Positions 1-64,000 of a stretch of DNA of 64,000 bases are shown piece by piece. The DNA is from Zobellia barbeyronii (GTDB lineage: Bacteria; Bacteroidota; Bacteroidia; Flavobacteriales; Flavobacteriaceae): positions 186,001 to 250,000 of the forward strand of contig NZ_JACATN010000003.1 in NCBI RefSeq assembly GCF_018603515.1. The letters run 5' to 3'. Numbering within the stretch: position 1 is the stretch's first letter; every line of letters starts with the position of its first letter. Position numbers and translations under genes: made by a program. Under the pieces are notes generated by a model. That model did not search any database, had not been told where the DNA came from, and worked only from the letters and a program-made list of their open reading frames with translations.

Positions 1-95
1 ATTGTGTAAAAAACTGTGCCTAACAATACCTATAGTAAAAAGTGTGGTAAGTGATGAATTTAAAAGCTTGGGCGCATTTGCTAAGCCCCTCCGCT

Positions 96-118
96 AGCGC
101 TCGTTTGCAACGAGTGCT
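96..118. repeat. REP-like hairpin
   Basis: A 10 bp inverted repeat with one mismatch (AGCGCTCGTT / AACGAGTGCT) closes on a TGC loop. It lies in the gene-free first 355 bases. The form recalls the short intergenic palindromes that accompany IS200-like REP transposases, but no such transposase is in the window, so that link is inference. Confidence 0.45.
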
Positions 119-181
119 CCATACAGTTTTTGCAAGTACCAATAAGACCTTTTAAGGGATAAGAATAGGTTAACCATCAGT

Positions 182-253
182 GCAGGTAAAGCTTTTTACA
201 AGTATATTCAACCTTACAATGATAACTTAGATTACGCACCAAAATTTAATTAA
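182..253 (+). pseudogene. Gene-tail relic, copy 1
   Basis: An open stretch ending in TAA reads AGKAFYKYIQPYNDNLDYAP and a few more residues, with stop codons just upstream and no start. A related tail lies at 6587-6643 (GKKKYIQACNEHLACAPN). The two share YIQ..N..L..AP and clear DNA similarity, so both look like the 3' ends of lost members of one gene family. The parent family was not recognised. The remaining bases of 1-355 hold nothing else I can support. Confidence 0.4.
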
Positions 254-355
254 TCAGAAGCGGTAGTAAAAAATTATTATGGAAAAATGAATCTCAAAAT
301 AGTTAACGGATTTTTAATTAATACCATAAATTTGATTTAGCAAAAATGCCAGCAG

Positions 356-871
356 ATGAACTTCACATTAAAAAACATCCCTCTCTATTTTCTAATTATA
401 TTCCTTTTTAATTCTTGCTCTAAAGAAGATGACCCGGAAACAATTACGGAGGAATTTGGTGAAATTGAGGTTGTAGTAACTTTTAGTGAAGGATACGATA
501 AACTGTACTCTTTACGTATGATTACTTATGGAGTAAGAGACGGAGAAGATATGATCCCTAGATTCATTCCGGTCACGTATCTGAACACAGGCATAGACTA
601 TGACGATTCTGGATTCATTGAAGAGCAATTTGAAGATACTATTCATAGTTTTAAGACTACAGAAGACTCCAAACGTTTTAATTACGGTATTATACTACGT
701 TCGGAATTACAAGACCCTTTTCAGGTAGACTATTCCGTTAAATTCTATTTTAACGGGGAGCTAGTACACACCCATAGTTTCTCAGAAAGCAACATAACTC
801 AAAGTGTTAACGAATTAGGCGGCTGGAGCTCAACAGAGGGTTTTTATCAAAATTCTTTAATAATTTTATAA
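356..871 (+). CDS. Putative lipoprotein, unknown function
   Basis: A 171-residue protein with a hydrophobic N-terminus and a lipobox ending in Cys near residue 21 (LFNSC), so probably a lipoprotein. The mature part is acidic and looks beta-rich; no family was recognised. It starts at an ATG after gene-free sequence and has no operon partner: the next gene on this strand begins about 150 bases later. The product could be a small surface or periplasmic lipoprotein; no catalytic motif is visible. Confidence 0.6.
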   Translation: MNFTLKNIPLYFLIIFLFNSCSKEDDPETITEEFGEIEVVVTFSEGYDKLYSLRMITYGVRDGEDMIPRFIPVTYLNTGIDYDDSGFIEEQFEDTIHSFKTTEDSKRFNYGIILRSELQDPFQVDYSVKFYFNGELVHTHSFSESNITQSVNELGGWSSTEGFYQNSLIIL

Positions 872-1018
872 ATCATTCCTGACGCTACAACCTAAAAATC
901 CAGTCCAAAATAATCCATAAGCTTTATACACCTTCCCGTATAAGTAAATAAAGAATTACTACAACGCTCATTTAATTCGCCACTTTTCATAAATAAGTGC
1001 GTTGCCAAAATTATAAGA

Positions 1019-1579
1019 ATGAAAAACATTTTAATTCTAGTATTGCTATTAACAGTTCATAAAACATACTCCCAAAATAACTTTTACGAATCTACCTGTG
1101 ATTGTATCAATCAAATAAAGGATAAATCCAATGAAAGTGAATTAGCCTATAGAACTAAAGATTGTTTAAAGGAATCGACTACCAATCATCCCGAAAAAGT
1201 CAAAAAAATTTTAGAAAACTTCGCGAATGATAATCCTAAAAAGAGCCCTGAATTAACAGAAAAGAATACCTCTTACATATTATCCGAAGGATTAAAAACC
1301 AATTGTCCCGAATTTGCTAAAATTGATTCCCTGTTTACTACACTGCGAAACAATTCTGAAAATATTATCGAAAAAGTGGCTGATGACATTTGCACTCAGG
1401 CAAAAATTGAACCTAAATTATCAGGGCAAGTCGTTGACAGAATTAGAAAAAAAAGTATCGAAAAATATTTAGTCAGTATTTATGGGCAATATAATCTTAG
1501 TGATAGTTTAGATTTCAGCCGATTTGAAAATGATCTTAAATTAGAGCTTGAGGAAAACTGTGATGTTCCTAATAAGTAA
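1019..1579 (+). CDS. Secreted protein, unknown function
   Basis: A 186-residue protein with a signal peptide (MKNILILVLLLTVHKTYSQ) and no lipobox Cys, so probably periplasmic. The mature part is charged, largely helical by composition, and has five Cys (CDC near residue 27, then CLK, CPE, CTQ and CDV near the C-terminus), which suggests disulfides. No known domain was recognised. It stands alone, followed by the convergent lipoprotein gene at 1670-2317. Confidence 0.6.
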   Translation: MKNILILVLLLTVHKTYSQNNFYESTCDCINQIKDKSNESELAYRTKDCLKESTTNHPEKVKKILENFANDNPKKSPELTEKNTSYILSEGLKTNCPEFAKIDSLFTTLRNNSENIIEKVADDICTQAKIEPKLSGQVVDRIRKKSIEKYLVSIYGQYNLSDSLDFSRFENDLKLELEENCDVPNK

Positions 1580-1669
1580 TAAAATAACGTTTCTTAACCA
1601 ACCCGTAATATAAATTAGACATTCATCCAATTAAAGAAATACTAATGGACACTGAATCCTATCAAAACC

Positions 1670-2317
1670 TCAATCCATTTCTATTAGATTATATTCCCCC
1701 TGCTTTTTCAACATACCAATTAAGTGTTGTTTTATGGTTTGCATAGGTTCAGAATCCACCACAAAGTCCGTAGAAAATACGAGGAATAATTTATTGTTTT
1801 GTTGTACCCATATCCAACTAATAAATTTAAAATGTATTTCTCGTTCCCTATAATTTTGTAGACTCTGAAAACAAGATTTAGCGCTGTTCTCATCTTTAAA
1901 AAACCATTCTTCCACCTTAATATTTCCCTTAGGGTTTTCTTCGTTTTTGGTTAAAAAAGAAACGTTTAATCGGGTAGCCTTTGTAAAATCACTATTATCA
2001 AAATCTTGGGCTAAGGTTCCCGCAAATCTTTTGGCTTTGTAATTGTTTAATCTTCGGGTTACATATGCTTCATCCGCTATAGCGTCAGCATTTTTATACA
2101 AACTGCTTAAGCTTTCATTAAGTAGTGCTAATTGTTCTACAGCGTCTGTCTGAATGCTATCAAATTGTACATTGAACACCTTAATGGGAGTCTCCGCAAC
2201 ACTATCATTTTGCACGGTTGATTGCTCAGGAATCAATTTGTTTTGGTTGTTAGCGCTTTTACAGCTACAAAATGTAAGAACACTAAATAAAATAATACCT
2301 ATCTGTTTTATAACCAT
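1670..2317 (-). CDS. Putative lipoprotein, unknown function
   Basis: A 215-residue lipoprotein: MVIKQIGIILFSVLTFCSC ends in a lipobox, followed by a polar linker. I chose the ATG at 2317 over an in-frame GTG at 2326 because the signal peptide begins there. The mature domain resembles no family I can name; a stretch near the C-terminus (WIWVQQNNKLFLVFSTDF) looks like beta strands. It is transcribed towards the preceding gene and has no operon partner. Confidence 0.6.
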   Translation of the reverse strand: MVIKQIGIILFSVLTFCSCKSANNQNKLIPEQSTVQNDSVAETPIKVFNVQFDSIQTDAVEQLALLNESLSSLYKNADAIADEAYVTRRLNNYKAKRFAGTLAQDFDNSDFTKATRLNVSFLTKNEENPKGNIKVEEWFFKDENSAKSCFQSLQNYREREIHFKFISWIWVQQNNKLFLVFSTDFVVDSEPMQTIKQHLIGMLKKQGEYNLIEMD

Positions 2318-2462
2318 AGTTGCCACTGCATTACTCTACAATGATAAGAATTATGCTGATTTCCTGTCGGCAATCTTAAAAATTTAAACCCCAAGGTTCA
2401 ACCCTAGGTTATTATTAGCCGAATGTCCAGAAGTTACCTGCAACAGCAAAGTCTTAGTTATC

Positions 2463-3941
2463 CTATGGACAAGTAAAATGAAGTTCAATAGGTTTTCTGG
2501 GTTCAAAATCTATATCGTCTCTATAGTCAATCAACTCAAAATTATGCTCTGGCCAAACAATGTTGGTAGGGTTACAGGAGTTGTAAACAATACAGTCTAC
2601 TATTTTATTGGCACCCGTACCTTCAGCAGTGCCAAATGCCGCAAATATTAAGGAATTAGAAGTAGGTACCCCCCTATTCTGTCCTAAATCACCACATATA
2701 ATTTGCTTCGCACGTATTCTGGTAAAAATCACATTTTTAGAACCTTCCACAGAAGAAACAACACCATTGCCCATTTCTAGAAAATCTACATCTTCTACCA
2801 ATCCGCCAAAGCCACCACGGGCACCTTCCGTATTCTGGTCTTCAAATAGTACGCCTACACCAGTGGGACTATTGTTACCTACGATCAAGCCTTTTTTAAT
2901 TTGTTGTCCGGCACTTTTATAGATACTAATATTATCCTCCGTCCAAGCGATATTCCGGTCGTTAATCACCGAAAAATTCTCTAATAATCCGCCTATACAT
3001 TTATCATATTGCACAAATTGCCCTCTAGGGTACGGACCTCTCATATTATGCCCTTCAATATAGGTTAATACAGAATCATCGCACTGGTTTAAACTAATAC
3101 CCGTAGAACCATCTTTAACTTTTACATTGGTAATCACTAAATTTTGAGATTCAATACCCTCAATACAATTTCTTGTGGCATCCGGTAAAGGACCGCTAGA
3201 CGGCGCATTGGTATAGGTAATGGAACAATTATTTATGGTTAAATTATCTGCATTTGCGAATTTAATGCCGGTATAGGCACCCGTATACTCAATAATACAG
3301 TTGCTGATGACTACGCCAGAAAAATTGTTTATTTCTATACCATGCTGGTTAGAAGTTTTAATATATAGATTTTCTATGCGTTGGTTATTGGCACTAACAC
3401 TTATAGGTCCTGATTCTTGAAGGTTAGATTTGCAAATGTTTCCGCTTAGAGACGGTACGATGGTATACGTTGCTATGGTGCCGTTTTCTGCAGTTACCGT
3501 ATAGGTAATCTCACTACTAAAATCTTGAACAGCCTTAGATTCCGGACTCACCGTAGTACCTGATGATAGCGCAATGGTAGGCATTAATTCCTGGATGGCA
3601 ACGCTATAGGGATTCAGCTCAACATGAATTGTTTTAGTATCCTTATCCAATGTGCCTATGATATCCGTAGTAAGACCTTCATTATCTGCCGTACTAAATC
3701 TAAACGCTGTTATTTCCGGTTCGGTAATGACCACAGGTGTCTCTGGAGTAGCTTCTGGTGTATCTTCTGGAGAATCTTCCGGAGTAGCCTCTGGTGTTAC
3801 GTCAGGAGGTGTATTTGCAGTGTTAGGGGTATTGAATGCATCAGTATCCGATGAACAAGAGCCTAGTTGCAGTACTAGAAATGCAAATGCCAGTAGTATT
3901 GTAGTTTTATAGTAGGTAAGCTTACGCATAGTTCTAGCCAT
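2463..3941 (-). CDS. Parallel beta-helix lipoprotein
   Basis: A 492-residue surface-type lipoprotein with a lipobox Cys at about residue 29 (LQLGSC). Residues 38-70 form a low-complexity linker of TPEATPED-type repeats. A DUF5018-like beta domain follows (about 72-160; ITYTVTAENGTIATYTI). The remainder is a right-handed parallel beta-helix of the pectate-lyase-like superfamily, shown by repeated strands such as GIEINNFSGVVISNCIIEY and NLTINNCSITYT. Such folds bind or cleave polysaccharides, but no catalytic residues could be assigned. Translation may instead start at the Met at 3929. It is not next to a SusC/D pair. Confidence 0.65.
   Translation of the reverse strand: MARTMRKLTYYKTTILLAFAFLVLQLGSCSSDTDAFNTPNTANTPPDVTPEATPEDSPEDTPEATPETPVVITEPEITAFRFSTADNEGLTTDIIGTLDKDTKTIHVELNPYSVAIQELMPTIALSSGTTVSPESKAVQDFSSEITYTVTAENGTIATYTIVPSLSGNICKSNLQESGPISVSANNQRIENLYIKTSNQHGIEINNFSGVVISNCIIEYTGAYTGIKFANADNLTINNCSITYTNAPSSGPLPDATRNCIEGIESQNLVITNVKVKDGSTGISLNQCDDSVLTYIEGHNMRGPYPRGQFVQYDKCIGGLLENFSVINDRNIAWTEDNISIYKSAGQQIKKGLIVGNNSPTGVGVLFEDQNTEGARGGFGGLVEDVDFLEMGNGVVSSVEGSKNVIFTRIRAKQIICGDLGQNRGVPTSNSLIFAAFGTAEGTGANKIVDCIVYNSCNPTNIVWPEHNFELIDYRDDIDFEPRKPIELHFTCP
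3733..3812 (-). repeat. Short tandem repeat encoding the PEAT linker
   Basis: Degenerate 12-base units (variants of TCTGGAGTAGCT on the plus strand) encode the Thr-Pro-Glu-Ala/Asp linker of the beta-helix lipoprotein. Repeat-number change here would alter only the spacer length and would keep the frame. Confidence 0.6.
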
Positions 3942-4148
3942 AATGGGTGTTTAATTCATTAATACATAACTAAATAGGTTCCCATTACATTTCAAAAACC
4001 TACTCCCTTTGGATAACTATATTTTAGGCTGATTGTTGTTCTTAAAGACCAAACATTTTACCACACAAAGGTCTAATTATTCTTTTTAATTTAAGTACAT
4101 TATACTTTGGCTTAATTCATGTAGGGCAGTAAACTACCTCTAGGCAAG

Positions 4149-4247
4149 CCCACGAGACATTAAAAAGTATACACATTGATTTCGAGGCAGGCCTCGGAGC
4201 ATTTAAACTCGATTATCGAGTAAAAATCAATACTTTAAATCTCGTAG
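4149..4247. repeat. Multi-stem inverted-repeat element
   Basis: A compact dyad array of about 100 bp. The outer imperfect arms begin at ACGAGA (about 4152) and close at TCTCGT (about 4245), and include ATTGATTT (4175-4182) pairing with AAATCAAT (4224-4231). Inside are two hairpins: CGAGG-CAGG-CCTCG (4183-4196) and ACTCGAT-T-ATCGAGT (4207-4221). It could be a small non-autonomous mobile element, an attC-like site or a structured RNA. Nothing in the sequence decides between them. Confidence 0.5.
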
Positions 4248-4277
4248 ATCAATTAAATCTTAAAGCAGAACACTAAT

Positions 4278-4376
4278 GAAAAAAATCATGACGTTACCTG
4301 TAGAACACTAATTACCTATGACCGGTCTGGTTTTGGAACAAGTGCACTAAATCCAAAATTTGAAAATGCTTAAAAG
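4278..4376 (+). pseudogene. Relic of alpha/beta hydrolase gene
   Basis: A start-less reading frame contains TLITYDRSGFGTSALNPK and ends at TAA. It matches TLITYDRSGIGTSELNPK of the intact hydrolase at 5431-6573, with similar DNA on both sides, so this is the remains of a duplicate. Only about 33 codons survive. Together with the stem element, this accounts for most of the 529 bases between 3942 and 4470. Confidence 0.7.
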
Positions 4377-4470
4377 AACAATTAGCTAGTACAGACTTGG
4401 AGTTTATTTCAATTGAAGGTTAAAAAATAAAACATGATAGTTGTAAGCGGTTTTTATTTTAATATGTTGA

Positions 4471-5316
4471 ATGGATAATTTTAAACAAAACTATAAACGA
4501 AGCTTTTATTTAAGTGGCGACCGCAAGAAATATTGGTATTCCGCTTTCTTTCTAGGCTTCTTTGTCTCTTTAATTTTAATAGGCCTTAAGCCGTTTGAAA
4601 AAAGTATAATAGACCACCCGTATATAACGCTTGTTCATATTGGTGTTGGGTTAATTTGTACGGCAGTCTATATTCTGGGGTACGAAATTTTATTAAGGTG
4701 GTTTAAAACCATAAAATTCAATTATTTAAAACTTATTCTTTTTGATGTTTTTCTTGCCCTAGTAAGTGTGACTCTTATTTTTCTTTATGACCGTTATGTT
4801 GTTGTAAAAGATGGGCATGTTACTTTTGGTTTTCTATTGGAATACATTCTTGTATTGGGTTTACCTTTTTACCCTGTTATTCTTTCTATTTTCCACTTTT
4901 TAAAAACAGTCGTGTTTCCCATTCAAGTATATGCACCCATCTCCAAAGAATATTTAGCAGATGCGGAAAATATTTTAAGCATAAAAGAAGATAATGGTGC
5001 AGCTGGGTTTAGCACAAATTTGGAACAGCTTTTATATATACAATCTCAAGATAATTATATAGAAATACATTATTTAAAGGATGGAGATTACACTAAACAT
5101 TTAATGCGGGGTACATTAAAGCGTATTCTAAATGACTTTGCCTTTCTTCTTAAAGTACATAGATCGTTTGTTGTAAACCCACATAAGGTAGAATGTTTAG
5201 TAGGAAACTCTAATAAGGCCGCTATTTCTTTTAAGGGCGTTGCGGTTTCGGTTCCGGTTTCTAAATCCTACTACTCTTCTGTAAAGAACTATTTATCCAC
5301 TAGTACCAAAATCTAG
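4471..5316 (+). CDS. Membrane-anchored LytTR transcriptional regulator
   Basis: A 281-residue protein with four predicted membrane segments in residues 20-165 and a C-terminal LytTR DNA-binding domain (about 180-275; NLEQLLYIQSQDNYIEIHY and FLLKVHRSFVVNPHKVE are typical). There is no receiver domain, so the membrane part may sense a signal directly. The ATG at 4471 is used. It lies about 115 bp upstream of the alpha/beta hydrolase gene, which it may control. Family assignment is firm; targets are inference. Confidence 0.8.
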   Translation: MDNFKQNYKRSFYLSGDRKKYWYSAFFLGFFVSLILIGLKPFEKSIIDHPYITLVHIGVGLICTAVYILGYEILLRWFKTIKFNYLKLILFDVFLALVSVTLIFLYDRYVVVKDGHVTFGFLLEYILVLGLPFYPVILSIFHFLKTVVFPIQVYAPISKEYLADAENILSIKEDNGAAGFSTNLEQLLYIQSQDNYIEIHYLKDGDYTKHLMRGTLKRILNDFAFLLKVHRSFVVNPHKVECLVGNSNKAAISFKGVAVSVPVSKSYYSSVKNYLSTSTKI

Positions 5317-5430
5317 TCATTTCGCCACAAAAGGACTTACTTTCTTTTTCAAAAATTAAGCGCTTTATATTTTAGTCGTCAGTAATACTTAATAGTAATG
5401 AACATTTTTTAAACTATAAATAACGACCTA

Positions 5431-6573
5431 ATGAAAAATTTCTATTTTAAATTCTTATTCGCTTTAATAGTACCACTCTCCATGAATGCTCAAAGCCAAG
5501 ATACACTGGTGGATGTAGGAGGTTACAAAATGCATTTCAATATTATAAAAGGAGAAGGCACTCCCATTCTTTTTGAAGCTGGTGGAGGTAATGATGCTTC
5601 CGTCTGGGAACCCATTTTAGAAAAAATTCATACCGTTACGGGAACAACCCTAATTACTTATGACCGGTCAGGAATTGGAACAAGCGAGTTAAACCCCAAA
5701 CTTAAAAACGATGCCGATTTTGGAATAGAAAACGGAATTAAAGAATTAGAAACAGGTCTTTCTAAATTAGGGTACGACAAGGATATTATCTTAGTTTCCC
5801 ACTCCTACGGCGGACTCTACAATCTACTATACACCCGTAAACATCCTAAAAAGGTGAAGTCCATTGTTTTAATAGATGCAACGCCCATTGATTTTTGGAA
5901 CGAAGAATTACTGACCATGAGAGATATGAATGTGGATATAAGTACTATTCCAAAGGGTACCGGTGATTATTATGCGAATGCAAATTATAATGAAACGATG
6001 CGTTCTGTAAGAGGTATGCAGTTCCCAGAACATACGTCTATTACCAGCGTTTTTCCAGAAAACTCATTTCCATATTTTCCTGAGATGCTTTCAACTAGAT
6101 GGAAAAAACTTCAGGACGAGCTAGGCGAAAGAAACAAGAATGTGACCAATATAATAGCCAAAGGCAGTGGTCATGCCGTTTTTGAAGATAATCCTGCGTT
6201 GATCATCAATACTATCATTAAAGCTTACTCAGAAACGTTAGCTAAAGACCAACAAAATGCAGTGCTACAAAAAGCGCTTGACAATGCCATAGCATTAGCT
6301 ATTGAAACTAAAGTTCATAATCGTTCAGAACATGATTTGAATACATTAGGGTATTCATTTATGCAAACCGAAGAACTTGATCAGGCTTTAGCGATTTTTA
6401 AATTGAATACCATGCTATTCCCAGAAAGTGCTAATGCATATGATAGTTATGGCGAAGCTTTATTAGCGGCAGATAAAAAAGCAGAAGGCATTGAAATGTA
6501 CAAGAAATCTATTGAATTAAACCCTGAAAATGAACATGCAAAAGAGGTGTTATTGAAATTGAAACAAGAATAA
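5431..6573 (+). CDS. Secreted alpha/beta hydrolase with C-terminal TPR repeats
   Basis: A 380-residue protein with a signal peptide (about 1-20). The hydrolase domain carries the oxyanion region EAGGGNDASVW, the nucleophile elbow SHSYGG (Ser about 125) and a late GSGHAVFED with the catalytic His. Residues 300-375 form TPR-like helices (LGYSFMQTEELDQALAIF, AYDSYGEALLAADKKAEGIE). An esterase, lipase or peptidase role cannot be told apart. A relic of a second copy lies upstream at 4278-4376, so the gene has been duplicated here. Confidence 0.75.
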   Translation: MKNFYFKFLFALIVPLSMNAQSQDTLVDVGGYKMHFNIIKGEGTPILFEAGGGNDASVWEPILEKIHTVTGTTLITYDRSGIGTSELNPKLKNDADFGIENGIKELETGLSKLGYDKDIILVSHSYGGLYNLLYTRKHPKKVKSIVLIDATPIDFWNEELLTMRDMNVDISTIPKGTGDYYANANYNETMRSVRGMQFPEHTSITSVFPENSFPYFPEMLSTRWKKLQDELGERNKNVTNIIAKGSGHAVFEDNPALIINTIIKAYSETLAKDQQNAVLQKALDNAIALAIETKVHNRSEHDLNTLGYSFMQTEELDQALAIFKLNTMLFPESANAYDSYGEALLAADKKAEGIEMYKKSIELNPENEHAKEVLLKLKQE

Positions 6574-6586
6574 CTATTTACAATGG

Positions 6587-6643
6587 GGTAAAAAAAAGTA
6601 TATTCAAGCTTGTAATGAGCACTTAGCTTGTGCACCAAATTAA
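6587..6643 (+). pseudogene. Gene-tail relic, copy 2
   Basis: It begins 14 bases after the hydrolase stop codon and reads GKKKYIQACNEHLACAPN then a stop, without a start. It resembles the relic at 182-253 in DNA and protein. It may be the abandoned 3' end of an earlier tandem gene. Confidence 0.4.
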
Positions 6644-6667
6644 ATTGGTTTGGAACAGACTTCAAAA

Positions 6668-7114
6668 ATGAATAAATCTCTACGGAATAGTATTTTAGTA
6701 TCCTACGTATTAGGTTTACCCATAGGGCTCCTAACTATAATTGCTACTATTTATCTACCACTTTTTTTTACTGGAGAAGGGTTGTTTTCCTTCGCTATCA
6801 TAGCAGGATATGGATGGCCAACCCTAGGGTTGGCTTTATCTTTTTTAGTGGCCTTGGGAATTGGCGCAAAAGTAGCCTATGACCACTTGCACCATGGTAA
6901 ATCTTTACTTTTTAGCTCGTTTATGTATTCTGCGGTAGTAAACGGTATCATATGGGCTACCTTTTGTTTCATCCTTCTATTTTCCCAAGAAGACAACTAC
7001 CCTATGATGATTCCCGCTGTACTGGCGCTACTTTTTTGTACCGTAGTAACCACCTTTACTTTGGGTTTGCTTATCACTTTTATAATAAGCAGAATTAGAC
7101 AAAATGGAAGTTGA
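6668..7114 (+). CDS. Small multi-pass membrane protein
   Basis: A 148-residue protein with four hydrophobic segments (about 10-35, 43-66, 80-105 and 115-140). The ATG at 6668 is preferred; an in-frame TTG at 6650 would add six polar residues. No family was recognised. It resembles generic small inner-membrane proteins of flavobacteria. Its position after the hydrolase does not show a functional link. Confidence 0.6.
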   Translation: MNKSLRNSILVSYVLGLPIGLLTIIATIYLPLFFTGEGLFSFAIIAGYGWPTLGLALSFLVALGIGAKVAYDHLHHGKSLLFSSFMYSAVVNGIIWATFCFILLFSQEDNYPMMIPAVLALLFCTVVTTFTLGLLITFIISRIRQNGS

Positions 7115-7207
7115 GAAAGCAACCCCTTAGAGAATCTGCATCTATACTACAGTTCTATTTTTTAACCGCACAATAACAAACCCCAAACCTTTTAATTTAG
7201 ACGAGCT

Positions 7208-7666
7208 ATGAAATCTAGTTTTAAACTTCTTTTCTTATTCGTTCTGCTATTTTCACAAGCATGTAAGGACGATGATAATTGTAGTGAGGTTACCTGCTTT
7301 ACACCTCCTGAACCCTTTTCTTTTGAATTGGTAGACAAAACTTCCGGAGAGAATCTATTTACTAATGAGACCTATAACGCCAATGACATAAGCGTAGTAG
7401 ATCTTGACGACCAAAGCGCCGTTGAATTTACGTTCCAAGATGAGAATAATACCAACCTCATTATAATAAATACCATTGGCTGGGAAACGGAAACCGTTGC
7501 GTATAGCATTCAAATAGCCACCAAAAGCGTATTTGAACTTTATGTAACCGCAGAACGTTCCACCGATGGCTGCTGCCCAAATACAGATTTTACAGAAATA
7601 CGCATAGAAAAAGCAGATTCTGAATTGAACAAAGAGAGCGGTATTTATACCATTTTAGTGGATTAG
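7208..7666 (+). CDS. Putative lipoprotein, unknown function
   Basis: A 152-residue lipoprotein with the lipobox FSQAC (Cys about 19), followed by an acidic DDDNC stretch. The mature part has further cysteines (CSEVTC and the CC pair of DGCCPNTDF) and looks beta-rich. No known domain was recognised; many flavobacterial lipoproteins of this size share the DDD-rich start. Confidence 0.6.
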   Translation: MKSSFKLLFLFVLLFSQACKDDDNCSEVTCFTPPEPFSFELVDKTSGENLFTNETYNANDISVVDLDDQSAVEFTFQDENNTNLIIINTIGWETETVAYSIQIATKSVFELYVTAERSTDGCCPNTDFTEIRIEKADSELNKESGIYTILVD

Positions 7667-7804
7667 GCCTTATATCAGGTATTGCAGTAGAATCTTTTAA
7701 GAGCATTTAATAGTGTTTTTGAGATACACTGTTCCGCAATAATTAGCACCTTTGCAGGGATATTTTAATACAGTACTCGTCCCCAAGTCTAATACCTGTT
7801 TTCA

Positions 7805-8839
7805 ATGAAAAAATTTACCTGCCAACACTGCTCCAATGTGGTGTATTTTGAAAATCATACCTGTGTGGCCTGCAAACAATGGTTAGGTTACGAGCCTATT
7901 TCTTCTCGTATGCTCGCCACCAACGCGCAGCAGAACGTACCTACGTTTCAGCTAGACGGACGAAATTATCACTATTGCAGTAACCACCAACACCATGTGT
8001 GCAACTGGCTGATAGAAGCAAACGGTGCAGATACCTTCTGTGAGGCCTGCAAGCTTAACCGTACCATTCCCAATCTTTCCGTAAAGGACTATCTTGACGA
8101 GTGGAAGAATATTGAAATGGCCAAACACCGCCTAATTTATGCCCTAAAACGGTGGAGATTACCTTTCTATGGAAACACTACTGGGAGCCATAATTTGGAA
8201 TTTAATTTTCTTTCCGAAGATGAAAAGCTAAAAGAAAACCAATCTGCCATGACGGGCCATGCAAACGGACTGGTTACCATAAACCTAGCTGAGGCCGATG
8301 CTATTTCTAGAGAACAGGCAAGAAGGGAATTAGAGGAGCCTTACCGTACCTTAATTGGGCATTTTAGACATGAAGTAGGCCACTACTATTGGGATAGGCT
8401 TATTTATGAAAACCAAAATAATTTAACTGCGTTTCGTAATCTTTTTGGAGACGACCGTGCAGATTACGGCCAAGCCTTAGAGCAGCATTATAAAAAAGAG
8501 CACAATTACAACTGGAAAGGGAATTACATAAGCAAATATGCCAGTTCTCACCCGTGGGAAGATTGGGCCGAAACTTGGGCGCATTATTTACACATAGTAG
8601 ATATGGTAGACACCGCATTAAATTTTGGATTGCTAACGAATGCGGAGACCAATATTACCGATGCCTATTACCATCCTAACTTCACTGATATCTTTAAAGC
8701 TATTGTGCCGTTATCCATTGCCGTAAATAGTTTAAACCGTAGTATGGGCCAACCAGATGTATACCCTTTTGTGGTACCCCAAAACGTGCTCCAAAAGCTG
8801 GAATTTGTACACGCTGTATTACGTAATTACAATTCTTAG
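7805..8839 (+). CDS. Putative zinc-binding metallopeptidase (Peptidase_Mx type)
   Basis: A 344-residue cytoplasmic-looking protein. The N-terminus has zinc-ribbon cysteines (CQHC at 6-9, CVAC at 20-23; further Cys at 58, 66, 79 and 82). The HExxH motif HEVGH lies at about 189-193, and further conserved-looking acidic/His segments follow (DDRADYGQALEQHY, HPWEDWAETWAHYLHI). The layout fits the putative zinc-binding metallopeptidase family often annotated DUF2248. Substrate is unknown. It stands alone, and no signal peptide is present. Confidence 0.8.
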   Translation: MKKFTCQHCSNVVYFENHTCVACKQWLGYEPISSRMLATNAQQNVPTFQLDGRNYHYCSNHQHHVCNWLIEANGADTFCEACKLNRTIPNLSVKDYLDEWKNIEMAKHRLIYALKRWRLPFYGNTTGSHNLEFNFLSEDEKLKENQSAMTGHANGLVTINLAEADAISREQARRELEEPYRTLIGHFRHEVGHYYWDRLIYENQNNLTAFRNLFGDDRADYGQALEQHYKKEHNYNWKGNYISKYASSHPWEDWAETWAHYLHIVDMVDTALNFGLLTNAETNITDAYYHPNFTDIFKAIVPLSIAVNSLNRSMGQPDVYPFVVPQNVLQKLEFVHAVLRNYNS

Positions 8840-8999
8840 CAACAGACTGATTTTGAAGTAAACACCTATAAAAAGCTCATAAAATAGAGATTCCGTTTTT
8901 CTATTTAAAACTTATGTATTAAATTAGTAAACCACTCTACAGGTCAATAGCACACAGGAGTACAGCCGTTTTACTAACTTTTATCTTAAGCCCCATCTT

Positions 9000-9197
9000 A
9001 TGGAAAGAGTAATACAAAGTAACATCTATTCAGACTTTTTTTACATGCTATTTGGTGTAATCGGCTCAACGATTTACTTCATGAAAGGCAGCTATATACT
9101 TGGTAGTATTTTAGTTGTGTACGGCATTGTATATCTGGTAAAAATCTTAGAGCATTTTTTTAAGAAAAATCAAAATCAGCATAGCCCTGCAGAATAG
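9000..9197 (+). CDS. Small two-helix membrane protein
   Basis: A 65-residue protein with two hydrophobic segments (about 10-28 and 32-52) and a polar tail. The ATG at 9000 follows a 160-base gap without recognisable features. It ends 11 bases before the convergent GH30 gene. Length, composition and a clean start support a real gene, but no family was recognised. Confidence 0.5.
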   Translation: MERVIQSNIYSDFFYMLFGVIGSTIYFMKGSYILGSILVVYGIVYLVKILEHFFKKNQNQHSPAE

Positions 9198-9208
9198 TAC
9201 TTGGTTGG

Positions 9209-10747
9209 CTATTTCTCAAATACAAAAGTAGTCACCGATTTTTCACTCAACAGAAATTTACCATCTTCTGGTTTTTCTAAATTGCTATGCTTTAAATTCT
9301 GGTCCTTATTGGTGGTATAAGACTTTAGCTTGGTGTATCCTTCCATATTCATTTGAAGCGCTAGAAGTACCTTATCCTCTCTTTGGTTGACTGCTACCAC
9401 AACCCTTTTCCCATCTGTATTCTCATATGCTGAAACCAAAATGCCATTTTGTAGCGTCTCTACGCTGGTACTATTATCATACGCAACTGAAATTCGAGTA
9501 GCTCCCGGACGTATAAATCGCGCATAGTTACCAAGCGCCCACAACAATTTTGAATCATAGATAGCACCATCTGCAATGTTCTTATCATGATAGACCAAGC
9601 CATCTTTAAAGTCATACGGACTCATAGCCAACCACCAGTGCCAAGCACTTGCATTGGCAATAGTGAGATCCGCATGAATTACACGCGCCACGTATAAGGC
9701 GGTTTGTATACCCAAATCCCTACCCTTTCCTTTAATCTCTTCGTTATTCTCTAAGATGCAATATTCACTCATCCAATATTCCAAATCTGGATATTTCAGC
9801 AATTTTTCTGCAATGCGTTCTCGCTCTCTTTTTAACTTCTCTATGCTCCAGGTCGTAAAATAACTGTGTGCAGCTATTTTAGGTGCCAAGGTGTTTAAAC
9901 TCCCTAAATAATGTGGGCTTGTGGGATTGAAGAAAGTTTCAATCTGGTCGCTTCTATTTTGGTATTTCTTCTTTGTTCCCGTTAAATAATCGATAGCACC
10001 GGCTTCCGTAATTTCTATTTTAGAGTTGATTTTTTCAAGTTGAAATATCGAATCGATTACCCTAGCGGCCACAGCCAACTCAATATTATTCCAAGGCGAG
10101 CCTTCTTGCCCACCTTTCCATTCCCATTGCGGTTCGTTAAACGGACTCACATAATCAAAATCTATGGCTAAGCTATCTTTAAAGTGATGAAGTACATCTG
10201 TTAGAAAATTGGCATAGGCAGCATAATTGTCACTACTCAAATTTGCCGATAATCCATCGTCCGAATGTGCCTTTTTGTTTTTAGTAAAGTAAATTGGCGG
10301 ACTGTTTACAAAAGCAACAAACTGATGTACACCTTGCTCTTTAGCAGCCTGCAAGAACCAACGCTGTCCTGCTTGTTTTTGCCAGTCATACGTTTCATTG
10401 GCTTGCAGAAATCCTTCGGTTCTTCGCCATGGATCTTTTATACCGCTATCATCTTCCTGAGTGGCACTTCCTGCGCCAATATTAAAACGCCAAGCGGTTA
10501 AACCAATCCCTTTGGGCGAACCCGTTGCATCGGTTTCGGTACTGAACAGCCATTCCGCTACTTTGCTTTTTTTGGCTTCAGGCCACAGCCCTACATATTG
10601 CGCTGCCCAAGCATCCGAAGCGCCAAAATTATGAATGGTCTGAAAAGTAATAGTAGCATCAATATTGATTTCAACAACAGCTTGCCCTTGCGCTGATAGG
10701 AAGTAAAAACTGCTACTCGCTAAACTTAGTAAAATCCATTTTTTCAT
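9209..10747 (-). CDS. Glycoside hydrolase family 30, secreted
   Basis: A 512-residue enzyme with a signal peptide (about 1-20). The (beta/alpha)8 barrel carries the acid/base in SPFNEPQWEW (Glu about 205) and the nucleophile in WMSEYCIL (Glu about 328). A C-terminal beta-sandwich ends in TTFVFEK, as usual for GH30. FVAFVNSPPIYFTKN and PFNEPQWEW resemble the endo-beta-1,6-galactanase branch more than glucosylceramidases, but subfamily needs a tree. The ATG at 10747 is preferred to a GTG just upstream. It is the last gene of the PUL1 operon. Confidence 0.85.
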   Translation of the reverse strand: MKKWILLSLASSSFYFLSAQGQAVVEINIDATITFQTIHNFGASDAWAAQYVGLWPEAKKSKVAEWLFSTETDATGSPKGIGLTAWRFNIGAGSATQEDDSGIKDPWRRTEGFLQANETYDWQKQAGQRWFLQAAKEQGVHQFVAFVNSPPIYFTKNKKAHSDDGLSANLSSDNYAAYANFLTDVLHHFKDSLAIDFDYVSPFNEPQWEWKGGQEGSPWNNIELAVAARVIDSIFQLEKINSKIEITEAGAIDYLTGTKKKYQNRSDQIETFFNPTSPHYLGSLNTLAPKIAAHSYFTTWSIEKLKRERERIAEKLLKYPDLEYWMSEYCILENNEEIKGKGRDLGIQTALYVARVIHADLTIANASAWHWWLAMSPYDFKDGLVYHDKNIADGAIYDSKLLWALGNYARFIRPGATRISVAYDNSTSVETLQNGILVSAYENTDGKRVVVAVNQREDKVLLALQMNMEGYTKLKSYTTNKDQNLKHSNLEKPEDGKFLLSEKSVTTFVFEK

Positions 10748-10772
10748 CACCTTTCCTATATTTCAATTTCTA

Positions 10773-12371
10773 TTATTTCTTGGCTACACTAGGGACTTTC
10801 ATTATGCTGCCCTCATTACTGAAAAATCCATTTTTTAAATCGCCTTCACAAGCTTTTAAAAGTTCCTTTTTAAGTGCTTCCAGTTTATCCGGATGCTCAT
10901 TTGATAAGTCCTTTTCCTCTTTGTAATCCTCAGGTAGAAAGAACAATTCAAATACTTCTTTTTTTAAATCGGTTCTAATTTTCCAACCCTCTTTGGTAAC
11001 TAAAGTGGGACCGGTATACGAGGAATACACCACAGATTCATGACCATTATCTGTACTAGTGCCAAGCAATTCATCATAGTACGAAATACCATCCGTACGG
11101 AACGGTTTATTGAAACCAGTAACCTCTGCAAGTGTGGCCACTAAATCATAATTAGCAACAAGCCGTTTACTAGTTTTTCCCGGTTGTATTTTAGCAGGCC
11201 ATCTAAAAATAAGCGGAACCCTAATTCCACCTTGAAGATTACTTCTTTTCATACCCGCTTGGCCACCGTTACCATCAAAAACATCTCCTGCAAGATTGCT
11301 GTAATATTTACGCTCCACATCGTCAAACCGTTGGCCTGTTTCTATATTCGCGTATGGTTTTAAAACCCGCCCTTCTTGCGCATAATAGATTTCATGACCG
11401 TTATCTGCCGTAAATAGGACAATGGTATTCTCATCTAGTTCTAATTCTTTCAATTTTTGCATTAGCTGCCCCACATTATCGTCCAACATTTTGACCATAG
11501 AGGCGTATTCCTTTTCAATAGGTGTAAGCCTATCGTCATTTACAAAATCCGGATGTACTTTAGGAATGGCCACAGGACCGTGTGGTAGTTGAGTGGGGAA
11601 ATAAAGGAAGAAAGGATTGTCGCGGTTGGTTTCTATAAAATTGAGCGCTCTATTCATAAACAGGTCTTGCGAATAATGAACCTTCCCTTTTATATCATGC
11701 CTTTCCGTGAGGTTCTCAGGTGTTTCTGGCTCACCGGACTTTCCCGCGTTGGCAAGTGTGTTTCCTTTAATATTTACCTTTTTACCATTTTCAAATACAA
11801 AAGGTGGATAAAAACCATGTGCTCTAACATGGTCTAAGTATCCGTAATAATAATCCCAACCATGTCTTTTCATTTGCTGGTCCGTAGCCGAAAAACCCCA
11901 TTCTAACTTCCCGATTTCAGCCGTTTTATATCCTGCTTCTTGGGCTACTTGCCCAAGAAACACCTGATTTTTAGGTATGGGGCGTAGCGCTTGGTTTATA
12001 TTATTTTCAACTTCGGTTTGAGTAAGATTATGTGTACTTATTTTTTTATACATTGCCCCTGGCGTAATCTCAAATTTCTGGGTATGGCAATCCGTAATCC
12101 CTGTTATAAGGGATGCGCGAGCGGGAGCGCATAACATATTAGAGTATGCATTTTGAAAACGAATTCCCTCACTAGCTAATGCATCTATATGTGGAGTTTT
12201 TATGATTTGTTGCCCTTCATGCCCCAATAAACCTATTCCCAAATCATCTGCATAGATTAAAATAATATTGGGCTTTTGATCTACAACATCATTGGTTTTA
12301 TCAGTATTCGATTTACAAGAAAAAAATAATACGAATGAACTCAATGCTATTAAAAAGGATATTCTATTCAT
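10773..12371 (-). CDS. S1-type sulfatase, lipoprotein (PUL1)
   Basis: A 532-residue formylglycine-dependent sulfatase with a lipobox Cys at about residue 19. Residues 37-43 (NIILIYADD) supply metal ligands. The maturation motif CAPAR starts at Cys81, which must be converted to formylglycine by a maturase not encoded here. FTADNGHE and GGIRVPLIFRWP are typical later motifs. It probably removes sulfate from the PUL1 glycan at the cell surface or in the periplasm. The GH30 gene follows 25 bases downstream. The S1 subfamily, and hence which sulfate ester it attacks, is unknown. Confidence 0.88.
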   Translation of the reverse strand: MNRISFLIALSSFVLFFSCKSNTDKTNDVVDQKPNIILIYADDLGIGLLGHEGQQIIKTPHIDALASEGIRFQNAYSNMLCAPARASLITGITDCHTQKFEITPGAMYKKISTHNLTQTEVENNINQALRPIPKNQVFLGQVAQEAGYKTAEIGKLEWGFSATDQQMKRHGWDYYYGYLDHVRAHGFYPPFVFENGKKVNIKGNTLANAGKSGEPETPENLTERHDIKGKVHYSQDLFMNRALNFIETNRDNPFFLYFPTQLPHGPVAIPKVHPDFVNDDRLTPIEKEYASMVKMLDDNVGQLMQKLKELELDENTIVLFTADNGHEIYYAQEGRVLKPYANIETGQRFDDVERKYYSNLAGDVFDGNGGQAGMKRSNLQGGIRVPLIFRWPAKIQPGKTSKRLVANYDLVATLAEVTGFNKPFRTDGISYYDELLGTSTDNGHESVVYSSYTGPTLVTKEGWKIRTDLKKEVFELFFLPEDYKEEKDLSNEHPDKLEALKKELLKACEGDLKNGFFSNEGSIMKVPSVAKK

Positions 12372-12432
12372 CGCTGTTTAAATTTTCAATCCGCCTAAAG
12401 TACACCTAAGGCAAAATTCCATTAGAAAGAAA

Positions 12433-12460
12433 AATAGAGGTTCAAAACGGAACCTCTATT
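12433..12460 (-). terminator. Intercistronic stem-loop after SGNH hydrolase
   Basis: A perfect stem AATAGAGGTT / AACCTCTATT with a loop of eight bases. On the minus strand it is followed by a T-rich run (TTTTTCTTTCT), so it can act as a terminator or attenuator between the SGNH and sulfatase genes. Confidence 0.6.
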
Positions 12461-12529
12461 AAAAAAACTCAACTAACTAAAATGATTTTCTTCAACTTTC
12501 TGGTTTGGTTTAGTGTATTTGAAAAGGAT

Positions 12530-13186
12530 TCAATTCGCTATCAGGTCTTTCTCAATATACTTCACAACTGATTTAGAAAGCAATTCAGAACCTTCTTTGG
12601 TATAATGAACATTCCCCGGACCTGCAGCATGTTTTTTATGCACTTTTTTGGAAATCTTCCCTAAAGGGTTCACCGTAATCCCATACTTCTTCATTACCGC
12701 CAAAGCTTCTCTGTTATATATCTTTTCTGCATTTGCAAAACGGCCTGCTTCTCCTTCCGGAACATAACTTGTAGTGGCAAAAATGAGCTTAGCGCCCGTC
12801 TTTTGTAAACGGATAACCAAAGTTTCTAAATTCGCTCGGTATTCTTCCGGGGTATACGTAACCGTACCTTTTATTTTATCTCTATTTCCCACTTTTTTTG
12901 AGTCTGGATGCCGGTAACACAAATCCCATAATCCCCAATTAAAATGGATAACATCCCATTTGGTGTCACCTAAATATTCATCCAATTTTTCTAGTCCAGT
13001 ACCCGTGTGCTGGGCATTACCTTCATTATGAACCACATTAGCCCTATCCTCTAAAGCTAGTTTTACAAAAGGGGTATACCCTATGGATATAGAATCTCCT
13101 ATGATCAATACATTAGGCCGTTTATCTTGTACGAACCCTACTAGAATTGCGCACAGAATGACAATAAGACTCAGTTTATTTTTCAT
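12530..13186 (-). CDS. SGNH-family hydrolase, putative carbohydrate esterase
   Basis: A 218-residue secreted protein with an N-terminal hydrophobic segment. Block I GDSIS carries the nucleophile Ser at about 32. The HFNWGLWD segment supplies the Asn of the oxyanion hole. The C-terminal GNVHYTKEG supplies the catalytic His; the usual Asp three residues before it is replaced, giving a Ser-His dyad form. Sandwiched between two sulfatases, it probably removes acetyl or another acyl group from the glycan. Substrate is inference. Confidence 0.75.
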   Translation of the reverse strand: MKNKLSLIVILCAILVGFVQDKRPNVLIIGDSISIGYTPFVKLALEDRANVVHNEGNAQHTGTGLEKLDEYLGDTKWDVIHFNWGLWDLCYRHPDSKKVGNRDKIKGTVTYTPEEYRANLETLVIRLQKTGAKLIFATTSYVPEGEAGRFANAEKIYNREALAVMKKYGITVNPLGKISKKVHKKHAAGPGNVHYTKEGSELLSKSVVKYIEKDLIAN

Positions 13187-13260
13187 AGGTACTTGTGGTT
13201 ATTTTAGTGTTCTAGCTCTTTCTTTTAGCTACGGATTGAAGTTTGTCTTTAAAGGAAATA

Positions 13261-13285
13261 AAGAGGTCCAAAAATTGGACCTCTT
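13261..13285 (-). terminator. Intercistronic stem-loop after sulfatase
   Basis: A perfect 11 bp stem AAGAGGTCCAA / TTGGACCTCTT with a three-base loop. The T tract on the minus strand lies before the stem, and only TATTTCC follows it, so it is a poor terminator and may be an RNA-stabilising or processing structure. Confidence 0.55.
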
Positions 13286-13320
13286 CAAAAAAAAACAATT
13301 AACTAAAACTAACGATTATC

Positions 13321-14799
13321 TTATTTGCTGTCTAAATAGGTCTCTTGACTGAAAGTAAACACATCAGAAGGCGTACGTGCATTTTCAAAAAGCGTTTTCA
13401 TTTCCTTTATGACTTCTGGGTTTTTCTCAGCTACATTATTCTGCTCCCCAATATCTGTAGTAAGGTCGTATAGTTTTATGGCAACATCTGCCCCACCGAA
13501 AACATCATACTTTACCGCTTTCCAATTATCTTTACGGATGGCCTGTCTACCGCCTTTTTCATGAAATTCCCAATACAGGTATTCATGATTTTTTTGTAAG
13601 TCTTCATGACCTAAAAGTGTGGGTAAAAATGAAATACCATCTAAGCCTTCAGGTGTTTCAATACCAGCTATTTCTGAGAATGTTGGAAACACATCCCAAA
13701 AAGCAGATACCAGCTCCGTTGTACTTCCCGGTCTAATTTTTCCAGGCCATGCCGCAATCATAGGCACTCTAATTCCACCTTCGTAAAGGTCTCTTTTTGT
13801 ACCCCGAAAAGGTCCGTTACTATCAAAATATTCTGGGTCTGCGCCACCTTCTGTATGCGGGCCATTATCTGAAGTAAAGACCACTACGGTATTATCTGCA
13901 ATACCTAACTCCTCTAGCTTTGCCACGATTTCTCCAACTTGCGCATCTAATAATTGTACCATGGAAACAAATGCCGTGTGAGGTTCTTTTTGTGACCTAT
14001 ATGGCCCTTGGTTAAACTCCGGACCATCATCAACACCTTCATAGGGTGTTTCTGGAGGGAATTTGCCTCTGTTTTTCTCCATGAATTCTTCAGGAGCAGC
14101 CAATTCCGCATGTGGAATAATAGATGCCACATATAAGAAGAACGGATTGTCTTTGTTCAATTCTATAAACTCTAACGTTTTTTCATGAATCAACCCTGGT
14201 GCGTAAGTCCCTTTATTCTTTCCTAAATTCCCTTTGAGCACCAATGAATCTTTATTTGCCCATAGATGGTCTGGGTAATAATTATGCCCCAACCGCTGAC
14301 AATTGTACCCAAAAAAGGTATCAAAGCCTTGGTTTAAAGGATCTCCTTCGGAACCAGGAAATCCAAGTCCCCATTTCCCAAAAGCACCTGTCGCATAGCC
14401 TGCTTTTTGCATAGCCTCCGCCATAGTAAAAGTATTATCGGGTAAAGGATATTGACCCTCTGGCATGATTTCTTTATTTCCCCTAACAACAGTATGCCCT
14501 GTGTGCATACCGGTTAATAATGCCGACCTAGAAGGTGCACAAACCGTACTACCCGAATAGTGCTGCGTGAAAAGCATGCCTTTCTCTGCCAGCTTATCTA
14601 TATGAGGCGTATTGAACTTTTTCTGACCATACGAACTTAGATCACCGTACCCGAGGTCATCTGCCAGTATGTAGACAATATTTGGTTTAGCATTACTAAT
14701 TTCAGTAGTAGGCTCAGTTGTTTCGGCTGTGTTTTTTTCCTTGTTCTTACACGAGAAAACCAAAGTGCCCAGCAAAATAAAATAAAGAAGTTGTTTCAT
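13321..14799 (-). CDS. S1-type sulfatase, lipoprotein (PUL1)
   Basis: A 492-residue sulfatase with the lipobox VFSC (Cys about 17). Metal ligands lie in NIVYILADDLGYGD (40-53). The maturation site CAPSR begins at Cys87, and VVFTSDNGPH and EGGIRVPMIAAWPG follow. It is close to the arylsulfatase / N-acetylgalactosamine-6-sulfatase type by motif style, but no substrate can be read from sequence. It lies just downstream of SusD, separated by a stem-loop, and belongs to the PUL1 operon. Confidence 0.88.
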   Translation of the reverse strand: MKQLLYFILLGTLVFSCKNKEKNTAETTEPTTEISNAKPNIVYILADDLGYGDLSSYGQKKFNTPHIDKLAEKGMLFTQHYSGSTVCAPSRSALLTGMHTGHTVVRGNKEIMPEGQYPLPDNTFTMAEAMQKAGYATGAFGKWGLGFPGSEGDPLNQGFDTFFGYNCQRLGHNYYPDHLWANKDSLVLKGNLGKNKGTYAPGLIHEKTLEFIELNKDNPFFLYVASIIPHAELAAPEEFMEKNRGKFPPETPYEGVDDGPEFNQGPYRSQKEPHTAFVSMVQLLDAQVGEIVAKLEELGIADNTVVVFTSDNGPHTEGGADPEYFDSNGPFRGTKRDLYEGGIRVPMIAAWPGKIRPGSTTELVSAFWDVFPTFSEIAGIETPEGLDGISFLPTLLGHEDLQKNHEYLYWEFHEKGGRQAIRKDNWKAVKYDVFGGADVAIKLYDLTTDIGEQNNVAEKNPEVIKEMKTLFENARTPSDVFTFSQETYLDSK

Positions 14800-14818
14800 A
14801 TTCTAATCTTAGTAAGTA

Positions 14819-14846
14819 CCACGGAGTAAGAAATCATACTCCGTGG
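14819..14846 (-). terminator. Intercistronic stem-loop after SusD
   Basis: A perfect 10 bp stem CCACGGAGTA / TACTCCGTGG with an eight-base loop, 21 bases after the SusD stop codon. No T tract follows on the minus strand, so it may set differential mRNA stability between SusCD and the enzymes rather than terminate. Confidence 0.55.
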
Positions 14847-14867
14847 CAGTTATACTTATCCTTTTAA

Positions 14868-16424
14868 TTATCGGTATCCATTGTTGGTAGGGTCTGATTC
14901 CAATAAGTTTGGATTCAGCTCTAACTGGTTCTGAGGTACAGGCAACAAAACATGGTATGGTTTAATGTTAGCACCTGGATTGTTCCATGGTCTGTGTTGA
15001 ACAGTCTGTACCGTTTCTAACAATATGCCCCAACGTATGAGGTCCATTCTTCTATGGCCTTCTGCACTTAGCTCAAACTTTCGCTCGTCATATATTGCCT
15101 CTCTAAAATCTTCTTTAGACATGCCCGTCCATGGTTGGTCGGGCTCAAATGCTCTTTCTCTTACTTTATTGACATAGAAATAAGCGCCTCCAGGACCGTT
15201 CAATTCATTTTCAGCCTCTGCCGCCATTAAATATACATCAGCTAAACGAAAGACAATATAATTTTCTGGGTGATTGCCACGTAAGGAATTCTCTTGATCC
15301 AAATTCCAGTTCTTTCTAAAATAAGGAAACGCTAGTTTCCATCCCAAATACTCAGTAACAATGGTAGCATCATATCTAAGGTCTCCTTCTTGCCAGTTTT
15401 CTTGTAAAGCAAATTCTGGTAAAGGCACGGACCAACCGTAACCGGTCATATCTTCGGCTTGATCACGTAATAGACCTTGAAATATATCCACTTTAGTTCC
15501 TGAAACACCGTCTACAATAGTATCGTTATTTCGCCCTGCAGGTTCATCTCTAATACGCGGATTATAATCATCCGTTCTTGTGGTAAACAAACCATCATAA
15601 TCGGCTTCAAAATCAACTACATAAATATGTTCGTCGTTATACTGATTGCTTGGATCTGACTGATCAAAAACATCGGCATAATTATCTAATAACCGGTGTG
15701 CTCCACCATCTATTACAACATCGCACTCCGCTTTTGCCAAAGCCCATTCCTCATCAAAAAGGTGGTATTTTGCCTTTAACGTTGCGGCGGCCCATTTACT
15801 AGCTCTACCTAAATCGTTACCAGAGTAAGCACTAGGCAACAAATCAAAAGCTCTTGCCAAGTCTTCCTTCATAGCACTTCTTATCTCTGCCTTTGGAGTT
15901 CTTCCTAATACAGACCTTTCCAAGACAGGCAACTGCTCTGTATAAAAAGGTACGTCTCCCCATAAATTGGTTAAGTGATAATACGCCAGTGCTCTTAGAA
16001 AAAGCAGCTCACCCAATCTACTATCTCTAGCCTCTTGAGTTAAACTTTCATTACCCTCTATATTAGAGATAAATTCTGTTGTATTATTAACCACTTTGTA
16101 CAACTGTATCCAAGTTCCGTTGCCATCTGCAGTTCCTTCCTGAATTAGGTAATTATGAATAGAGCTGTTTACATCTCTATTGGCGGCTTGTATATCTGCA
16201 CCACTGGTGTAATAATTATCTAACCCACGTTGTCTGTACACATTATTGTCTTGCAACAATCTATACACTCCATTTACAGCCAATTCTGCTTCTTTATCAT
16301 TTGTAAAAAAGGCATCTGGTGTAATTTGATCTCTTAAATCCTCTTCCAAGAAATCATCGCATGAGCTTAAAACAAGAAAGCCCACAAGTAGTATCAAAAA
16401 TTTACTCGTTATATTAGTTTTCAT
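14868..16424 (-). CDS. susD: SusD-like glycan-binding lipoprotein (PUL1)
   Basis: A 518-residue surface lipoprotein of the SusD/RagB family with the lipobox LSSC (Cys about 22) followed by DDFLEE, the usual start. TPR-like helices carry LGELLFLRALAYYHLTNLWGDVPF, and the C-terminal half has FRLADVYLMAAEAENEL and YDERKFELSAEGHRRMDLIRWG. It caps the SusC transporter and presents glycan to it. It lies 10 bases downstream of its SusC. Symbol is by family only; ligand specificity is unknown. Confidence 0.92.
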   Translation of the reverse strand: MKTNITSKFLILLVGFLVLSSCDDFLEEDLRDQITPDAFFTNDKEAELAVNGVYRLLQDNNVYRQRGLDNYYTSGADIQAANRDVNSSIHNYLIQEGTADGNGTWIQLYKVVNNTTEFISNIEGNESLTQEARDSRLGELLFLRALAYYHLTNLWGDVPFYTEQLPVLERSVLGRTPKAEIRSAMKEDLARAFDLLPSAYSGNDLGRASKWAAATLKAKYHLFDEEWALAKAECDVVIDGGAHRLLDNYADVFDQSDPSNQYNDEHIYVVDFEADYDGLFTTRTDDYNPRIRDEPAGRNNDTIVDGVSGTKVDIFQGLLRDQAEDMTGYGWSVPLPEFALQENWQEGDLRYDATIVTEYLGWKLAFPYFRKNWNLDQENSLRGNHPENYIVFRLADVYLMAAEAENELNGPGGAYFYVNKVRERAFEPDQPWTGMSKEDFREAIYDERKFELSAEGHRRMDLIRWGILLETVQTVQHRPWNNPGANIKPYHVLLPVPQNQLELNPNLLESDPTNNGYR

Positions 16425-16434
16425 ATCTGCTTTT

Positions 16435-19400
16435 TTAAAATTCTACTTTTATACCTAAGGTTATTGATTTCGCATAAGGATATTGACCTGATGCAAAACC
16501 TTGGGAAACAGAACCAAAAGAATTATTAGTACTTTCAGAACTAAAATTATTCACTTCTGGATCACCCAAAGTAAAGTCAGTAAAAAGTAAAAGATTTGTT
16601 CCGGTAACATAAACGTTCAATGAACTGAACACATCACTAAGCCCTCCTGATTCTAACGGGACATTGTAATTTAAAGACATGGTTTTTAACCTTATGTAAG
16701 AACCATCTTCTATATTTAAACTGCTATTAGGATTAAAAAGACTGTTGGATGGTCCTGCTCTTGGAATGTCTGAAGTTTCATTTACACCAGCAATCCAACG
16801 GTCTAGAACTATAGGGTCCACATTTTGTTCTCCCCTACCAAAATAGGCCGTTTGTGAACGTACATTATATATTTCTGCACCATAACTTCCGTGAAAAAAG
16901 ACATCTAACGAAAGGTTTTTATAAGTGAATGTATTTCTAAACCCACCATAAAAATCTGGGATAGGGCTACCTAATACTACTGAATCCTCATCATTAATAT
17001 TAGAATCGCCATTAACATCTTCGTATCTAGGACCACCAATAAAAGACCGTCCTTCTCTACCGTCTGCAATAATCTCATCTGCACTTTTATAGGTTCCCAA
17101 ATATTTAGCCCCAACAAAAGTAGGTAGTGATTCTCCAACGATTAACCTAGCAGAGTTACCACCTTGATTTCCTGTAGATTGTAAAGTAATATACTCTTGA
17201 CCATCCAACTCTAATATCTCACTTTTATTAGAAGATATACTTAGGTTGGATTCCCATTGAAAATTCTCATTCTCTACGTTAACAGTATTTAAACCAAATT
17301 CAAAACCACTGTTTCGTACAGAACCTAGGTTTTGTAATTGGGTTGTGGAGTTCGCACCCACTTGCCCAGACAGCGCTACTGCTAATAATAAATCTTCGGT
17401 TGTCTTCTTATAATAATCGGCTTCAAAAGTTATTCTATTATTAAAGAAACCCAATTCAATACCCAAATCTAATTGTTTGGTGGTTTCCCAACTTAAACCG
17501 CTACTTGGTACATCGCCAACTGCAACCCCATTTATTAAGGAGCCATTAAAAACCGTTGTGGTGTTATTATAAGTTGCTAATGAATTATAAGCTTTGACCC
17601 CTTGCTCTCCAACAATACCGTAACTACCTCTAATTTTAAACCTATCTATGACATCTGAATCTGCCATAAAGTTTTCCTCGTCTACATTCCAAGCGGCACC
17701 TATAGAAGGGAAAAAGGCATATTTATTACCCGTTTCAAATACAGAAGAGCCATCATACCTACCAACCAACGTGAGCAAATATTTACTTTTGTAGCCATAG
17801 TTAACACGACCAAGAAATGAACTTAAGGTACGTTGACTATATCCCGAGCCTACTACTGCTGTTGAAGCATCACCTAAAGCTAAATTATTGAAAAGTACAA
17901 CATCGTTAGGAAATTGATCAGCCTCAGAACGAGTACTCTCATTATTATCCTTTTGCCAAGTAAAACCACCTAGTACTTTTATAGAATGATCATCTAAATC
18001 TAAGTTATAGTTCAGCGTGTTTTCATTCAATATACTCTTCGTAAAGTTGGTGTTAATACGACCGAAACCTCCATTTACTCTTTCTGGTAAAATACCTGGT
18101 AAGTAGTTGTTCTCCTTTACATAATTTAACTGAGCTCCAAAAGTAGATTTAAAAGAAAGGTTTTTAGCTATTTCATATTCTACATATGCATTGGTTATTA
18201 CTTGGGTAACCAAATCATGGTCTACACGTAATTGTATATCTGCTTCTGGGTTACGTTCCAATCCTGCACTAATAGGATTTTCGAACGAAAAACTTCCATC
18301 TTCCAAATACACCGGACGTGTTGGTAATACTTGGGATACAATCCCACCATAATCTACTTTGTTATTTTCTATCTTATAGTGCGTAATATTAGCTCTAATA
18401 CCTGTCTTAAACCGATCCGAAACTCTAACATCAAGATTGGTTCTGAAGTTTACCCTTTCTAATCCAGAGCCTCTAAGAACCCCTTTTTGATTGAAATAAT
18501 TTCCAGAGATAAAGTAATTGGCATTTTCAGAATTCCCAGTTACGGATACATCCGTATTTGAAATAGAACCCGGTTGCTCCACTAAATCCAACCAATCTGT
18601 GGTAGTCGTAGTGTCTGGATTTAAAACCAATGGTAATGTACTATCCGTAAGTCCAAAACCATCTGGTCCCGGTGTAAACTGATACGATTCATTTTTATAG
18701 TTCACAAAATCTTGTCCGCCAAGAATATCTATACGGTTTGCCGTTCCTTGTAAACTTTGGTAATGATTTATGGCAACTACCGGTTTCCCTGGCGCCATGC
18801 CTTTACCATTTTTAGTAGTAATTAAAATTACCCCAGAAGCACCCCTTGTACCATATATGGAAAGTGCGGTGGCATCTTTTAATATTTCAATAGAAGCAAT
18901 ATCGTTTACGTTTATCGTATTCAGGTTAAAACCTGTTCCTGCAATGAAACCATCAATAACATATAACGGATCATTATTTCCGTTGATAGAACTATTACCC
19001 CTAATACGAATAGTGGAACCAGAACCTGGTGTACCATTGTTGGAAGTAACCTCTACCCCAGTAGCACGCCCTTGCAACGCTTGATCTACTCTAGCTACAG
19101 GTTGGTTTTCCAGAACATCTGATTTAATAGAAGATACGGAAGACACTAAATCTTTTTTGGTAGATGTACCATACCCAATAACAACAACCTCTTCTAAAAG
19201 AGCCACGTCTTCTTGTAGTACCATATTAATGGTAGTTTCGTTTCCTACTGGAATACTTTTGGTAACAAATCCCAAATAACTAAACTCTAATGTAGCACCC
19301 TCAGTTGCTTTTATAGTATAGTTTCCATCAAAATCGGCCACGGTTCCTACCGTAGTTCCTTTTACTAAAACATTTACACCCGGTAGCGGTTGGCCAGACT

Positions 19401-19491
19401 CATCCGTAATGGTTCCTGTCAAATCTTGCTGTGCCTGAAGCGACACCATGCCGAAGAACAGCAGTAGCAATAACATTCTTTTTAAATTCAT
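16435..19491 (-). CDS. susC: SusC-like TonB-dependent transporter (PUL1)
   Basis: A 1018-residue outer-membrane protein. A signal peptide is followed by a carboxypeptidase-like beta-sandwich (about 22-100; GTITDESGQPLPGVNVLVKG). The plug domain (about 115-230) has SIEILKDATALSIYGTRGASG. A 22-strand barrel ends in ITLGIKVEF, with a terminal Phe for outer-membrane insertion. It imports the PUL1 oligosaccharide with SusD, using TonB energy. It is the first gene of the operon and divergent from the regulator at 19805. Confidence 0.93.
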   Translation of the reverse strand: MNLKRMLLLLLFFGMVSLQAQQDLTGTITDESGQPLPGVNVLVKGTTVGTVADFDGNYTIKATEGATLEFSYLGFVTKSIPVGNETTINMVLQEDVALLEEVVVIGYGTSTKKDLVSSVSSIKSDVLENQPVARVDQALQGRATGVEVTSNNGTPGSGSTIRIRGNSSINGNNDPLYVIDGFIAGTGFNLNTINVNDIASIEILKDATALSIYGTRGASGVILITTKNGKGMAPGKPVVAINHYQSLQGTANRIDILGGQDFVNYKNESYQFTPGPDGFGLTDSTLPLVLNPDTTTTTDWLDLVEQPGSISNTDVSVTGNSENANYFISGNYFNQKGVLRGSGLERVNFRTNLDVRVSDRFKTGIRANITHYKIENNKVDYGGIVSQVLPTRPVYLEDGSFSFENPISAGLERNPEADIQLRVDHDLVTQVITNAYVEYEIAKNLSFKSTFGAQLNYVKENNYLPGILPERVNGGFGRINTNFTKSILNENTLNYNLDLDDHSIKVLGGFTWQKDNNESTRSEADQFPNDVVLFNNLALGDASTAVVGSGYSQRTLSSFLGRVNYGYKSKYLLTLVGRYDGSSVFETGNKYAFFPSIGAAWNVDEENFMADSDVIDRFKIRGSYGIVGEQGVKAYNSLATYNNTTTVFNGSLINGVAVGDVPSSGLSWETTKQLDLGIELGFFNNRITFEADYYKKTTEDLLLAVALSGQVGANSTTQLQNLGSVRNSGFEFGLNTVNVENENFQWESNLSISSNKSEILELDGQEYITLQSTGNQGGNSARLIVGESLPTFVGAKYLGTYKSADEIIADGREGRSFIGGPRYEDVNGDSNINDEDSVVLGSPIPDFYGGFRNTFTYKNLSLDVFFHGSYGAEIYNVRSQTAYFGRGEQNVDPIVLDRWIAGVNETSDIPRAGPSNSLFNPNSSLNIEDGSYIRLKTMSLNYNVPLESGGLSDVFSSLNVYVTGTNLLLFTDFTLGDPEVNNFSSESTNNSFGSVSQGFASGQYPYAKSITLGIKVEF

Positions 19492-19593
19492 AGTGGTTTA
19501 TTGTTAGTTAAATAGTGGCCCTTTGTTGAGTTAAAAGCCTTAGGGTAAATATATTCTAGAGTTTGAGCGCATTTATCTCATATTGGTATACAT

Positions 19594-19642
19594 ATGTTGC
19601 AGATGACCGTTTTACGGGCTCTAGAGGCGGCTCATGCAACAT
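19594..19642. promoter_or_regulatory. Dyad in the SusC/regulator divergent region
   Basis: Exact 8 bp inverted repeats ATGTTGCA (19594-19601) and TGCAACAT (19635-19642) flank a 33-base spacer that itself holds CCG-TTTTA-CGG. They lie in the 313-base divergent gap (19492-19804), a natural place for binding by the hybrid regulator. No clear TAnnTTTG promoter was found in the gap. Nothing else was seen there. Confidence 0.4.
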
Positions 19643-19804
19643 TTATACCCTATATTTAGTACATATTTTAACCCTTTACCACAGAATTACAAGCGTACAT
19701 CTCAACTGAGCTTAAAAAAATAACACATAAACATAGTTCACTTAACCAAATTGTTTATTTGAACTATACCATACTTAAAAGACCACTTTGACCAAACCGC
19801 TCTT

Positions 19805-22800
19805 ATGAAACAAGTTCTCCTCTTTTTAATACTACTTTGTTCAGGGGTAAATTGTGCCGCACAAAACACCAATACCTATTTTCATTCTTTACATATAGAT
19901 GATAGCCGTTTTAATAAAAGAACCAACGTTATCTACGAAGATTATTTAGGCTATTTATGGTTAGGTACCGATAGTGGATTATATAGATATGATGGTCATT
20001 CCTTGGTTGAAAATCAATATGATGTCTTTGATGAAAAATCTATACCTAACAACAGTATTAATTCTATTATAGAAGACAGCTACGGAAATTTATGGCTTGG
20101 TAGTGAGAGCTACTTAATACTCTACCATAGAAAAACCAATAGCTTTAAAGGGTTTTACAAGAACAATACAACGGGCATTCTTGGCAAATCTAAAGATGGT
20201 ACAATATGGGTGAATCTAAAAAATACAGGTATTGTTAAGGTTGTTCCGCAGGGGGATATAGGTAAGATTGAATTTCACACCCAACTGAACTACAAACAGA
20301 ACAGTAAGATTTGGACCAACGATAAAACCATAAATGACTTCTCCGAAGACCTCTTTGGACGAAATTGGTTCGCTACGCCCAAAGGCATCTTGGCGCTCAA
20401 TACAGATGATATGTTGGTAGAAACGGGATTCTCTAAAAATGTATCCTTTCTAACTCCATTAGAAAACAACACTTTATTAGCTGCTACAGATGAGGGTATG
20501 TTTCTTCTTCAATATGGTAAAACCGATTTTCAACTCAAGATATTGGAAACTATAGACGTCTTCAATAAAAAGAACCAAACCAATACGGACTTTACCTCTA
20601 TCTCAGCAGATTTAGGTTCAGGAACAATTTGGGCCAGTACTCAATCTGGCTTATACAAAGGGAAGAAAACCAATAATTCATATGTTTTTACCAAAATAAC
20701 CGATGGTCAAAAGACCGATAGTACACCTTATGAAAACCGAATTAACTCTTTAATTATAGATCGATATAAAAATCTATGGGTGGCTACGAATAAAGGCATC
20801 AAAAAACATATTGATAGAAATTCAATTTTTGAATATACTACCATCAATAACAATCTAAACAACCACTTTACCCAATCCCTGTTAAAAACAAATAAAAATG
20901 AATTACTGGTAACCTATAATCACGTTGGTTTATACAGTTACGATTTAAAGACAAATACCAATAGGTTACTGACAACCGCCAATGAAGATTATAGCGTTGT
21001 AAAAGAATATTATTCTCAGAAAGAAATACTTTTTGCCTCTGGAAAAACCCTTTTGCTTTCTAAAAATTATAGCGACCATACTAAAAATGTACAATTTGAT
21101 ACGCTCAAAAAATACAATTACAACATACGTGACTTGGTTCCTCTGAGTAAAGATGAAATATGGGTTGGCCTTTGGGGCGGAGGAATAAGTATAGTAACCC
21201 CTAAACAGGAAAAAAATGCTTTTAAAAGCAAGGTGATTTCTACCCTTTTTGGAAAAAATGTCTCGGTAATGCATCTAGACCGTAATCAAAATATGTGGAT
21301 TGGCACCCGTGGTGACGGTCTCTTTAAGGTTAACTTGATTAATGAAGAAATTAAAGTATTCAACCCTTCATTGAGAGATGGTCTAAGTTCAAATGCTATT
21401 TTATGTCTGCGTGAAGATGATAAAGGCAATCTATGGATAGGCACCAGAGGCGGCGGTCTCAATTTTTACGACCAAGCAGCCCAAACTATTAAAAGCTACG
21501 GTAAAAATGAAGGCTTAGTGTCCACAACAGTTGCTAGCATTGAAAGAGATTTTTCAGAAAATTTATGGCTAAGTACCCGAGATGGTATTTCCAGATTTGA
21601 TATCAAAAAAGAAAAATTTGTCAATTTTAGTATTGAAGATGGTGTTACCGAGAGTCACTTTACATTCAATTCAAGCGCAGTTGGTGAAGATGGAAAAATC
21701 TATTTTGGTTGCCCCGGAGGTTTCTTTTCCGTAAACGCTAAAAACTATAAAAAGGAATCATCAGTACCCAATACCATAATTACCAACTACACCATTTTTG
21801 GAGATTTTGACAAATCAAATACCGCCAATAAAGAGAATCATTCAAAAAAATATCTAAATACTACAGACAGCCTTAAGTTAGCACATAACAGAAATAACAT
21901 TGCTTTTGAGTTCTCTACCTTAGAATTTACTGCGCCCAATAAAAATGAATTTGCTTATATACTTGAAGGCACAAATGATTTCTGGCACTATACAAAAGCA
22001 TCTAACAGAAATGCCAATTACAATGACCTACCTCCGGGCAGCTACACCTTTAAAGTAAAAAGTTCTAATAGTGACGGGGTTTGGAACGATAATCCAGCCA
22101 CTTTTCATTTTCAAATCAGCCCTCCTTATTGGAAAAGTAATATGGCTTTTATTCTATACTTTCTTCTACTAATAACTTCCATTTATACTACTTGGCTAGT
22201 TATTAAACGCTGGTATAGATTAAAAAAGAAATTAGTAGCGGAAACGGTAAGTAGAGAAAAAGACAATGAAATGAACCGTATGAAAATGGTGTTCTTTACT
22301 GATATTTCTCATGAGTTACGTACGCCATTAGCCCTAATTCTAGGTACTATTGAAAAAGTGGTGAAAGAGAAAAAGTTTACGTTAAGCCCTATCACCTCTC
22401 AAAGAATTTACAATAATACCTTAAGAATGCACAGGCTTATTAATCAGTTGATGGATATCCGAAAGTTTGACGAAGGGAAGCTTAAACTACAGATTTCTAA
22501 AAACAACATTGTTAACGATATTGAAATCATCAAAAATGCCTTTAATGACTTTGCTAAGATCTATGATATAGACTACCAATTTGTTACAGAGGAAACTAAG
22601 ATTGTGGGATGGTACGATGTAGATATTCTAGAAAAAATTCTATTTAATCTCTTGTCCAATGCATTCAAATACACTCCTAAAAAGGGAATCATTACGGTTT
22701 CATTAGGACTGGCCTCTGGAAGGGAGAAAAGTCATTTCAGTAAAAAGTTTAGAATGGGTTCCTATATTAAATGTAGTGTTAGGGATAATGGCATAGGTAT

Positions 22801-23923
22801 TCCGCAAGAAGATATTGAGCAAATTTTTGACCGCTATTATCAAGCTACTAAAAAATACAGTAATCAGATACCCGGAACTGGAATAGGGATGGAATTGGTG
22901 CAAAAACTCATTGAAAGGCATCATGGTACCATACAAGTAGAGAGTGAGGAAAATACATTCACGGAATTCACTTTTTATCTGCCGATTCACAAAAACCGGT
23001 ATCTAAAAAAAGAGCGCATTGACCGAGGTACACCTCTTACCAAGAATTTTATTAAAAACTCTGAATTCCAAGTGATCGAAGAGATTTCATCAGAATTCGA
23101 GACAAAACCTAAAGCACTCCAAACGTCCAAACCATTAATACTACTTGTGGAAGATAATGAGGACCTAAGATCTATGGTAAAAGATGAATTAAAAACCGAT
23201 TTTAATGTAATTGAAGCATGCAACGGTAAAGAAGGTTATACTACCTGCTTAGCACAACGGCCTGACCTAATTATCTGTGATATTCTTATGCCCATAGAAG
23301 ATGGTATTTCTATGCTCCAAAAATTAAAGGATAATCCGGAAACGAAGACCATCCCTATTTTTATGCTCACCGCTAAAAACTCTGAGGAAACAAAAATTGA
23401 GTGTCTTAGCTTAGGTGCCGATGATTATATAGAAAAACCGTTTAGCTTAGAATTTGTAAAGTGGAAGGTGAAAAATACGTTCAACACTCGTGAAGACCTC
23501 AAAAGTAAATACAGTAAAATTATAACACCAGAACCCTCTGAAATAGAAGTAGATTCTAACGATGAAAAATTTATACGCAAGCTGGTAACTATAATAGAAA
23601 AATCTATTGATGACAAACATCTTAATGTTGAATTTTTAGCTTCTGAGGCTGGTATGAGCAGGGCCAATTTATACCGTAAAGTACAAGCCATTAATAATGA
23701 TACTCCTGTAAATTTTATAAAACGAATTCGTCTGAAACGAGCTGCTCAGTTATTAAAAAATAACAAAATGTATATTTCAGAAGTAGCCTATATGACCGGT
23801 TTCAATAATCAAAAATACTTTAGCAAGTGCTTCCGTAAAGAATATGAAATGAGTCCTACAGAGTATGCCAAGCAGTTTTATGAAGAAGCGAATACAACCG
23901 TTAATATATCTAATGAGCAATAG
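19805..23923 (+). CDS. Hybrid two-component system regulator (HTCS) of PUL1
   Basis: A 1372-residue one-protein signalling chain. The signal peptide is followed by beta-propeller repeats (GYLWLGTDSGLYRYDG, GNLWIGTRGGGLNFYD) and a Y_Y_Y domain (about 680-770). One membrane helix lies at about 780-803. The kinase has its H-box DISHELRTPL with His836 and ATPase motifs DNGIGIP and GTGIGMELV. The receiver has Asp1159 (CDILMP), and a C-terminal AraC-type HTH covers about 1273-1355. The periplasmic part should bind a breakdown product and activate the divergent SusC operon and perhaps the sulfatase downstream. Confidence 0.95.
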   Translation: MKQVLLFLILLCSGVNCAAQNTNTYFHSLHIDDSRFNKRTNVIYEDYLGYLWLGTDSGLYRYDGHSLVENQYDVFDEKSIPNNSINSIIEDSYGNLWLGSESYLILYHRKTNSFKGFYKNNTTGILGKSKDGTIWVNLKNTGIVKVVPQGDIGKIEFHTQLNYKQNSKIWTNDKTINDFSEDLFGRNWFATPKGILALNTDDMLVETGFSKNVSFLTPLENNTLLAATDEGMFLLQYGKTDFQLKILETIDVFNKKNQTNTDFTSISADLGSGTIWASTQSGLYKGKKTNNSYVFTKITDGQKTDSTPYENRINSLIIDRYKNLWVATNKGIKKHIDRNSIFEYTTINNNLNNHFTQSLLKTNKNELLVTYNHVGLYSYDLKTNTNRLLTTANEDYSVVKEYYSQKEILFASGKTLLLSKNYSDHTKNVQFDTLKKYNYNIRDLVPLSKDEIWVGLWGGGISIVTPKQEKNAFKSKVISTLFGKNVSVMHLDRNQNMWIGTRGDGLFKVNLINEEIKVFNPSLRDGLSSNAILCLREDDKGNLWIGTRGGGLNFYDQAAQTIKSYGKNEGLVSTTVASIERDFSENLWLSTRDGISRFDIKKEKFVNFSIEDGVTESHFTFNSSAVGEDGKIYFGCPGGFFSVNAKNYKKESSVPNTIITNYTIFGDFDKSNTANKENHSKKYLNTTDSLKLAHNRNNIAFEFSTLEFTAPNKNEFAYILEGTNDFWHYTKASNRNANYNDLPPGSYTFKVKSSNSDGVWNDNPATFHFQISPPYWKSNMAFILYFLLLITSIYTTWLVIKRWYRLKKKLVAETVSREKDNEMNRMKMVFFTDISHELRTPLALILGTIEKVVKEKKFTLSPITSQRIYNNTLRMHRLINQLMDIRKFDEGKLKLQISKNNIVNDIEIIKNAFNDFAKIYDIDYQFVTEETKIVGWYDVDILEKILFNLLSNAFKYTPKKGIITVSLGLASGREKSHFSKKFRMGSYIKCSVRDNGIGIPQEDIEQIFDRYYQATKKYSNQIPGTGIGMELVQKLIERHHGTIQVESEENTFTEFTFYLPIHKNRYLKKERIDRGTPLTKNFIKNSEFQVIEEISSEFETKPKALQTSKPLILLVEDNEDLRSMVKDELKTDFNVIEACNGKEGYTTCLAQRPDLIICDILMPIEDGISMLQKLKDNPETKTIPIFMLTAKNSEETKIECLSLGADDYIEKPFSLEFVKWKVKNTFNTREDLKSKYSKIITPEPSEIEVDSNDEKFIRKLVTIIEKSIDDKHLNVEFLASEAGMSRANLYRKVQAINNDTPVNFIKRIRLKRAAQLLKNNKMYISEVAYMTGFNNQKYFSKCFRKEYEMSPTEYAKQFYEEANTTVNISNEQ

Positions 23924-24083
23924 ATAACTATCCCTTTATCATACAAGTTCAACATTTGTATCCCTTAAACGACTCATTATAGCCCTTTGTAATCTGTGGA
24001 ATATAAATATTTTCACAGTTCTATTATCCCAGAACGCTATCCCTTTAAGGAACGCTATTCAGCTGAACTAATTAGATGCCCAT

Positions 24084-25523
24084 ATGACTCTTCCCATTAA
24101 TAAAACCTTGTGCACAACACTGGTATGTATATATGCATTACACTCTTGCAAACCTGCTAAAATCGACATAACAGAGCACAAAAAACCAAATATCGTTCTT
24201 ATAAACATAGACGACCTTGGTTATAAGGATGTTGGTTTTATGGGGAGTGAATACTATGAAACTCCAAACTTAGATGCTTTGGCGGAAGAAGGCATGGTAT
24301 TTTATAATGCCTATGCGGGTGCTGCAAACTGTGCGCCAAGTAGAGCCTGTCTTATCTCTGGTTTAAATACACCTAGGCATGGTGTTTATACGGTGAGTCC
24401 GTCTGATAGAGGAAACACAAAAACCCGAAAATTAATTCCGATTAAAAATACCGACCATCTCAATGACTCCATTTTTACCCTTCCTCAGATGCTTAAATCA
24501 GCTGGGTATGTTACAGGTAGTTTTGGCAAATGGCATGTAGGTAACGACCCCAGTACACAAGGGATTGATGTTAATATAGGCGGAAGTGCAAAAGGAAACC
24601 CAGGTAAAGGCGGTTACTTTTCCCCATATAAAATAGACAACATTACCAATGGCGAAAATGGCGAATACTTAACGGATAGGTTGACGAACGAAGCCATAAG
24701 TTATATAGAGAAAAACAAAGACACTACTTTTTTTCTTTACATGCCTTATTACACGGTGCATACGCCTATTATGGGTAAAGAAGAATTAGTAGCCAAATTT
24801 GAAGCAAAAAGCGGACAGAATGGACAAAATAGACCTGACTATGCTGCAATGGTATACGCCATGGACCAAAATGTGGGCAAGTTGTTACATGCTTTAAAAC
24901 AAAATAATCTTGAAGAAAACACCGTAGTAATTTTCACCTCGGACAATGGAGGTATACGAGCTATCTCCGAACAGAGTCCGTTAAGAGCAGGAAAAGGTTC
25001 CTATTACGAAGGTGGTATTCGCGTTCCTCTAATTATAAAATGGCCAGGGAAAATAAAACCAAAATCGACCTCTACAGTAGCGGTCAGCAATTTAGATTTC
25101 TACCCCACGCTTCAGAATATTGTAAAACCCCAAAGAAGAGCTAAACTTCTTGATGGTGTAAATCTTGAACCTATTTTATATGGAGGCGAACTCGCTGAAC
25201 GTAACCTCTATTTTCACTTCCCCATCTATCTTCAGAAGTATGACCAATTAAAAGACCAAGGCAGAGACCCTCTTTTTAGAACTCGCCCAGGTTCCGTAAT
25301 TATTTCGGGAGAATGGAAACTACATGAATATTTTGAAGACGGAGAATTAGAACTTTATAATCTAAAGACTGATATAGGTGAGAAAAATAACTTAACGAAA
25401 CAAAACCCAGCTAAGACCAAACAGCTATACGAAGAATTGAATATATGGCGAACACAAACGAAAGCTCCCGTTCCTACTATAGCTAATAAGTTGTATGACC
25501 CTACTCATCTAAAAGAACAGTAG
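24084..25523 (+). CDS. S1-type sulfatase, lipoprotein (PUL1)
   Basis: A 479-residue sulfatase with the lipobox LHSC (Cys about 22). NIVLINIDDLGYKD supplies metal ligands, and CAPSR starts at Cys83. VIFTSDNGG and GGIRVPLIIKWPGK are later conserved motifs. It follows the hybrid regulator on the same strand after 160 bases and is probably controlled with PUL1. Its stop codon lies three bases from that of the convergent L,D-transpeptidase gene. Sulfate ester position is unknown. Confidence 0.88.
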   Translation: MTLPINKTLCTTLVCIYALHSCKPAKIDITEHKKPNIVLINIDDLGYKDVGFMGSEYYETPNLDALAEEGMVFYNAYAGAANCAPSRACLISGLNTPRHGVYTVSPSDRGNTKTRKLIPIKNTDHLNDSIFTLPQMLKSAGYVTGSFGKWHVGNDPSTQGIDVNIGGSAKGNPGKGGYFSPYKIDNITNGENGEYLTDRLTNEAISYIEKNKDTTFFLYMPYYTVHTPIMGKEELVAKFEAKSGQNGQNRPDYAAMVYAMDQNVGKLLHALKQNNLEENTVVIFTSDNGGIRAISEQSPLRAGKGSYYEGGIRVPLIIKWPGKIKPKSTSTVAVSNLDFYPTLQNIVKPQRRAKLLDGVNLEPILYGGELAERNLYFHFPIYLQKYDQLKDQGRDPLFRTRPGSVIISGEWKLHEYFEDGELELYNLKTDIGEKNNLTKQNPAKTKQLYEELNIWRTQTKAPVPTIANKLYDPTHLKEQ

Positions 25524-25526
25524 CAG

Positions 25527-26513
25527 CTACTTCTCTACCCCATAAATATCTTTTAAAACAGAAACTACCGAACCTTCAAAATGCGTGTCTAGGTCATACC
25601 GTATTCTTACTTTCGTGCCCAACGGAGCGTAGTAATAAATTACCCAAGCATCTGCTTCACGAGTACCTATGCACCCATGTGAATAGGCCTTTCCTAAAGT
25701 TTTAGGATTGGTTGTAGGGTGAATCATCTGTCCGTTTCTGATACCATTAATTTCGGTTTCCATCCATGGAATTTGAGGCATTTGCGTAAGTTTCCCATCG
25801 TCACGATGCGTTACATAATATGGCTTACCATTTACGGGATTATAAAAATCAGGATGCTTGGCATGTCTAACAATCGTTCCCTCTCCCGTTTTGGTTCGCA
25901 AATCCGTTATACGATCTCCCATTTTCAGGTAGCGTTGTTTATCCTGTCCTACCCTTACCGTAAACTCATCTTTTAGAATAGAATCCTGATAAATACGAAG
26001 CTTAAATTCAGGGATGTTCACATCAATCTCCGTATGGGCTAAATCGTCCAATATATGGCAGGCTTTTGTAGAATCCGGAAGATGTAATACACTTCCTTTT
26101 GGCAGTGCTATCATTTGTCTTTGATCATATACAAATGAATCTCTGGCCTTCATACGGTAGTAATCCGTATTTGCCAGCGTATCTATAATCCACGGATTAT
26201 TACGCACCAATAGATGTTCAGATAACGGATAGGGCACAATAGAATCATAGCGCAGCACTAAGGAGTCTATATACTCAAAATACTCTGCTATCCTAACGTT
26301 TCGGGATACGTTAATGTCCTCGTATGTTTTTACTTTTTTAATGGGTACAGGCGCTACTTCTTCCTGAACAGGTTCTTTTTCAGATACCAACTTGGCTTGG
26401 TCTTTACACGAACCCATGCTTAAAATCAACATCAGCATAAAAAAAGCACCTAATAACGCTTTTTGTTGTTGAAAGAAATTCAGCTTTTCTGGGGACTTTA
26501 AGATATGTAGCAT
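25527..26513 (-). CDS. L,D-transpeptidase (YkuD family), lipoprotein
   Basis: A 328-residue protein. I use the ATG at 26513 rather than a GTG 36 bases upstream. A hydrophobic segment ends in a lipobox (LSMGSC, Cys about 36). The YkuD catalytic domain (about 165-310) carries His265 (MIHPTT) and SHGC at 278-281 with nucleophile Cys281, followed by IGTREADAW. It should form peptidoglycan cross-links or attach proteins to peptidoglycan in the periplasm. The domain in front (65-160) was not recognised. No operon link to PUL1. Confidence 0.85.
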   Translation of the reverse strand: MLHILKSPEKLNFFQQQKALLGAFFMLMLILSMGSCKDQAKLVSEKEPVQEEVAPVPIKKVKTYEDINVSRNVRIAEYFEYIDSLVLRYDSIVPYPLSEHLLVRNNPWIIDTLANTDYYRMKARDSFVYDQRQMIALPKGSVLHLPDSTKACHILDDLAHTEIDVNIPEFKLRIYQDSILKDEFTVRVGQDKQRYLKMGDRITDLRTKTGEGTIVRHAKHPDFYNPVNGKPYYVTHRDDGKLTQMPQIPWMETEINGIRNGQMIHPTTNPKTLGKAYSHGCIGTREADAWVIYYYAPLGTKVRIRYDLDTHFEGSVVSVLKDIYGVEK

Positions 26514-26566
26514 GTTAGTCTGACTATATGTAACTGGGCAATCTAACACCCAACTTTACTGTTATT

Positions 26567-26965
26567 CTAAATTGGTTCATATTCATTAGGAGCTACAAAT
26601 TGGAAAGCCTCTTCTAGTTGTGTAATATCAAAATAGCGTTCTTGATATCCTTTCTGCAGCCTTTCAAAAAAAACATTATCAATAGGAATCAGTGCTTTCA
26701 AAATCTTAGAGTGTGCCACAATAGCTATATTTCCTATTTGTCTATAATTTCTTAGAATCCAGATGATGTCTTCCATGAACACCTTTGTTTTACTTTTACT
26801 TACATTTAGTTCGTCTAGTTTAACCAGCACATTTACATAGCCAAACCCTTCTTCTACTTTCTCCTTAAAGAACTTTTGTGCCAGTTTTTCATCTGTTCCG
26901 GTGAATTCGTCAATAACTTCTAACGCAAGTGTATTTCCTTTGTACGTTCTTATTTTTTCAATCAT
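26567..26965 (-). CDS. SpoIIAA/STAS-like protein
   Basis: A 132-residue cytoplasmic protein matching the SpoIIAA-like family: alternating strands and helices, with NVLVKLDELNVSKSKTKVFMED in the middle and IGNIAIVAHSKILKALIPID late. It has no catalytic motif; such proteins may bind lipids or small ligands or act in stress regulation. A Crp/Fnr-type palindrome lies 86 bases upstream at 27051-27062, tying it to the stress island. Confidence 0.65.
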   Translation of the reverse strand: MIEKIRTYKGNTLALEVIDEFTGTDEKLAQKFFKEKVEEGFGYVNVLVKLDELNVSKSKTKVFMEDIIWILRNYRQIGNIAIVAHSKILKALIPIDNVFFERLQKGYQERYFDITQLEEAFQFVAPNEYEPI

Positions 26966-27050
26966 GGCCTTAATTTTAAATATACGGAAATGAGTCCAAA
27001 CGGACTATTATAAACACATCAAAAGTAAGGGCTAAAATTCACCCATACCA

Positions 27051-27062
27051 TGACCTTAGTCA
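27051..27062. promoter_or_regulatory. Crp/Fnr-type palindrome TGAC-N4-GTCA
   Basis: TGACCTTAGTCA lies between the ABC ATPase stop and the SpoIIAA-like start. It has the TGA-N6-TCA half-site spacing of Crp/Fnr proteins and matches four other sites in this island. Confidence 0.55.
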
Positions 27063-27081
27063 GCAGAAACTAAAAGAAAAA

Positions 27082-27756
27082 TTAAGGAATAATTCTACCG
27101 TCCTCCATCTGAATAATACGATCGGTACGCTTGGCAAAATCCTCATCATGGGTGACGATCAATAACGAAAGACCTTCTTCTTCTTTCAGTTTTTTAAAGA
27201 TATTAAAAACGTTATCTGCATTGTGGCTGTCTAGGTTTCCTGTGGGTTCATCACCCATAAGAATTATAGGATTATTGATTAAAGCCCTGGCAATGGCCAC
27301 CCGTTGCTTTTCACCACCCGAAATACGAGAAGCCCGTTGGTTGGCGAGATAATCTATTTTTAGCATTTCTAGCTTTTGCATAGCATCTCGTTCAATATCT
27401 GCGTGCGATTTCTCATTCAGTTTCTTTGCTGGAAGCATCACATTTTCCAAAACACTGAATTCCGATAACAAATAATGAAACTGAAACACAAAGCCAATAT
27501 GTTTATTCCTAATCCTAGAAAAATCTTGGTGCGGTTTTCCCGTAACCAATTCATGATTCAGATACAATTCTCCTGTATACTCCGTATCCATGGTAGAAAG
27601 AATATAGAGTAACGTAGATTTTCCCGAACCGGATTTGCCCATAATAGAAGCGAACTCCCCTACTTTCACTCCAAAAGAAATATCTTTAAGCACATGAAAG
27701 TCTTTGGGCTTATAAAAATGCTTATTGATGTTTTTTGTTTCAAGAACATACTCCAT
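27082..27756 (-). CDS. ABC transporter ATP-binding protein, LolD/MacB type
   Basis: A 224-residue ATPase: Walker A GKSGSGKST, Q-loop in FVFQFHYLLSEF, signature SGGEKQRVAIARAL, Walker B ILMGDEPTGNLD, and switch His in VTHDEDFA. It resembles LolD/MacB-class ATPases that drive periplasmic transport or lipoprotein release. It is the last gene of a three-gene operon with the permease (11 bases upstream) and the adaptor. Confidence 0.9.
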   Translation of the reverse strand: MEYVLETKNINKHFYKPKDFHVLKDISFGVKVGEFASIMGKSGSGKSTLLYILSTMDTEYTGELYLNHELVTGKPHQDFSRIRNKHIGFVFQFHYLLSEFSVLENVMLPAKKLNEKSHADIERDAMQKLEMLKIDYLANQRASRISGGEKQRVAIARALINNPIILMGDEPTGNLDSHNADNVFNIFKKLKEEEGLSLLIVTHDEDFAKRTDRIIQMEDGRIIP

Positions 27757-27767
27757 TTTTTCCTTCT

Positions 27768-29030
27768 TTAAGTTCCACGAATTATACGAACAGGATCTAT
27801 GCGTCTAGCCTTTGCAGATGGGAACCAACCTGCAATAAAAGTAGAGAGCAGCGCAAAAGCAATTCCTATTACATAATACCCAATATTATAACTTATAGGA
27901 TAGGTGGTAATCGTAGGCAGTGCAGACGTTTCAAAAGCTACGTTATCTATTAGACGAGCTAATCCATACCCTACTATTAAACCCAAAACACCACCAACCA
28001 ACCCAATCATCATAGCTTGGCTTATAAAGATGAGCTGTACATCCAAACCAGAAAATCCTATTGCTTTTAAAATGGCAATATCCTTCATCTTTTCATAAAT
28101 AAGCATATTTAGAATATTATAAATACCAAACCCGGCTACAATCAATAAGGTAATAGAAACGGCATAGGTAATAAGGTCTCTGATGTTAGAACCGGTTTCA
28201 AACTGTGCATTGGCTTCGTTAATATCCGTAGCCTTTATCGCAAACTGTTTTTGAAGGCGTTTTGCCAAAGTAGGTGCCAACGTAATATCATAAAGTCTAA
28301 TATTAATATCCGTAATGTAATTCTGCGCTTCCCCCATAATACGTTGTACCGTTTTGAGGTTGGCGTAACTCTGAATGTTGTCTACATCTGCTACGCCACT
28401 TTGATAAATTCCAACAATCTTGAGTGGAAAAATATCCCCCCCAACCGTACTTATCTGAACTCTTTCGCCAACCGATAAAGACATTTTTTCAGCAAGACCA
28501 GAACCTAATATAATTCCGTTTTCTGTGTTTTTGAGTGCCTCCGGAGTTCCTTGAATGATATAATCGTCCATACTAGAAAGTCGGGTTTCCTCCATAATAT
28601 CAACACCTACCAAATTGCCGCTTAAATCAATAGAACCGGATAAGTAGAAGATTTGTGCACGGAGCTGGGGTGTTGCGCCTTTTACTTCTTTATCTTTTTT
28701 TAGATACTTTAAAATAGGCAAGGCATTATGGATTTTCTTCTGACTTTGCCTAGGCTTAATCGAGTGTACGATGTTGAAAGAATTTTTAAATTCATCATAA
28801 AGTGATACCGGTTGCGTTTCACTGGGTTCAATTTCATTATACAAGTGAATATGTGGCGTCTGATTCAAAACTAAGCCATCTAGCATTTCATTGAGGCCAG
28901 TCATAAAACTGATCAGCGTAATATACGCTCCAATACCAAAAGTAACACCCAGGGCTGCTGTAGCCGAAGACTTCATTTTTGTTACCAAGTGGGTTTTGGC
29001 AATGTTCAATATAACGGGCCAATTGATCAT
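27768..29030 (-). CDS. ABC transporter permease, FtsX/MacB type
   Basis: A 420-residue inner-membrane protein with one N-terminal membrane helix (about 22-45), a large periplasmic domain and three C-terminal helices (about 290-315, 340-365 and 380-402). IAILKAIGFSGLDVQLIFI is the typical FtsX coupling segment, and the end ARRIDPVRIIRGT is usual for the family. With the ATPase and adaptor it should move a substrate from the periplasm or membrane outward (MacAB-like). Its start overlaps the end of the adaptor gene by four bases. Confidence 0.88.
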   Translation of the reverse strand: MINWPVILNIAKTHLVTKMKSSATAALGVTFGIGAYITLISFMTGLNEMLDGLVLNQTPHIHLYNEIEPSETQPVSLYDEFKNSFNIVHSIKPRQSQKKIHNALPILKYLKKDKEVKGATPQLRAQIFYLSGSIDLSGNLVGVDIMEETRLSSMDDYIIQGTPEALKNTENGIILGSGLAEKMSLSVGERVQISTVGGDIFPLKIVGIYQSGVADVDNIQSYANLKTVQRIMGEAQNYITDINIRLYDITLAPTLAKRLQKQFAIKATDINEANAQFETGSNIRDLITYAVSITLLIVAGFGIYNILNMLIYEKMKDIAILKAIGFSGLDVQLIFISQAMMIGLVGGVLGLIVGYGLARLIDNVAFETSALPTITTYPISYNIGYYVIGIAFALLSTFIAGWFPSAKARRIDPVRIIRGT

Positions 29031-30109
29031 TGTTCTGGTTTTAAAAGCTCGGTCTCTTCGCTAATACCTGTTATAATTTCTATGCGGTCTAAATTCTGTA
29101 AACCTGTAGTTACCTCTACTGTACCATTAGAGGTTTCTACTCTATTCCCATCAATAAGATAGTCTTTGGGAATGGTCAGTATATCTTTTCTTTTAGCAAT
29201 GATAATGTTGCCCTCTCCTGCCAAACCAGGATATAGAATTTTTGGCGGGTCATCAAAACTGGCTTCTACCGTAAAAGTTTGCGAGCGTTCATCTTTGCGG
29301 GGATAGATTTTATCTACCGTTGCCATAAAAACTTTGGATGGGTAAGCATCTAGTGTAATCAACGTTTTTTGACCTAGGCTCAGTTTTACAATATCTACCT
29401 CATCTACCAACATCTTAATTATAAAAACCGAGTCGCTTCCAACCGCAGCGATAGGTTCCATAGTGCTTACAATTTCTCCGGTTTCTTTTAGCAGCTCATA
29501 GACCTTCCCATTAATTTTACTGGTTACCGTAAAGTCTTTGGTATTTATCTGTGCAGATTCATAGTTGTTGCGCGCTTGGCTTACTTGTGTCTTTAGCTCA
29601 TTCTTGGTACGATCATACTTACTTTGTAACAAGTTTAAATTATTACGGGAAAGTTCATAGGCCAGCTTCCTATTATCAAAATCTACTTTTGAACCTATCT
29701 CTTGTTCCCACAAGCGTTTCTGTCTATAGAAATTAATAGAATCATTATGAAAAGATAGTTTCGCTGCTTTTATTTCATCTTCTAAACCCGTGAGAACAGC
29801 AGCACTCCCGTTATAATTTTCCTGTGCCAACTTCAATGAAAGTTTCGCATTTTCCGTATTCAGCTTAGGGGTATTATTGATAATTTGAAGCAATGGTGTT
29901 CCCTTTTTAACCAAGTCTCCCTCTTCCACTAAATTGCGGTCTAAAATCCCGCCTACGGCAGCGTATACCTTATACAGACTGTCTGGCTGAATTATAGCAG
30001 ACGCATACACAGATTCTGTTAGCTCCGATTTCTGAGGAAACACCTTCTCTTGTTCGTCACCACAGGACTGTAATGCGAATACAAAAATCAAAATAATTAA
30101 ATAGCGCAT
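29027..30109 (-). CDS. Periplasmic adaptor (HlyD/RND-MFP family) lipoprotein
   Basis: A 360-residue adaptor with the lipobox LQSC (Cys about 15). I choose the ATG at 30109, since upstream in-frame starts (ATG 30127, TTG 30133) place extra residues before the signal peptide. A lipoyl-like half (VEEGDLVKKGTPLLQI), a helical hairpin (about 85-190) and a beta-barrel (TVEASFDDPPKILYPGL) follow. It links the permease to an outer-membrane channel; no TolC-type gene is in the window. First gene of the export operon. Confidence 0.88.
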   Translation of the reverse strand: MRYLIILIFVFALQSCGDEQEKVFPQKSELTESVYASAIIQPDSLYKVYAAVGGILDRNLVEEGDLVKKGTPLLQIINNTPKLNTENAKLSLKLAQENYNGSAAVLTGLEDEIKAAKLSFHNDSINFYRQKRLWEQEIGSKVDFDNRKLAYELSRNNLNLLQSKYDRTKNELKTQVSQARNNYESAQINTKDFTVTSKINGKVYELLKETGEIVSTMEPIAAVGSDSVFIIKMLVDEVDIVKLSLGQKTLITLDAYPSKVFMATVDKIYPRKDERSQTFTVEASFDDPPKILYPGLAGEGNIIIAKRKDILTIPKDYLIDGNRVETSNGTVEVTTGLQNLDRIEIITGISEETELLKPEQ

Positions 30110-30161
30110 AGTATGTAAATTGCTCATATTCAAATTAAAGGGAAATTCTATTCAAAGAACA

Positions 30162-30173
30162 TGAGATAAGTCA
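30162..30173. promoter_or_regulatory. Crp/Fnr-type palindrome TGA-N6-TCA
   Basis: TGAGATAAGTCA lies in the 216-base divergent gap between the adaptor and the P-type ATPase. One half-site base differs from the exact TGAC-N4-GTCA seen at the other four sites. It could serve either gene. Confidence 0.45.
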
Positions 30174-30325
30174 TGCTATTAATGATTTCGTATAAAAAAA
30201 TAGTCCAACTTATTATTAGATGTGTTGAAGTACCACTAAATTTTTAATCTTCATTTTCCGTTTCAAGATGATATAAATCAACCTTTATATATATTATTTC
30301 TCCTATTTTTGAGAAAAGGAAGATC

Positions 30326-32833
30326 ATGGCCGTTGAAAATTTTGGTATAAAGGGATTGACGGACGAGCAAGTTGTTACATCCAGAAAGACCCATGGTGCC
30401 AACTCATTTACCTACAAAGAGAAAAACGGATTCCTAGAAGCCCTAAAAAGTATCTTGAAAGAACCGATGATTCTTATATTGTTGGTGGCTTCTTCCATAT
30501 ATTTTATCACCGGGAATTTTGGAGATGGCATCTTTATGGTTGCTGCCATAATATTGGTCGGTTCCATATCCCTCTATCAAGATTCTAGAAGCCGAAAGGC
30601 GTTAGAAAAACTAAAAAACCTTACCGAGCCCAATTGCAAGGTTATACGCAACGGGGTTACCGTAGAAATACCAAGTGAAGAACTTGTTATAGGCGATAGT
30701 CTAATTGTTGAAGAGGGCACGATGATTCCCGCAGATGCAACTATTGTACACTCCAATGATTTTTCTGTAGATGAAGCTACGCTTACCGGGGAATCGCTTT
30801 CGGTATTTAAAGAGACTTCCTCTACGAACAATACTATTTTTACCGGCACCATCGTAGCCAGTGGTTTGGCTATCGCTACTGTAACGGCCATTGGTAACCA
30901 CACGCAACTTGGAAAAATTGGTAATAGCCTAGATAATATTGAAGATGAAAAAACACCTTTAGAGCTGCAGATTGCAAATTTTGTAAAACAAATGGCCATT
31001 TGGGGAGGTATTACTTTCCTACTGGTATGGGGAATTAATTATTTTAACTCCCATGATGTACTAGACAGTTTACTAAAAGCGCTGACGCTTGCCATGAGTA
31101 TTCTTCCCGAAGAAATTCCTGTAGCATTCACCACCTTTATGGCTTTGGGGGCTTGGCGTTTAATGAAGTTGGGAGTTGTAGTTAAACAAATGAAAACTGT
31201 GGAAACTTTGGGTAGCGCCACCGTAATATGCACGGATAAAACCGGAACGCTTACCCAAAACAAAATGAGCCTCGCCAGACTATTTTCCATTAAAACTGGA
31301 AAAATAACTTCTACCGAAGCTATACTTAAAAATGAAGAAAAAGAGCTTATAACCGTTGCCATGTGGGCCAGTGAGCCCATACCTTTTGATCCCATGGAAA
31401 TTTCTCTGCATAACGCCTACGCAAAGCAGACAAATGTGGACGAAAGACCAGAGTATCATATGATTCACGAATACCCTTTAGGAGGCAAACCACCTATGAT
31501 GACCCACCTGCTCGAAAACGAATCTGGGCAACGTATCATTGCGGCTAAGGGTGCGCCAGAAGCTTTGATACAAATCTCCAACCTGACTGCTGAAGAAAAA
31601 AAATCTGTTTACGCTACCATAGAAGAACTAGGTAAGCAAGGTTTTCGCCTATTAGGTGTTGGTCAGGCTGTTTTTGAAGGCACGGACTTTCCTAAACTCC
31701 AACAAGATTTTTCTTTTGAATTTAAAGGTCTAGTTGCGTTTTATGATCCTCCAAAGAAAAACATAAGTCAAGTACTCAAAGATTTTGATACCGCTGGAAT
31801 AAATGTAAAACTGGTTACAGGAGATAATTCTGCCACGGCCGTAGCTATTGCCAAAGAAATTGATTTTATAGGATACGATAAATGTATGTCCGGTGATGAG
31901 TTGATGCAGCTCACCGATGCCGAATTTCAAAAAAAGGTGATGGATACGCAAGTCTTCAGCCGTATGTTTCCAGAAGCCAAACTCAGAATTATAAATGCGT
32001 TAAAGGCGAATAATGAAGTTGTAGCCATGACAGGCGATGGGGTTAATGACGGACCAGCACTTAAAGCGGCACACATTGGTATTGCCATGGGAAACAAGGG
32101 TACCGAAATTGCCAAGCAAGCCGCCTCCTTAATTTTGGTAGATGACGACCTGTCTAAAATGGTAGATGCCATTGCCATGGGAAGAAAGATTTATACCAAC
32201 CTAAAAAAAGCGATTCAGTATATTATCTCTATTCACATTCCTATTATACTTACGGTTTTTATTCCCTTGGCGTTACGGTGGATTTATCCGTCTATATTTT
32301 CGCCATCACATGTAATTCTATTGGAACTCATTATGGGACCTACCTGCTCAATAATTTATGAAAATGAGCCTATGGAGAAAAATACCATGATCAAGAAACC
32401 TAGACCATTTACTACAACTTTTTTTAAGTTCAATGAATTAACCACAAGTATCATGCAGGGTCTGGTTATTACTTTGGCTTCGCTATCTGTTTACCAATAT
32501 GCCGTAGGACAAGGTTTTGGCGAAGCAACAACCCGTACTATGGTTTTTATGGTACTAATCGTTGCCAATATCTTTTTAACCTTGGTGAACCGTTCTTTTT
32601 ACTTCTCTCTATTTACAACCTTGAAGTATAAAAATAATTTAGTAGGTCTTATCATAGGTATTACAATGGCTTTGGCCGCTCTCCTACTCTTTGTTCCGCC
32701 ATTGACCGACTTCTTTGAGTTTAATACTTTAAGTGCATCCCAATTGCTTGTGAGCCTTTTTGCAGGAAGTATTTCCGTGCTTTGGTATGAAGCCGTTAAA
32801 TGGGGTAAAAGAACAAAGGCCAAGAAAAACTAA
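30326..32833 (+). CDS. P-type cation-transporting ATPase
   Basis: An 835-residue inner-membrane pump. Actuator motif TLTGES, phosphorylation Asp304 in CTDKTGTLTQ, and hinge AMTGDGVNDGPALK are all present. About ten membrane helices fit the P2 (Ca-ATPase-like) class. The membrane-4 motif is PEEIP (about 261-265), not the PEGLP of calcium pumps, and helix 6 reads ELIMGPTCSIIYENEP, so the ion is uncertain. A gene of the stress island with a Crp/Fnr-type site upstream; AGGA precedes the ATG. Confidence 0.88.
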   Translation: MAVENFGIKGLTDEQVVTSRKTHGANSFTYKEKNGFLEALKSILKEPMILILLVASSIYFITGNFGDGIFMVAAIILVGSISLYQDSRSRKALEKLKNLTEPNCKVIRNGVTVEIPSEELVIGDSLIVEEGTMIPADATIVHSNDFSVDEATLTGESLSVFKETSSTNNTIFTGTIVASGLAIATVTAIGNHTQLGKIGNSLDNIEDEKTPLELQIANFVKQMAIWGGITFLLVWGINYFNSHDVLDSLLKALTLAMSILPEEIPVAFTTFMALGAWRLMKLGVVVKQMKTVETLGSATVICTDKTGTLTQNKMSLARLFSIKTGKITSTEAILKNEEKELITVAMWASEPIPFDPMEISLHNAYAKQTNVDERPEYHMIHEYPLGGKPPMMTHLLENESGQRIIAAKGAPEALIQISNLTAEEKKSVYATIEELGKQGFRLLGVGQAVFEGTDFPKLQQDFSFEFKGLVAFYDPPKKNISQVLKDFDTAGINVKLVTGDNSATAVAIAKEIDFIGYDKCMSGDELMQLTDAEFQKKVMDTQVFSRMFPEAKLRIINALKANNEVVAMTGDGVNDGPALKAAHIGIAMGNKGTEIAKQAASLILVDDDLSKMVDAIAMGRKIYTNLKKAIQYIISIHIPIILTVFIPLALRWIYPSIFSPSHVILLELIMGPTCSIIYENEPMEKNTMIKKPRPFTTTFFKFNELTTSIMQGLVITLASLSVYQYAVGQGFGEATTRTMVFMVLIVANIFLTLVNRSFYFSLFTTLKYKNNLVGLIIGITMALAALLLFVPPLTDFFEFNTLSASQLLVSLFAGSISVLWYEAVKWGKRTKAKKN

Positions 32834-32872
32834 GGTGTATGTTTAGGGTTCAAATACTAGTTAGATAGCTAC

Positions 32873-33526
32873 TTAAAGTTTTTCGCCATAGGCTAAATCT
32901 CCTGCATCACCAATACCAGGAACAATGTAGCCTCTTGCGTTAAGCTCGGGGTCTATTGCGGAAATCCATAAATGGGTATTTTCAGGGAATACACTTTGTA
33001 CATGTTCAATACCAGCCTGTGCTCCAATAACCGAAACAATATGAATTTGTGCAGGTGTACCGTGATTTTTGAGTGCTTTCAAAACATTTTCTAAAGTTTT
33101 TCCGGTAGCCAACATTGGGTCTGTGAGCACTAGAATTTTACCGTCCAAAGAAGGTGCTGCAAAATAATTTACGATAACTTCAAAGGCATCTTCATCTCCT
33201 CTGTGGTGTCGGTATGCAGAAATAAAGGCATTCTCAGCACCATCAAAATAATTCAATAGACCTTGATGTAATGGCAGTCCAGCCCTTAAAATGGAACACA
33301 AAACCAACTTGTCTACAGGCAAGGCCATTTCTTTGGCACCCAATGGCGTGGTTACCTGACTACTTTCATACTGAAAGGACTTACTCATTTCATAACTCAA
33401 GACTTCTCCAATACGCTCAATATTCCGCCTAAAGCGCATGGCATCTTTTTGGATGTCTACATCTCTAATTTCAGCGATAAATTTGTTCATGAGCGAATTG
33501 CTTTCGCCTAGATTATGGACCGTCAT
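32873..33526 (-). CDS. upp: Uracil phosphoribosyltransferase
   Basis: A 217-residue enzyme making UMP from uracil and PRPP. The PRPP loop is VLTDPMLATGKT, and the uracil-binding end is GYIVPGIGDAGDLAYG. Length fits the family. The Arg-rich region RFRRNIERIGEVLSYEM is also typical. Cytoplasmic pyrimidine salvage. It is convergent to the P-type ATPase with a 39-base gap, and a terminator from the neighbouring operon lies upstream at 33614-33648. Confidence 0.93.
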   Translation of the reverse strand: MTVHNLGESNSLMNKFIAEIRDVDIQKDAMRFRRNIERIGEVLSYEMSKSFQYESSQVTTPLGAKEMALPVDKLVLCSILRAGLPLHQGLLNYFDGAENAFISAYRHHRGDEDAFEVIVNYFAAPSLDGKILVLTDPMLATGKTLENVLKALKNHGTPAQIHIVSVIGAQAGIEHVQSVFPENTHLWISAIDPELNARGYIVPGIGDAGDLAYGEKL

Positions 33527-33613
33527 AGAATGAATATGATTTGAGTTATGGTTATATTTTAAATATGCCCAAAAGGTACATCTAAATCATAAACCGAGAA
33601 AAGTTTACCTGTA

Positions 33614-33648
33614 AAAAAAGGGTCTTATAAATTACAAGACCCTTTTTT
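33614..33648 (-). terminator. Intrinsic terminator after the diheme lipoprotein gene
   Basis: AAAAAAGGGTCTT (33614-33626) pairs with AAGACCCTTTTTT (33636-33648). The stem has a T run on both strands, so it can work in either direction; on the minus strand it ends the thioredoxin/cytochrome operon. Confidence 0.8.
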
Positions 33649-33723
33649 CAACCATCTAAAAATAGATTCTGAAGAACTACCTATTTACTAACTGTCTGTA
33701 TTTTCAATTACTATTAAAACTAC

Positions 33724-34722
33724 TTATTTATCACTATAAAATTCAATACTCCACATACCGCGAACTTGGTTTACATCATAACCAAGTGCCATATCCTCTG
33801 GATACAATTTATTTAGAGCTGTCATAGTCTCCGGCAAAACCTGCGTATTAGGTTTGCCATGACATTGCAGGCAAAGCGCATTGGTAACGATCGGGTAATA
33901 GAAAGACACTTCTCCGTCTTCCGTTTCAACCACTGGCTCCAGTTCCTCTCCTGATGCCAAGGCTTTTTTGAATGAAGCTATATATTCCAATTCCTTAGCA
34001 CTAGCCTTATTTTTGGGGTTTCTGGTCTTATCCGAAACTCTTTGGATTACTGCATTTTTCATTAATGAAACGCTATCTGTAATCGTAGTTGCCTCTAGGT
34101 TACAAAAACCTATAGCGCCCACGGTTCCTTTTTCCTGAATAGCTTTTGTTAGGCTTTTACCCAATGCCATCTTAGCTTCTTTTGCATAGGACATTCCTAT
34201 TGCACCGTACACTTTCCCCGGTTCAGGGTAGTCAAAGCAATTGCATTGCTCCATACCCATTCCTATCTTGTGTGAAGCTTTAAAATGTTCATCAAAACCT
34301 TCTGGCCGTTCTAATTCGTTATTGTAGATGTAATCCGCAATTTCCGCTACAGCTTCATCACGATTTGGTAGGTATGGCATAGGACCAAACCTTTTATGTG
34401 CAGCAGGAATTTTCGTTTCTGTTTCCGGATCGTTTACCCATTTAATCAAGGCTTCCGTAAACTCTTCTTGAGTTACTGTAGAATCTATGTAGTGTCTTTT
34501 AATCGCCTCCATTGGTGGCGCAATCCTATCTACCATTTTTGTTTTGGGATCATGGCACATATAACACTCACGCTCCAAAATTACTTTCCCGGGATGGGGT
34601 TCTTGGATTGCGGTATTCACAGCTACGTCAATATTCTCAACAGATTCGATTTTATTTTTTTGACTCTCTTTACAACTTGCAAAAAAGAGAACAACAAGTA
34701 AAAGAACAGAATACTTTTTCAT
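33724..34722 (-). CDS. Diheme c-type lipoprotein with DUF3365 domain
   Basis: A 332-residue lipoprotein (lipobox FASC, Cys about 17). The N-terminal c-heme site CYMCH is at 53-57. A second site, CLQCH at 284-288, lies inside a DUF3365/Tll0287-type domain (about 160-330). Heme ligation is expected in the periplasm, giving an electron carrier or redox/gas sensor. It lies 31 bases downstream of thioredoxin, with which it probably forms an operon reading from the Crp/Fnr-type site at 35103-35114. Confidence 0.8.
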   Translation of the reverse strand: MKKYSVLLLVVLFFASCKESQKNKIESVENIDVAVNTAIQEPHPGKVILERECYMCHDPKTKMVDRIAPPMEAIKRHYIDSTVTQEEFTEALIKWVNDPETETKIPAAHKRFGPMPYLPNRDEAVAEIADYIYNNELERPEGFDEHFKASHKIGMGMEQCNCFDYPEPGKVYGAIGMSYAKEAKMALGKSLTKAIQEKGTVGAIGFCNLEATTITDSVSLMKNAVIQRVSDKTRNPKNKASAKELEYIASFKKALASGEELEPVVETEDGEVSFYYPIVTNALCLQCHGKPNTQVLPETMTALNKLYPEDMALGYDVNQVRGMWSIEFYSDK

Positions 34723-34753
34723 TTAGGTCGATTAAATAAGGGTTCAAATCACA

Positions 34754-35053
34754 TTAAGATTTTGACTTCACAATTTGTATTATGTCATTTTTCTGCAAAA
34801 CGCCAGACTGTCTCCATACCTGTTTTCCGTTTTTAAATAACATCATAGTAGGCACACCACGTACATTATACGTACTGGCCAAGGGCTGGTTTTTATCCAC
34901 ATCTATCTTTACGATTTTTATGCCATCTCCCAGTTCTTCTTTCACTTGCTTTAAAATAGGCGCCAACATTTTACAAGGTCCACACCAATCTGCAAAAAAA
35001 TCTACCAACACAGGTGTGTCAGATTCTATTATAGTATTAAAACTGCTTTTCAT
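34754..35053 (-). CDS. Thioredoxin
   Basis: A 99-residue thioredoxin with the active site WCGPCK (Cys24 and Cys27) and the cis-Pro in GVPTMMLF. No signal peptide, so cytoplasmic disulfide reduction is likely. It is shorter than typical TrxA at the N-terminus by a few residues. It is divergent from a universal stress protein, with a palindrome in the shared gap, and precedes the diheme lipoprotein. Confidence 0.92.
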   Translation of the reverse strand: MKSSFNTIIESDTPVLVDFFADWCGPCKMLAPILKQVKEELGDGIKIVKIDVDKNQPLASTYNVRGVPTMMLFKNGKQVWRQSGVLQKNDIIQIVKSKS

Positions 35054-35102
35054 TTTTCTAGTTTAGATTTATAAAATTACTAAAAATTGCCCTCGCTAAA
35101 AC

Positions 35103-35114
35103 TGACGTAAGTCA
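35103..35114. promoter_or_regulatory. Crp/Fnr-type palindrome TGAC-N4-GTCA
   Basis: TGACGTAAGTCA lies in the divergent gap between thioredoxin and the first universal stress protein gene and could drive both. It shares AAGTCAT with the sites at 30162 and 40283. Confidence 0.6.
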
Positions 35115-35222
35115 TGGTTTATAATATTCTTCTCTATTAACTTTATATAAGTATCTAAAATCACAGGGGCACTTCCGTAATGTAAATGGTTACGAGGATT
35201 GCTTAATTATAAAACAAGCAAG

Positions 35223-36071
35223 ATGAAAAATATATTGGTCGCCACAGACTTTTCCAACAATGCATATTGTGCTCTTTTTTATGCCACGCAATTATTGAAG
35301 TCAACTAAATGCAACTTTTACCTTGTAAATGTTTACAATGACCTCACGCCTTTAATTGGAGCAAAATCAGAATTTTTAGTCGGTCAAAAGCTATTGAACG
35401 AATTAGCTGCTACTTCCAAAGAAAAAATTACGGCTCTTGAGCATAAAATAACTTTGGATAATGAAAACCCTTTACACAAATTTGAGACCATTTCTAAAAA
35501 AGGGAATCTAGTTAAAACCATACACCATATGCTCAATGCATTTGATATTGATTTGGTAGTTATGGGCAGCAAAGGCTATACAGGCGCTAAGGAGATTTTT
35601 CTTGGCAGTAATACCATTCAAGTAGCCAACACCATAACCCAATGTCCTGTTTTGACCATTCCCAAAGAATTAGATTTTGTAGCTCCAACGGACATTGCCT
35701 TTGTAACAGACTATAAAAAAGGGTGTACAAAAAAAACAACCGCGCCTCTTTTGTTCATTGCAGAACTCTTTAACGCCACAATTAAGGTCATGCATATTAA
35801 TGAAGAAGAGGAGCTAAGTAAAGAGCAAGAATCTCATAGAGAAATGCTTGAACTATGTCTTAAAAATACCGAGCATAGTTCTCATTGGGTACAGGCTTTT
35901 GCAGACAAGGCCATGGTTATAGATGATTTTTTAAATAACCAGGGCGTAGATATGTTTGCTATGGTGCACTACAAACACAACTTCTTTGATCGCATTTTAA
36001 ATGAGCCTGTGGTAAAAAATGTAAGCATGTACTCTAATATACCATTTCTAATATTGCCCTTTAAAGACTAA
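35223..36071 (+). CDS. Universal stress protein, tandem domain
   Basis: A 282-residue protein with two Usp domains. I use the ATG at 35223 (MKNILVATDFS) rather than a TTG at 35199. The first domain has the ATP-binding signature VVMGSKGYTGAKEIFLGSNT and ends in CPVLTIP. The second domain (about 150-282) is degenerate and ends IPFLILPF. A cytoplasmic stress and low-energy adaptation role is known for the family; the exact role is unknown. Confidence 0.85.
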   Translation: MKNILVATDFSNNAYCALFYATQLLKSTKCNFYLVNVYNDLTPLIGAKSEFLVGQKLLNELAATSKEKITALEHKITLDNENPLHKFETISKKGNLVKTIHHMLNAFDIDLVVMGSKGYTGAKEIFLGSNTIQVANTITQCPVLTIPKELDFVAPTDIAFVTDYKKGCTKKTTAPLLFIAELFNATIKVMHINEEEELSKEQESHREMLELCLKNTEHSSHWVQAFADKAMVIDDFLNNQGVDMFAMVHYKHNFFDRILNEPVVKNVSMYSNIPFLILPFKD

Positions 36072-36134
36072 CTAATAGCCTATTTGATTAGCTATTTAGC
36101 AATTACATTTAATACTCACTTAAGAAATAATATC

Positions 36135-36974
36135 ATGTACAAAAGAATTTTAGTACCGACAGATTTCTCAAAAAACGCCCTTAATGCGGTGCGGTACGCA
36201 CTTGATTTATACGCAAAGCTGAATTGTGAATTTTATTTTTTGAATGTTTTTAAGTTAGAAAATTACACTACCGATGCCCTAATTATACCCGAACCGGGTA
36301 GCCAGGAGTTTGAGATTGCAAAAGCCAAATCAGAAGAAAATTTCGTGAAGTTATTAGATATGCTCGCTTTACATCATGACAACCCAAAACATATCTACCA
36401 CACCATACCTACTTTTACTTTTCTATCGGCAGCAATCAAAAAAACCATTTCAAATAAGGATATTAATTTGGTGGTTATGGGTACCAAAGGTGCATCTGGC
36501 GCCAAAGAGGTTATTTTTGGTAGTAACACGGTAAAGACTATGGAAATCGTATCCGAATGTCCCGTTTTGGCCATACCAGCAGATATCCGTTTTTCCCCTC
36601 CAAAAGAAATTGTTTTTCCAACAGATTTTAAGTCCGGTTTTAAACGAAAAGAATTGAATTACCTCATTGAGATTGCTAAAATGCATGGTTCCACCATTCG
36701 CATACTACACGTCTCAAAAAAACAAATACTAAAACCTGAACAGGAAGAAAACAAAATACTATTAGATAATATATTAGACGAAGTAGCCCATAGTTTTCAT
36801 TCCCTAACTGAAAAAAACATAGCAGACAGCATTACCACTTTTGTAGAAAGCAGAGATAGCGATATGATTGCTTTTATTAACCAAAGACACTTTTTCTTCG
36901 AGAAAATATTTACTAAACCATTAATCAAAGAAATAGGATATGATGCTACTGTGCCTATTTTGGCCTTGCACTAA
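36135..36974 (+). CDS. Universal stress protein, tandem domain
   Basis: A 279-residue paralogue of the preceding gene. The ATG at 36135 (MYKRILVPTDFS) fits the family start; an in-frame TTG at 36084 does not. The first domain holds VVMGTKGASGAKEVIFGSNT and CPVLAIP. The second half is degenerate, as in the neighbour. It starts 63 bases after the first gene without its own palindrome, so co-transcription is likely. Confidence 0.85.
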   Translation: MYKRILVPTDFSKNALNAVRYALDLYAKLNCEFYFLNVFKLENYTTDALIIPEPGSQEFEIAKAKSEENFVKLLDMLALHHDNPKHIYHTIPTFTFLSAAIKKTISNKDINLVVMGTKGASGAKEVIFGSNTVKTMEIVSECPVLAIPADIRFSPPKEIVFPTDFKSGFKRKELNYLIEIAKMHGSTIRILHVSKKQILKPEQEENKILLDNILDEVAHSFHSLTEKNIADSITTFVESRDSDMIAFINQRHFFFEKIFTKPLIKEIGYDATVPILALH

Positions 36975-37120
36975 AGGAACCTAACAATGAACTAAATAGG
37001 AACTTGGGTAAAGGAGAAGAATACTTATAGAACCGCTATTTTTTTTTAATAACTAAAGGTGGACATCATTTCAAAAATCTTCTCGATATCTCCGTATTAA
37101 TAGTTTTATAAAAAGCATTC

Positions 37121-38026
37121 ATGGACGCACTGCTCAACTTTCTAAATGACCCATTAGCCGCAAAGGTTTTAAAACTTTTGTTGTGGATTATCTTTATTGT
37201 TTTCTCCATTGGCTTTCTAAGGAAGCTGCTTAAAAAACGTATTAGTGATGTAACCATTAGATACAAGGCTCAAAAGGGTGTTGAGTTGGTTGGCTATTTT
37301 TTGATTTTCCTTTTGATATTGATTTCTTTTACCGTGAAAAGTATAGCGGACTATACTATTATCATCGGTCTGTTTACTGCGGGAATTACCTTTACGTTGC
37401 AAGAGCTCATTTTAAGTATAACAGGTTCATTTTACATTTTTTTTGTCCGTGTTTACAAACCTGGCGATAGAATTGAGATTAATGGAATAAAAGGCGATGT
37501 CATTGATATTGATAGTATTTACACAACCCTAATGGAATTGGGTGAATGGGTAAGTAGCGATAACTATTCTGGGCGGATTGTAAAAATCAGTAATTCCTTT
37601 GTTTTTAAAGGTCCTATTAAAAACTATTCTATGGATTTCCCTTTTCTGTGGGACGAGCTAAATATTATGGTTACCTATGAATCCGATATCGCATTAGCGA
37701 AAAAAATCATACTGGATGACGCCACAGAACTGCTTTCTGAATACACCAAAAACTCACTGACCAAATGGAAAGAAATGGTAGCTCATTATTATATTGAAGA
37801 CGCCACTCTAGAACCAACCATAGCACTAAAAATTACCGATAATTGGATTGAAATTAACCTAAGGTATATAACGGATTATAAGAGACGCCGCATTACAAAG
37901 AATCAACTTTTTGAGCGTATTCAACAATCTATAGTTGCCTCTAACGGTAAAGTAGTTTTAGCTTCTACTACGCTACAATTATTAAAAATACCCGACGTAA
38001 ATGTTCAGGTAAAGAGCTCAGTTTAA
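37121..38026 (+). CDS. Mechanosensitive ion channel (MscS family)
   Basis: A 301-residue inner-membrane protein with three hydrophobic segments (about 12-36, 50-70 and 75-105). The pore-lining end QELILSITGSFYIFFVRVYKPGDRIEI leads into the beta domain with RIVKISNSFVFKGPIKNYS, as in MscS. A cytoplasmic alpha/beta vestibule follows. It releases small solutes on membrane tension. It is followed 33 bases later by the endonuclease-fold gene. Confidence 0.88.
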   Translation: MDALLNFLNDPLAAKVLKLLLWIIFIVFSIGFLRKLLKKRISDVTIRYKAQKGVELVGYFLIFLLILISFTVKSIADYTIIIGLFTAGITFTLQELILSITGSFYIFFVRVYKPGDRIEINGIKGDVIDIDSIYTTLMELGEWVSSDNYSGRIVKISNSFVFKGPIKNYSMDFPFLWDELNIMVTYESDIALAKKIILDDATELLSEYTKNSLTKWKEMVAHYYIEDATLEPTIALKITDNWIEINLRYITDYKRRRITKNQLFERIQQSIVASNGKVVLASTTLQLLKIPDVNVQVKSSV

Positions 38027-38059
38027 AATAGATTTCATCCCCCTTTAATAACTCAACTT

Positions 38060-38899
38060 ATGAAAAAGGAAATCGACATTATAAAATCATCCGGTGCAAG
38101 GGCCCATTTTTCAATGGATAAGCTCCGTAACTCCCTTAAACACACAGGAGCAAATCACGAGTTGGTTGAGCATATTGTTGATCAAGTGCGCGATGAACTT
38201 TATGAAGGTATTTCTACCAATGAAATTTACAATAGAGCCTTTGCCCTATTGAAAAAAAAGAAATCCGTTTTTGCTTCAAAATATAAACTTAAAAAGGCGA
38301 TTTATGAGTTAGGACCAACGGGGTTTCCTTTTGAACGTTTTATTGGAGCCCTTTTGACTTATTCCGGTTATGAGACCAAAATAGGCATTGTTATGGACGG
38401 TATTTGTGTTACTCATGAAATTGATGTAGTAGCCGAAAAAAATGAAACCGTAACCATTATTGAATGTAAGTTTCATAGTGAAGAAGGTCGCAACTGCAAT
38501 GTTAAAGTACCGCTCTATATACATTCTCGCTACAATGATGTAAAGGCGCATTGGAAGACCAAAACAACGGAGACCAAAACCCTGAACCCCGGTTGGGTAG
38601 TGACCAACACACGTTTTACTTCGGATGCCATAAAATATGGTAAGTGCGTTAATTTATACCTTTTAAGTTGGGATTACCCTTTAAACGATGGTATCAAAGA
38701 CCGTATTGACAGGCTTGGTCTATACCCCATTACCGTTTCTACCATATTGACCAATCGTGAAAAACAATTCTTGTTAAGTAGAGATGTGGTTCTCTGCCGG
38801 GATCTATGGAAAGAAAAATTCTTGTTAGACCATTTGGGAATATCTAACACGCGTAAGGCAAAAATATTAAGCGAGGTTGAACAACTCTGTAATCTTTAA
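38060..38899 (+). CDS. ATP-cone domain fused to restriction-endonuclease-like domain
   Basis: A 279-residue protein. Residues 1-85 are an ATP-cone (KSSGARAHFSMDKLRNSL and helices), a nucleotide-sensing module best known from ribonucleotide reductases and NrdR. Residues 88-200 form a PD-(D/E)xK fold of Mrr type, with Asp122 (HEIDVVAE), then Glu135 and Lys137 (IIECKFH). The C-terminal 80 residues look helical. It could be a nucleotide-gated nuclease. It is followed 3 bases later by a beta-CASP RNA nuclease, so the two probably act together. Function is inference. Confidence 0.75.
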   Translation: MKKEIDIIKSSGARAHFSMDKLRNSLKHTGANHELVEHIVDQVRDELYEGISTNEIYNRAFALLKKKKSVFASKYKLKKAIYELGPTGFPFERFIGALLTYSGYETKIGIVMDGICVTHEIDVVAEKNETVTIIECKFHSEEGRNCNVKVPLYIHSRYNDVKAHWKTKTTETKTLNPGWVVTNTRFTSDAIKYGKCVNLYLLSWDYPLNDGIKDRIDRLGLYPITVSTILTNREKQFLLSRDVVLCRDLWKEKFLLDHLGISNTRKAKILSEVEQLCNL

Positions 38900-38902
38900 G
38901 CT

Positions 38903-40273
38903 ATGAACAAAGTAAAAATTCACTTTTTGGGTGCCTCTGGCACAGTAACCGGATCAAAGTTTTACCTAGAAACACCAGAACTCAATGTAATGGTAGACTG
39001 TGGAATGTATCAGGGTTTAAAAGAATTACGGCAATTGAACTGGGAACCCTTACCTATTGATACCTCAAAAATTGATGTGGTGTTACTAACACATGGGCAT
39101 TTAGATCATACAGGGTATCTTCCTAGATTGGTCATGCAAGGCTTTCATGGAAAGATAATAGGCACGCCCCCAACTTTGGCTATAACCGAAATCATACTTT
39201 TGGATAGCGCCAAGATTCATGAAGAAGAGGCCGAACGCGCCAATAAAGAGGGGTATAGCAAACACGATCCAGCAAAACCTTTTTATACGCTTCGCGAAGC
39301 GGAAAGGGCAATAGATCTATTTTCTTCGGAAGAAAAAGATGAATGGATATCTCTTTCCGAACATGTTCGTTTCAGGTTCAATTTTAACGGACATATTATA
39401 GGCGCCACTTTTATAGAACTGGAGATTTTTGGAAAGCTATTTGTTTTTTCAGGTGATGTTGGTAGAGAACATGATCCCTTATTGGCACCACCAGAACATC
39501 CAAAATGGGCAGATTATCTTTTTATTGAAAGTACATACGGCAACAAGTTACATCCAAAGGAAGATGTAGAACAAATCTTGGTTGACCTGGTTACTGAAAC
39601 TATTAATCAAAGAGGAAACTTAATTATTCCATCCTTTGCCGTAGAGCGTTTACAGTCGCTCATGTACCTCCTATGGCAGTTATTTAAAAAGAACAGAATA
39701 CCCAACATTCCTATTTTTATTGATAGTCCCATGGGTAATAATGTGTTATCTGTTTTTGAACAATTTCCCGAGTGGCACAAACTCTCAAGCAAAGAATATG
39801 CGGCCATGTGCAGACACTTCAATATCATAAGCTCATATGCAGATACCTGGAAAACAATTGACGATACTAGACCAAAAATAGTAATTGCCGGTAGCGGTAT
39901 GGTTACTGGTGGAAGAGTACTCACCTATTTAAAACAGCTAATGGGCCGTTCTTCAACAACAATATTAATGGTAGGTCACCAAGCAGAAGGTACTAGGGGC
40001 AAACAACTTTTAGAAGGTGCTTATGAGTTGAAATTATTTGGAAAATATTATCCTGTGAAATCAAAAATATATCACTTAGAAAGTCTCTCTGGTCATGCAG
40101 ACCAAAAGGAGCTATTACATTGGATGCAAGACATTAAGAACATACCCGAAGAAGTTTTTCTTGTTCATGGTGAACCCTCTTCTCTAGATGCTTTTAGAGT
40201 AAAGATTCACGATGTATATAATTGGAACGTACACATTCCTAAACTGAACGAAATCAAAGAAATTATTTTATAA
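38903..40273 (+). CDS. MBL-fold beta-CASP RNA exonuclease (CPSF/YSH1 type)
   Basis: A 456-residue metallo-beta-lactamase-fold nuclease. The zinc motif THGHLDHTG is at 63-71, followed by GHIIGA, FSGDVGRE, the beta-CASP blocks IESTYGN and IAGSGMVTGGR, GHQAEGTRG, SGHADQ with the late His, and VHGEP. The set is complete, so it should be active in RNA cleavage or 5'-3' decay in the cytoplasm. It forms a tight pair with the ATP-cone/endonuclease gene upstream. Confidence 0.92.
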   Translation: MNKVKIHFLGASGTVTGSKFYLETPELNVMVDCGMYQGLKELRQLNWEPLPIDTSKIDVVLLTHGHLDHTGYLPRLVMQGFHGKIIGTPPTLAITEIILLDSAKIHEEEAERANKEGYSKHDPAKPFYTLREAERAIDLFSSEEKDEWISLSEHVRFRFNFNGHIIGATFIELEIFGKLFVFSGDVGREHDPLLAPPEHPKWADYLFIESTYGNKLHPKEDVEQILVDLVTETINQRGNLIIPSFAVERLQSLMYLLWQLFKKNRIPNIPIFIDSPMGNNVLSVFEQFPEWHKLSSKEYAAMCRHFNIISSYADTWKTIDDTRPKIVIAGSGMVTGGRVLTYLKQLMGRSSTTILMVGHQAEGTRGKQLLEGAYELKLFGKYYPVKSKIYHLESLSGHADQKELLHWMQDIKNIPEEVFLVHGEPSSLDAFRVKIHDVYNWNVHIPKLNEIKEIIL

Positions 40274-40282
40274 TTCAGTACC

Positions 40283-40294
40283 TGACCCAAGTCA
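40283..40294. promoter_or_regulatory. Crp/Fnr-type palindrome TGAC-N4-GTCA
   Basis: TGACCCAAGTCA lies in the gap between the RNA nuclease and the 144-residue protein gene, about 50 bases before that gene's ATG. Confidence 0.6.
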
Positions 40295-40343
40295 TTGTCT
40301 ACCAGCCTAACCGGTCTTAACTTTAATCTATATAACGAGAGCT

Positions 40344-40778
40344 ATGGTAACAAAAATGGAAACAGAAAAGTTAAATTGGACACGACAGAAAAACGAAGAG
40401 GAACTTTGTCGGGAAACTGAGCAATGGAAATCAAGTCTCAAATTTTCGGATAATGCTATTCTTTTTGTAGAACGTTTATTGAATTCGTATGTTTTTGAAC
40501 CAGACACCCCTGACCTTTTTGAGTGGTTACAAAACCATAAGATTAGATTACATAGGGTAAGAGCGGCAAAAAAAGAAATTCAAGAAGAAATTCGTCAACA
40601 CAAAAATATGTTGGCCGGAATCTTAGAATCCGCTGCAGATTCTTGCGATGCCAGTTTCCTTAAAAGACATGCCATATTACAGCAAAAAGTAAATGCATGT
40701 ACTAAAGATTTTAAGGATTTAAAGGCAGATGTATTCAATTATGCAGGGGCAATACTAAGGAAGAAGCGTAAACCCTAA
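40344..40778 (+). CDS. Hypothetical helical protein
   Basis: A 144-residue, charged, almost wholly helical protein with no signal peptide; Met5 is an alternative start. RAAKKEIQEEIRQHKNMLAGIL looks like a coiled coil. No family was recognised. It has its own Crp/Fnr-type palindrome about 50 bases upstream, so it probably belongs to the same stress regulon as the neighbours. Confidence 0.6.
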   Translation: MVTKMETEKLNWTRQKNEEELCRETEQWKSSLKFSDNAILFVERLLNSYVFEPDTPDLFEWLQNHKIRLHRVRAAKKEIQEEIRQHKNMLAGILESAADSCDASFLKRHAILQQKVNACTKDFKDLKADVFNYAGAILRKKRKP

Positions 40779-40808
40779 AGACCACCTTATCTTAAGCTCT
40801 TTAGGAAA

Positions 40809-40820
40809 TGACTATTGTCA
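40809..40820. promoter_or_regulatory. Crp/Fnr-type palindrome TGAC-N4-GTCA
   Basis: TGACTATTGTCA is flanked symmetrically (AAATGAC / GTCATTT). It lies about 100 bases upstream of the lipoprotein gene at 40921. Confidence 0.6.
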
Positions 40821-40920
40821 TTTTAATTTGCCCTTATATATCTTATCTTGCGCCCAACTCTTATTGGGCGCAACTTCAAATAAGCACAATTAAGAATACG
40901 TTGATAGAAGAAAATAAGTT

Positions 40921-41556
40921 ATGAAAAAACTCTCTGCACTACTCTTATTAGTTGTTTTAGGTTGTTCGTCAACAAGTTTGGTCGAAAATTGGAAAAACCC
41001 TGATATCGTCTTATTCGATGCGCAAAAAGTACTTATTGTAGGTATGACCCAAAACCAAGATGCTAGAGAAAGTTTTGAAGCCCGCCTACAAAAAGAGTTT
41101 ACCAAGAGAAATGTGGAGGCCATGCAAAGCCTAGATGTTTTTGATGTATCCTTTACCGATAAAAGAAAAACAGAAAAAGAACTAGATGATGTAGAGGAAA
41201 GTCTATTAGATAAGGGCTTTGACGCTATTTTATTTACCAAAATTACCGGTTCTGAAAACAGGGAAAGTTTTTTAAGTGCTATTTCTAGATTAGATAACCA
41301 CAAAGGACGCTTTAATGAGGACTATCTAGACAATCAAGATATTTATTACGATGATACTTACTACGATGATTTTAATGTCTACCATGCAGAAACTACGCTG
41401 TACTGTATTTGCGCTGGTAAAGATAGATCTATGATTTGGAGAGGTAGTATAGATATCTCAGACCCAAAAAATATAGAAAAATCCGTGGATGATTATATAC
41501 AGCTTGTTGTTACCGCCATGGAAGAGCAAGACCTAATCTTTAGAAAAGAAAAATAG
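40921..41556 (+). CDS. Putative lipoprotein, unknown function
   Basis: A 211-residue lipoprotein with the lipobox VVLGC (Cys about 15) and the start SSTSLVENWKNPD, as in small lipoproteins found near stress genes. A low-complexity stretch DNQDIYYDDTYYDDFNVYH lies in the middle, and CICAGKDRSMIWRGSIDI follows. No known domain can be assigned with confidence. A Crp/Fnr-type palindrome lies upstream. Confidence 0.6.
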   Translation: MKKLSALLLLVVLGCSSTSLVENWKNPDIVLFDAQKVLIVGMTQNQDARESFEARLQKEFTKRNVEAMQSLDVFDVSFTDKRKTEKELDDVEESLLDKGFDAILFTKITGSENRESFLSAISRLDNHKGRFNEDYLDNQDIYYDDTYYDDFNVYHAETTLYCICAGKDRSMIWRGSIDISDPKNIEKSVDDYIQLVVTAMEEQDLIFRKEK

Positions 41557-41702
41557 CTTTCTTTAAGTCAATGTTTCATCACTTTTGCAGAAATTACTTG
41601 TTAGGGTTCTACCCTACTACCGAGGTCTATTTTATTTCCCGATTGTATTTGCTAAATTTAGCTACTTGAACGGCAAACCTGTCGCTCTTAATTGGAAAAT
41701 CC

Positions 41703-42131
41703 ATGGAAGATCTACAGCTGAAAATTAATCCTGAAGTAGCATTAGTTTTTGATAAATATCCAGAGAGCGTTCGGAATCAAATGTTGGCCTTACGAAAATT
41801 GGTGATTGAAACGGCTAAAGAAATTGATGGTGTACATCAGTTAGAAGAAACCCTAAAATGGGGAGAACCCAGTTACCTGACTAAAATAGGCAGCACGCTC
41901 CGTATGGATTGGAAAGCCAAATCTCCCGACCAATATGCCCTCTATTTTAAATGTACCAGCAGATTGGTAGAAACTTTTAAAGTCGTTTTTAAAAACACTT
42001 TTGACTTTGAAGGAAAAAGAGCAATTGTTTTTAAGCTTGATAATGAAATCCCTACCGAAGAACTTACCTATTGCATAAAAGCTGCCCTAACGTATCATAA
42101 AGTAAAACACCTGCCTACATTGGGTATTTAA
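41703..42131 (+). CDS. DUF1801-domain protein
   Basis: A 142-residue cytoplasmic protein with the DUF1801 pattern: FDKYPESVRNQMLALRKLV at the start, LKWGEPSYL in the middle, and DQYALYFKCTSRL later. The family resembles the YdhG/iron-chaperone fold, but function is not established. It is followed six bases later by the YdeI-type gene, so the two are probably co-transcribed. Confidence 0.75.
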   Translation: MEDLQLKINPEVALVFDKYPESVRNQMLALRKLVIETAKEIDGVHQLEETLKWGEPSYLTKIGSTLRMDWKAKSPDQYALYFKCTSRLVETFKVVFKNTFDFEGKRAIVFKLDNEIPTEELTYCIKAALTYHKVKHLPTLGI

Positions 42132-42137
42132 GAAGCT

Positions 42138-42719
42138 ATGGCAAAGATGGAAACAGAAAGTTACTGCCCTGCAAACCCTAAAGAATGGCGGTCATGGTTG
42201 GAAGAAAACCATGTGCAAGAGGACTCAGTTTGGTTGATCATCCATAAAAAAAATACAACCAACACCAATTTATCTTGGAGCGAAGCTGTAGACCACGCAC
42301 TTTGTTTTGGTTGGATAGACAGTACCAAAAGAACAATAGACTCGGAGAAATACAAACAGTATTTTTGCAAACGAAAAGCAGTAAGTAATTGGTCTAAAAT
42401 CAACAAAGAGAAAGTAACGCATCTTATAGAAAAAGACCTAATGACCGATGCTGGCCACAAAAGTATTGCTATAGCAAAGACCAATGGTTCGTGGACTATA
42501 TTGGATGCCGTTGAAGCCTTAGAAATCCCACCAGACCTAGCCGAGGAATTACAAAAAAGAAAAGGCGCTGAAGATTTTTTTACTGCATTAAGCAAATCCG
42601 GAAAAAAAATCCTGTTATATTGGGTGATTTCTGCCAAAAGAAAAGAAACTCGGCAAAAACGAATTTTGGAAATCGTAGAGAATGCCAGTAAAAACCTAAA
42701 ACCAAAGCAGTTCAGGTAA
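42138..42719 (+). CDS. YdeI/OmpD-associated family protein
   Basis: A 193-residue cytoplasmic protein. SWSEAVDHALCFGWIDSTKR and FCKRKAVSNWSKINKEKV are the hallmark segments of this family, and a C-terminal block KRKETRQKRILEIVENA follows. Members are linked to peptide and stress resistance in other bacteria, but the molecular role is not known. It forms a pair with the DUF1801 gene. Confidence 0.8.
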   Translation: MAKMETESYCPANPKEWRSWLEENHVQEDSVWLIIHKKNTTNTNLSWSEAVDHALCFGWIDSTKRTIDSEKYKQYFCKRKAVSNWSKINKEKVTHLIEKDLMTDAGHKSIAIAKTNGSWTILDAVEALEIPPDLAEELQKRKGAEDFFTALSKSGKKILLYWVISAKRKETRQKRILEIVENASKNLKPKQFR

Positions 42720-42778
42720 AGGAAAAACAGCTACTTTTAAAATTCTAGTGGTTACCCCTACCAACAATATTCGCTATT

Positions 42779-44215
42779 ATGAAAAAACTATTTTTTCTAC
42801 TCTTACTCTTATTAAACTTTAATGCGCTAACCGCACAAGAAACTCTTCAAAAAAACAGGGTTATAATATTAACAGATATTGAAGCAGACCCAGACGACAC
42901 ACAATCATTGGTCCGTTTACTAGTATACTCAAATGAAATAGACATTAAGGGTATTGTTGCTACCACTTCCTGCTGGCTTAAGGACAGTGTGCACCCAGAA
43001 TCTATAACTAGGATACTAGAAGCCTATGACAAAGTACAACCCAATCTAAAACAACATCATCCTGATTTTCCCGAAGCCGACGATTTATTAGCAGTAGTAA
43101 AAACAGGTTTACCCGTTTACGGAATGTTGGGTGTTGGTGAAGGAAAAGACTCTGAAGGCTCTGATTGGATTATTAAAACTCTTGAGGAAGATGATGATCG
43201 CCCGCTATGGATTTCGGTCTGGGGAGGCTCATCTACATTGGCACAAGCACTATTCACAATAAAAGCGACGAAAACGAGACAAGAACAAAAACGACTAATT
43301 TCCAAACTCCGCGTTTATGCTATTTCTGACCAAGATGATAGTAGTATCTGGATCAGGGATAATTTTCACGACCTCTTTTATATTGTGAGTCCCGGAGATG
43401 ATTATGGTACCGCCACTTGGCAAGGAATCAACAGCGTTATACCAGATAATGACAATACAGAAATTAGTAACCCGTGGATTGTAGAGAATATTCAACAAGC
43501 ACACGGACCTCTTGGTGCCGCCTATCCTGATGTTGCTTATGGAATGGAAGGTGATACGCCAGCATTCCTTTCTCTTATCCCTAATGGGTTAAACTTTGCT
43601 GAACACCCTAATTGGGGAGGCTGGGGTGGTAGATACGAATTTTACAAGCCTTATTTCTCTGGAAGAAAACAAGGGAATTCTGGTGTCCCGTTTGAGGTTG
43701 AAACTAGAGAAATATGGACAAACGCCGAAGACAGCTATACGCCTTACGTTGCAAGTGAGTATGGAAGAACAATAACTTCAGACACTTTAAATTTCACAAG
43801 CGATAAAGCATCCTTATGGCGTTGGCGAGACGATTTTCAAAATGATTTTGCCGCCCGAATGGATTGGTGTACGCTACCTTATGAAGAAGCCAATCACGCT
43901 CCAATTATTGTGCTAAATCATCCTGAGAACATTACTATAGAATCTGGTAAAAGCATCACTTTTGATGCCGCTAATTCTACTGATCCGGACGGAGATAACT
44001 TAAGTTATCTGTGGTATAATTATCCTGAAGCGGGTACGTACGAAGAACCTCTACATATTGAGGGCACAAAAAACCTGCATTTTGCCAAAATCAATACGCC
44101 TAGACTTAGGGAAGAGGTAACCGCTCATTATATTCTAAAAGTAACCGATAAGGGCGAACCTGCATTATCTAGCTACAAACGAATTATCGTTACGATTAAA
44201 CCCCGAGTTTATTAG
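42779..44215 (+). CDS. Secreted nucleoside-hydrolase-like protein (DUF1593)
   Basis: A 478-residue secreted protein with a signal peptide (1-19). The N-terminal domain (about 24-300) has TDIEADPDDTQSLVRLL, a variant of the Asp-rich calcium/ribose site of nucleoside hydrolases, and WISVWGGSSTLAQAL. It matches the DUF1593 family often annotated as cellulose-binding. A C-terminal Ig/PKD-like domain (about 380-475; ITFDAANSTDPDGDNLSYLW) follows. Catalysis on a glycoside is possible but unproven. It is convergent to the lactate dehydrogenase with five bases between stops and may serve PUL2. Confidence 0.75.
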   Translation: MKKLFFLLLLLLNFNALTAQETLQKNRVIILTDIEADPDDTQSLVRLLVYSNEIDIKGIVATTSCWLKDSVHPESITRILEAYDKVQPNLKQHHPDFPEADDLLAVVKTGLPVYGMLGVGEGKDSEGSDWIIKTLEEDDDRPLWISVWGGSSTLAQALFTIKATKTRQEQKRLISKLRVYAISDQDDSSIWIRDNFHDLFYIVSPGDDYGTATWQGINSVIPDNDNTEISNPWIVENIQQAHGPLGAAYPDVAYGMEGDTPAFLSLIPNGLNFAEHPNWGGWGGRYEFYKPYFSGRKQGNSGVPFEVETREIWTNAEDSYTPYVASEYGRTITSDTLNFTSDKASLWRWRDDFQNDFAARMDWCTLPYEEANHAPIIVLNHPENITIESGKSITFDAANSTDPDGDNLSYLWYNYPEAGTYEEPLHIEGTKNLHFAKINTPRLREEVTAHYILKVTDKGEPALSSYKRIIVTIKPRVY

Positions 44216-44220
44216 CGTGT

Positions 44221-45384
44221 CTATTTTTTAATCAAATGGTTGGGGAAATCTGAAACCCGTTCACAACAAATCTGCTCCATAACCTGTTGTAATTCGGTTT
44301 TAAGTAATGATATGGTGTGGTTTCCTCCGTTGTTACCAAGGGCGCTTACACCGTACATAAACGAGCGTCCCATAAAAGTGAATTTAGCACCACTAGCCAA
44401 AGCCCTGGCTACATCAGGGCCGGAACGTATACCGCTATCCATCATTACGGTTAACTGCTCTCCATACTTTTCTGCTATTCTACATAATGGTTTTATGGTA
44501 GATTCTCCCGCATCTAATTGCCTACCGCCATGATTGGAAACAATGACACCATCTATACCTAACCTCACCGCTTTTTCCGCATCAGCTTCATTGGCTACTC
44601 CTTTCAGAACCAACTTGCCTTTCCACATATCTCGAATCGGTTTAATTTTCTCCTCATTCAATCTTCCTGAAAAGGTCTGATCCATGAACTTACCCAATTG
44701 TTTTAAATCCAATCCTTTGGGCATGTAGGGTTTTAAAGTCTCAAAACTAGGTTGCCCGTGAATAAGCGTTTTCATTGCCCATTCCGGTTTACCCATAATC
44801 TGAAGTATATTTTTAACGGACATTTTAGGAGGCATTGCCAATCCGTTTCTAATATCCCGTGGTCTAAAACCAAAAGTAGGTACGTCACAAAGAATAACCA
44901 AAACTGGACATTCCGCAGCGGCAGCCCTTTTTATAATATCATCACGCAACGAATTTTCTGCTGGATGATACAATTGAAACCAAGCATTACCTTCCGTTAT
45001 CTCAGAAATTCGTTCAATACTACTGGTGCTTACCGTACTTAATACAAAAGGGATATTATGCTCAAAAGCTGCTTTCGCTAAAATCTCAGGTGCATTAGGC
45101 CACATAAGACCTTGCAAACCAACCGGTGCTATACCAAAAGGAGCATCATACGTATGACCAAAAAGTTCCGTTTTCATGACGGATTCCGTGTGCTTACTTA
45201 GGTAATACGGTAAAAGTTCAACATCTCGTATTTCAGCTGTGTTCTTATGTAGGTTCACATCTTCGTTACATCCTCCATCCAAATACTCGAAAGCAAATTT
45301 TGGAATCTTTCGCATCGCCTTGTTTCGCAAATCAGCAATAGACGGATACCGAGGATCGAATCCTGTTTTAGATTTTTTTCCCAT
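44221..45384 (-). CDS. lldD: FMN-dependent L-lactate dehydrogenase-like alpha-hydroxy acid oxidase
   Basis: A 387-residue flavoenzyme. The FMN-barrel shows Lys261 (LVLKGV) and the catalytic block SNHGGRQLD with His285 and Arg288. In a fucose pathway ending in pyruvate and L-lactate, oxidation of L-lactate to pyruvate is the obvious role. It is last in the six-gene operon, 69 bases after FucP, with an intercistronic stem-loop between. Other alpha-hydroxy acids cannot be excluded. Confidence 0.88.
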   Translation of the reverse strand: MGKKSKTGFDPRYPSIADLRNKAMRKIPKFAFEYLDGGCNEDVNLHKNTAEIRDVELLPYYLSKHTESVMKTELFGHTYDAPFGIAPVGLQGLMWPNAPEILAKAAFEHNIPFVLSTVSTSSIERISEITEGNAWFQLYHPAENSLRDDIIKRAAAAECPVLVILCDVPTFGFRPRDIRNGLAMPPKMSVKNILQIMGKPEWAMKTLIHGQPSFETLKPYMPKGLDLKQLGKFMDQTFSGRLNEEKIKPIRDMWKGKLVLKGVANEADAEKAVRLGIDGVIVSNHGGRQLDAGESTIKPLCRIAEKYGEQLTVMMDSGIRSGPDVARALASGAKFTFMGRSFMYGVSALGNNGGNHTISLLKTELQQVMEQICCERVSDFPNHLIKK

Positions 45385-45403
45385 TGTAGTAAGTTATAGG
45401 TAA

Positions 45404-45429
45404 AATGGCACGCATTAAAAGGTGCCATT
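45404..45429 (-). terminator. Intercistronic stem-loop before lldD
   Basis: An 8 bp stem AATGGCAC / GTGCCATT with a ten-base loop, between the FucP and lactate dehydrogenase genes. No T run follows, so attenuation or RNA processing is more likely than full termination. Confidence 0.45.
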
Positions 45430-45453
45430 CAAATTTTATATCAAAAATAAATT

Positions 45454-46773
45454 CTATTCTAAATCGTATTTTTTATACGCTCTGTGACCGTAAAAGGCTA
45501 CCACAAAAAAGCAAAGCATAGGAAGTATAAACGAAAAATTCACTTCTGGTACTCCTAGTATACGGACATCACTATATCCCGATCCGCCAATGTCTAATAT
45601 TAAGCCTTGTAACATGGGCATAAAAGCACCACCTACAATGGCCATAACCAAAAATGCGGAAGCAGATTTGGCATCATCCCCCAATCCTGTTAATGCAATC
45701 CCGTAAATAGTTGGGAACATTAAAGACATACAGAAAGAAACCATAACCAAAGAATATAGGCCTCCTATGCCCTCCATAAAAATCGTACCCGCACAGAAGA
45801 CAATTGCCAGTAAGGATAGGATCATCAGTAACCTTCCTGAATTGATGAACTTCATAAGATATGTACACAAAAACCTACTGACCAGAAATATTACTAAAGC
45901 TGCATAGGCATAGTTAACGGCATCTCTGTTGTTAATGCCAATGTTTTCTGCATACTGGTAAATGTACGTCCAGCACATAATCTGGGCACCTACATAGAAC
46001 ATTTGCGTAAGCATTCCGCCTACAAAACGTTCCTTTTTAAATATCCGCTTTATGGATTCTCGTAACCCAACTTGATTCTCCGTCTTGCCTTCTGGCATTT
46101 TTACCATGGCAATAACCACGAACATAAAAATAACGAACACACCCAATCCCACATATGGGTTCCGTATCACCATTAAATCTGAAGTCTTAACGGCTGCTTT
46201 TGCCGACTCAGATAAGGTTTCATAAATATAGGAACCGTCTGAAGCCACATCATCTGACTGCAATGCTCCCAGTATAAAAAATTGTGCAACAAACAGACCA
46301 GAAAGAGCTCCTAGCGGATTAAAAGCCTGGGCAAGGTTCAATCGTAAAGTTGCTGTTTCCTCTGCTCCCATGGCCAAGATATACGGGTTAGCCGTAGTTT
46401 CTAAGAAGGCAAGACCAAAGGTTAATACATACAAGGCCAAAAGGAAGAAGATATAGCTTTCCATAGCTGCTGCAGGATAGAACATAAGTGCTCCCACTGC
46501 GTACAGCGCCAGCCCAACTAAAATACCCACTTTGTAACTAAATTTCTTCACTACATAAGCTGCTGGTAATGCCATGGTAAAATAGCCGCCATAAAAGGCC
46601 GCCTGTACCCATGAAGCTTGCGTATTGTTAAGCTCCAAAATTCTCTTAAATGCTGCTACCATGGGATTGGTAATGTCATTCGCAAATCCCCAAAGCGCAA
46701 ACAAAGAGGTAATTAATATAAATGGGAAAAGTAATTCTTTAGCTACTACTGGTATTTTTTGTTCGGTTTTCAT
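45454..46773 (-). CDS. fucP: L-fucose:H+ symporter
   Basis: A 439-residue, twelve-helix major-facilitator protein. FANDITNP holds Asp33, FLETTANPY holds Glu125, and AQAFNPLGA holds Asn152. These match the Asp46, Glu135 and Asn162 roles known for E. coli FucP, with identical Glu-Asn spacing. It takes up free L-fucose across the inner membrane after periplasmic release by fucosidases. Its start is two bases after the upstream dehydrogenase stop, so it is translationally coupled. Confidence 0.92.
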   Translation of the reverse strand: MKTEQKIPVVAKELLFPFILITSLFALWGFANDITNPMVAAFKRILELNNTQASWVQAAFYGGYFTMALPAAYVVKKFSYKVGILVGLALYAVGALMFYPAAAMESYIFFLLALYVLTFGLAFLETTANPYILAMGAEETATLRLNLAQAFNPLGALSGLFVAQFFILGALQSDDVASDGSYIYETLSESAKAAVKTSDLMVIRNPYVGLGVFVIFMFVVIAMVKMPEGKTENQVGLRESIKRIFKKERFVGGMLTQMFYVGAQIMCWTYIYQYAENIGINNRDAVNYAYAALVIFLVSRFLCTYLMKFINSGRLLMILSLLAIVFCAGTIFMEGIGGLYSLVMVSFCMSLMFPTIYGIALTGLGDDAKSASAFLVMAIVGGAFMPMLQGLILDIGGSGYSDVRILGVPEVNFSFILPMLCFFVVAFYGHRAYKKYDLE

Positions 46774-46775
46774 AT

Positions 46776-47567
46776 TTAATCTTCAACTGTTATTGCCCTA
46801 TCTAAATGTGTATATCCTCCATCTACAAAAAGTAATTGTCCTGTAGTATGGCTAGATAGTTCTGACAATAGAAAAACAACCGTGTTGGCTATTTCTGCAG
46901 CTGTCGTCATACGGTTACCTAATGGAATTTTACCCGTGATGGATTTCATTTTTTTCTCAGGTTCCGAAAATGTACTGATCCACTTTTCATATAAAGGCGT
47001 GTAACATTCCGCTACTATTACGGCGTTCACCCTTATTTGGTAAGGTAAAAGTTCTACCGCCCATTCTCTTGTTAAAGCATTTCTACCTCCGTTGGAAGCT
47101 GCATAACCAGATGTTCCGCCTTGACCCGTAAAAGAAGTTTTAGAGCCAATATTTACAATGGCTCCTTTGCTCTTTTTAAGCTCAGGAAGGGCATACTGTG
47201 CCATAAGATAATAATGGACTAAACTTTTTTGAAGGGAAGCCATAAAGTCTTCGTAATTGCCATTTTCCAAACCAACACCATCATTTACGCCAGCATTGTT
47301 TACAAGACCATCAATTCTACCAAAGGTAGAGATGACGTTTTCTACGGCTGCTTTACATTGCTCAGGATCCGTTAACTCCGCAAAGGCGTAACCTACTTGG
47401 CCACCCGCTTTTTTAATCTCTTCTACCACCGCTATGATACTAGGTTTGTTTCTACCTATAATAAAAGGAATAGCTCCTTCTTTTAATAGAATCTGACTTA
47501 TACCAAGGCCTATGCCTTTTGAACCACCAGTAACGATAATGACTTTATCCTTTAAGTTTAAATCCAT
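46776..47567 (-). CDS. SDR-family L-fucose dehydrogenase (atypical active site)
   Basis: A 263-residue short-chain dehydrogenase. The cofactor loop is TGGSKGIG, NNAG is present, catalytic Ser142 (NIGSK) and Tyr155 are kept, but the invariant Lys of YxxxK is Asn159 (YAASN; codon AAC on the coding strand). The rest (GQGGTSGYAAS, LTREWAVELLPYQIRVNAV) resembles L-fucose dehydrogenases, which make L-fuconolactone. Position in the operon fits that first step. The missing Lys would impair a standard SDR mechanism, so an adapted enzyme or another role is possible. Confidence 0.75.
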   Translation of the reverse strand: MDLNLKDKVIIVTGGSKGIGLGISQILLKEGAIPFIIGRNKPSIIAVVEEIKKAGGQVGYAFAELTDPEQCKAAVENVISTFGRIDGLVNNAGVNDGVGLENGNYEDFMASLQKSLVHYYLMAQYALPELKKSKGAIVNIGSKTSFTGQGGTSGYAASNGGRNALTREWAVELLPYQIRVNAVIVAECYTPLYEKWISTFSEPEKKMKSITGKIPLGNRMTTAAEIANTVVFLLSELSSHTTGQLLFVDGGYTHLDRAITVED

Positions 47568-47582
47568 ATTTGCTTTTTGCTA

Positions 47583-48434
47583 CTAATATGCTTTTGCCAG
47601 TTGTTTTGAACTTCCCAATCCTTCAATACCAAGCTCTACAACATCTCCTGCCTTTAAGTATTTTGGTGGATTAAAACCTAAACCAACACCAGAAGGCGTA
47701 CCTGTAGAAATAATATCTCCTGGTAATAACGTCATAAACTGACTGATGTAACTTACCACTTCTTGTATATTGAAAATAAAATCTGAAGTATTGCTATCTT
47801 GAATTTTTTCTCCATTTAACTTCAACCATAAATTAAGGTTGTTTGGATCTTTAATTTCATCTGCAGTAGCGATAAACGGTCCTAAAGGAGCAAACGTATC
47901 ACATCCTTTTCCTTTACACCATTGTCCTTCTTTCTCTATCTGAAAAGCACGTTCACTATAATCATTGTGCAAAACATAACCCGCAATATGGTCATATGCA
48001 TCTTTCTCTTCTACATAAGAAGCTTTCTTACCAATAACCACGGCAAGCTCTACTTCCCAATCCGATTTTTCACTATTCTTAGGAATGATAACGTCATCAT
48101 TAGGCCCTACAATAGCAGAAGTTGCTTTAAAAAAGAGTACTGGCTCTTTTGGAATAGCCATACCACTTTCTGCTGCATGTTTAGCATAGTTTAAGCCTAC
48201 ACATACAATTTTTGATGGGCGTACCAAAGGCGAACCTAAACGAACATCTTCCGAAACTACCGGACAGTTTCTTTCGTTTTTCTCCAACCAATCCTTCAAT
48301 TTTGCGATGCCATCGCCTCCAAAAAAATCTTCGCTGTAATCTGATATAAACTCAGAGACATCCAACCGTGTACCATTATCTAATTGCACTCCGGGTTTTT
48401 CAGCCCCTATACTTCCAAATCTTATTAATTTCAT
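47583..48434 (-). CDS. FAH-family 2,4-diketo-3-deoxy-L-fuconate hydrolase
   Basis: A 283-residue protein of the fumarylacetoacetate hydrolase superfamily. CVGLNYAKHAAE, VEL in SDWEVELAVVIG (Glu127 and Glu129 metal ligands), Asp158 in HNDYSER, and STGTPSGVG are all present. In the non-phosphorylated L-fucose route this family splits the 2,4-diketo acid into pyruvate and L-lactate, which suits the lactate dehydrogenase gene in the operon. It is cytoplasmic, 51 bases after the second dehydrogenase. Confidence 0.88.
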   Translation of the reverse strand: MKLIRFGSIGAEKPGVQLDNGTRLDVSEFISDYSEDFFGGDGIAKLKDWLEKNERNCPVVSEDVRLGSPLVRPSKIVCVGLNYAKHAAESGMAIPKEPVLFFKATSAIVGPNDDVIIPKNSEKSDWEVELAVVIGKKASYVEEKDAYDHIAGYVLHNDYSERAFQIEKEGQWCKGKGCDTFAPLGPFIATADEIKDPNNLNLWLKLNGEKIQDSNTSDFIFNIQEVVSYISQFMTLLPGDIISTGTPSGVGLGFNPPKYLKAGDVVELGIEGLGSSKQLAKAY

Positions 48435-48485
48435 CTCTATTTTATATTTTGATATGTGTCTGTTTTCTTTATAATTTAGATGCTA

Positions 48486-49262
48486 CTATGAACCGTTTAA
48501 GGTAACAAATCCTCCATCTATTGGAAAATTAGTTCCCGTAATAAACGAAGCTTCTTCTGAGCAAAGGTATACCGCTAAATTTGCGACTTCTTCCGGTTTA
48601 CCCATTCTGCCAATAGGTTGAGTTTTGGATAATTTTTCAAAAATTTCTTTTTCTCTACCTGGGTAATTCTTATTAATAAACCCATCAACAAAAGGCGTGT
48701 GCACTCTTCCTGGGGAAATACAATTACATCTAATGCCATCTTTTAAATAATCTTTGGCCACGGAATAGGTCATGGTCAATACGGCACCCTTTGTCATGGA
48801 ATAGGCGAATCTATCATTTATTCCTACCGATGATGCAATGGAAGCCATGTTTATAATAACGCCACCAGTCTCTTTCAATGAGCCAATACTAGCATGCATG
48901 CAGTTATAAACCCCCTTGATATTTACATCATACAAGCGGTCTAAATCTTCTTCTTGACAAACTTCCAAATTGCCTATATGAGCAATACCGGCGTTATTGA
49001 TTAGAATATCGATTGGATTTTTTGCCGTTATGGCTTCAAATGCAGCAGTAACTTCTTTCCGCACAGCTACATTGCAACTATAAGTGAAGGCAGTACCTCC
49101 CATGTTTTCAATAAGTGATGCAGTCTCTTTTGCATTTTCTTCGTTCATTTCTAGAATGTGAAGAATTGCACCTTGCTCGGCAAGCGCTATACAAATAGCT
49201 TTGCCTATACCACTGCCACCACCAGTAACCACAGCTGATTTATTCTTTAAACTAAATTTCAT
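48486..49262 (-). CDS. SDR-family 2-keto-3-deoxy-L-fuconate dehydrogenase
   Basis: A 258-residue short-chain dehydrogenase with a complete site: TGGGSGIG, NNAGIAH, Ser141 (NMASIAS), Tyr154 and Lys158 (YSMTK). ISPGRVHTPFVDGF and FPIDGGFVTLNGS resemble the 2-keto-3-deoxy-L-fuconate dehydrogenase branch that oxidises C4. It starts seven bases after the fuconate dehydratase stop and precedes the diketo acid hydrolase, the right order for the pathway. Confidence 0.88.
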   Translation of the reverse strand: MKFSLKNKSAVVTGGGSGIGKAICIALAEQGAILHILEMNEENAKETASLIENMGGTAFTYSCNVAVRKEVTAAFEAITAKNPIDILINNAGIAHIGNLEVCQEEDLDRLYDVNIKGVYNCMHASIGSLKETGGVIINMASIASSVGINDRFAYSMTKGAVLTMTYSVAKDYLKDGIRCNCISPGRVHTPFVDGFINKNYPGREKEIFEKLSKTQPIGRMGKPEEVANLAVYLCSEEASFITGTNFPIDGGFVTLNGS

Positions 49263-49269
49263 AGGTGTT

Positions 49270-50595
49270 TTATAATGTTGTGCTTAATTCTTTTTCCCAA
49301 TAACTCCCGTTTGGAAAACTGTATTCTGCTAACGATTCGGGTTTCATTGTTATACTATACCCAGCCATACTTGGTGGCATATACGCGCCATTTTTAATGA
49401 CCACAGGGTCAAAGAAATGTTCGTGCAAATGGTCTACGTATTCAATAATACGATTTTCTAAAGAACCACTTATAGCAATATAGTCGATCATTGATAAATG
49501 CTGTACATATTCACAAAGTCCAACGCCACCTGCATGCGGACAAACAGGTATATTAAATTTTGCAGCCATGAATAAAATGGCCAATATTTCATTGACACCT
49601 CCTACCCTACAACTATCAATCTGACATATTTCTATAGCATTGGCTTGCATTAATTGCTTGAACATTACCCTGTTCTGACAATGCTCTCCTGTTGCTACTT
49701 TAATAGGTGCTACCGCTTTTGCTATCTTGGCATGTCCTAAAATATCATCCGGACTTGTGGGTTCTTCGATCCAATACGGATTGAATTTTTTCAATTCGGC
49801 CATATTCTCAATAGCTTCATCCACATCCCATTTCTGATTGGCATCCATCATCAATCGAAGGTCTTCACCAATTTCTTCGCGAATAATTGCAGCACGGCGC
49901 ATATCATCTTGCAAATCCGAACCTACCTTAATTTTCATATGGTCAAAACCAGCTTCTTTTGCTTCTCTACATAGCCTACGCATCTTATCATCTGAATACC
50001 CCAACCAACCGGCCGAAGTAGTATAGGCAGGATAACCGTCTTGCTTTAATTTAGCTATACGTTCTTGTTTTGAACCTTCTTTTTCCTTTAGCATGGCCAA
50101 TGCTTCTTGCGGAGTGATAGCATCGGTTATATAGGTGAAATCAACACAACGAACCAACTCTTCTGGAGTCATATCGGCCAGCAACTTCCATAGTGGTTTC
50201 CCTTCGGCTTTGGCGTATAAATCCCAGACGGCATTTACCATAGCACCAGTAGCTAAATGAATAACTCCTTTTTCAGGACCTAACCATCTTAGCTGGCTAT
50301 CACCAGTAATCATTTTCCAGAAAGCACCCATATCTGCGGTAAAGCTTTCCAATGTTTTCCCAACCACTAATGGAGCTAAGGATTGGATTGCGGCGGCACA
50401 TAATTCATTGCCCCGACCAATGGTAAAAGTTAATCCATGACCTTCTAGTCCGTTGTCGGAATCGGTCTTTAATATTACATACGCCGCAGAATAATCCGGG
50501 TCTGGATTCATTGCATCCGAACCATCTAAGGACTTACTCGTTGGAAAACGGACATCTTTAATTTCGACACCCGTAATTGTTATTTTTTTTGACAT
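49270..50595 (-). CDS. L-fuconate dehydratase (enolase superfamily)
   Basis: A 441-residue enolase-superfamily enzyme converting L-fuconate to 2-keto-3-deoxy-L-fuconate. K221-I-K223, metal ligands Asp251, Glu277 and Glu304, and His354 (CPHAGGVGLCEYVQHLSM) are all present. They are offset by a constant three residues from the Lys220/His351 reported for the Xanthomonas enzyme, which supports the exact function. It is first in the catabolic operon, about 13 bases after a predicted transcription start. Confidence 0.94.
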   Translation of the reverse strand: MSKKITITGVEIKDVRFPTSKSLDGSDAMNPDPDYSAAYVILKTDSDNGLEGHGLTFTIGRGNELCAAAIQSLAPLVVGKTLESFTADMGAFWKMITGDSQLRWLGPEKGVIHLATGAMVNAVWDLYAKAEGKPLWKLLADMTPEELVRCVDFTYITDAITPQEALAMLKEKEGSKQERIAKLKQDGYPAYTTSAGWLGYSDDKMRRLCREAKEAGFDHMKIKVGSDLQDDMRRAAIIREEIGEDLRLMMDANQKWDVDEAIENMAELKKFNPYWIEEPTSPDDILGHAKIAKAVAPIKVATGEHCQNRVMFKQLMQANAIEICQIDSCRVGGVNEILAILFMAAKFNIPVCPHAGGVGLCEYVQHLSMIDYIAISGSLENRIIEYVDHLHEHFFDPVVIKNGAYMPPSMAGYSITMKPESLAEYSFPNGSYWEKELSTTL

Positions 50596-50614
50596 AAATT
50601 CTTTATTAACAGTA

Positions 50615-50682
50615 CAAACTTAAAACTTCAACTTTTTCAAAACCACCAGATATTGTACCCAAAGTGATACTTTTTTTGCTTA
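50615..50682 (-). promoter_or_regulatory. Promoter and operator of the fucose catabolic operon
   Basis: On the minus strand, TAAGTTTG (50615-50622) fits the Bacteroidetes -7 consensus TAnnTTTG. A 20-base spacer and the block at 50643-50682 follow upstream; read on the plus strand the block is CCACCA-N7-TACC-N6-GATACTTTTTTTGC-N-TA. The same parts with identical spacing precede the PUL2 SusC gene (59125-59192). Confidence 0.75.
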
Positions 50683-50804
50683 TTAGAGTGTTTTATCTCC
50701 AATTAAGATATCAAATAATCAAAAAAATACATTTCGCAAACTTTCATAAAAGCTTTAAAATCATTCGTTTCTTTCCTCTGGCTCATTATTTCTTTAAACC
50801 TTAA

Positions 50805-52319
50805 CTACCTAACTATTTCTCTAAGTTCTTTTAATAACTTCAATGATTCACCTGACACAGATCCATCTTCATACATTTCTAAATTAATAGAAAGAGGGTA
50901 TCTATTATGTTGCGCATTCTTCACATATTTACTCAACTCTTCTACCGAGTATTTAGACTTTTTTATTGGCGTATTAAAGTCGATATGTCCCCATCTTTCT
51001 TCTAAAGGAAAACACGTATGCGCCATGAGGCCTTTATGTTTTCCATCAACAAACTTACCTTCATCTAAATTTTCAAACCGCTGTAACCCTTCTCCTGAAT
51101 AGAAATCTTGATACTCGGTTACTCTTGGTAAAATCCAAGAATTATAGGTCAATACTCTTTGTTCATTCCCCCTTCTAGCAGCTTCGCTCATTTCTTTAAA
51201 TGACGCACTCAATACTCCTTCTTGTGTGCCATCAAAACGGGAATCATAGTAGCGCTGTCCGCCATCAAAAAACCACCCGTTTAATTTGTCTCCATATCTA
51301 TTACCGACCTCAGCAATAATCTCATTTACATTCTTATACAATCTGGTTTTATCTGCTTCATAACCTCCTGCCACATTTAACCATGCAGGATCTTTAGAAT
51401 GATAACAATCGTAACCGTAGTGGTAATAAAAAATTAACTTAATGCCTTTTGCGTGGAGTTGATCGGCCATTTCCCCTAGCAAATCTCGCTTCGTAGTACG
51501 GCCTTCAATCAGTTTATCCAATGATGTTATAGGAGCTGAAATATATTGCTGTCCCCAAGTTATAGACCAGATAACATACGCCGCTCCAGTTTCCTCAACC
51601 ATATTGGCAAATTGTTGAACATCAAAATCGTTTATTTTTTGCTCCCAATCTTTAATTTTCATTCCTTCCTTAGGAGTTGCCCTATTCGTCCATTGAAACA
51701 TAAGTCCATATCCGGCATCCTTAAACCAATCCAGGTCTTGCCGTACAGATAAGGCTTCATCTATTATCTGTTCTTCAATGGTTGGTCTTGTCAGCTCTAA
51801 TGCTGAAACTTTAATAATTTCATCTGACTGAATTTTTAACTCAATTTTATTGCTTCCTTTTTTAAGCTGAATATTGCCTAAATTCAGTCTACTCCAATCT
51901 TCTGATTGTACTTTTACATTTCTTTTTTCACCGTTACATAGTAGTTCTATGTTGGTATTTTTACCTAATATTTCTGCAGTAACCGTGTAATTTCCAGATG
52001 AAGGCACATTTACTTCCCAAGACAAAGAATGTTTACCAAAAGCAGTAGATTCCACCCATAAAAACATAAAATTTAGCACCTTAGATTCTATGTTTTCACT
52101 TTTTAATGCGCTCCCCGCGGAAAGCACATTAATAGTTTCTAAATCTATAGATATAGGAGAAAGCCCACTATTCGTAATTTCATCTTCTGTTTCTGCATAA
52201 GGGTCTGGACTGTCCTGTGCAACCAAAGCTAAATTTGCTAAAAGAAGAAAAAACAAGCACCATATTTTTTTGATACTCCTAGAGCCAAGTTTGCACTTGT
52301 AGTACCTGATTTTATTCAT
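50805..52319 (-). CDS. Divergent GH29-like alpha-L-fucosidase with N-terminal CBM-like domain
   Basis: A 504-residue secreted protein. Residues 60-178 form a beta-sandwich of carbohydrate-binding type (HSLSWEVNVPSSGNYTVTAE, GSNKIELKI). The barrel begins DLDWFKDAGYGLMFQWTNRA, matching the GH29 start, and NGWFFDGGQRYYD puts a nucleophile-like Asp at about 352. The GH29 motif KHHDGF is replaced by a segment around WSITWGQQYISAP, so substrate contacts must differ. It may cleave sulfated or methylated fucosides or be a new family. It is last in the SusC operon, upstream of the catabolic promoter. Confidence 0.65.
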   Translation of the reverse strand: MNKIRYYKCKLGSRSIKKIWCLFFLLLANLALVAQDSPDPYAETEDEITNSGLSPISIDLETINVLSAGSALKSENIESKVLNFMFLWVESTAFGKHSLSWEVNVPSSGNYTVTAEILGKNTNIELLCNGEKRNVKVQSEDWSRLNLGNIQLKKGSNKIELKIQSDEIIKVSALELTRPTIEEQIIDEALSVRQDLDWFKDAGYGLMFQWTNRATPKEGMKIKDWEQKINDFDVQQFANMVEETGAAYVIWSITWGQQYISAPITSLDKLIEGRTTKRDLLGEMADQLHAKGIKLIFYYHYGYDCYHSKDPAWLNVAGGYEADKTRLYKNVNEIIAEVGNRYGDKLNGWFFDGGQRYYDSRFDGTQEGVLSASFKEMSEAARRGNEQRVLTYNSWILPRVTEYQDFYSGEGLQRFENLDEGKFVDGKHKGLMAHTCFPLEERWGHIDFNTPIKKSKYSVEELSKYVKNAQHNRYPLSINLEMYEDGSVSGESLKLLKELREIVR

Positions 52320-52342
52320 TTTAGTTACGTTATATTTCTTTA

Positions 52343-52376
52343 AAAGCCCTTAGATTTTAGAAATTCTAAGGGCTTT
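52343..52376 (-). terminator. Intercistronic stem-loop between sulfatase and GH29-like genes
   Basis: A perfect 12 bp stem AAAGCCCTTAGA / TCTAAGGGCTTT with a ten-base loop, 24 bases before the GH29-like ATG. TTTTAAAG on the minus strand after the stem makes partial termination possible. Confidence 0.6.
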
Positions 52377-52420
52377 ACTTTTGATATTAGAATTGAAGTA
52401 CTAGAAAATATTTCAATTAA

Positions 52421-54262
52421 TTACAACTTTTCTATATACACATAATACGCAGGGTGTATTCTTTTGTCTTTATCTATCAGTTGAGCTTCCATATTATATT
52501 TTCCTGCAGAAATATTAGCCGTAAACGACACTTCTTTTTGGTCTTTCTCAATTTTTGCCGTCCCTTCTAAGTCAGCCACAAAGATATAAGCACTCTCAAA
52601 ATCGGATTTTGTACTGGCTGGCATGGCACGATCTAGTTCTATTGTTTTTTTCTCCGCAGAAAAAGTTTCGTTTATACCAAGTCCACTTTCACGTGGAAAA
52701 CGGCGTAGACTTATTTTATACTCACCATCTTCAACAAATTGAATTTTCCAGTTCCCTGTAGCTTGCACCGCATTCGCAGCTCCATACTGGTGCCACATTG
52801 TGGTAAACTTACCTGTTAACATGTCATGTGCGGAAATACGACTGGGGTTCTCTTGTGGCGTACCCACTTTAATATAAGCGTATCGTTCATTAACACCTTC
52901 GTCCATTATCGATTGCCACCAATTCTCATAACCCATGGCTAATTTTTCAGCAACCTCAGGATGCTGATCAAAAACATTGATAGTCTGGCTGCGGTCTTGG
53001 TTCATATCGTATAGCTCAGTACCATTTACAAGGCGCCAGTTGTCATCCATAACAGCATACTTTCTGTATTTCACCAAATTTTGCAGACGCTGCGTATCCA
53101 TATACAATGTTCTGTTAGGCCAATCTTTGGCAGTATCATATAGTAAAGGTTTTAAACTAGTCCCATCTAATGGCTTAACCGGATTATAGTCAAAACCCAA
53201 CAGGTCTACAAAAGTTGGTAACAAATCGTAATGTGCTACTAATTTATCAATATCCTTACCACCGGTAAGCTCACCGTTGGGCCATCTAATCATGAAAGGT
53301 ACGCGATGCCCACCTTCATATTCACTACCCTTACCACCTTTAAGACCCGCATCATAAACTTCGTTTCCGCCTGCTGTACCATTATCTGTTGTAAAAATAA
53401 GAATGGTATTATCGGCAATATCAAGTTCATCAAGCTTATCCTCTAACAGTTTAAAGTTATCATCTATATTAGTAATCATTCCATAAAACCGTTTGAACTG
53501 GTCAGGAACACCATCAACTTCTTTATACATATCCAAATACTCTTTTGGGACATTTAATGGGCCATGTGGAGCATTAGTAGCTATATAACAGAAAAAAGGA
53601 CTGTCTTTATTCGTCTCTATGAAATCCAAGGCTTCTGAAAAGAACACATCGGTGCAGTATCCTTCGTATTTTTCAGTTTTACCATTGTGCCAATAGGTAT
53701 CATCAAAATAATCATTGTTCCAATAATCAGGGCCTTGAGTTATACCACCACCTCCATGGCGAACAACTTCGTGAAAACCTCTGTCTTCCGGACGGTACGG
53801 ATAATTATCTCCCAAGTGCCATTTACCGAACATACCATTGGTATACCCATTTTGAGCAAAAATCTGAGGAAGGATTACCTCATCTTCAAAAAGTAAAGAA
53901 CGTCCTGCAATCGTATGAAATACATTTAACCGGTTCGTATGCCGACCGGTCATTATTGCCCCTCTACTCGGGGCGCAAGTGGTAGACACGTGATAATTAC
54001 TCAACCGAACTGCATCCGTATAAAACTTATCGATATTCGGCGTTTTTACGTACGGGTTTCCGTAGCATCCCAAGTCACCCATACCTTGGTCATCCGTGAT
54101 TACGACAATTACATTCGGTTTTTCCTTGGATTTACTTTGTGCCTGCATAACTGCGGATGACGTACAAGCCAAAATCATGAAAACCGAAAGGCTCTTCGCT
54201 ACAAAGCCTTGCTTATTTTGGTTGCCGAGCTTTCTATTACTTTTAAATAAATTATGTTTCAT
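52421..54262 (-). CDS. S1-type sulfatase with extra C-terminal domain (PUL2)
   Basis: A 613-residue sulfatase, over 100 residues longer than its neighbours. An unusually long N-terminus precedes a hydrophobic signal (about 22-42). TDDQGMGDLG supplies metal ligands, and CAPSR starts at Cys96. FTTDNGTAGG and GGHRVPFMIRWP follow. Residues from about 490 form a beta-rich appendage (GNWKIQFVEDGEYKISLRRF) that may bind glycan. It should desulfate fucoidan-type chains in the periplasm. Confidence 0.88.
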   Translation of the reverse strand: MKHNLFKSNRKLGNQNKQGFVAKSLSVFMILACTSSAVMQAQSKSKEKPNVIVVITDDQGMGDLGCYGNPYVKTPNIDKFYTDAVRLSNYHVSTTCAPSRGAIMTGRHTNRLNVFHTIAGRSLLFEDEVILPQIFAQNGYTNGMFGKWHLGDNYPYRPEDRGFHEVVRHGGGGITQGPDYWNNDYFDDTYWHNGKTEKYEGYCTDVFFSEALDFIETNKDSPFFCYIATNAPHGPLNVPKEYLDMYKEVDGVPDQFKRFYGMITNIDDNFKLLEDKLDELDIADNTILIFTTDNGTAGGNEVYDAGLKGGKGSEYEGGHRVPFMIRWPNGELTGGKDIDKLVAHYDLLPTFVDLLGFDYNPVKPLDGTSLKPLLYDTAKDWPNRTLYMDTQRLQNLVKYRKYAVMDDNWRLVNGTELYDMNQDRSQTINVFDQHPEVAEKLAMGYENWWQSIMDEGVNERYAYIKVGTPQENPSRISAHDMLTGKFTTMWHQYGAANAVQATGNWKIQFVEDGEYKISLRRFPRESGLGINETFSAEKKTIELDRAMPASTKSDFESAYIFVADLEGTAKIEKDQKEVSFTANISAGKYNMEAQLIDKDKRIHPAYYVYIEKL

Positions 54263-54300
54263 TTTTATTCCCAGAGTTTAGTATTGTTTGTATTGAAAAT

Positions 54301-54330
54301 ATGACGATTTTTAAAAAGCTATCGCGTCAT
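54301..54330 (-). terminator. Weak stem-loop after SusD
   Basis: ATGACG (54301-54306) pairs with CGTCAT (54325-54330), which overlaps the SusD stop codon. The stem is short and lacks a clear T run, so its role is uncertain. Confidence 0.3.
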
Positions 54331-55844
54331 TAATATCCTGCATTCTGAACAAGATTCTCATTGTTCCGAAGCTCATCTGTAGGTATAGGAAACAATAGTT
54401 CACGCTCCGTTAATGTTGGGCCGTAAGCAAATGAATGACCTACAAAATCTTCAAAAGTTCCCGTGGTAACATTAAATCCTTTTTTAAGCCTAACCATATC
54501 AAACCAAGTGACATTCTCATAACTAAGCTCGTGCCATTTTTCCTTCCAAATAGCTTCACGAAACTGGTCTTTGCTTAGCCCGGCCAAATCAGGAAGCTCT
54601 GCTCTAGTTCTAATTTCGTTTACAGCGTCGTATGCTGCTGCTGTAGGGCCTGACAACTCATTTGACGCCTCAGCATAAATTAGTAAGACTTCCGCGTAGC
54701 GTATCAAATCCCAATTTAAATCACTGCTTGCCGTATCAAGATTAGCAACGATATCAAAATGTTTATAGAGGAAGTATCCACCTAGAACAATGGTCTCATC
54801 CCTATCAAATTTTGAGGTATAGGTAGTATAGTAAAATTCCTTTTCAGCTACCCTTTTATCTCCTTCTTCATATGAGTTTATAAAATTCTCATTGGCATAA
54901 ATAGCACCTGTCTGTTCTGAATAAGCAGAAATATTCATGTTATAAGGAATCACTAAAGGTTGCCAATCAGAAGGGTCTACAAAAGCTTCATATTGAACCA
55001 TAAAAATGTTCTCGCCAGCATTATTTTGTTCAGGGTCGTGTAAATCTGCATACGTTGGGAACAAACTATATTCCGCCGAGTCTATAACTTCTTTGGCTTT
55101 GTCCGCTGCTTTTTGATAGTACTCGCTACCCAATTGTAGAGGGTTACCAGCCATAGTCAAATACACGCTAGATAGCAATGATTTGACAGCTCCCAAGGTT
55201 ACTTTTCCCGTACCATCATTAAACGGAAGACCTGATGCCTCTGCATTAGTCAAATCTTCTACGATTACCGTATAAATATTCTCTACCGTTTCTTGGGACG
55301 AATACAAGTTTTCCGAACTCAAATCAATAGGGTCAGTAATTAAAGGAACACTACCAAAAATCCTAACAAGGTTATAATAGTAATAAGCTCTTAAAAAGCG
55401 AGCTTCTCCCAATAGTTGATTTTTTTGGCCTTCATCCATAGTAATATCAGGAATATTTGCAATAGCTAAGTTGGCATTGGCGATACCTTTATAGCTACTA
55501 TCCCAGTATTCCTTGCCATATGCATTATCTGACGTATTGGTCAAGTTTCGAATGATATTGCTATTATCCGCCTGACCTAAATCACTATCTGCTAAACCTG
55601 TAGCAAATTCCAACATTAGCCAAGGGCTACCGCCATATGACCCTCCGCGTACTTCCCTTAAATTGGAATAGATAGAATATACAGCAGATTCTGCATGCTC
55701 CGCAGTTTTAAAATAACTGTCTGCGGTAATATTAGATGGATCGGTTTCTTCAAGAAAATCAGAACAGCCCACTCCTATGATTAGCAAGAATCCCATCAAG
55801 ACTACTTGAATTCTGGTTTTAATTATATTTTTCATGTTTGTCAT
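54330..55844 (-). CDS. susD: SusD-like glycan-binding lipoprotein (PUL2)
   Basis: A 504-residue SusD/RagB-family lipoprotein. The lipobox IGVGC (Cys about 27) is followed by SDFLEETDPSN. LGEARFLRAYYYYNLVRIFGSVPL and IRYAEVLLIYAEASNEL are family hallmarks, and WKEKWHELSYENVTWFDMVRL is near the end. Met4 may be the true start. It lies seven bases downstream of its SusC and should bind fucose-containing glycan on the surface. Symbol is by family only. Confidence 0.92.
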   Translation of the reverse strand: MTNMKNIIKTRIQVVLMGFLLIIGVGCSDFLEETDPSNITADSYFKTAEHAESAVYSIYSNLREVRGGSYGGSPWLMLEFATGLADSDLGQADNSNIIRNLTNTSDNAYGKEYWDSSYKGIANANLAIANIPDITMDEGQKNQLLGEARFLRAYYYYNLVRIFGSVPLITDPIDLSSENLYSSQETVENIYTVIVEDLTNAEASGLPFNDGTGKVTLGAVKSLLSSVYLTMAGNPLQLGSEYYQKAADKAKEVIDSAEYSLFPTYADLHDPEQNNAGENIFMVQYEAFVDPSDWQPLVIPYNMNISAYSEQTGAIYANENFINSYEEGDKRVAEKEFYYTTYTSKFDRDETIVLGGYFLYKHFDIVANLDTASSDLNWDLIRYAEVLLIYAEASNELSGPTAAAYDAVNEIRTRAELPDLAGLSKDQFREAIWKEKWHELSYENVTWFDMVRLKKGFNVTTGTFEDFVGHSFAYGPTLTERELLFPIPTDELRNNENLVQNAGY

Positions 55845-55851
55845 TTTTTGT

Positions 55852-58800
55852 TTAGAAAGTTGCGTTCAACCCAATCATAAATACTCTAGGCTTTGGATAT
55901 TGATCAAAGTTTACCTCTCCTTGTCCAAAAGTGTTATCACTAGTTTGTACTTCTGGATCGTAACCTTCATATTTTGTGCTTACAAAGAAATTTTGAGCCG
56001 ATGTATATATCTTCAACCTACTTAACTTAAATTTCTCTGCGATATCCGGTGAGAAATTATATCCCAATAGTAAGTTTCTACCTCTAATGAATGACCCATC
56101 TTGAATCATGTGAGAAGTATCTAAATTGTCATAACCGGCAGATACGGGTCTCCACTGTGCAATTTCTGTATCTTGGTTCTCAGGAGTCCAACCATCCAAT
56201 ACCGTGGCAAGGCTATTTGCTATACCCTGTCTATTTTCTTGTGGACGTGTAGTGATGTACATGATATCATTACCGTACTGAAACTGTAAATCCACCAATA
56301 ATTCAAAATTCTTGTAGCGGAAGGTGTTGATCAAACTTCCATAACCATCGGGAATACCCTTACCAATAATAGTTCTATCGGCCTGATTGATAACCCCATC
56401 ATCATTCCTATCCTCTATTTTTACATCACCTGGTAATCTAAAATATTTAGCAGCTTCATCAGCTTCGTCTGTTCCCCATGTGCCCTGATTAACTAGGCCA
56501 AAGAATGAACCTACAGCCTCTCCTTCACGAATGATAGTCCGACTAGAAAAAATATCACTTCCTCCAGAAAGCGCAACTACCTCATTTTTATTCATGGCAA
56601 TGTTGAAATCCGTATCCCAAGAAAAATTATCGGTTGCAATATTCCTAGTACTCAAGGAAAACTCAATTCCTTTATTTTCCATACTCCCTATATTTCGGAA
56701 TACAGAAGCGTATCCACTACTGGTAGGTACAGGCGAGTTCAGTAACATATCTTCTGTTAACTTACGGTAGAGATCAACCTCAAAGGAAATTCTTCCATCA
56801 AACAAGCCAACCTCAATTCCGGCATCAACTTGGTTTGTTTTTTCCCATTTTAAATCAGGATTAGCCAAACGGTCTATACCAATACCATTTACAACCGAAT
56901 TATTAACCACATAGGCATAGTTTCCTAAACCAGGTAATGCTCCGTATGCAGGTATTTCTGAGTTACCAGTAACACCATAACTAGCTCTTAATTTAAGATT
57001 GGATATCGTTTTAGATTCTTTCAAAAAATTCTCTTCGGAAACTTTCCAAGCTAAAGCTGCTGAAGGAAAGAAGGCGTATCTATTGGTATCTCCAAATTTG
57101 GATGATCCATCTACACGACCTGTAACCGTCAATAGGTATTTATTTTGAAGACCATAATTGATCCGTCCGAAATAAGAATTTAACCCATAAGCAAAAGCAC
57201 TTGACGTTGGATTGCCAACCACTGAACCCGCTCCTAAATTATCGAAGCTAAAAAAGTCATCCGAGAAATTTTCCGCTCGGGCACTAAATGCCGTGTTATT
57301 TATATGTTGCCATGATATCCCCAATAAACCAGTTATAGAATGGGTATCAGCTATCTCCTTATTATAGGTCAGGTAATTTTCAAATTGCCATGAAGTATAT
57401 TCATTAGCTTCTCTTTCTGCATAACCGTTTGTATTCGTTCCAATAAAACTAAGTTCACGGCCCGCATATTCATCGGTTTTTTGCTCTACGCTATTTACTC
57501 CTATGGAAGTTCTAAAATCCAGTCCTTTAGCCAAAGTAATATTGGCGAATATGTTTCCTAATATGGTATTGGTGCGCAAGAATTTTTTGTACTCTTCCCC
57601 TACCCTAACTGGGTTTGGCCCGCCTTCCATTCCTGGATAATCTGCATTACTCGCCCAGCTTCCGTCAGGATATTTAACTGGAACAATTGGAATATTCTCA
57701 ATCATGTTCCTTCCTACCCACGAAGCGTGAATAACTCTTTCTTTTTGGTTGTTATAACTAAGACTACCGCCTACTTTCATCCAATCTCTAATATTGGAAT
57801 CAAAAACAAAACGACCAGAATATCTCTTTAACCATGAGTCTTTCATGATACCCTCTTCGTCCATATAACCAAGAAACGCACCATAACTACCTTTCTCCGT
57901 TCCTCCTGTAAATGACAGTTGGTGGTTCTGTGTGAAGGCCGCTCGGGTCACCTCATCTTGCCAGTCCGTATCATAAAGCGGATTACCATTGGCATCAAAA
58001 AGTTTTGGGTCATTTCTTTTTAAAGCCGGGTCCGTATACTTGCCATTGGCAAAACCCACGGCATCATATTTTTCTGCATTCTGATAGGCTACCTCTTCTA
58101 TCATTAAAAATTGCTCTGAGTTCAGTACGTCTACTTTTCTAGAAAGGTTTCCTATACTATAGTAGCTATCATAACTAATTTTTCCTCCTGATTTACTTCC
58201 TCTTTTTGTAGAAACCAAAATAACACCATTAGCACCTCTAGAACCATATATTGCCGTTGCCGAAGCATCTTTTAAAACTTCTATTGAAGCAATATCATTG
58301 GGGTTGATATAATCTATTGGGGAACTGTTATTGCCCAATCCCGATGAGACCAATATAATTCCATCTACTACATACAATGGATCATTAGAAAGACTAACCG
58401 AAGAATTTCCTCTAATTCTAATATTAGATTTCCCTCCCGGTCTACCTGAATTAATAGATACGCTTACACCGGGCATTTTACCAGATAAGGATTGGGTAAG
58501 GGAAGCGGCCGGACGCTCTTGCAACTCAGCTGCAGAGACAGAACCAACGGCACCTGTTAGGTCACTTTTCTTTTGGCTACCATAACCAATTACAACCACC
58601 TCATCTAAGCTTGCGGCATCCTCCTCCATAGTTACATCTATACTACTAGATGCGCCAACCGTAAGCGACTGAGTTTTCATACCAATGTATGAAAAGACCA
58701 ATACATCTCCCGAGCTTGCCGCTATGGTATAGTTTCCATCAAAATCTGTTTGTGTTCCTGTTGTACTGCCTTCTATAAGTACATTCACGCCCGCAAGAGG

Positions 58801-58995
58801 TATTCCTACATTATCCAAAACAGCACCGGTAATTTGCTGTTGAACATCTTCAAAATCAAGTCCTGAGGTTATGGGAGCGCTGCTCGCCTGAACTTCTGAA
58901 ATTAATGCTGGCAAAAGGAATGCACAAAGGCAAACCTTTAGAACCTCCTTTGGGATAATGCCAAAGGGATAAATTTTGGTTGTCCGTTTTTTCAT
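55852..58995 (-). CDS. susC: SusC-like TonB-dependent transporter (PUL2)
   Basis: A 1047-residue outer-membrane transporter with a long signal region (about 1-38), a carboxypeptidase-like domain (about 52-125; GAVLDNVGIPLAGVNVLIEG) and a plug with SIEVLKDASATAIYGSRGANG. The barrel ends VFMIGLNATF with a terminal Phe. It imports the PUL2 oligosaccharide together with SusD. A 411-base gap upstream holds its promoter block and, farther up, the terminator of the sulfatase operon. Confidence 0.93.
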   Translation of the reverse strand: MKKRTTKIYPFGIIPKEVLKVCLCAFLLPALISEVQASSAPITSGLDFEDVQQQITGAVLDNVGIPLAGVNVLIEGSTTGTQTDFDGNYTIAASSGDVLVFSYIGMKTQSLTVGASSSIDVTMEEDAASLDEVVVIGYGSQKKSDLTGAVGSVSAAELQERPAASLTQSLSGKMPGVSVSINSGRPGGKSNIRIRGNSSVSLSNDPLYVVDGIILVSSGLGNNSSPIDYINPNDIASIEVLKDASATAIYGSRGANGVILVSTKRGSKSGGKISYDSYYSIGNLSRKVDVLNSEQFLMIEEVAYQNAEKYDAVGFANGKYTDPALKRNDPKLFDANGNPLYDTDWQDEVTRAAFTQNHQLSFTGGTEKGSYGAFLGYMDEEGIMKDSWLKRYSGRFVFDSNIRDWMKVGGSLSYNNQKERVIHASWVGRNMIENIPIVPVKYPDGSWASNADYPGMEGGPNPVRVGEEYKKFLRTNTILGNIFANITLAKGLDFRTSIGVNSVEQKTDEYAGRELSFIGTNTNGYAEREANEYTSWQFENYLTYNKEIADTHSITGLLGISWQHINNTAFSARAENFSDDFFSFDNLGAGSVVGNPTSSAFAYGLNSYFGRINYGLQNKYLLTVTGRVDGSSKFGDTNRYAFFPSAALAWKVSEENFLKESKTISNLKLRASYGVTGNSEIPAYGALPGLGNYAYVVNNSVVNGIGIDRLANPDLKWEKTNQVDAGIEVGLFDGRISFEVDLYRKLTEDMLLNSPVPTSSGYASVFRNIGSMENKGIEFSLSTRNIATDNFSWDTDFNIAMNKNEVVALSGGSDIFSSRTIIREGEAVGSFFGLVNQGTWGTDEADEAAKYFRLPGDVKIEDRNDDGVINQADRTIIGKGIPDGYGSLINTFRYKNFELLVDLQFQYGNDIMYITTRPQENRQGIANSLATVLDGWTPENQDTEIAQWRPVSAGYDNLDTSHMIQDGSFIRGRNLLLGYNFSPDIAEKFKLSRLKIYTSAQNFFVSTKYEGYDPEVQTSDNTFGQGEVNFDQYPKPRVFMIGLNATF

Positions 58996-59124
58996 TTTCT
59001 AATAATTAAGTTAGTACGATGGGTTGGCGACTGCGAATTAAGTATATCGCAAAAATGGCGTCTCAAAAAAATAATATAGCCTCTTTAAAAACTATATATT
59101 ATCATTTTGTTAAAATGACATAGC

Positions 59125-59192
59125 CAAAACTAAGAATGTAAAAAAACTCTCACCACCAAAAAAAATACCAGATTCGATACTTTTTTTGCATA
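59125..59192 (-). promoter_or_regulatory. Promoter and operator of the PUL2 SusC operon
   Basis: On the minus strand, TAGTTTTG (59125-59132) fits TAnnTTTG. After a 20-base spacer comes the block 59153-59192, read on the plus strand as CCACCA-N7-TACC-N6-GATACTTTTTTTGC-N-TA, gaplessly aligned with the fuconate dehydratase promoter. The leader to the SusC ATG would be about 120 bases. Confidence 0.75.
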
Positions 59193-59330
59193 AACTGTAT
59201 TACTTGGAAATTTTTAATACGGTTTTTACTACTTTTTTCATTTTATGAAATTCAGTCTTTTAATTACCAAATCATGTAAACACCTGAGATTTTCACTTTT
59301 ACATATGATGTTCTGATAAATAATTAAAAT

Positions 59331-59361
59331 AAAAAAAAGCTCCACGTATGAAGCTTTTTTT
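59331..59361. terminator. Bidirectional terminator of the sulfatase operon
   Basis: A stem AAAAAAAGCT / AGCTTTTTTT with a loop of about ten bases, 45 bases after the sulfatase stop. A T run follows the stem on both strands. It separates the upstream GH29/sulfatase operon from the SusC operon; nothing else beyond the promoter was seen in 58996-59406. Confidence 0.7.
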
Positions 59362-59406
59362 ATTCGTTTCAAGTTGCACAATGAATCAGTTCATTTTCAC
59401 TTGTAA

Positions 59407-60819
59407 TTATTCATTTGTGGGTTCTATTGAATTTCTTGCTTCTGAAAATGAATTAGAAGGTGGACTTTTTGGTAGTGATTTTTCGAATGTTTTGAACTTA
59501 TCCATTAGTTCTCTCTTCTTTTCTGGATTTTCAGCGGACACATCTTTCTGCTCTGCCCAGTCCGAAGAAATATCATATAGTTCCGCTCTTCCTAATTCTT
59601 CATTTGCCAACAACTTCCAATTCCCTTCCTGTACACCTGCACTTGGCCAAAAATCCGGTCGGTCATTCGGAAAACGCCAATCCCAAAAAATCGGTTTTTG
59701 TCGTTCAAAAGGTTTTCCCATAATAGCTGGTATTATACTTACCCCATCTGGTTCATAATTTTCAGGATAGGTTGTATTCGCTAATTCTAAAAATGTAGGT
59801 AGTAAATCTACGGTAGCCAATTCTGTAGTTTTATCAACCACACCAGAAGGAGTTTTGCCTGGCCAACGCACTAAAAACGGTATACGTACACCACCAGCAA
59901 ACAAAGATCGTTTTCGTCCCTTTAAACCGCCTGTTTCACCCACAGAGTAATAGGTTCCCTTTCCGGGCCCTGTAGAATTGTCTTCTATTATTTTTTTATC
60001 ACCTGTAATTTCCGGTCCGTTATCCGATGAGAAAACTACCAATGTATTTTCATCTAAACCTAAACTTTTCAAAGCTTCAAATAGCTCACCAATACGAGCA
60101 TCATACTCCGCTATCACCGCTGCGTAAACCTGTTGTTGCTCCTTTAAATGAGCAAATTGCTGCATGTACTTTTCCTTAGGATAATGCGGGGTATGCGTGG
60201 CGTGAATCCAAGCATTTACAAAAAATGGTTTGTTCTTGTTCCGTTTTACAAAATCGATTGTTTTATACAACGTTGAGTCTGCTTGCATTTGGTGTAGGTC
60301 ACTCGGCAAATTAAATGCGCCGTACTCATCATAACCATATTCTAGTGGACTAGGTGCATCTTGAACATGGGTATTGGAAAGATGCCATTTGCCGAAATGA
60401 GCAGTGGCATAACCTGATTCTTTTAGCATTTTTGGAAGTAAAGGAGCTTCAGGGTTTAACCAATCTGGCATACCTCTTTTCATATGTGATTCCACGGATG
60501 CAAAGTGACCGTGCACACTTTGTCGCGCCGGAAATTGTCCCGTCATTACTGCAACCCTACTAGGTGAACAAACAGGGTTCACCACAGAGAAGTTTTGAAA
60601 ATCGATGCCCTCAGCGGCCATTTTATCAAGGTTTGGGGTTTCACAAAACGTACTACCATGGATACCTAAGTCACCATACCCCCAATCATCGGCAAAAATG
60701 AATATGATGTTAGGCCGGGTATCCTGTTCAACCGCTATCTCCTTTTTAGCTTCTTGTTTTTCTCCACACGAAAGAATCATCAAAGTGCTAAAAAGCAAGA
60801 GTTTTATTCCTATTTTCAT
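59407..60819 (-). CDS. S1-type sulfatase, lipoprotein (PUL2)
   Basis: A 470-residue sulfatase with the lipobox ILSC (Cys about 18). NIIFIFADDWGYGD supplies metal ligands, CSPSR starts at Cys84, and VVFSSDNGPE and GGVRIPFLVRWPG follow. It lies 50 bases downstream of the next sulfatase, and a bidirectional terminator follows it, so it ends the operon that begins beyond the window edge with GH29. Sulfate position on fucose is unknown. Confidence 0.88.
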   Translation of the reverse strand: MKIGIKLLLFSTLMILSCGEKQEAKKEIAVEQDTRPNIIFIFADDWGYGDLGIHGSTFCETPNLDKMAAEGIDFQNFSVVNPVCSPSRVAVMTGQFPARQSVHGHFASVESHMKRGMPDWLNPEAPLLPKMLKESGYATAHFGKWHLSNTHVQDAPSPLEYGYDEYGAFNLPSDLHQMQADSTLYKTIDFVKRNKNKPFFVNAWIHATHTPHYPKEKYMQQFAHLKEQQQVYAAVIAEYDARIGELFEALKSLGLDENTLVVFSSDNGPEITGDKKIIEDNSTGPGKGTYYSVGETGGLKGRKRSLFAGGVRIPFLVRWPGKTPSGVVDKTTELATVDLLPTFLELANTTYPENYEPDGVSIIPAIMGKPFERQKPIFWDWRFPNDRPDFWPSAGVQEGNWKLLANEELGRAELYDISSDWAEQKDVSAENPEKKRELMDKFKTFEKSLPKSPPSNSFSEARNSIEPTNE

Positions 60820-60869
60820 TTCTTGGTCTTATTTGGTTTTGTAGTGTTTCTAATGATTCTACATTGAAA

Positions 60870-62465
60870 TTATGACTTAGTCCAATCTGGCATGTCCCAA
60901 CCTTCTTTTACATAAGATTGTGGTGTACCGGGTGTAGTTCTCCCCTCTTCAATAATTTTGGTGATTTTCTGAGTAAGCTTTTTTACTACTTCCGGATTAT
61001 TAAAATAAAGATTTGTTGTTTCTCCTGGGTCTTCTTCCATATTGTAAAGCTCATATATGGCTTCACCTTCTTTTGGCTCAATAATCTTAGGCTCCAAAGA
61101 ACCTCCAGAACCGCGAAACATATTTAGTTTCCATTTCCCTTCTCTAATTGCAAAATTTCCCGAAACGGAATGATGAATTACAGCTCCTCTTACCGCTTTA
61201 TCATATCGCTCCCCTTTTAGAATGGGTAATAAACTATAACTATCCTCACCCGCATTATCAGGAAGTTTTACTCCAATAATATCAGCAATGGTAGCCAAGT
61301 AGTCGGTCTGGCAAACGGGCACATCTGACTTCTCCCCTGCTTGTATTCCGTTAGGCCAACGCATTAGAAAAGGAACCCGATGTCCACCTTCATAGATATC
61401 TCGTTTACCTCCTTTAAAGTTGAGGCTACTATAGTGTCCATATTTTTCTCGTTGATAAACGTAGTTGGTCTCCGCGCCATTATCCGATGAAAAAATTACC
61501 AGGGTATTGTCTTCAATTCCATTTGCCTTTAATGCCTCTAGAACATGTCCGATTCTATGATCGGTTTCTTCCATAAAATCGCCATAATTTCCGCAGTTAC
61601 TCTTCCCTTGAAAATCAGGATGCGTACAATGCGGTAAATGCGGACTGGTCAATGGTAAATACAAAAAGAACGGTTTACCCGCTTTGGCCTCCGCTGCAGA
61701 TTCGCTAATATAATCCACCGCTTTATCGGCAAATGTCTTTAGAACTAATTCATCGTTAAATGATGGTGCCACTTCTACCCATCCATTGGTGCCTTCTTTA
61801 CGCTCACTTATGTAGGGTGGTGTCATTCTATACCCTTTCGGGTTAATACTATCACTAAATGCACGTGGTCTTTTATCCGCTTTCTTTTTAGTCCATAATA
61901 CAGGAGGGTCTAACACCTTATCATTTTCTAAATACGTTAAAATACCGTAATTCATAGAAGCTGGAATACCAAAATAATAATCAAATCCTTTCTCTATTGG
62001 CCCATCTGTAAAAGGCTTTGACCAGTCACGTTCTTTGCCCAAACTCCCTTCAAATTCCATTTGAAGATGCCACTTTCCTATCATGGCAGTTTTATAGCCG
62101 TTTTCTTGAAGTAAAGAAGCAATGGTCATCCTATCCTTTTCTATTAAACAAGGCCCATCAGCTCTTAAAACTCCTTCTTTTAAAGAGGTTCTCCAACTGT
62201 ATCGCCCTGTTAGCAAGGAGTATCTAGATGGGGAACATACCGCATCACTGCTATGCCCATCCGTAAAAATGATGCCCTCATTGGCCAATTTATCCATATT
62301 TGGCGTTTTGAATTTAGCATCGGGATTAAGTGCCCCTACATCGCCATACCCTTGGTCATCTGTGTAAATAACAATGATATTTGGTTTTTGGATGTTCTGG
62401 GCGCCCAGAGTTATTGAAAACAATAAAAGTAAAATTCTTAATGCTTTATATTTCGGTAAATTCAT
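60870..62465 (-). CDS. S1-type sulfatase (PUL2)
   Basis: A 531-residue secreted sulfatase with a signal peptide (about 1-22) and no lipobox. NIIVIYTDDQGYGD supplies metal ligands, CSPSR starts at Cys77, and VIFSSDNGAE and GGHRVPFLMRWP follow. The length and the insertion at about 165-245 fit larger S1 types acting on polysaccharides. It lies between GH29 and the lipoprotein sulfatase in one operon; periplasmic fucose-sulfate removal is inferred from context. Confidence 0.88.
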   Translation of the reverse strand: MNLPKYKALRILLLLFSITLGAQNIQKPNIIVIYTDDQGYGDVGALNPDAKFKTPNMDKLANEGIIFTDGHSSDAVCSPSRYSLLTGRYSWRTSLKEGVLRADGPCLIEKDRMTIASLLQENGYKTAMIGKWHLQMEFEGSLGKERDWSKPFTDGPIEKGFDYYFGIPASMNYGILTYLENDKVLDPPVLWTKKKADKRPRAFSDSINPKGYRMTPPYISERKEGTNGWVEVAPSFNDELVLKTFADKAVDYISESAAEAKAGKPFFLYLPLTSPHLPHCTHPDFQGKSNCGNYGDFMEETDHRIGHVLEALKANGIEDNTLVIFSSDNGAETNYVYQREKYGHYSSLNFKGGKRDIYEGGHRVPFLMRWPNGIQAGEKSDVPVCQTDYLATIADIIGVKLPDNAGEDSYSLLPILKGERYDKAVRGAVIHHSVSGNFAIREGKWKLNMFRGSGGSLEPKIIEPKEGEAIYELYNMEEDPGETTNLYFNNPEVVKKLTQKITKIIEEGRTTPGTPQSYVKEGWDMPDWTKS

Positions 62466-62555
62466 AATCGGTTTCTTTATTAGTTTTAGATTGTTCCTTT
62501 ACAAACAATCCCTCCCAGTATTGGACACAAGATATGGATTGGGTTCCTTAAGGTC

Positions 62556-64000
62556 TTACTCCATACTTCCTTCTGGTGTCAATCGTATTTCTTTTAGACT
62601 TGCATTGCTCTTTTTTCCATCTACCAAAGAAACTGTTATGGTATGCTTTCCGGGCTTATTAAACTTTATAAGTCCCATTTCATAATAACTATATACCTCT
62701 GATGAATTTTGCTGATTCTGAACTACAACTCCCTCATCTGAAGTTATATTCCAAACCAAACGACCTTCACCTGCATAGTTTAATTCCGTTTGATAATAAC
62801 CCGGATCTTTCACCTCTATTTCCCAAGTCACTTTACTTCCTTCTTTCCAATCTTGTGCTTGCTCAATATGTTTCCATTCCCCAAATTTTTCCATCCATCT
62901 TTTCTCCGCAATGGCGCAACCCTCGGCCGTAGCAAAGTCAACTGGCAGCACCGTTGAAAAAACTGGGTCTATACTATTGGATACAGCCACCTCTGGGCTA
63001 CCCTCTATTTCTAGCTCTATAACCGATATTAATCTTTCGTTTCGTCTTGCTGGTAGTGAAATAGCAACCCAACCATCTTCAGTTGTGGTTTCTAATTTTT
63101 GTCCTTTTCCATCCACTAATAAATCAGCAGACTTAATCGTATTCTTTAACCCTGGAAGCCACAGTTTACCATCTAATGGCCATTGGTAAACACAAAGGTT
63201 CAATTTGCCATCAGCCGCTACGGTGGCATCACCCCATGGCAATGCATGACCCCATGGCGAAGCTCCTGTTTTATATACCACCTGAGGATACTTGCTAATC
63301 CATTCTCCTGATGCTCTTAGCGATTCTTGAGCCTCCGCAGGAATTGTTCCGTCTGGTGCAGGCCCCACATTTAGCATATACGTCCCTCCACGGGCCACTG
63401 TAGAAATAATACTTTTTAAAATCCGTTTTGGGCTTTTCCAATTTTGGTCGTACCAAGCGTAGCCCCAAGAATCGTTGGTAACATCTACAGTTTCCCATAA
63501 CCCACCAATATTTTTTATGGGAATGTTCATATCCCCTAAAGATTTATAATCTCCTAAACCATGACCGGCCCTTCCTGAAATCATAGCATTAGGTTGATGT
63601 TTGCGAACTACTTCTACCAATTCTTCCACATATTTTTTTTCCATATTGCCAGGCGTATCGAACCAGACCATGGCGATATCACCATATTGGGTTACAATTT
63701 CTTTAACCTGCGGAAGACACTTTTCTTTGAAGTAATAATCAAAGCCTACCTCTTTCCCTTTCTCGTTCACCTTTGGTCCTCCATTGCCTCCTGGAAATGT
63801 CCAATCTTGATTGTGTGAATAATAAAAACCAAAACCAAGGCCTAATTCTTTACATGCCTTTGACAGTTCCTTCATAGGGTCTCTGGCAAAAGGCGTGGCC
63901 TTAACTATATTAAAATCGTTGCTTTTAGAATTGTACATGGCAAAACCATCATGGTGCTTACTGGTAACCACTATATATTTCATTCCGGCATCTTTAGCGA
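62556..64000 (-). CDS. GH29 alpha-L-fucosidase, N-terminus beyond window edge
   Basis: About 480 residues are visible. The frame stays open to base 64000 through AKDAG before MKYIVVTSKHHDGFAMY, so the real start lies outside. KHHDGF and MVWFDTPGNM (nucleophile Asp) identify GH29. A beta-sandwich (GTYMLNVGPAPDGTIPAEAQ onwards) follows, then an extra C-terminal domain of about 110 residues (DWKEGSKVTWEIEVKDPGYY) of carbohydrate-binding type. It should release L-fucose from the oligosaccharide for FucP. It leads the sulfatase operon visible here. Confidence 0.92.
   Translation of the reverse strand, partial: AKDAGMKYIVVTSKHHDGFAMYNSKSNDFNIVKATPFARDPMKELSKACKELGLGFGFYYSHNQDWTFPGGNGGPKVNEKGKEVGFDYYFKEKCLPQVKEIVTQYGDIAMVWFDTPGNMEKKYVEELVEVVRKHQPNAMISGRAGHGLGDYKSLGDMNIPIKNIGGLWETVDVTNDSWGYAWYDQNWKSPKRILKSIISTVARGGTYMLNVGPAPDGTIPAEAQESLRASGEWISKYPQVVYKTGASPWGHALPWGDATVAADGKLNLCVYQWPLDGKLWLPGLKNTIKSADLLVDGKGQKLETTTEDGWVAISLPARRNERLISVIELEIEGSPEVAVSNSIDPVFSTVLPVDFATAEGCAIAEKRWMEKFGEWKHIEQAQDWKEGSKVTWEIEVKDPGYYQTELNYAGEGRLVWNITSDEGVVVQNQQNSSEVYSYYEMGLIKFNKPGKHTITVSLVDGKKSNASLKEIRLTPEGSME

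Follow-up and report, generated by a model that had tools for sequence, protein, structure and literature searches.

How a flavobacterium might couple the breakdown of fucose to the uptake of fucose-containing polysaccharides is the question raised by two promoters in the 64,000-nucleotide stretch of Zobellia barbeyronii DNA analysed here (the window). According to the original prediction, both promoters carry the same sequence blocks at the same spacing, and on re-derivation the blocks, the TAnnTTTG boxes and the 20-base gaps between them all proved exact. Operator A, a 37-nt core matching the pattern at 50643..50679 on the minus strand, precedes a fucose catabolic operon, and operator B, likewise a pattern match of 37 nt on the minus strand (59153..59189), precedes a SusC/SusD operon. 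Read on the plus strand, operator A is made up of CCACCA (50643-50648), TACC (50656-50659) and GATACTTTTTTTGC (50666-50679), and operator B of CCACCA (59153-59158), TACC (59166-59169) and GATACTTTTTTTGC (59176-59189); in the minus-strand reading the operator A core becomes GCAAAAAAAGTATC-N6-GGTA-N7-TGGTGG. At each promoter plus-strand CAAAnnTA, which is TAnnTTTG on the minus strand (50615-50622 and 59125-59132), stands exactly 20 bases ahead of CCACCA. These boxes constitute the -7 elements, numbered from a predicted transcription start: TAAGTTTG (50615..50622, minus strand) lies 20 nt downstream of operator A and 19 nt before the FucD start codon, and TAGTTTTG (59125..59132, minus strand) lies 20 nt downstream of operator B and 129 nt before that of SusC. 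With up to 3 mismatches allowed, CCACCA-N7-TACC-N6-GATACTTTTTTTGC matched twice in the window, as against no match in 100 shuffles.

All genes behind the operators lie on the minus strand. The first gene of the predicted catabolic operon encodes FucD (49270..50595), a fuconate dehydratase-like member of the MR_MLE group of the enolase superfamily with MR_MLE_N and MR_MLE_C domains, whose substrate we infer from gene context, the NCBIfam models all scoring below their cut-offs. It is followed by a short-chain dehydrogenase (48486..49262) that is probably a fucose-pathway dehydrogenase, an FAA hydrolase family protein (47583..48434) that is probably a 2,4-diketo-3-deoxy-fuconate hydrolase, a second short-chain dehydrogenase (46776..47567) with a presumed role in the same route, the L-fucose:H+ symporter FucP (45454..46773; TIGR00885 at 515 bits, cut-off 280) and an FMN-dependent L-lactate dehydrogenase-like protein (44221..45384; PF01070), for which lactate dehydrogenase models scored best, below their cut-offs. 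To judge from this gene content, the route looks non-phosphorylated and ends in lactate. Behind operator B, domain matches identify a SusC-like TonB-dependent receptor as the first gene (55852..58995), a SusD-like lipoprotein (54330..55844) and a sulfatase (52421..54262), and these are followed by a distant GH29-like alpha-L-fucosidase (50805..52319; PF01120 at 36 bits, cut-off 25.2).

Across the entire 4.98 Mb genome the full pattern matched only three times, with all three matches inside 15.4 kb, and the reversed control gave no match. The window ends 2 kb short of the third operator (C31:251963-251999; L026:2963-2999), which adjoins the gene for an AraC-family regulator of 289 aa, P0001, a gene likewise just outside the window (L026:3015-3884). 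A GH29 alpha-L-fucosidase (62556..63983, the open reading frame as listed in the window) and two sulfatases (60870..62465 and 59407..60819), all minus-strand genes identified by domain matches, probably belong to an operon behind this third operator. When a relaxed pattern was run genome-wide at up to 3 mismatches, the three sites (0-1 mismatches) were joined by 3 others with 3 mismatches each, and the control gave 1 match. The short block TACC-N6-GATACTTTTTTTGC was rejected as a marker on its own, with 22 genome matches and 22 reversed-control matches at 3 mismatches; it is distinctive only at 0-1 mismatches and when joined to the CCACCA part.

Sequence comparison makes it very likely, in our view, that the operators are the sites of P0001, an AraC-family activator that would switch on both fucose catabolism and the uptake of fucose polysaccharides. 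The C-terminus of P0001 has a double helix-turn-helix of the HTH_18 type (PF12833, 8.3e-21; PF00165, 3.5e-11), and its N-terminus is, as often in this family, cupin-like (Cupin_2 at 21.1 bits, under the 27.2 cut-off) and strand-rich in a structure model with a mean pLDDT of 87 and a pTM of 0.62. Foldseek matched the model to ToxT, Rns, RhaR and AraC, and comparison with the sensor domains of RhaR and AraC gave E values of 7.5e-6 to 3.5e-4. The only DNA-binding domain among the matches listed for P0001 is of AraC type, with no GntR-type winged helix, and its 289 aa gave just the helix-turn-helix and weak cupin matches, with no histidine kinase or receiver domain. E. coli AraC and RhaR/RhaS share with P0001 the combination of a cupin-like sensor and a double helix-turn-helix, and their operators also lie next to the core promoter; P0001 differs from AraC and RhaR in sequence (9-19% identity in the Foldseek pairs) and in promoter type, which here is TAnnTTTG.

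The gene content suggests that the signal is probably L-fucose or a pathway intermediate. It is unlikely, though far from negligible, that the regulator is correctly identified and responds, not to L-fucose itself, but to L-fuconate, 2-keto-3-deoxy-L-fuconate or a different sugar of the polymer. Residues H31, H33, E37 and H71 of P0001 are invariant in 47 relatives in a pattern that, we presume, resembles a cupin metal site and could suit an acid. On the other hand, the fucose-pathway genes for both short-chain dehydrogenases, the FAA hydrolase and FucP, common to 68 of the 74 loci carrying FucD or UxaA (tabulated with fixed identity cut-offs over stretches of up to ~20 kb), fit fucose and its intermediates equally.

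The position of the sites bears on how P0001 would act. As a rule, a -33 TTTG stands about 19 bases from the -7 element, and neither window promoter has a TTTG at this spacing. The block had been claimed to cover the -33 region and upstream, and its proximal edge does abut that region: a core-only scan of 94 stretches gave 90 unique sites, and in 66 of them 20 nt separate this edge from TAnnTTT, any other offset occurring at most 3 times (the genus sites on which the scan matrix was trained are themselves among the 90). Within the genus, TAnnTTT[GA] was found at the identical offset in all 23 site copies. With its site so close to the -33 region and no TTTG in the usual place, bound P0001 may take over -33 recognition. 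Transcription would start about 5-10 nt past TAnnTTTG, which would give fucD a very short leader. We envisage that P0001 would sense accumulating fucose, or a pathway intermediate, bind the 37-nt site next to the -33 region and recruit RNA polymerase there. This would switch on one operon for fucose catabolism (FucD-SDR-FAH-SDR-FucP-LldD), a second with SusC/SusD, sulfatase and GH29, and a third with esterase, GH29 and sulfatases. It is improbable that the same protein mainly represses at the site and is released by fucose. A protein bound so close to the -33 region could block polymerase, and operator A does have a TTTG, 15 bases before TAnnTTTG, that could act as a badly spaced -33 box; against this, a normally spaced TTTG is absent from both window promoters, and AraC-type proteins in this promoter position are usually activators. 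In addition, the role of CgrA, another Zobellia regulator, is positive (PMC5698469, excerpts). The site position thus favours an activator over a repressor.

Recurrence upstream of orthologous operons had been set beforehand as a check of the original prediction, and it was borne out: of 45 fuconate dehydratase genes inspected (47 were found in 397 genomes), 38 have a site no more than 420 nt upstream, compared with 80 of 1000 control ORFs, a control that includes true targets. In the genus, the operator occurs in 9 of 9 genomes, with 23 copies against 8 reversed-control matches; 9 copies precede FucD, 6 precede SusC, 1 precedes a sulfatase, and the remaining 7 lie beside the AraC gene, before esterase, GH29 or sulfatase genes. 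Two genomes (G007, G008) have a single site left, in the AraC-FucD gap, and in their 20 kb stretch this gap holds neither SusC/SusD nor GH29 genes. For AraC orthologues from other genera (53-82% identity) we compared 20 surrounding regions, each of 20 kb; FucD adjoins AraC in 16, and 14 of these 16 have a site in the gap between the two genes. Across 80 loci we counted 89 sites of at least 14 bits, and mononucleotide shuffles yielded 0. The pattern was found in 67 of 397 family genomes (reversed control, 10) and in 50 of the 237 genera sampled. The matrix used to score sites in the core-only scan, upstream of the FucD genes, in the regions from other genera and at the AraC loci was trained on 20 distinct genus sites, so that the counts run too low for sites unlike these and genus sites are bound to match.

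The coupling of uptake and catabolism by one regulator is strongly supported by this comparison, in that the site stands before orthologous operons and tracks an AraC-family gene. Of the 397 family genomes, 54 have both the site and a close regulator, 20 the regulator only, 13 the site only and 310 neither (Fisher p 3e-37, relatedness not corrected). In the named genomes, several of which overlap with those in the other counts, the site is present in 36 of 37 loci with an AraC of at least 47% identity and in 7 of 43 at 43% or less. The 109 AraC loci include repeated genomes; after removal of identical regulator genes 100 remained, and in 79 of these a site lies no more than 500 nt from AraC. 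Site orientation at AraC loci was downstream in 61, divergent in 36 and both in 18, with none pointing at AraC. There are counterexamples: 20 of 74 close-regulator genomes have no pattern match, 13 of 323 genomes without a close regulator have one, and for 10 of the 100 AraC loci the stretch examined contains no site. Moreover, 7 of the 45 FucD genes have no site, and a close AraC gene is present in 4 of those genomes (G182, G335, G386, G395). In two further genomes (G087, G295) FucD has a weaker site, and the AraC relatives are distant only (36-38% identical, ~11 kb away).

We think it very improbable that the site merely travels with the AraC gene and is read by another factor, be it a hybrid two-component regulator, a Crp-like protein or an alternative sigma factor. 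The sole helix-turn-helix protein among the window open reading frames scanned is a hybrid two-component protein (19805-23923), and such regulators also have AraC-type DNA-binding domains (PMC3878776, excerpts). We discounted this protein since nothing else in the window matches the operator pattern at up to 3 mismatches, hence nothing at the polysaccharide utilization locus (PUL) beside it; furthermore, the site tracks one AraC clade across genera and drops off below ~45% identity. As for the two promoters being alike merely as recent copies, they agree at 27 of 37 positions in the core and at 6 of 8 in the -7 box, but we practically dismiss this, since the spacer (6/20) and the flanks (16/60 upstream, 18/60 downstream) are about as similar as chance would make them and other genera have kept the same core.

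With P0001 as the likely reader, the consensus of its site is GCAAAAAAAGTATC-N7-GT-N9-GGTRG, followed by 20 bases and TAnnTTTG. The proposed imperfect dyad TACC-N6-GATA fared less well: support for it is not clear, and other features are better conserved, since the A of GGTA varies in the wider set. Neither an inverted nor a direct repeat was clear-cut after multiple testing (inverted, one register of ~40 tried, z 3.2, p 0.001; direct, with 22 offsets tried, offset 12, z 2.6, p 0.007, and offset 21, z 1.6, p 0.07); AraC-family sites would be expected to have two directly repeated half-sites some 21 bp apart, and this signal is weak here. The GC columns showed an 11-bp periodicity (p 0.015, with 11 periods tested by 2 measures), and G/C-marked contact points about 11 bp apart would fit two double helix-turn-helix domains on the same face of the DNA.

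A regulator of this kind is already known in Zobellia, and this particular regulon and operator did not turn up in the open-licence literature searched. CgrA (ZGAL_3159) of Zobellia galactanivorans, a regulator of carrageenan use, is like P0001 an AraC-family protein encoded in a catabolic cluster, and differs from it in sugar and in genes (PMC5698469, excerpts). In that organism 3,6-anhydro-D-galactose alone induced the catabolic genes together with a distant susCD pair; the excerpts do not show CgrA itself mediating the susCD induction, and they give no operator sequence (PMC5698469), whereas for P0001 a putative operator of fixed spacing is defined. The CgrA-type feature, one regulator for catabolism and a PUL, is suggested here by the shared operators upstream of both gene sets. 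In Bacteroides thetaiotaomicron, FucR (BT1272) and RhaR (BT3768) are dedicated regulators of one deoxysugar each (PMC3878776, excerpts), and RhaR is of the AraC family (PMC3878776, PMC3870299, excerpts). FucR is a GntR-family protein (PMC3878776, excerpts), and the fucose regulator in Zobellia would therefore belong to an unrelated family. Hybrid two-component systems resemble P0001 in their AraC-type DNA-binding domain and their control of SusC/SusD operons; their sensor is a periplasmic domain that detects sugars, for the most part oligosaccharides (PMC3878776, excerpts), and P0001 shows no kinase or receiver domain. At the level of titles and the beginnings of abstracts, the open-licence literature yielded neither an AraC-type fucose regulator nor this operator in Flavobacteriaceae, and the parts of PMC5613140 covered hold no fucose data. 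PUL34/35 of Z. galactanivorans, which likely correspond to the PULs of the window, responded to Laminaria digitata and not to an Ascophyllum fucose-polysaccharide extract (PMC9296495, excerpts), a pattern that is unexplained if P0001 is the fucose regulator of Zobellia.

Fucose-containing polysaccharides make up 4-13% of brown algal dry weight (PMC9296495, excerpts), and little is known of how flavobacteria sense them; there is now a candidate regulator, an operator of strict geometry and a list of target genes, in a genus for which deletion genetics are available (PMC5698469, excerpts). It may be, and we advance this tentatively, that in many marine Bacteroidota the loci for taking up fucose polysaccharides are gated by an AraC activator that senses a monosaccharide in the cytoplasm, possibly with the help of a metal, rather than by periplasmic oligosaccharide sensors, and that the operator was kept while enzymes were swapped, with a UxaA-family protein replacing the enolase-type fuconate dehydratase and a Lut-type system replacing lactate dehydrogenase. 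A UxaA-family protein of 553 aa, for example, is encoded behind the site at L101:12727. We take Cj0483 of Campylobacter to be UxaA-like. In excerpts on the Campylobacter fucose locus, it is an unspecified dehydratase (PMC6946681). The operator may help to find fucose-use genes that are hidden from homology, for example such UxaA-family and Lut-type replacements. Among 104 sites, 29 precede genes outside our query set and 2 precede no open reading frame.

The two minus-strand promoter blocks of the original prediction, before the fuconate dehydratase-like (FucD) operon (operator A, core 50643-50679) and the SusC/SusD polysaccharide uptake operon (operator B, core 59153-59189), matched their description exactly when the sequence was re-read. 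When 3 mismatches at most are allowed, the full operator pattern has 2 matches in the window versus 0 in 100 shuffles, and 3 in the whole genome (4,977,540 bases, 37 contigs) versus 0 in the reversed control. The third copy found by this genome scan lies 2 kb past the window end (C31:251963-251999, that is, L026:2963-2999 of the overlapping retrieved stretch). A relaxed pattern including the -7 element TAnnTTTG (50615-50622 and 59125-59132, minus strand), also with up to 3 mismatches, recovers these sites at 0-1 mismatches, and 3 further matches, all at 3 mismatches, versus 1 control match. The two window promoters agree at 27/37 core and 6/8 -7 box positions. Identity is about chance upstream (16/60), in the spacer (6/20) and downstream (18/60), which speaks against one promoter being a recent copy of the other.

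Operon limits at all three sites are inferred from strand and spacing. Behind operator A lie genes for an enolase-superfamily dehydratase, two short-chain dehydrogenases (SDRs), an FAA hydrolase, FucP (scoring above the cut-off of model TIGR00885) and an L-lactate dehydrogenase-like protein (LldD). The non-phosphorylated L-fucose pathway ends in pyruvate and L-lactate, and this content fits it. SusC, SusD, a sulfatase and a distant GH29 follow operator B; behind the third copy comes an esterase-like gene, then GH29 and two sulfatases. The window also holds a second sulfatase-rich PUL (9209-23923; GH30, sulfatases, SusC/SusD) with a divergent hybrid two-component regulator. The pattern scan of the window found no operator in this PUL, and thus two control types stand side by side.

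An ORF of 289 amino acids (P0001, L026:3015-3884) adjoins the third copy, shares its strand and is predicted to encode the reader of the operator; the protein contains an HTH_18 domain of the AraC type (8.3e-21) and matches a cupin model weakly. Its closest named relative, in a comparison that may omit records of the window's own genome, is from Pseudozobellia thermophila (82%). An AlphaFold2 model built from an alignment of 47 sequences (mean pLDDT 87, pTM 0.62) has as Foldseek partners ToxT, Rns and CuxR, and the sensor domains of RhaR and AraC; since whole-length TM-scores are low (about 0.3-0.4), the predicted likeness applies at the domain level only. H31, H33, E37 and H71 are invariant across the 47 sequences, a pattern which we take to resemble a cupin metal site.

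All nine genomes of the genus carry a 35-nt pattern (23 copies versus 8 reversed-control matches), with TAnnTTT at constant distance after every copy (final base G in 14, A in 9). FucD is a target in 9/9 genomes, SusC in 6 and the regulator's neighbouring genes in 7; the remaining site precedes a sulfatase (G001). Two genomes (G007, G008) have a single site each, in the regulator-FucD gap, and no SusC/SusD or GH29 within it; PUL genes therefore seem to have been gained or lost at this gap along with their own sites.

Recurrence before orthologous operons, as the original prediction anticipated, was borne out: a site lies at most 420 nt upstream in 38 of the 45 FucD genes examined (47 were found; those of G169 C7 and G088 were left out). 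In G087 and G295, which count among the 38, the sites are weaker and the only regulators are distant ones (36-38% identical), encoded some 11 kb away from FucD. Among the seven genomes with a site-less FucD, three (G044, G115, G296) lack a regulator match at E 1e-60 and four (G182, G335, G386, G395) have a close regulator. In 33 of the 38 promoters with a site, 15-27 nt separate site and FucD start (window 50595-50622), which predicts a very short leader on fucD mRNA in many genera.

Across 397 genomes of the family, a close P0001 orthologue (E 1e-80 or better) occurs in 74 and the pattern (up to 2 mismatches) in 67, versus 10 for the reversed control; both occur in 54, the regulator only in 20, the pattern only in 13 and neither in 310 (Fisher p 3e-37, uncorrected for relatedness). 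Among the best 80 named loci, at least 9 of them from genomes already in that set, a site accompanies 36/37 regulators of at least 47% identity and 7/43 of at most 43%. In 20-kb regions around 20 orthologues from other genera (53-82% identity), FucD adjoins the regulator gene in 16, with a site within the gap in 14 of these; a conserved-column matrix adds one gap site (L091). A site occurs somewhere in the retrieved stretch at 90 of 100 distinct regulator loci, and at 79 it lies no more than 500 nt from the regulator gene (downstream at 61, divergent at 36, both at 18). None of the 100 has a site pointing towards the regulator gene, and nothing thus indicates that the regulator controls its own gene from a site close by.

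A core-only scan of 92 loci, L026 and the window gave 90 distinct sites, with TAnnTTT at offset 20 in 66 and in at most 3 at any other offset; sites of at least 14 bits number 89 in 80 of these loci versus none in mononucleotide shuffles. The first gene behind 104 distinct full-length sites is FucD (39), SusC-like (16), SDR1 or SDR2 (7), GH29 (5), esterase (3), sulfatase (2), LldD (1) or other (29), with none in 2. Eight of the 29 were domain-scanned: a UxaA-like dehydratase, a zinc alcohol dehydrogenase, a cysteine-rich (Lut-type) protein, GH95, a 3-keto-disaccharide hydrolase, a metallo-beta-lactamase-fold protein and two ECF sigma factors.

Bacteroidota promoters of this type combine a -33 TTTG box with TAnnTTTG, usually about 19 bases apart. 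The site has its proximal edge 20 nt before TAnnTTTG, which would be about the place of the -33 box. Neither window promoter has a TTTG at that spacing; the distance to TAnnTTTG is 15 bases for a TTTG in the FucD promoter and 24 bases for one within the operator of the SusC promoter. The G/C-rich columns (1-2, 10, 14, 22, 33-34, 37) repeat with a period of about 11 bp (p 0.015, with 11 periods and 2 measures tried), which would be compatible with two double-HTH domains side by side. The imperfect dyad of the original prediction is outdone by other, better conserved features of the site, and tests for inverted and direct repeats gave no clear-cut signal once the number of registers tried was allowed for. 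Judged from this geometry, the lack of a spaced TTTG and the 11-bp period of the columns, activation would be the likeliest mode.

The kind of system is already known. The AraC-family protein CgrA of Z. galactanivorans acts positively on carrageenan use, and in that species 3,6-anhydro-D-galactose is enough to induce catabolic genes together with a distant susCD pair (PMC5698469). B. thetaiotaomicron regulates fucose genes through a GntR-family protein and rhamnose genes through an AraC-family one (PMC3878776). PUL34/35 of Z. galactanivorans are described as likely fucose-polysaccharide PULs; L. digitata induced them and an A. nodosum extract did not (PMC9296495). The predicted P0001 fucose regulon seems new; literature searches brought up neither an AraC-type fucose regulator nor such an operator in Flavobacteriaceae.

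With gene calls resting on identity cut-offs of our choosing, the 100 regulator loci contain FucD in 48, a UxaA-family protein in 20, neither in 32 and both in 0 (hypergeometric 2e-7, uncorrected for relatedness, in stretches of at most about 20 kb). UxaA/altronate dehydratase-family loci are L101, L177, L181-L184, L187, L189, L197, L198, L200, L206, L208-L211, L253, L256, L257, L264-L266, L268 and L269. That the two never occur together suggests that the UxaA-type protein may be an alternative L-fuconate dehydratase. LldD occurs in 23/100 loci, a Lut-type protein in 12/100 and both in 0 (p 0.035); Lut-type loci are L101, L176, L184, L187, L192, L197, L202, L206, L207, L212, L249, L257 and L267. 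The two are perhaps alternative routes to oxidise the L-lactate of the pathway. Gene content thus suggests a dehydratase replaced under unchanged control, and perhaps the lactate enzyme likewise.

The ECF sigma factor genes lie behind L089:9567-9631 and L197:9010-9074, and the regulator may therefore feed a sigma-factor cascade. Where regulators are about 50% identical to P0001, sites end in GGAAG rather than GGTRG (L197:9010-9074, L201:10837-10901, L204:9077-9141, L206:9420-9484, L207:9175-9239, L209:10777-10841, L210:10133-10197 and L212:9741-9805), possibly reflecting a changed DNA specificity.
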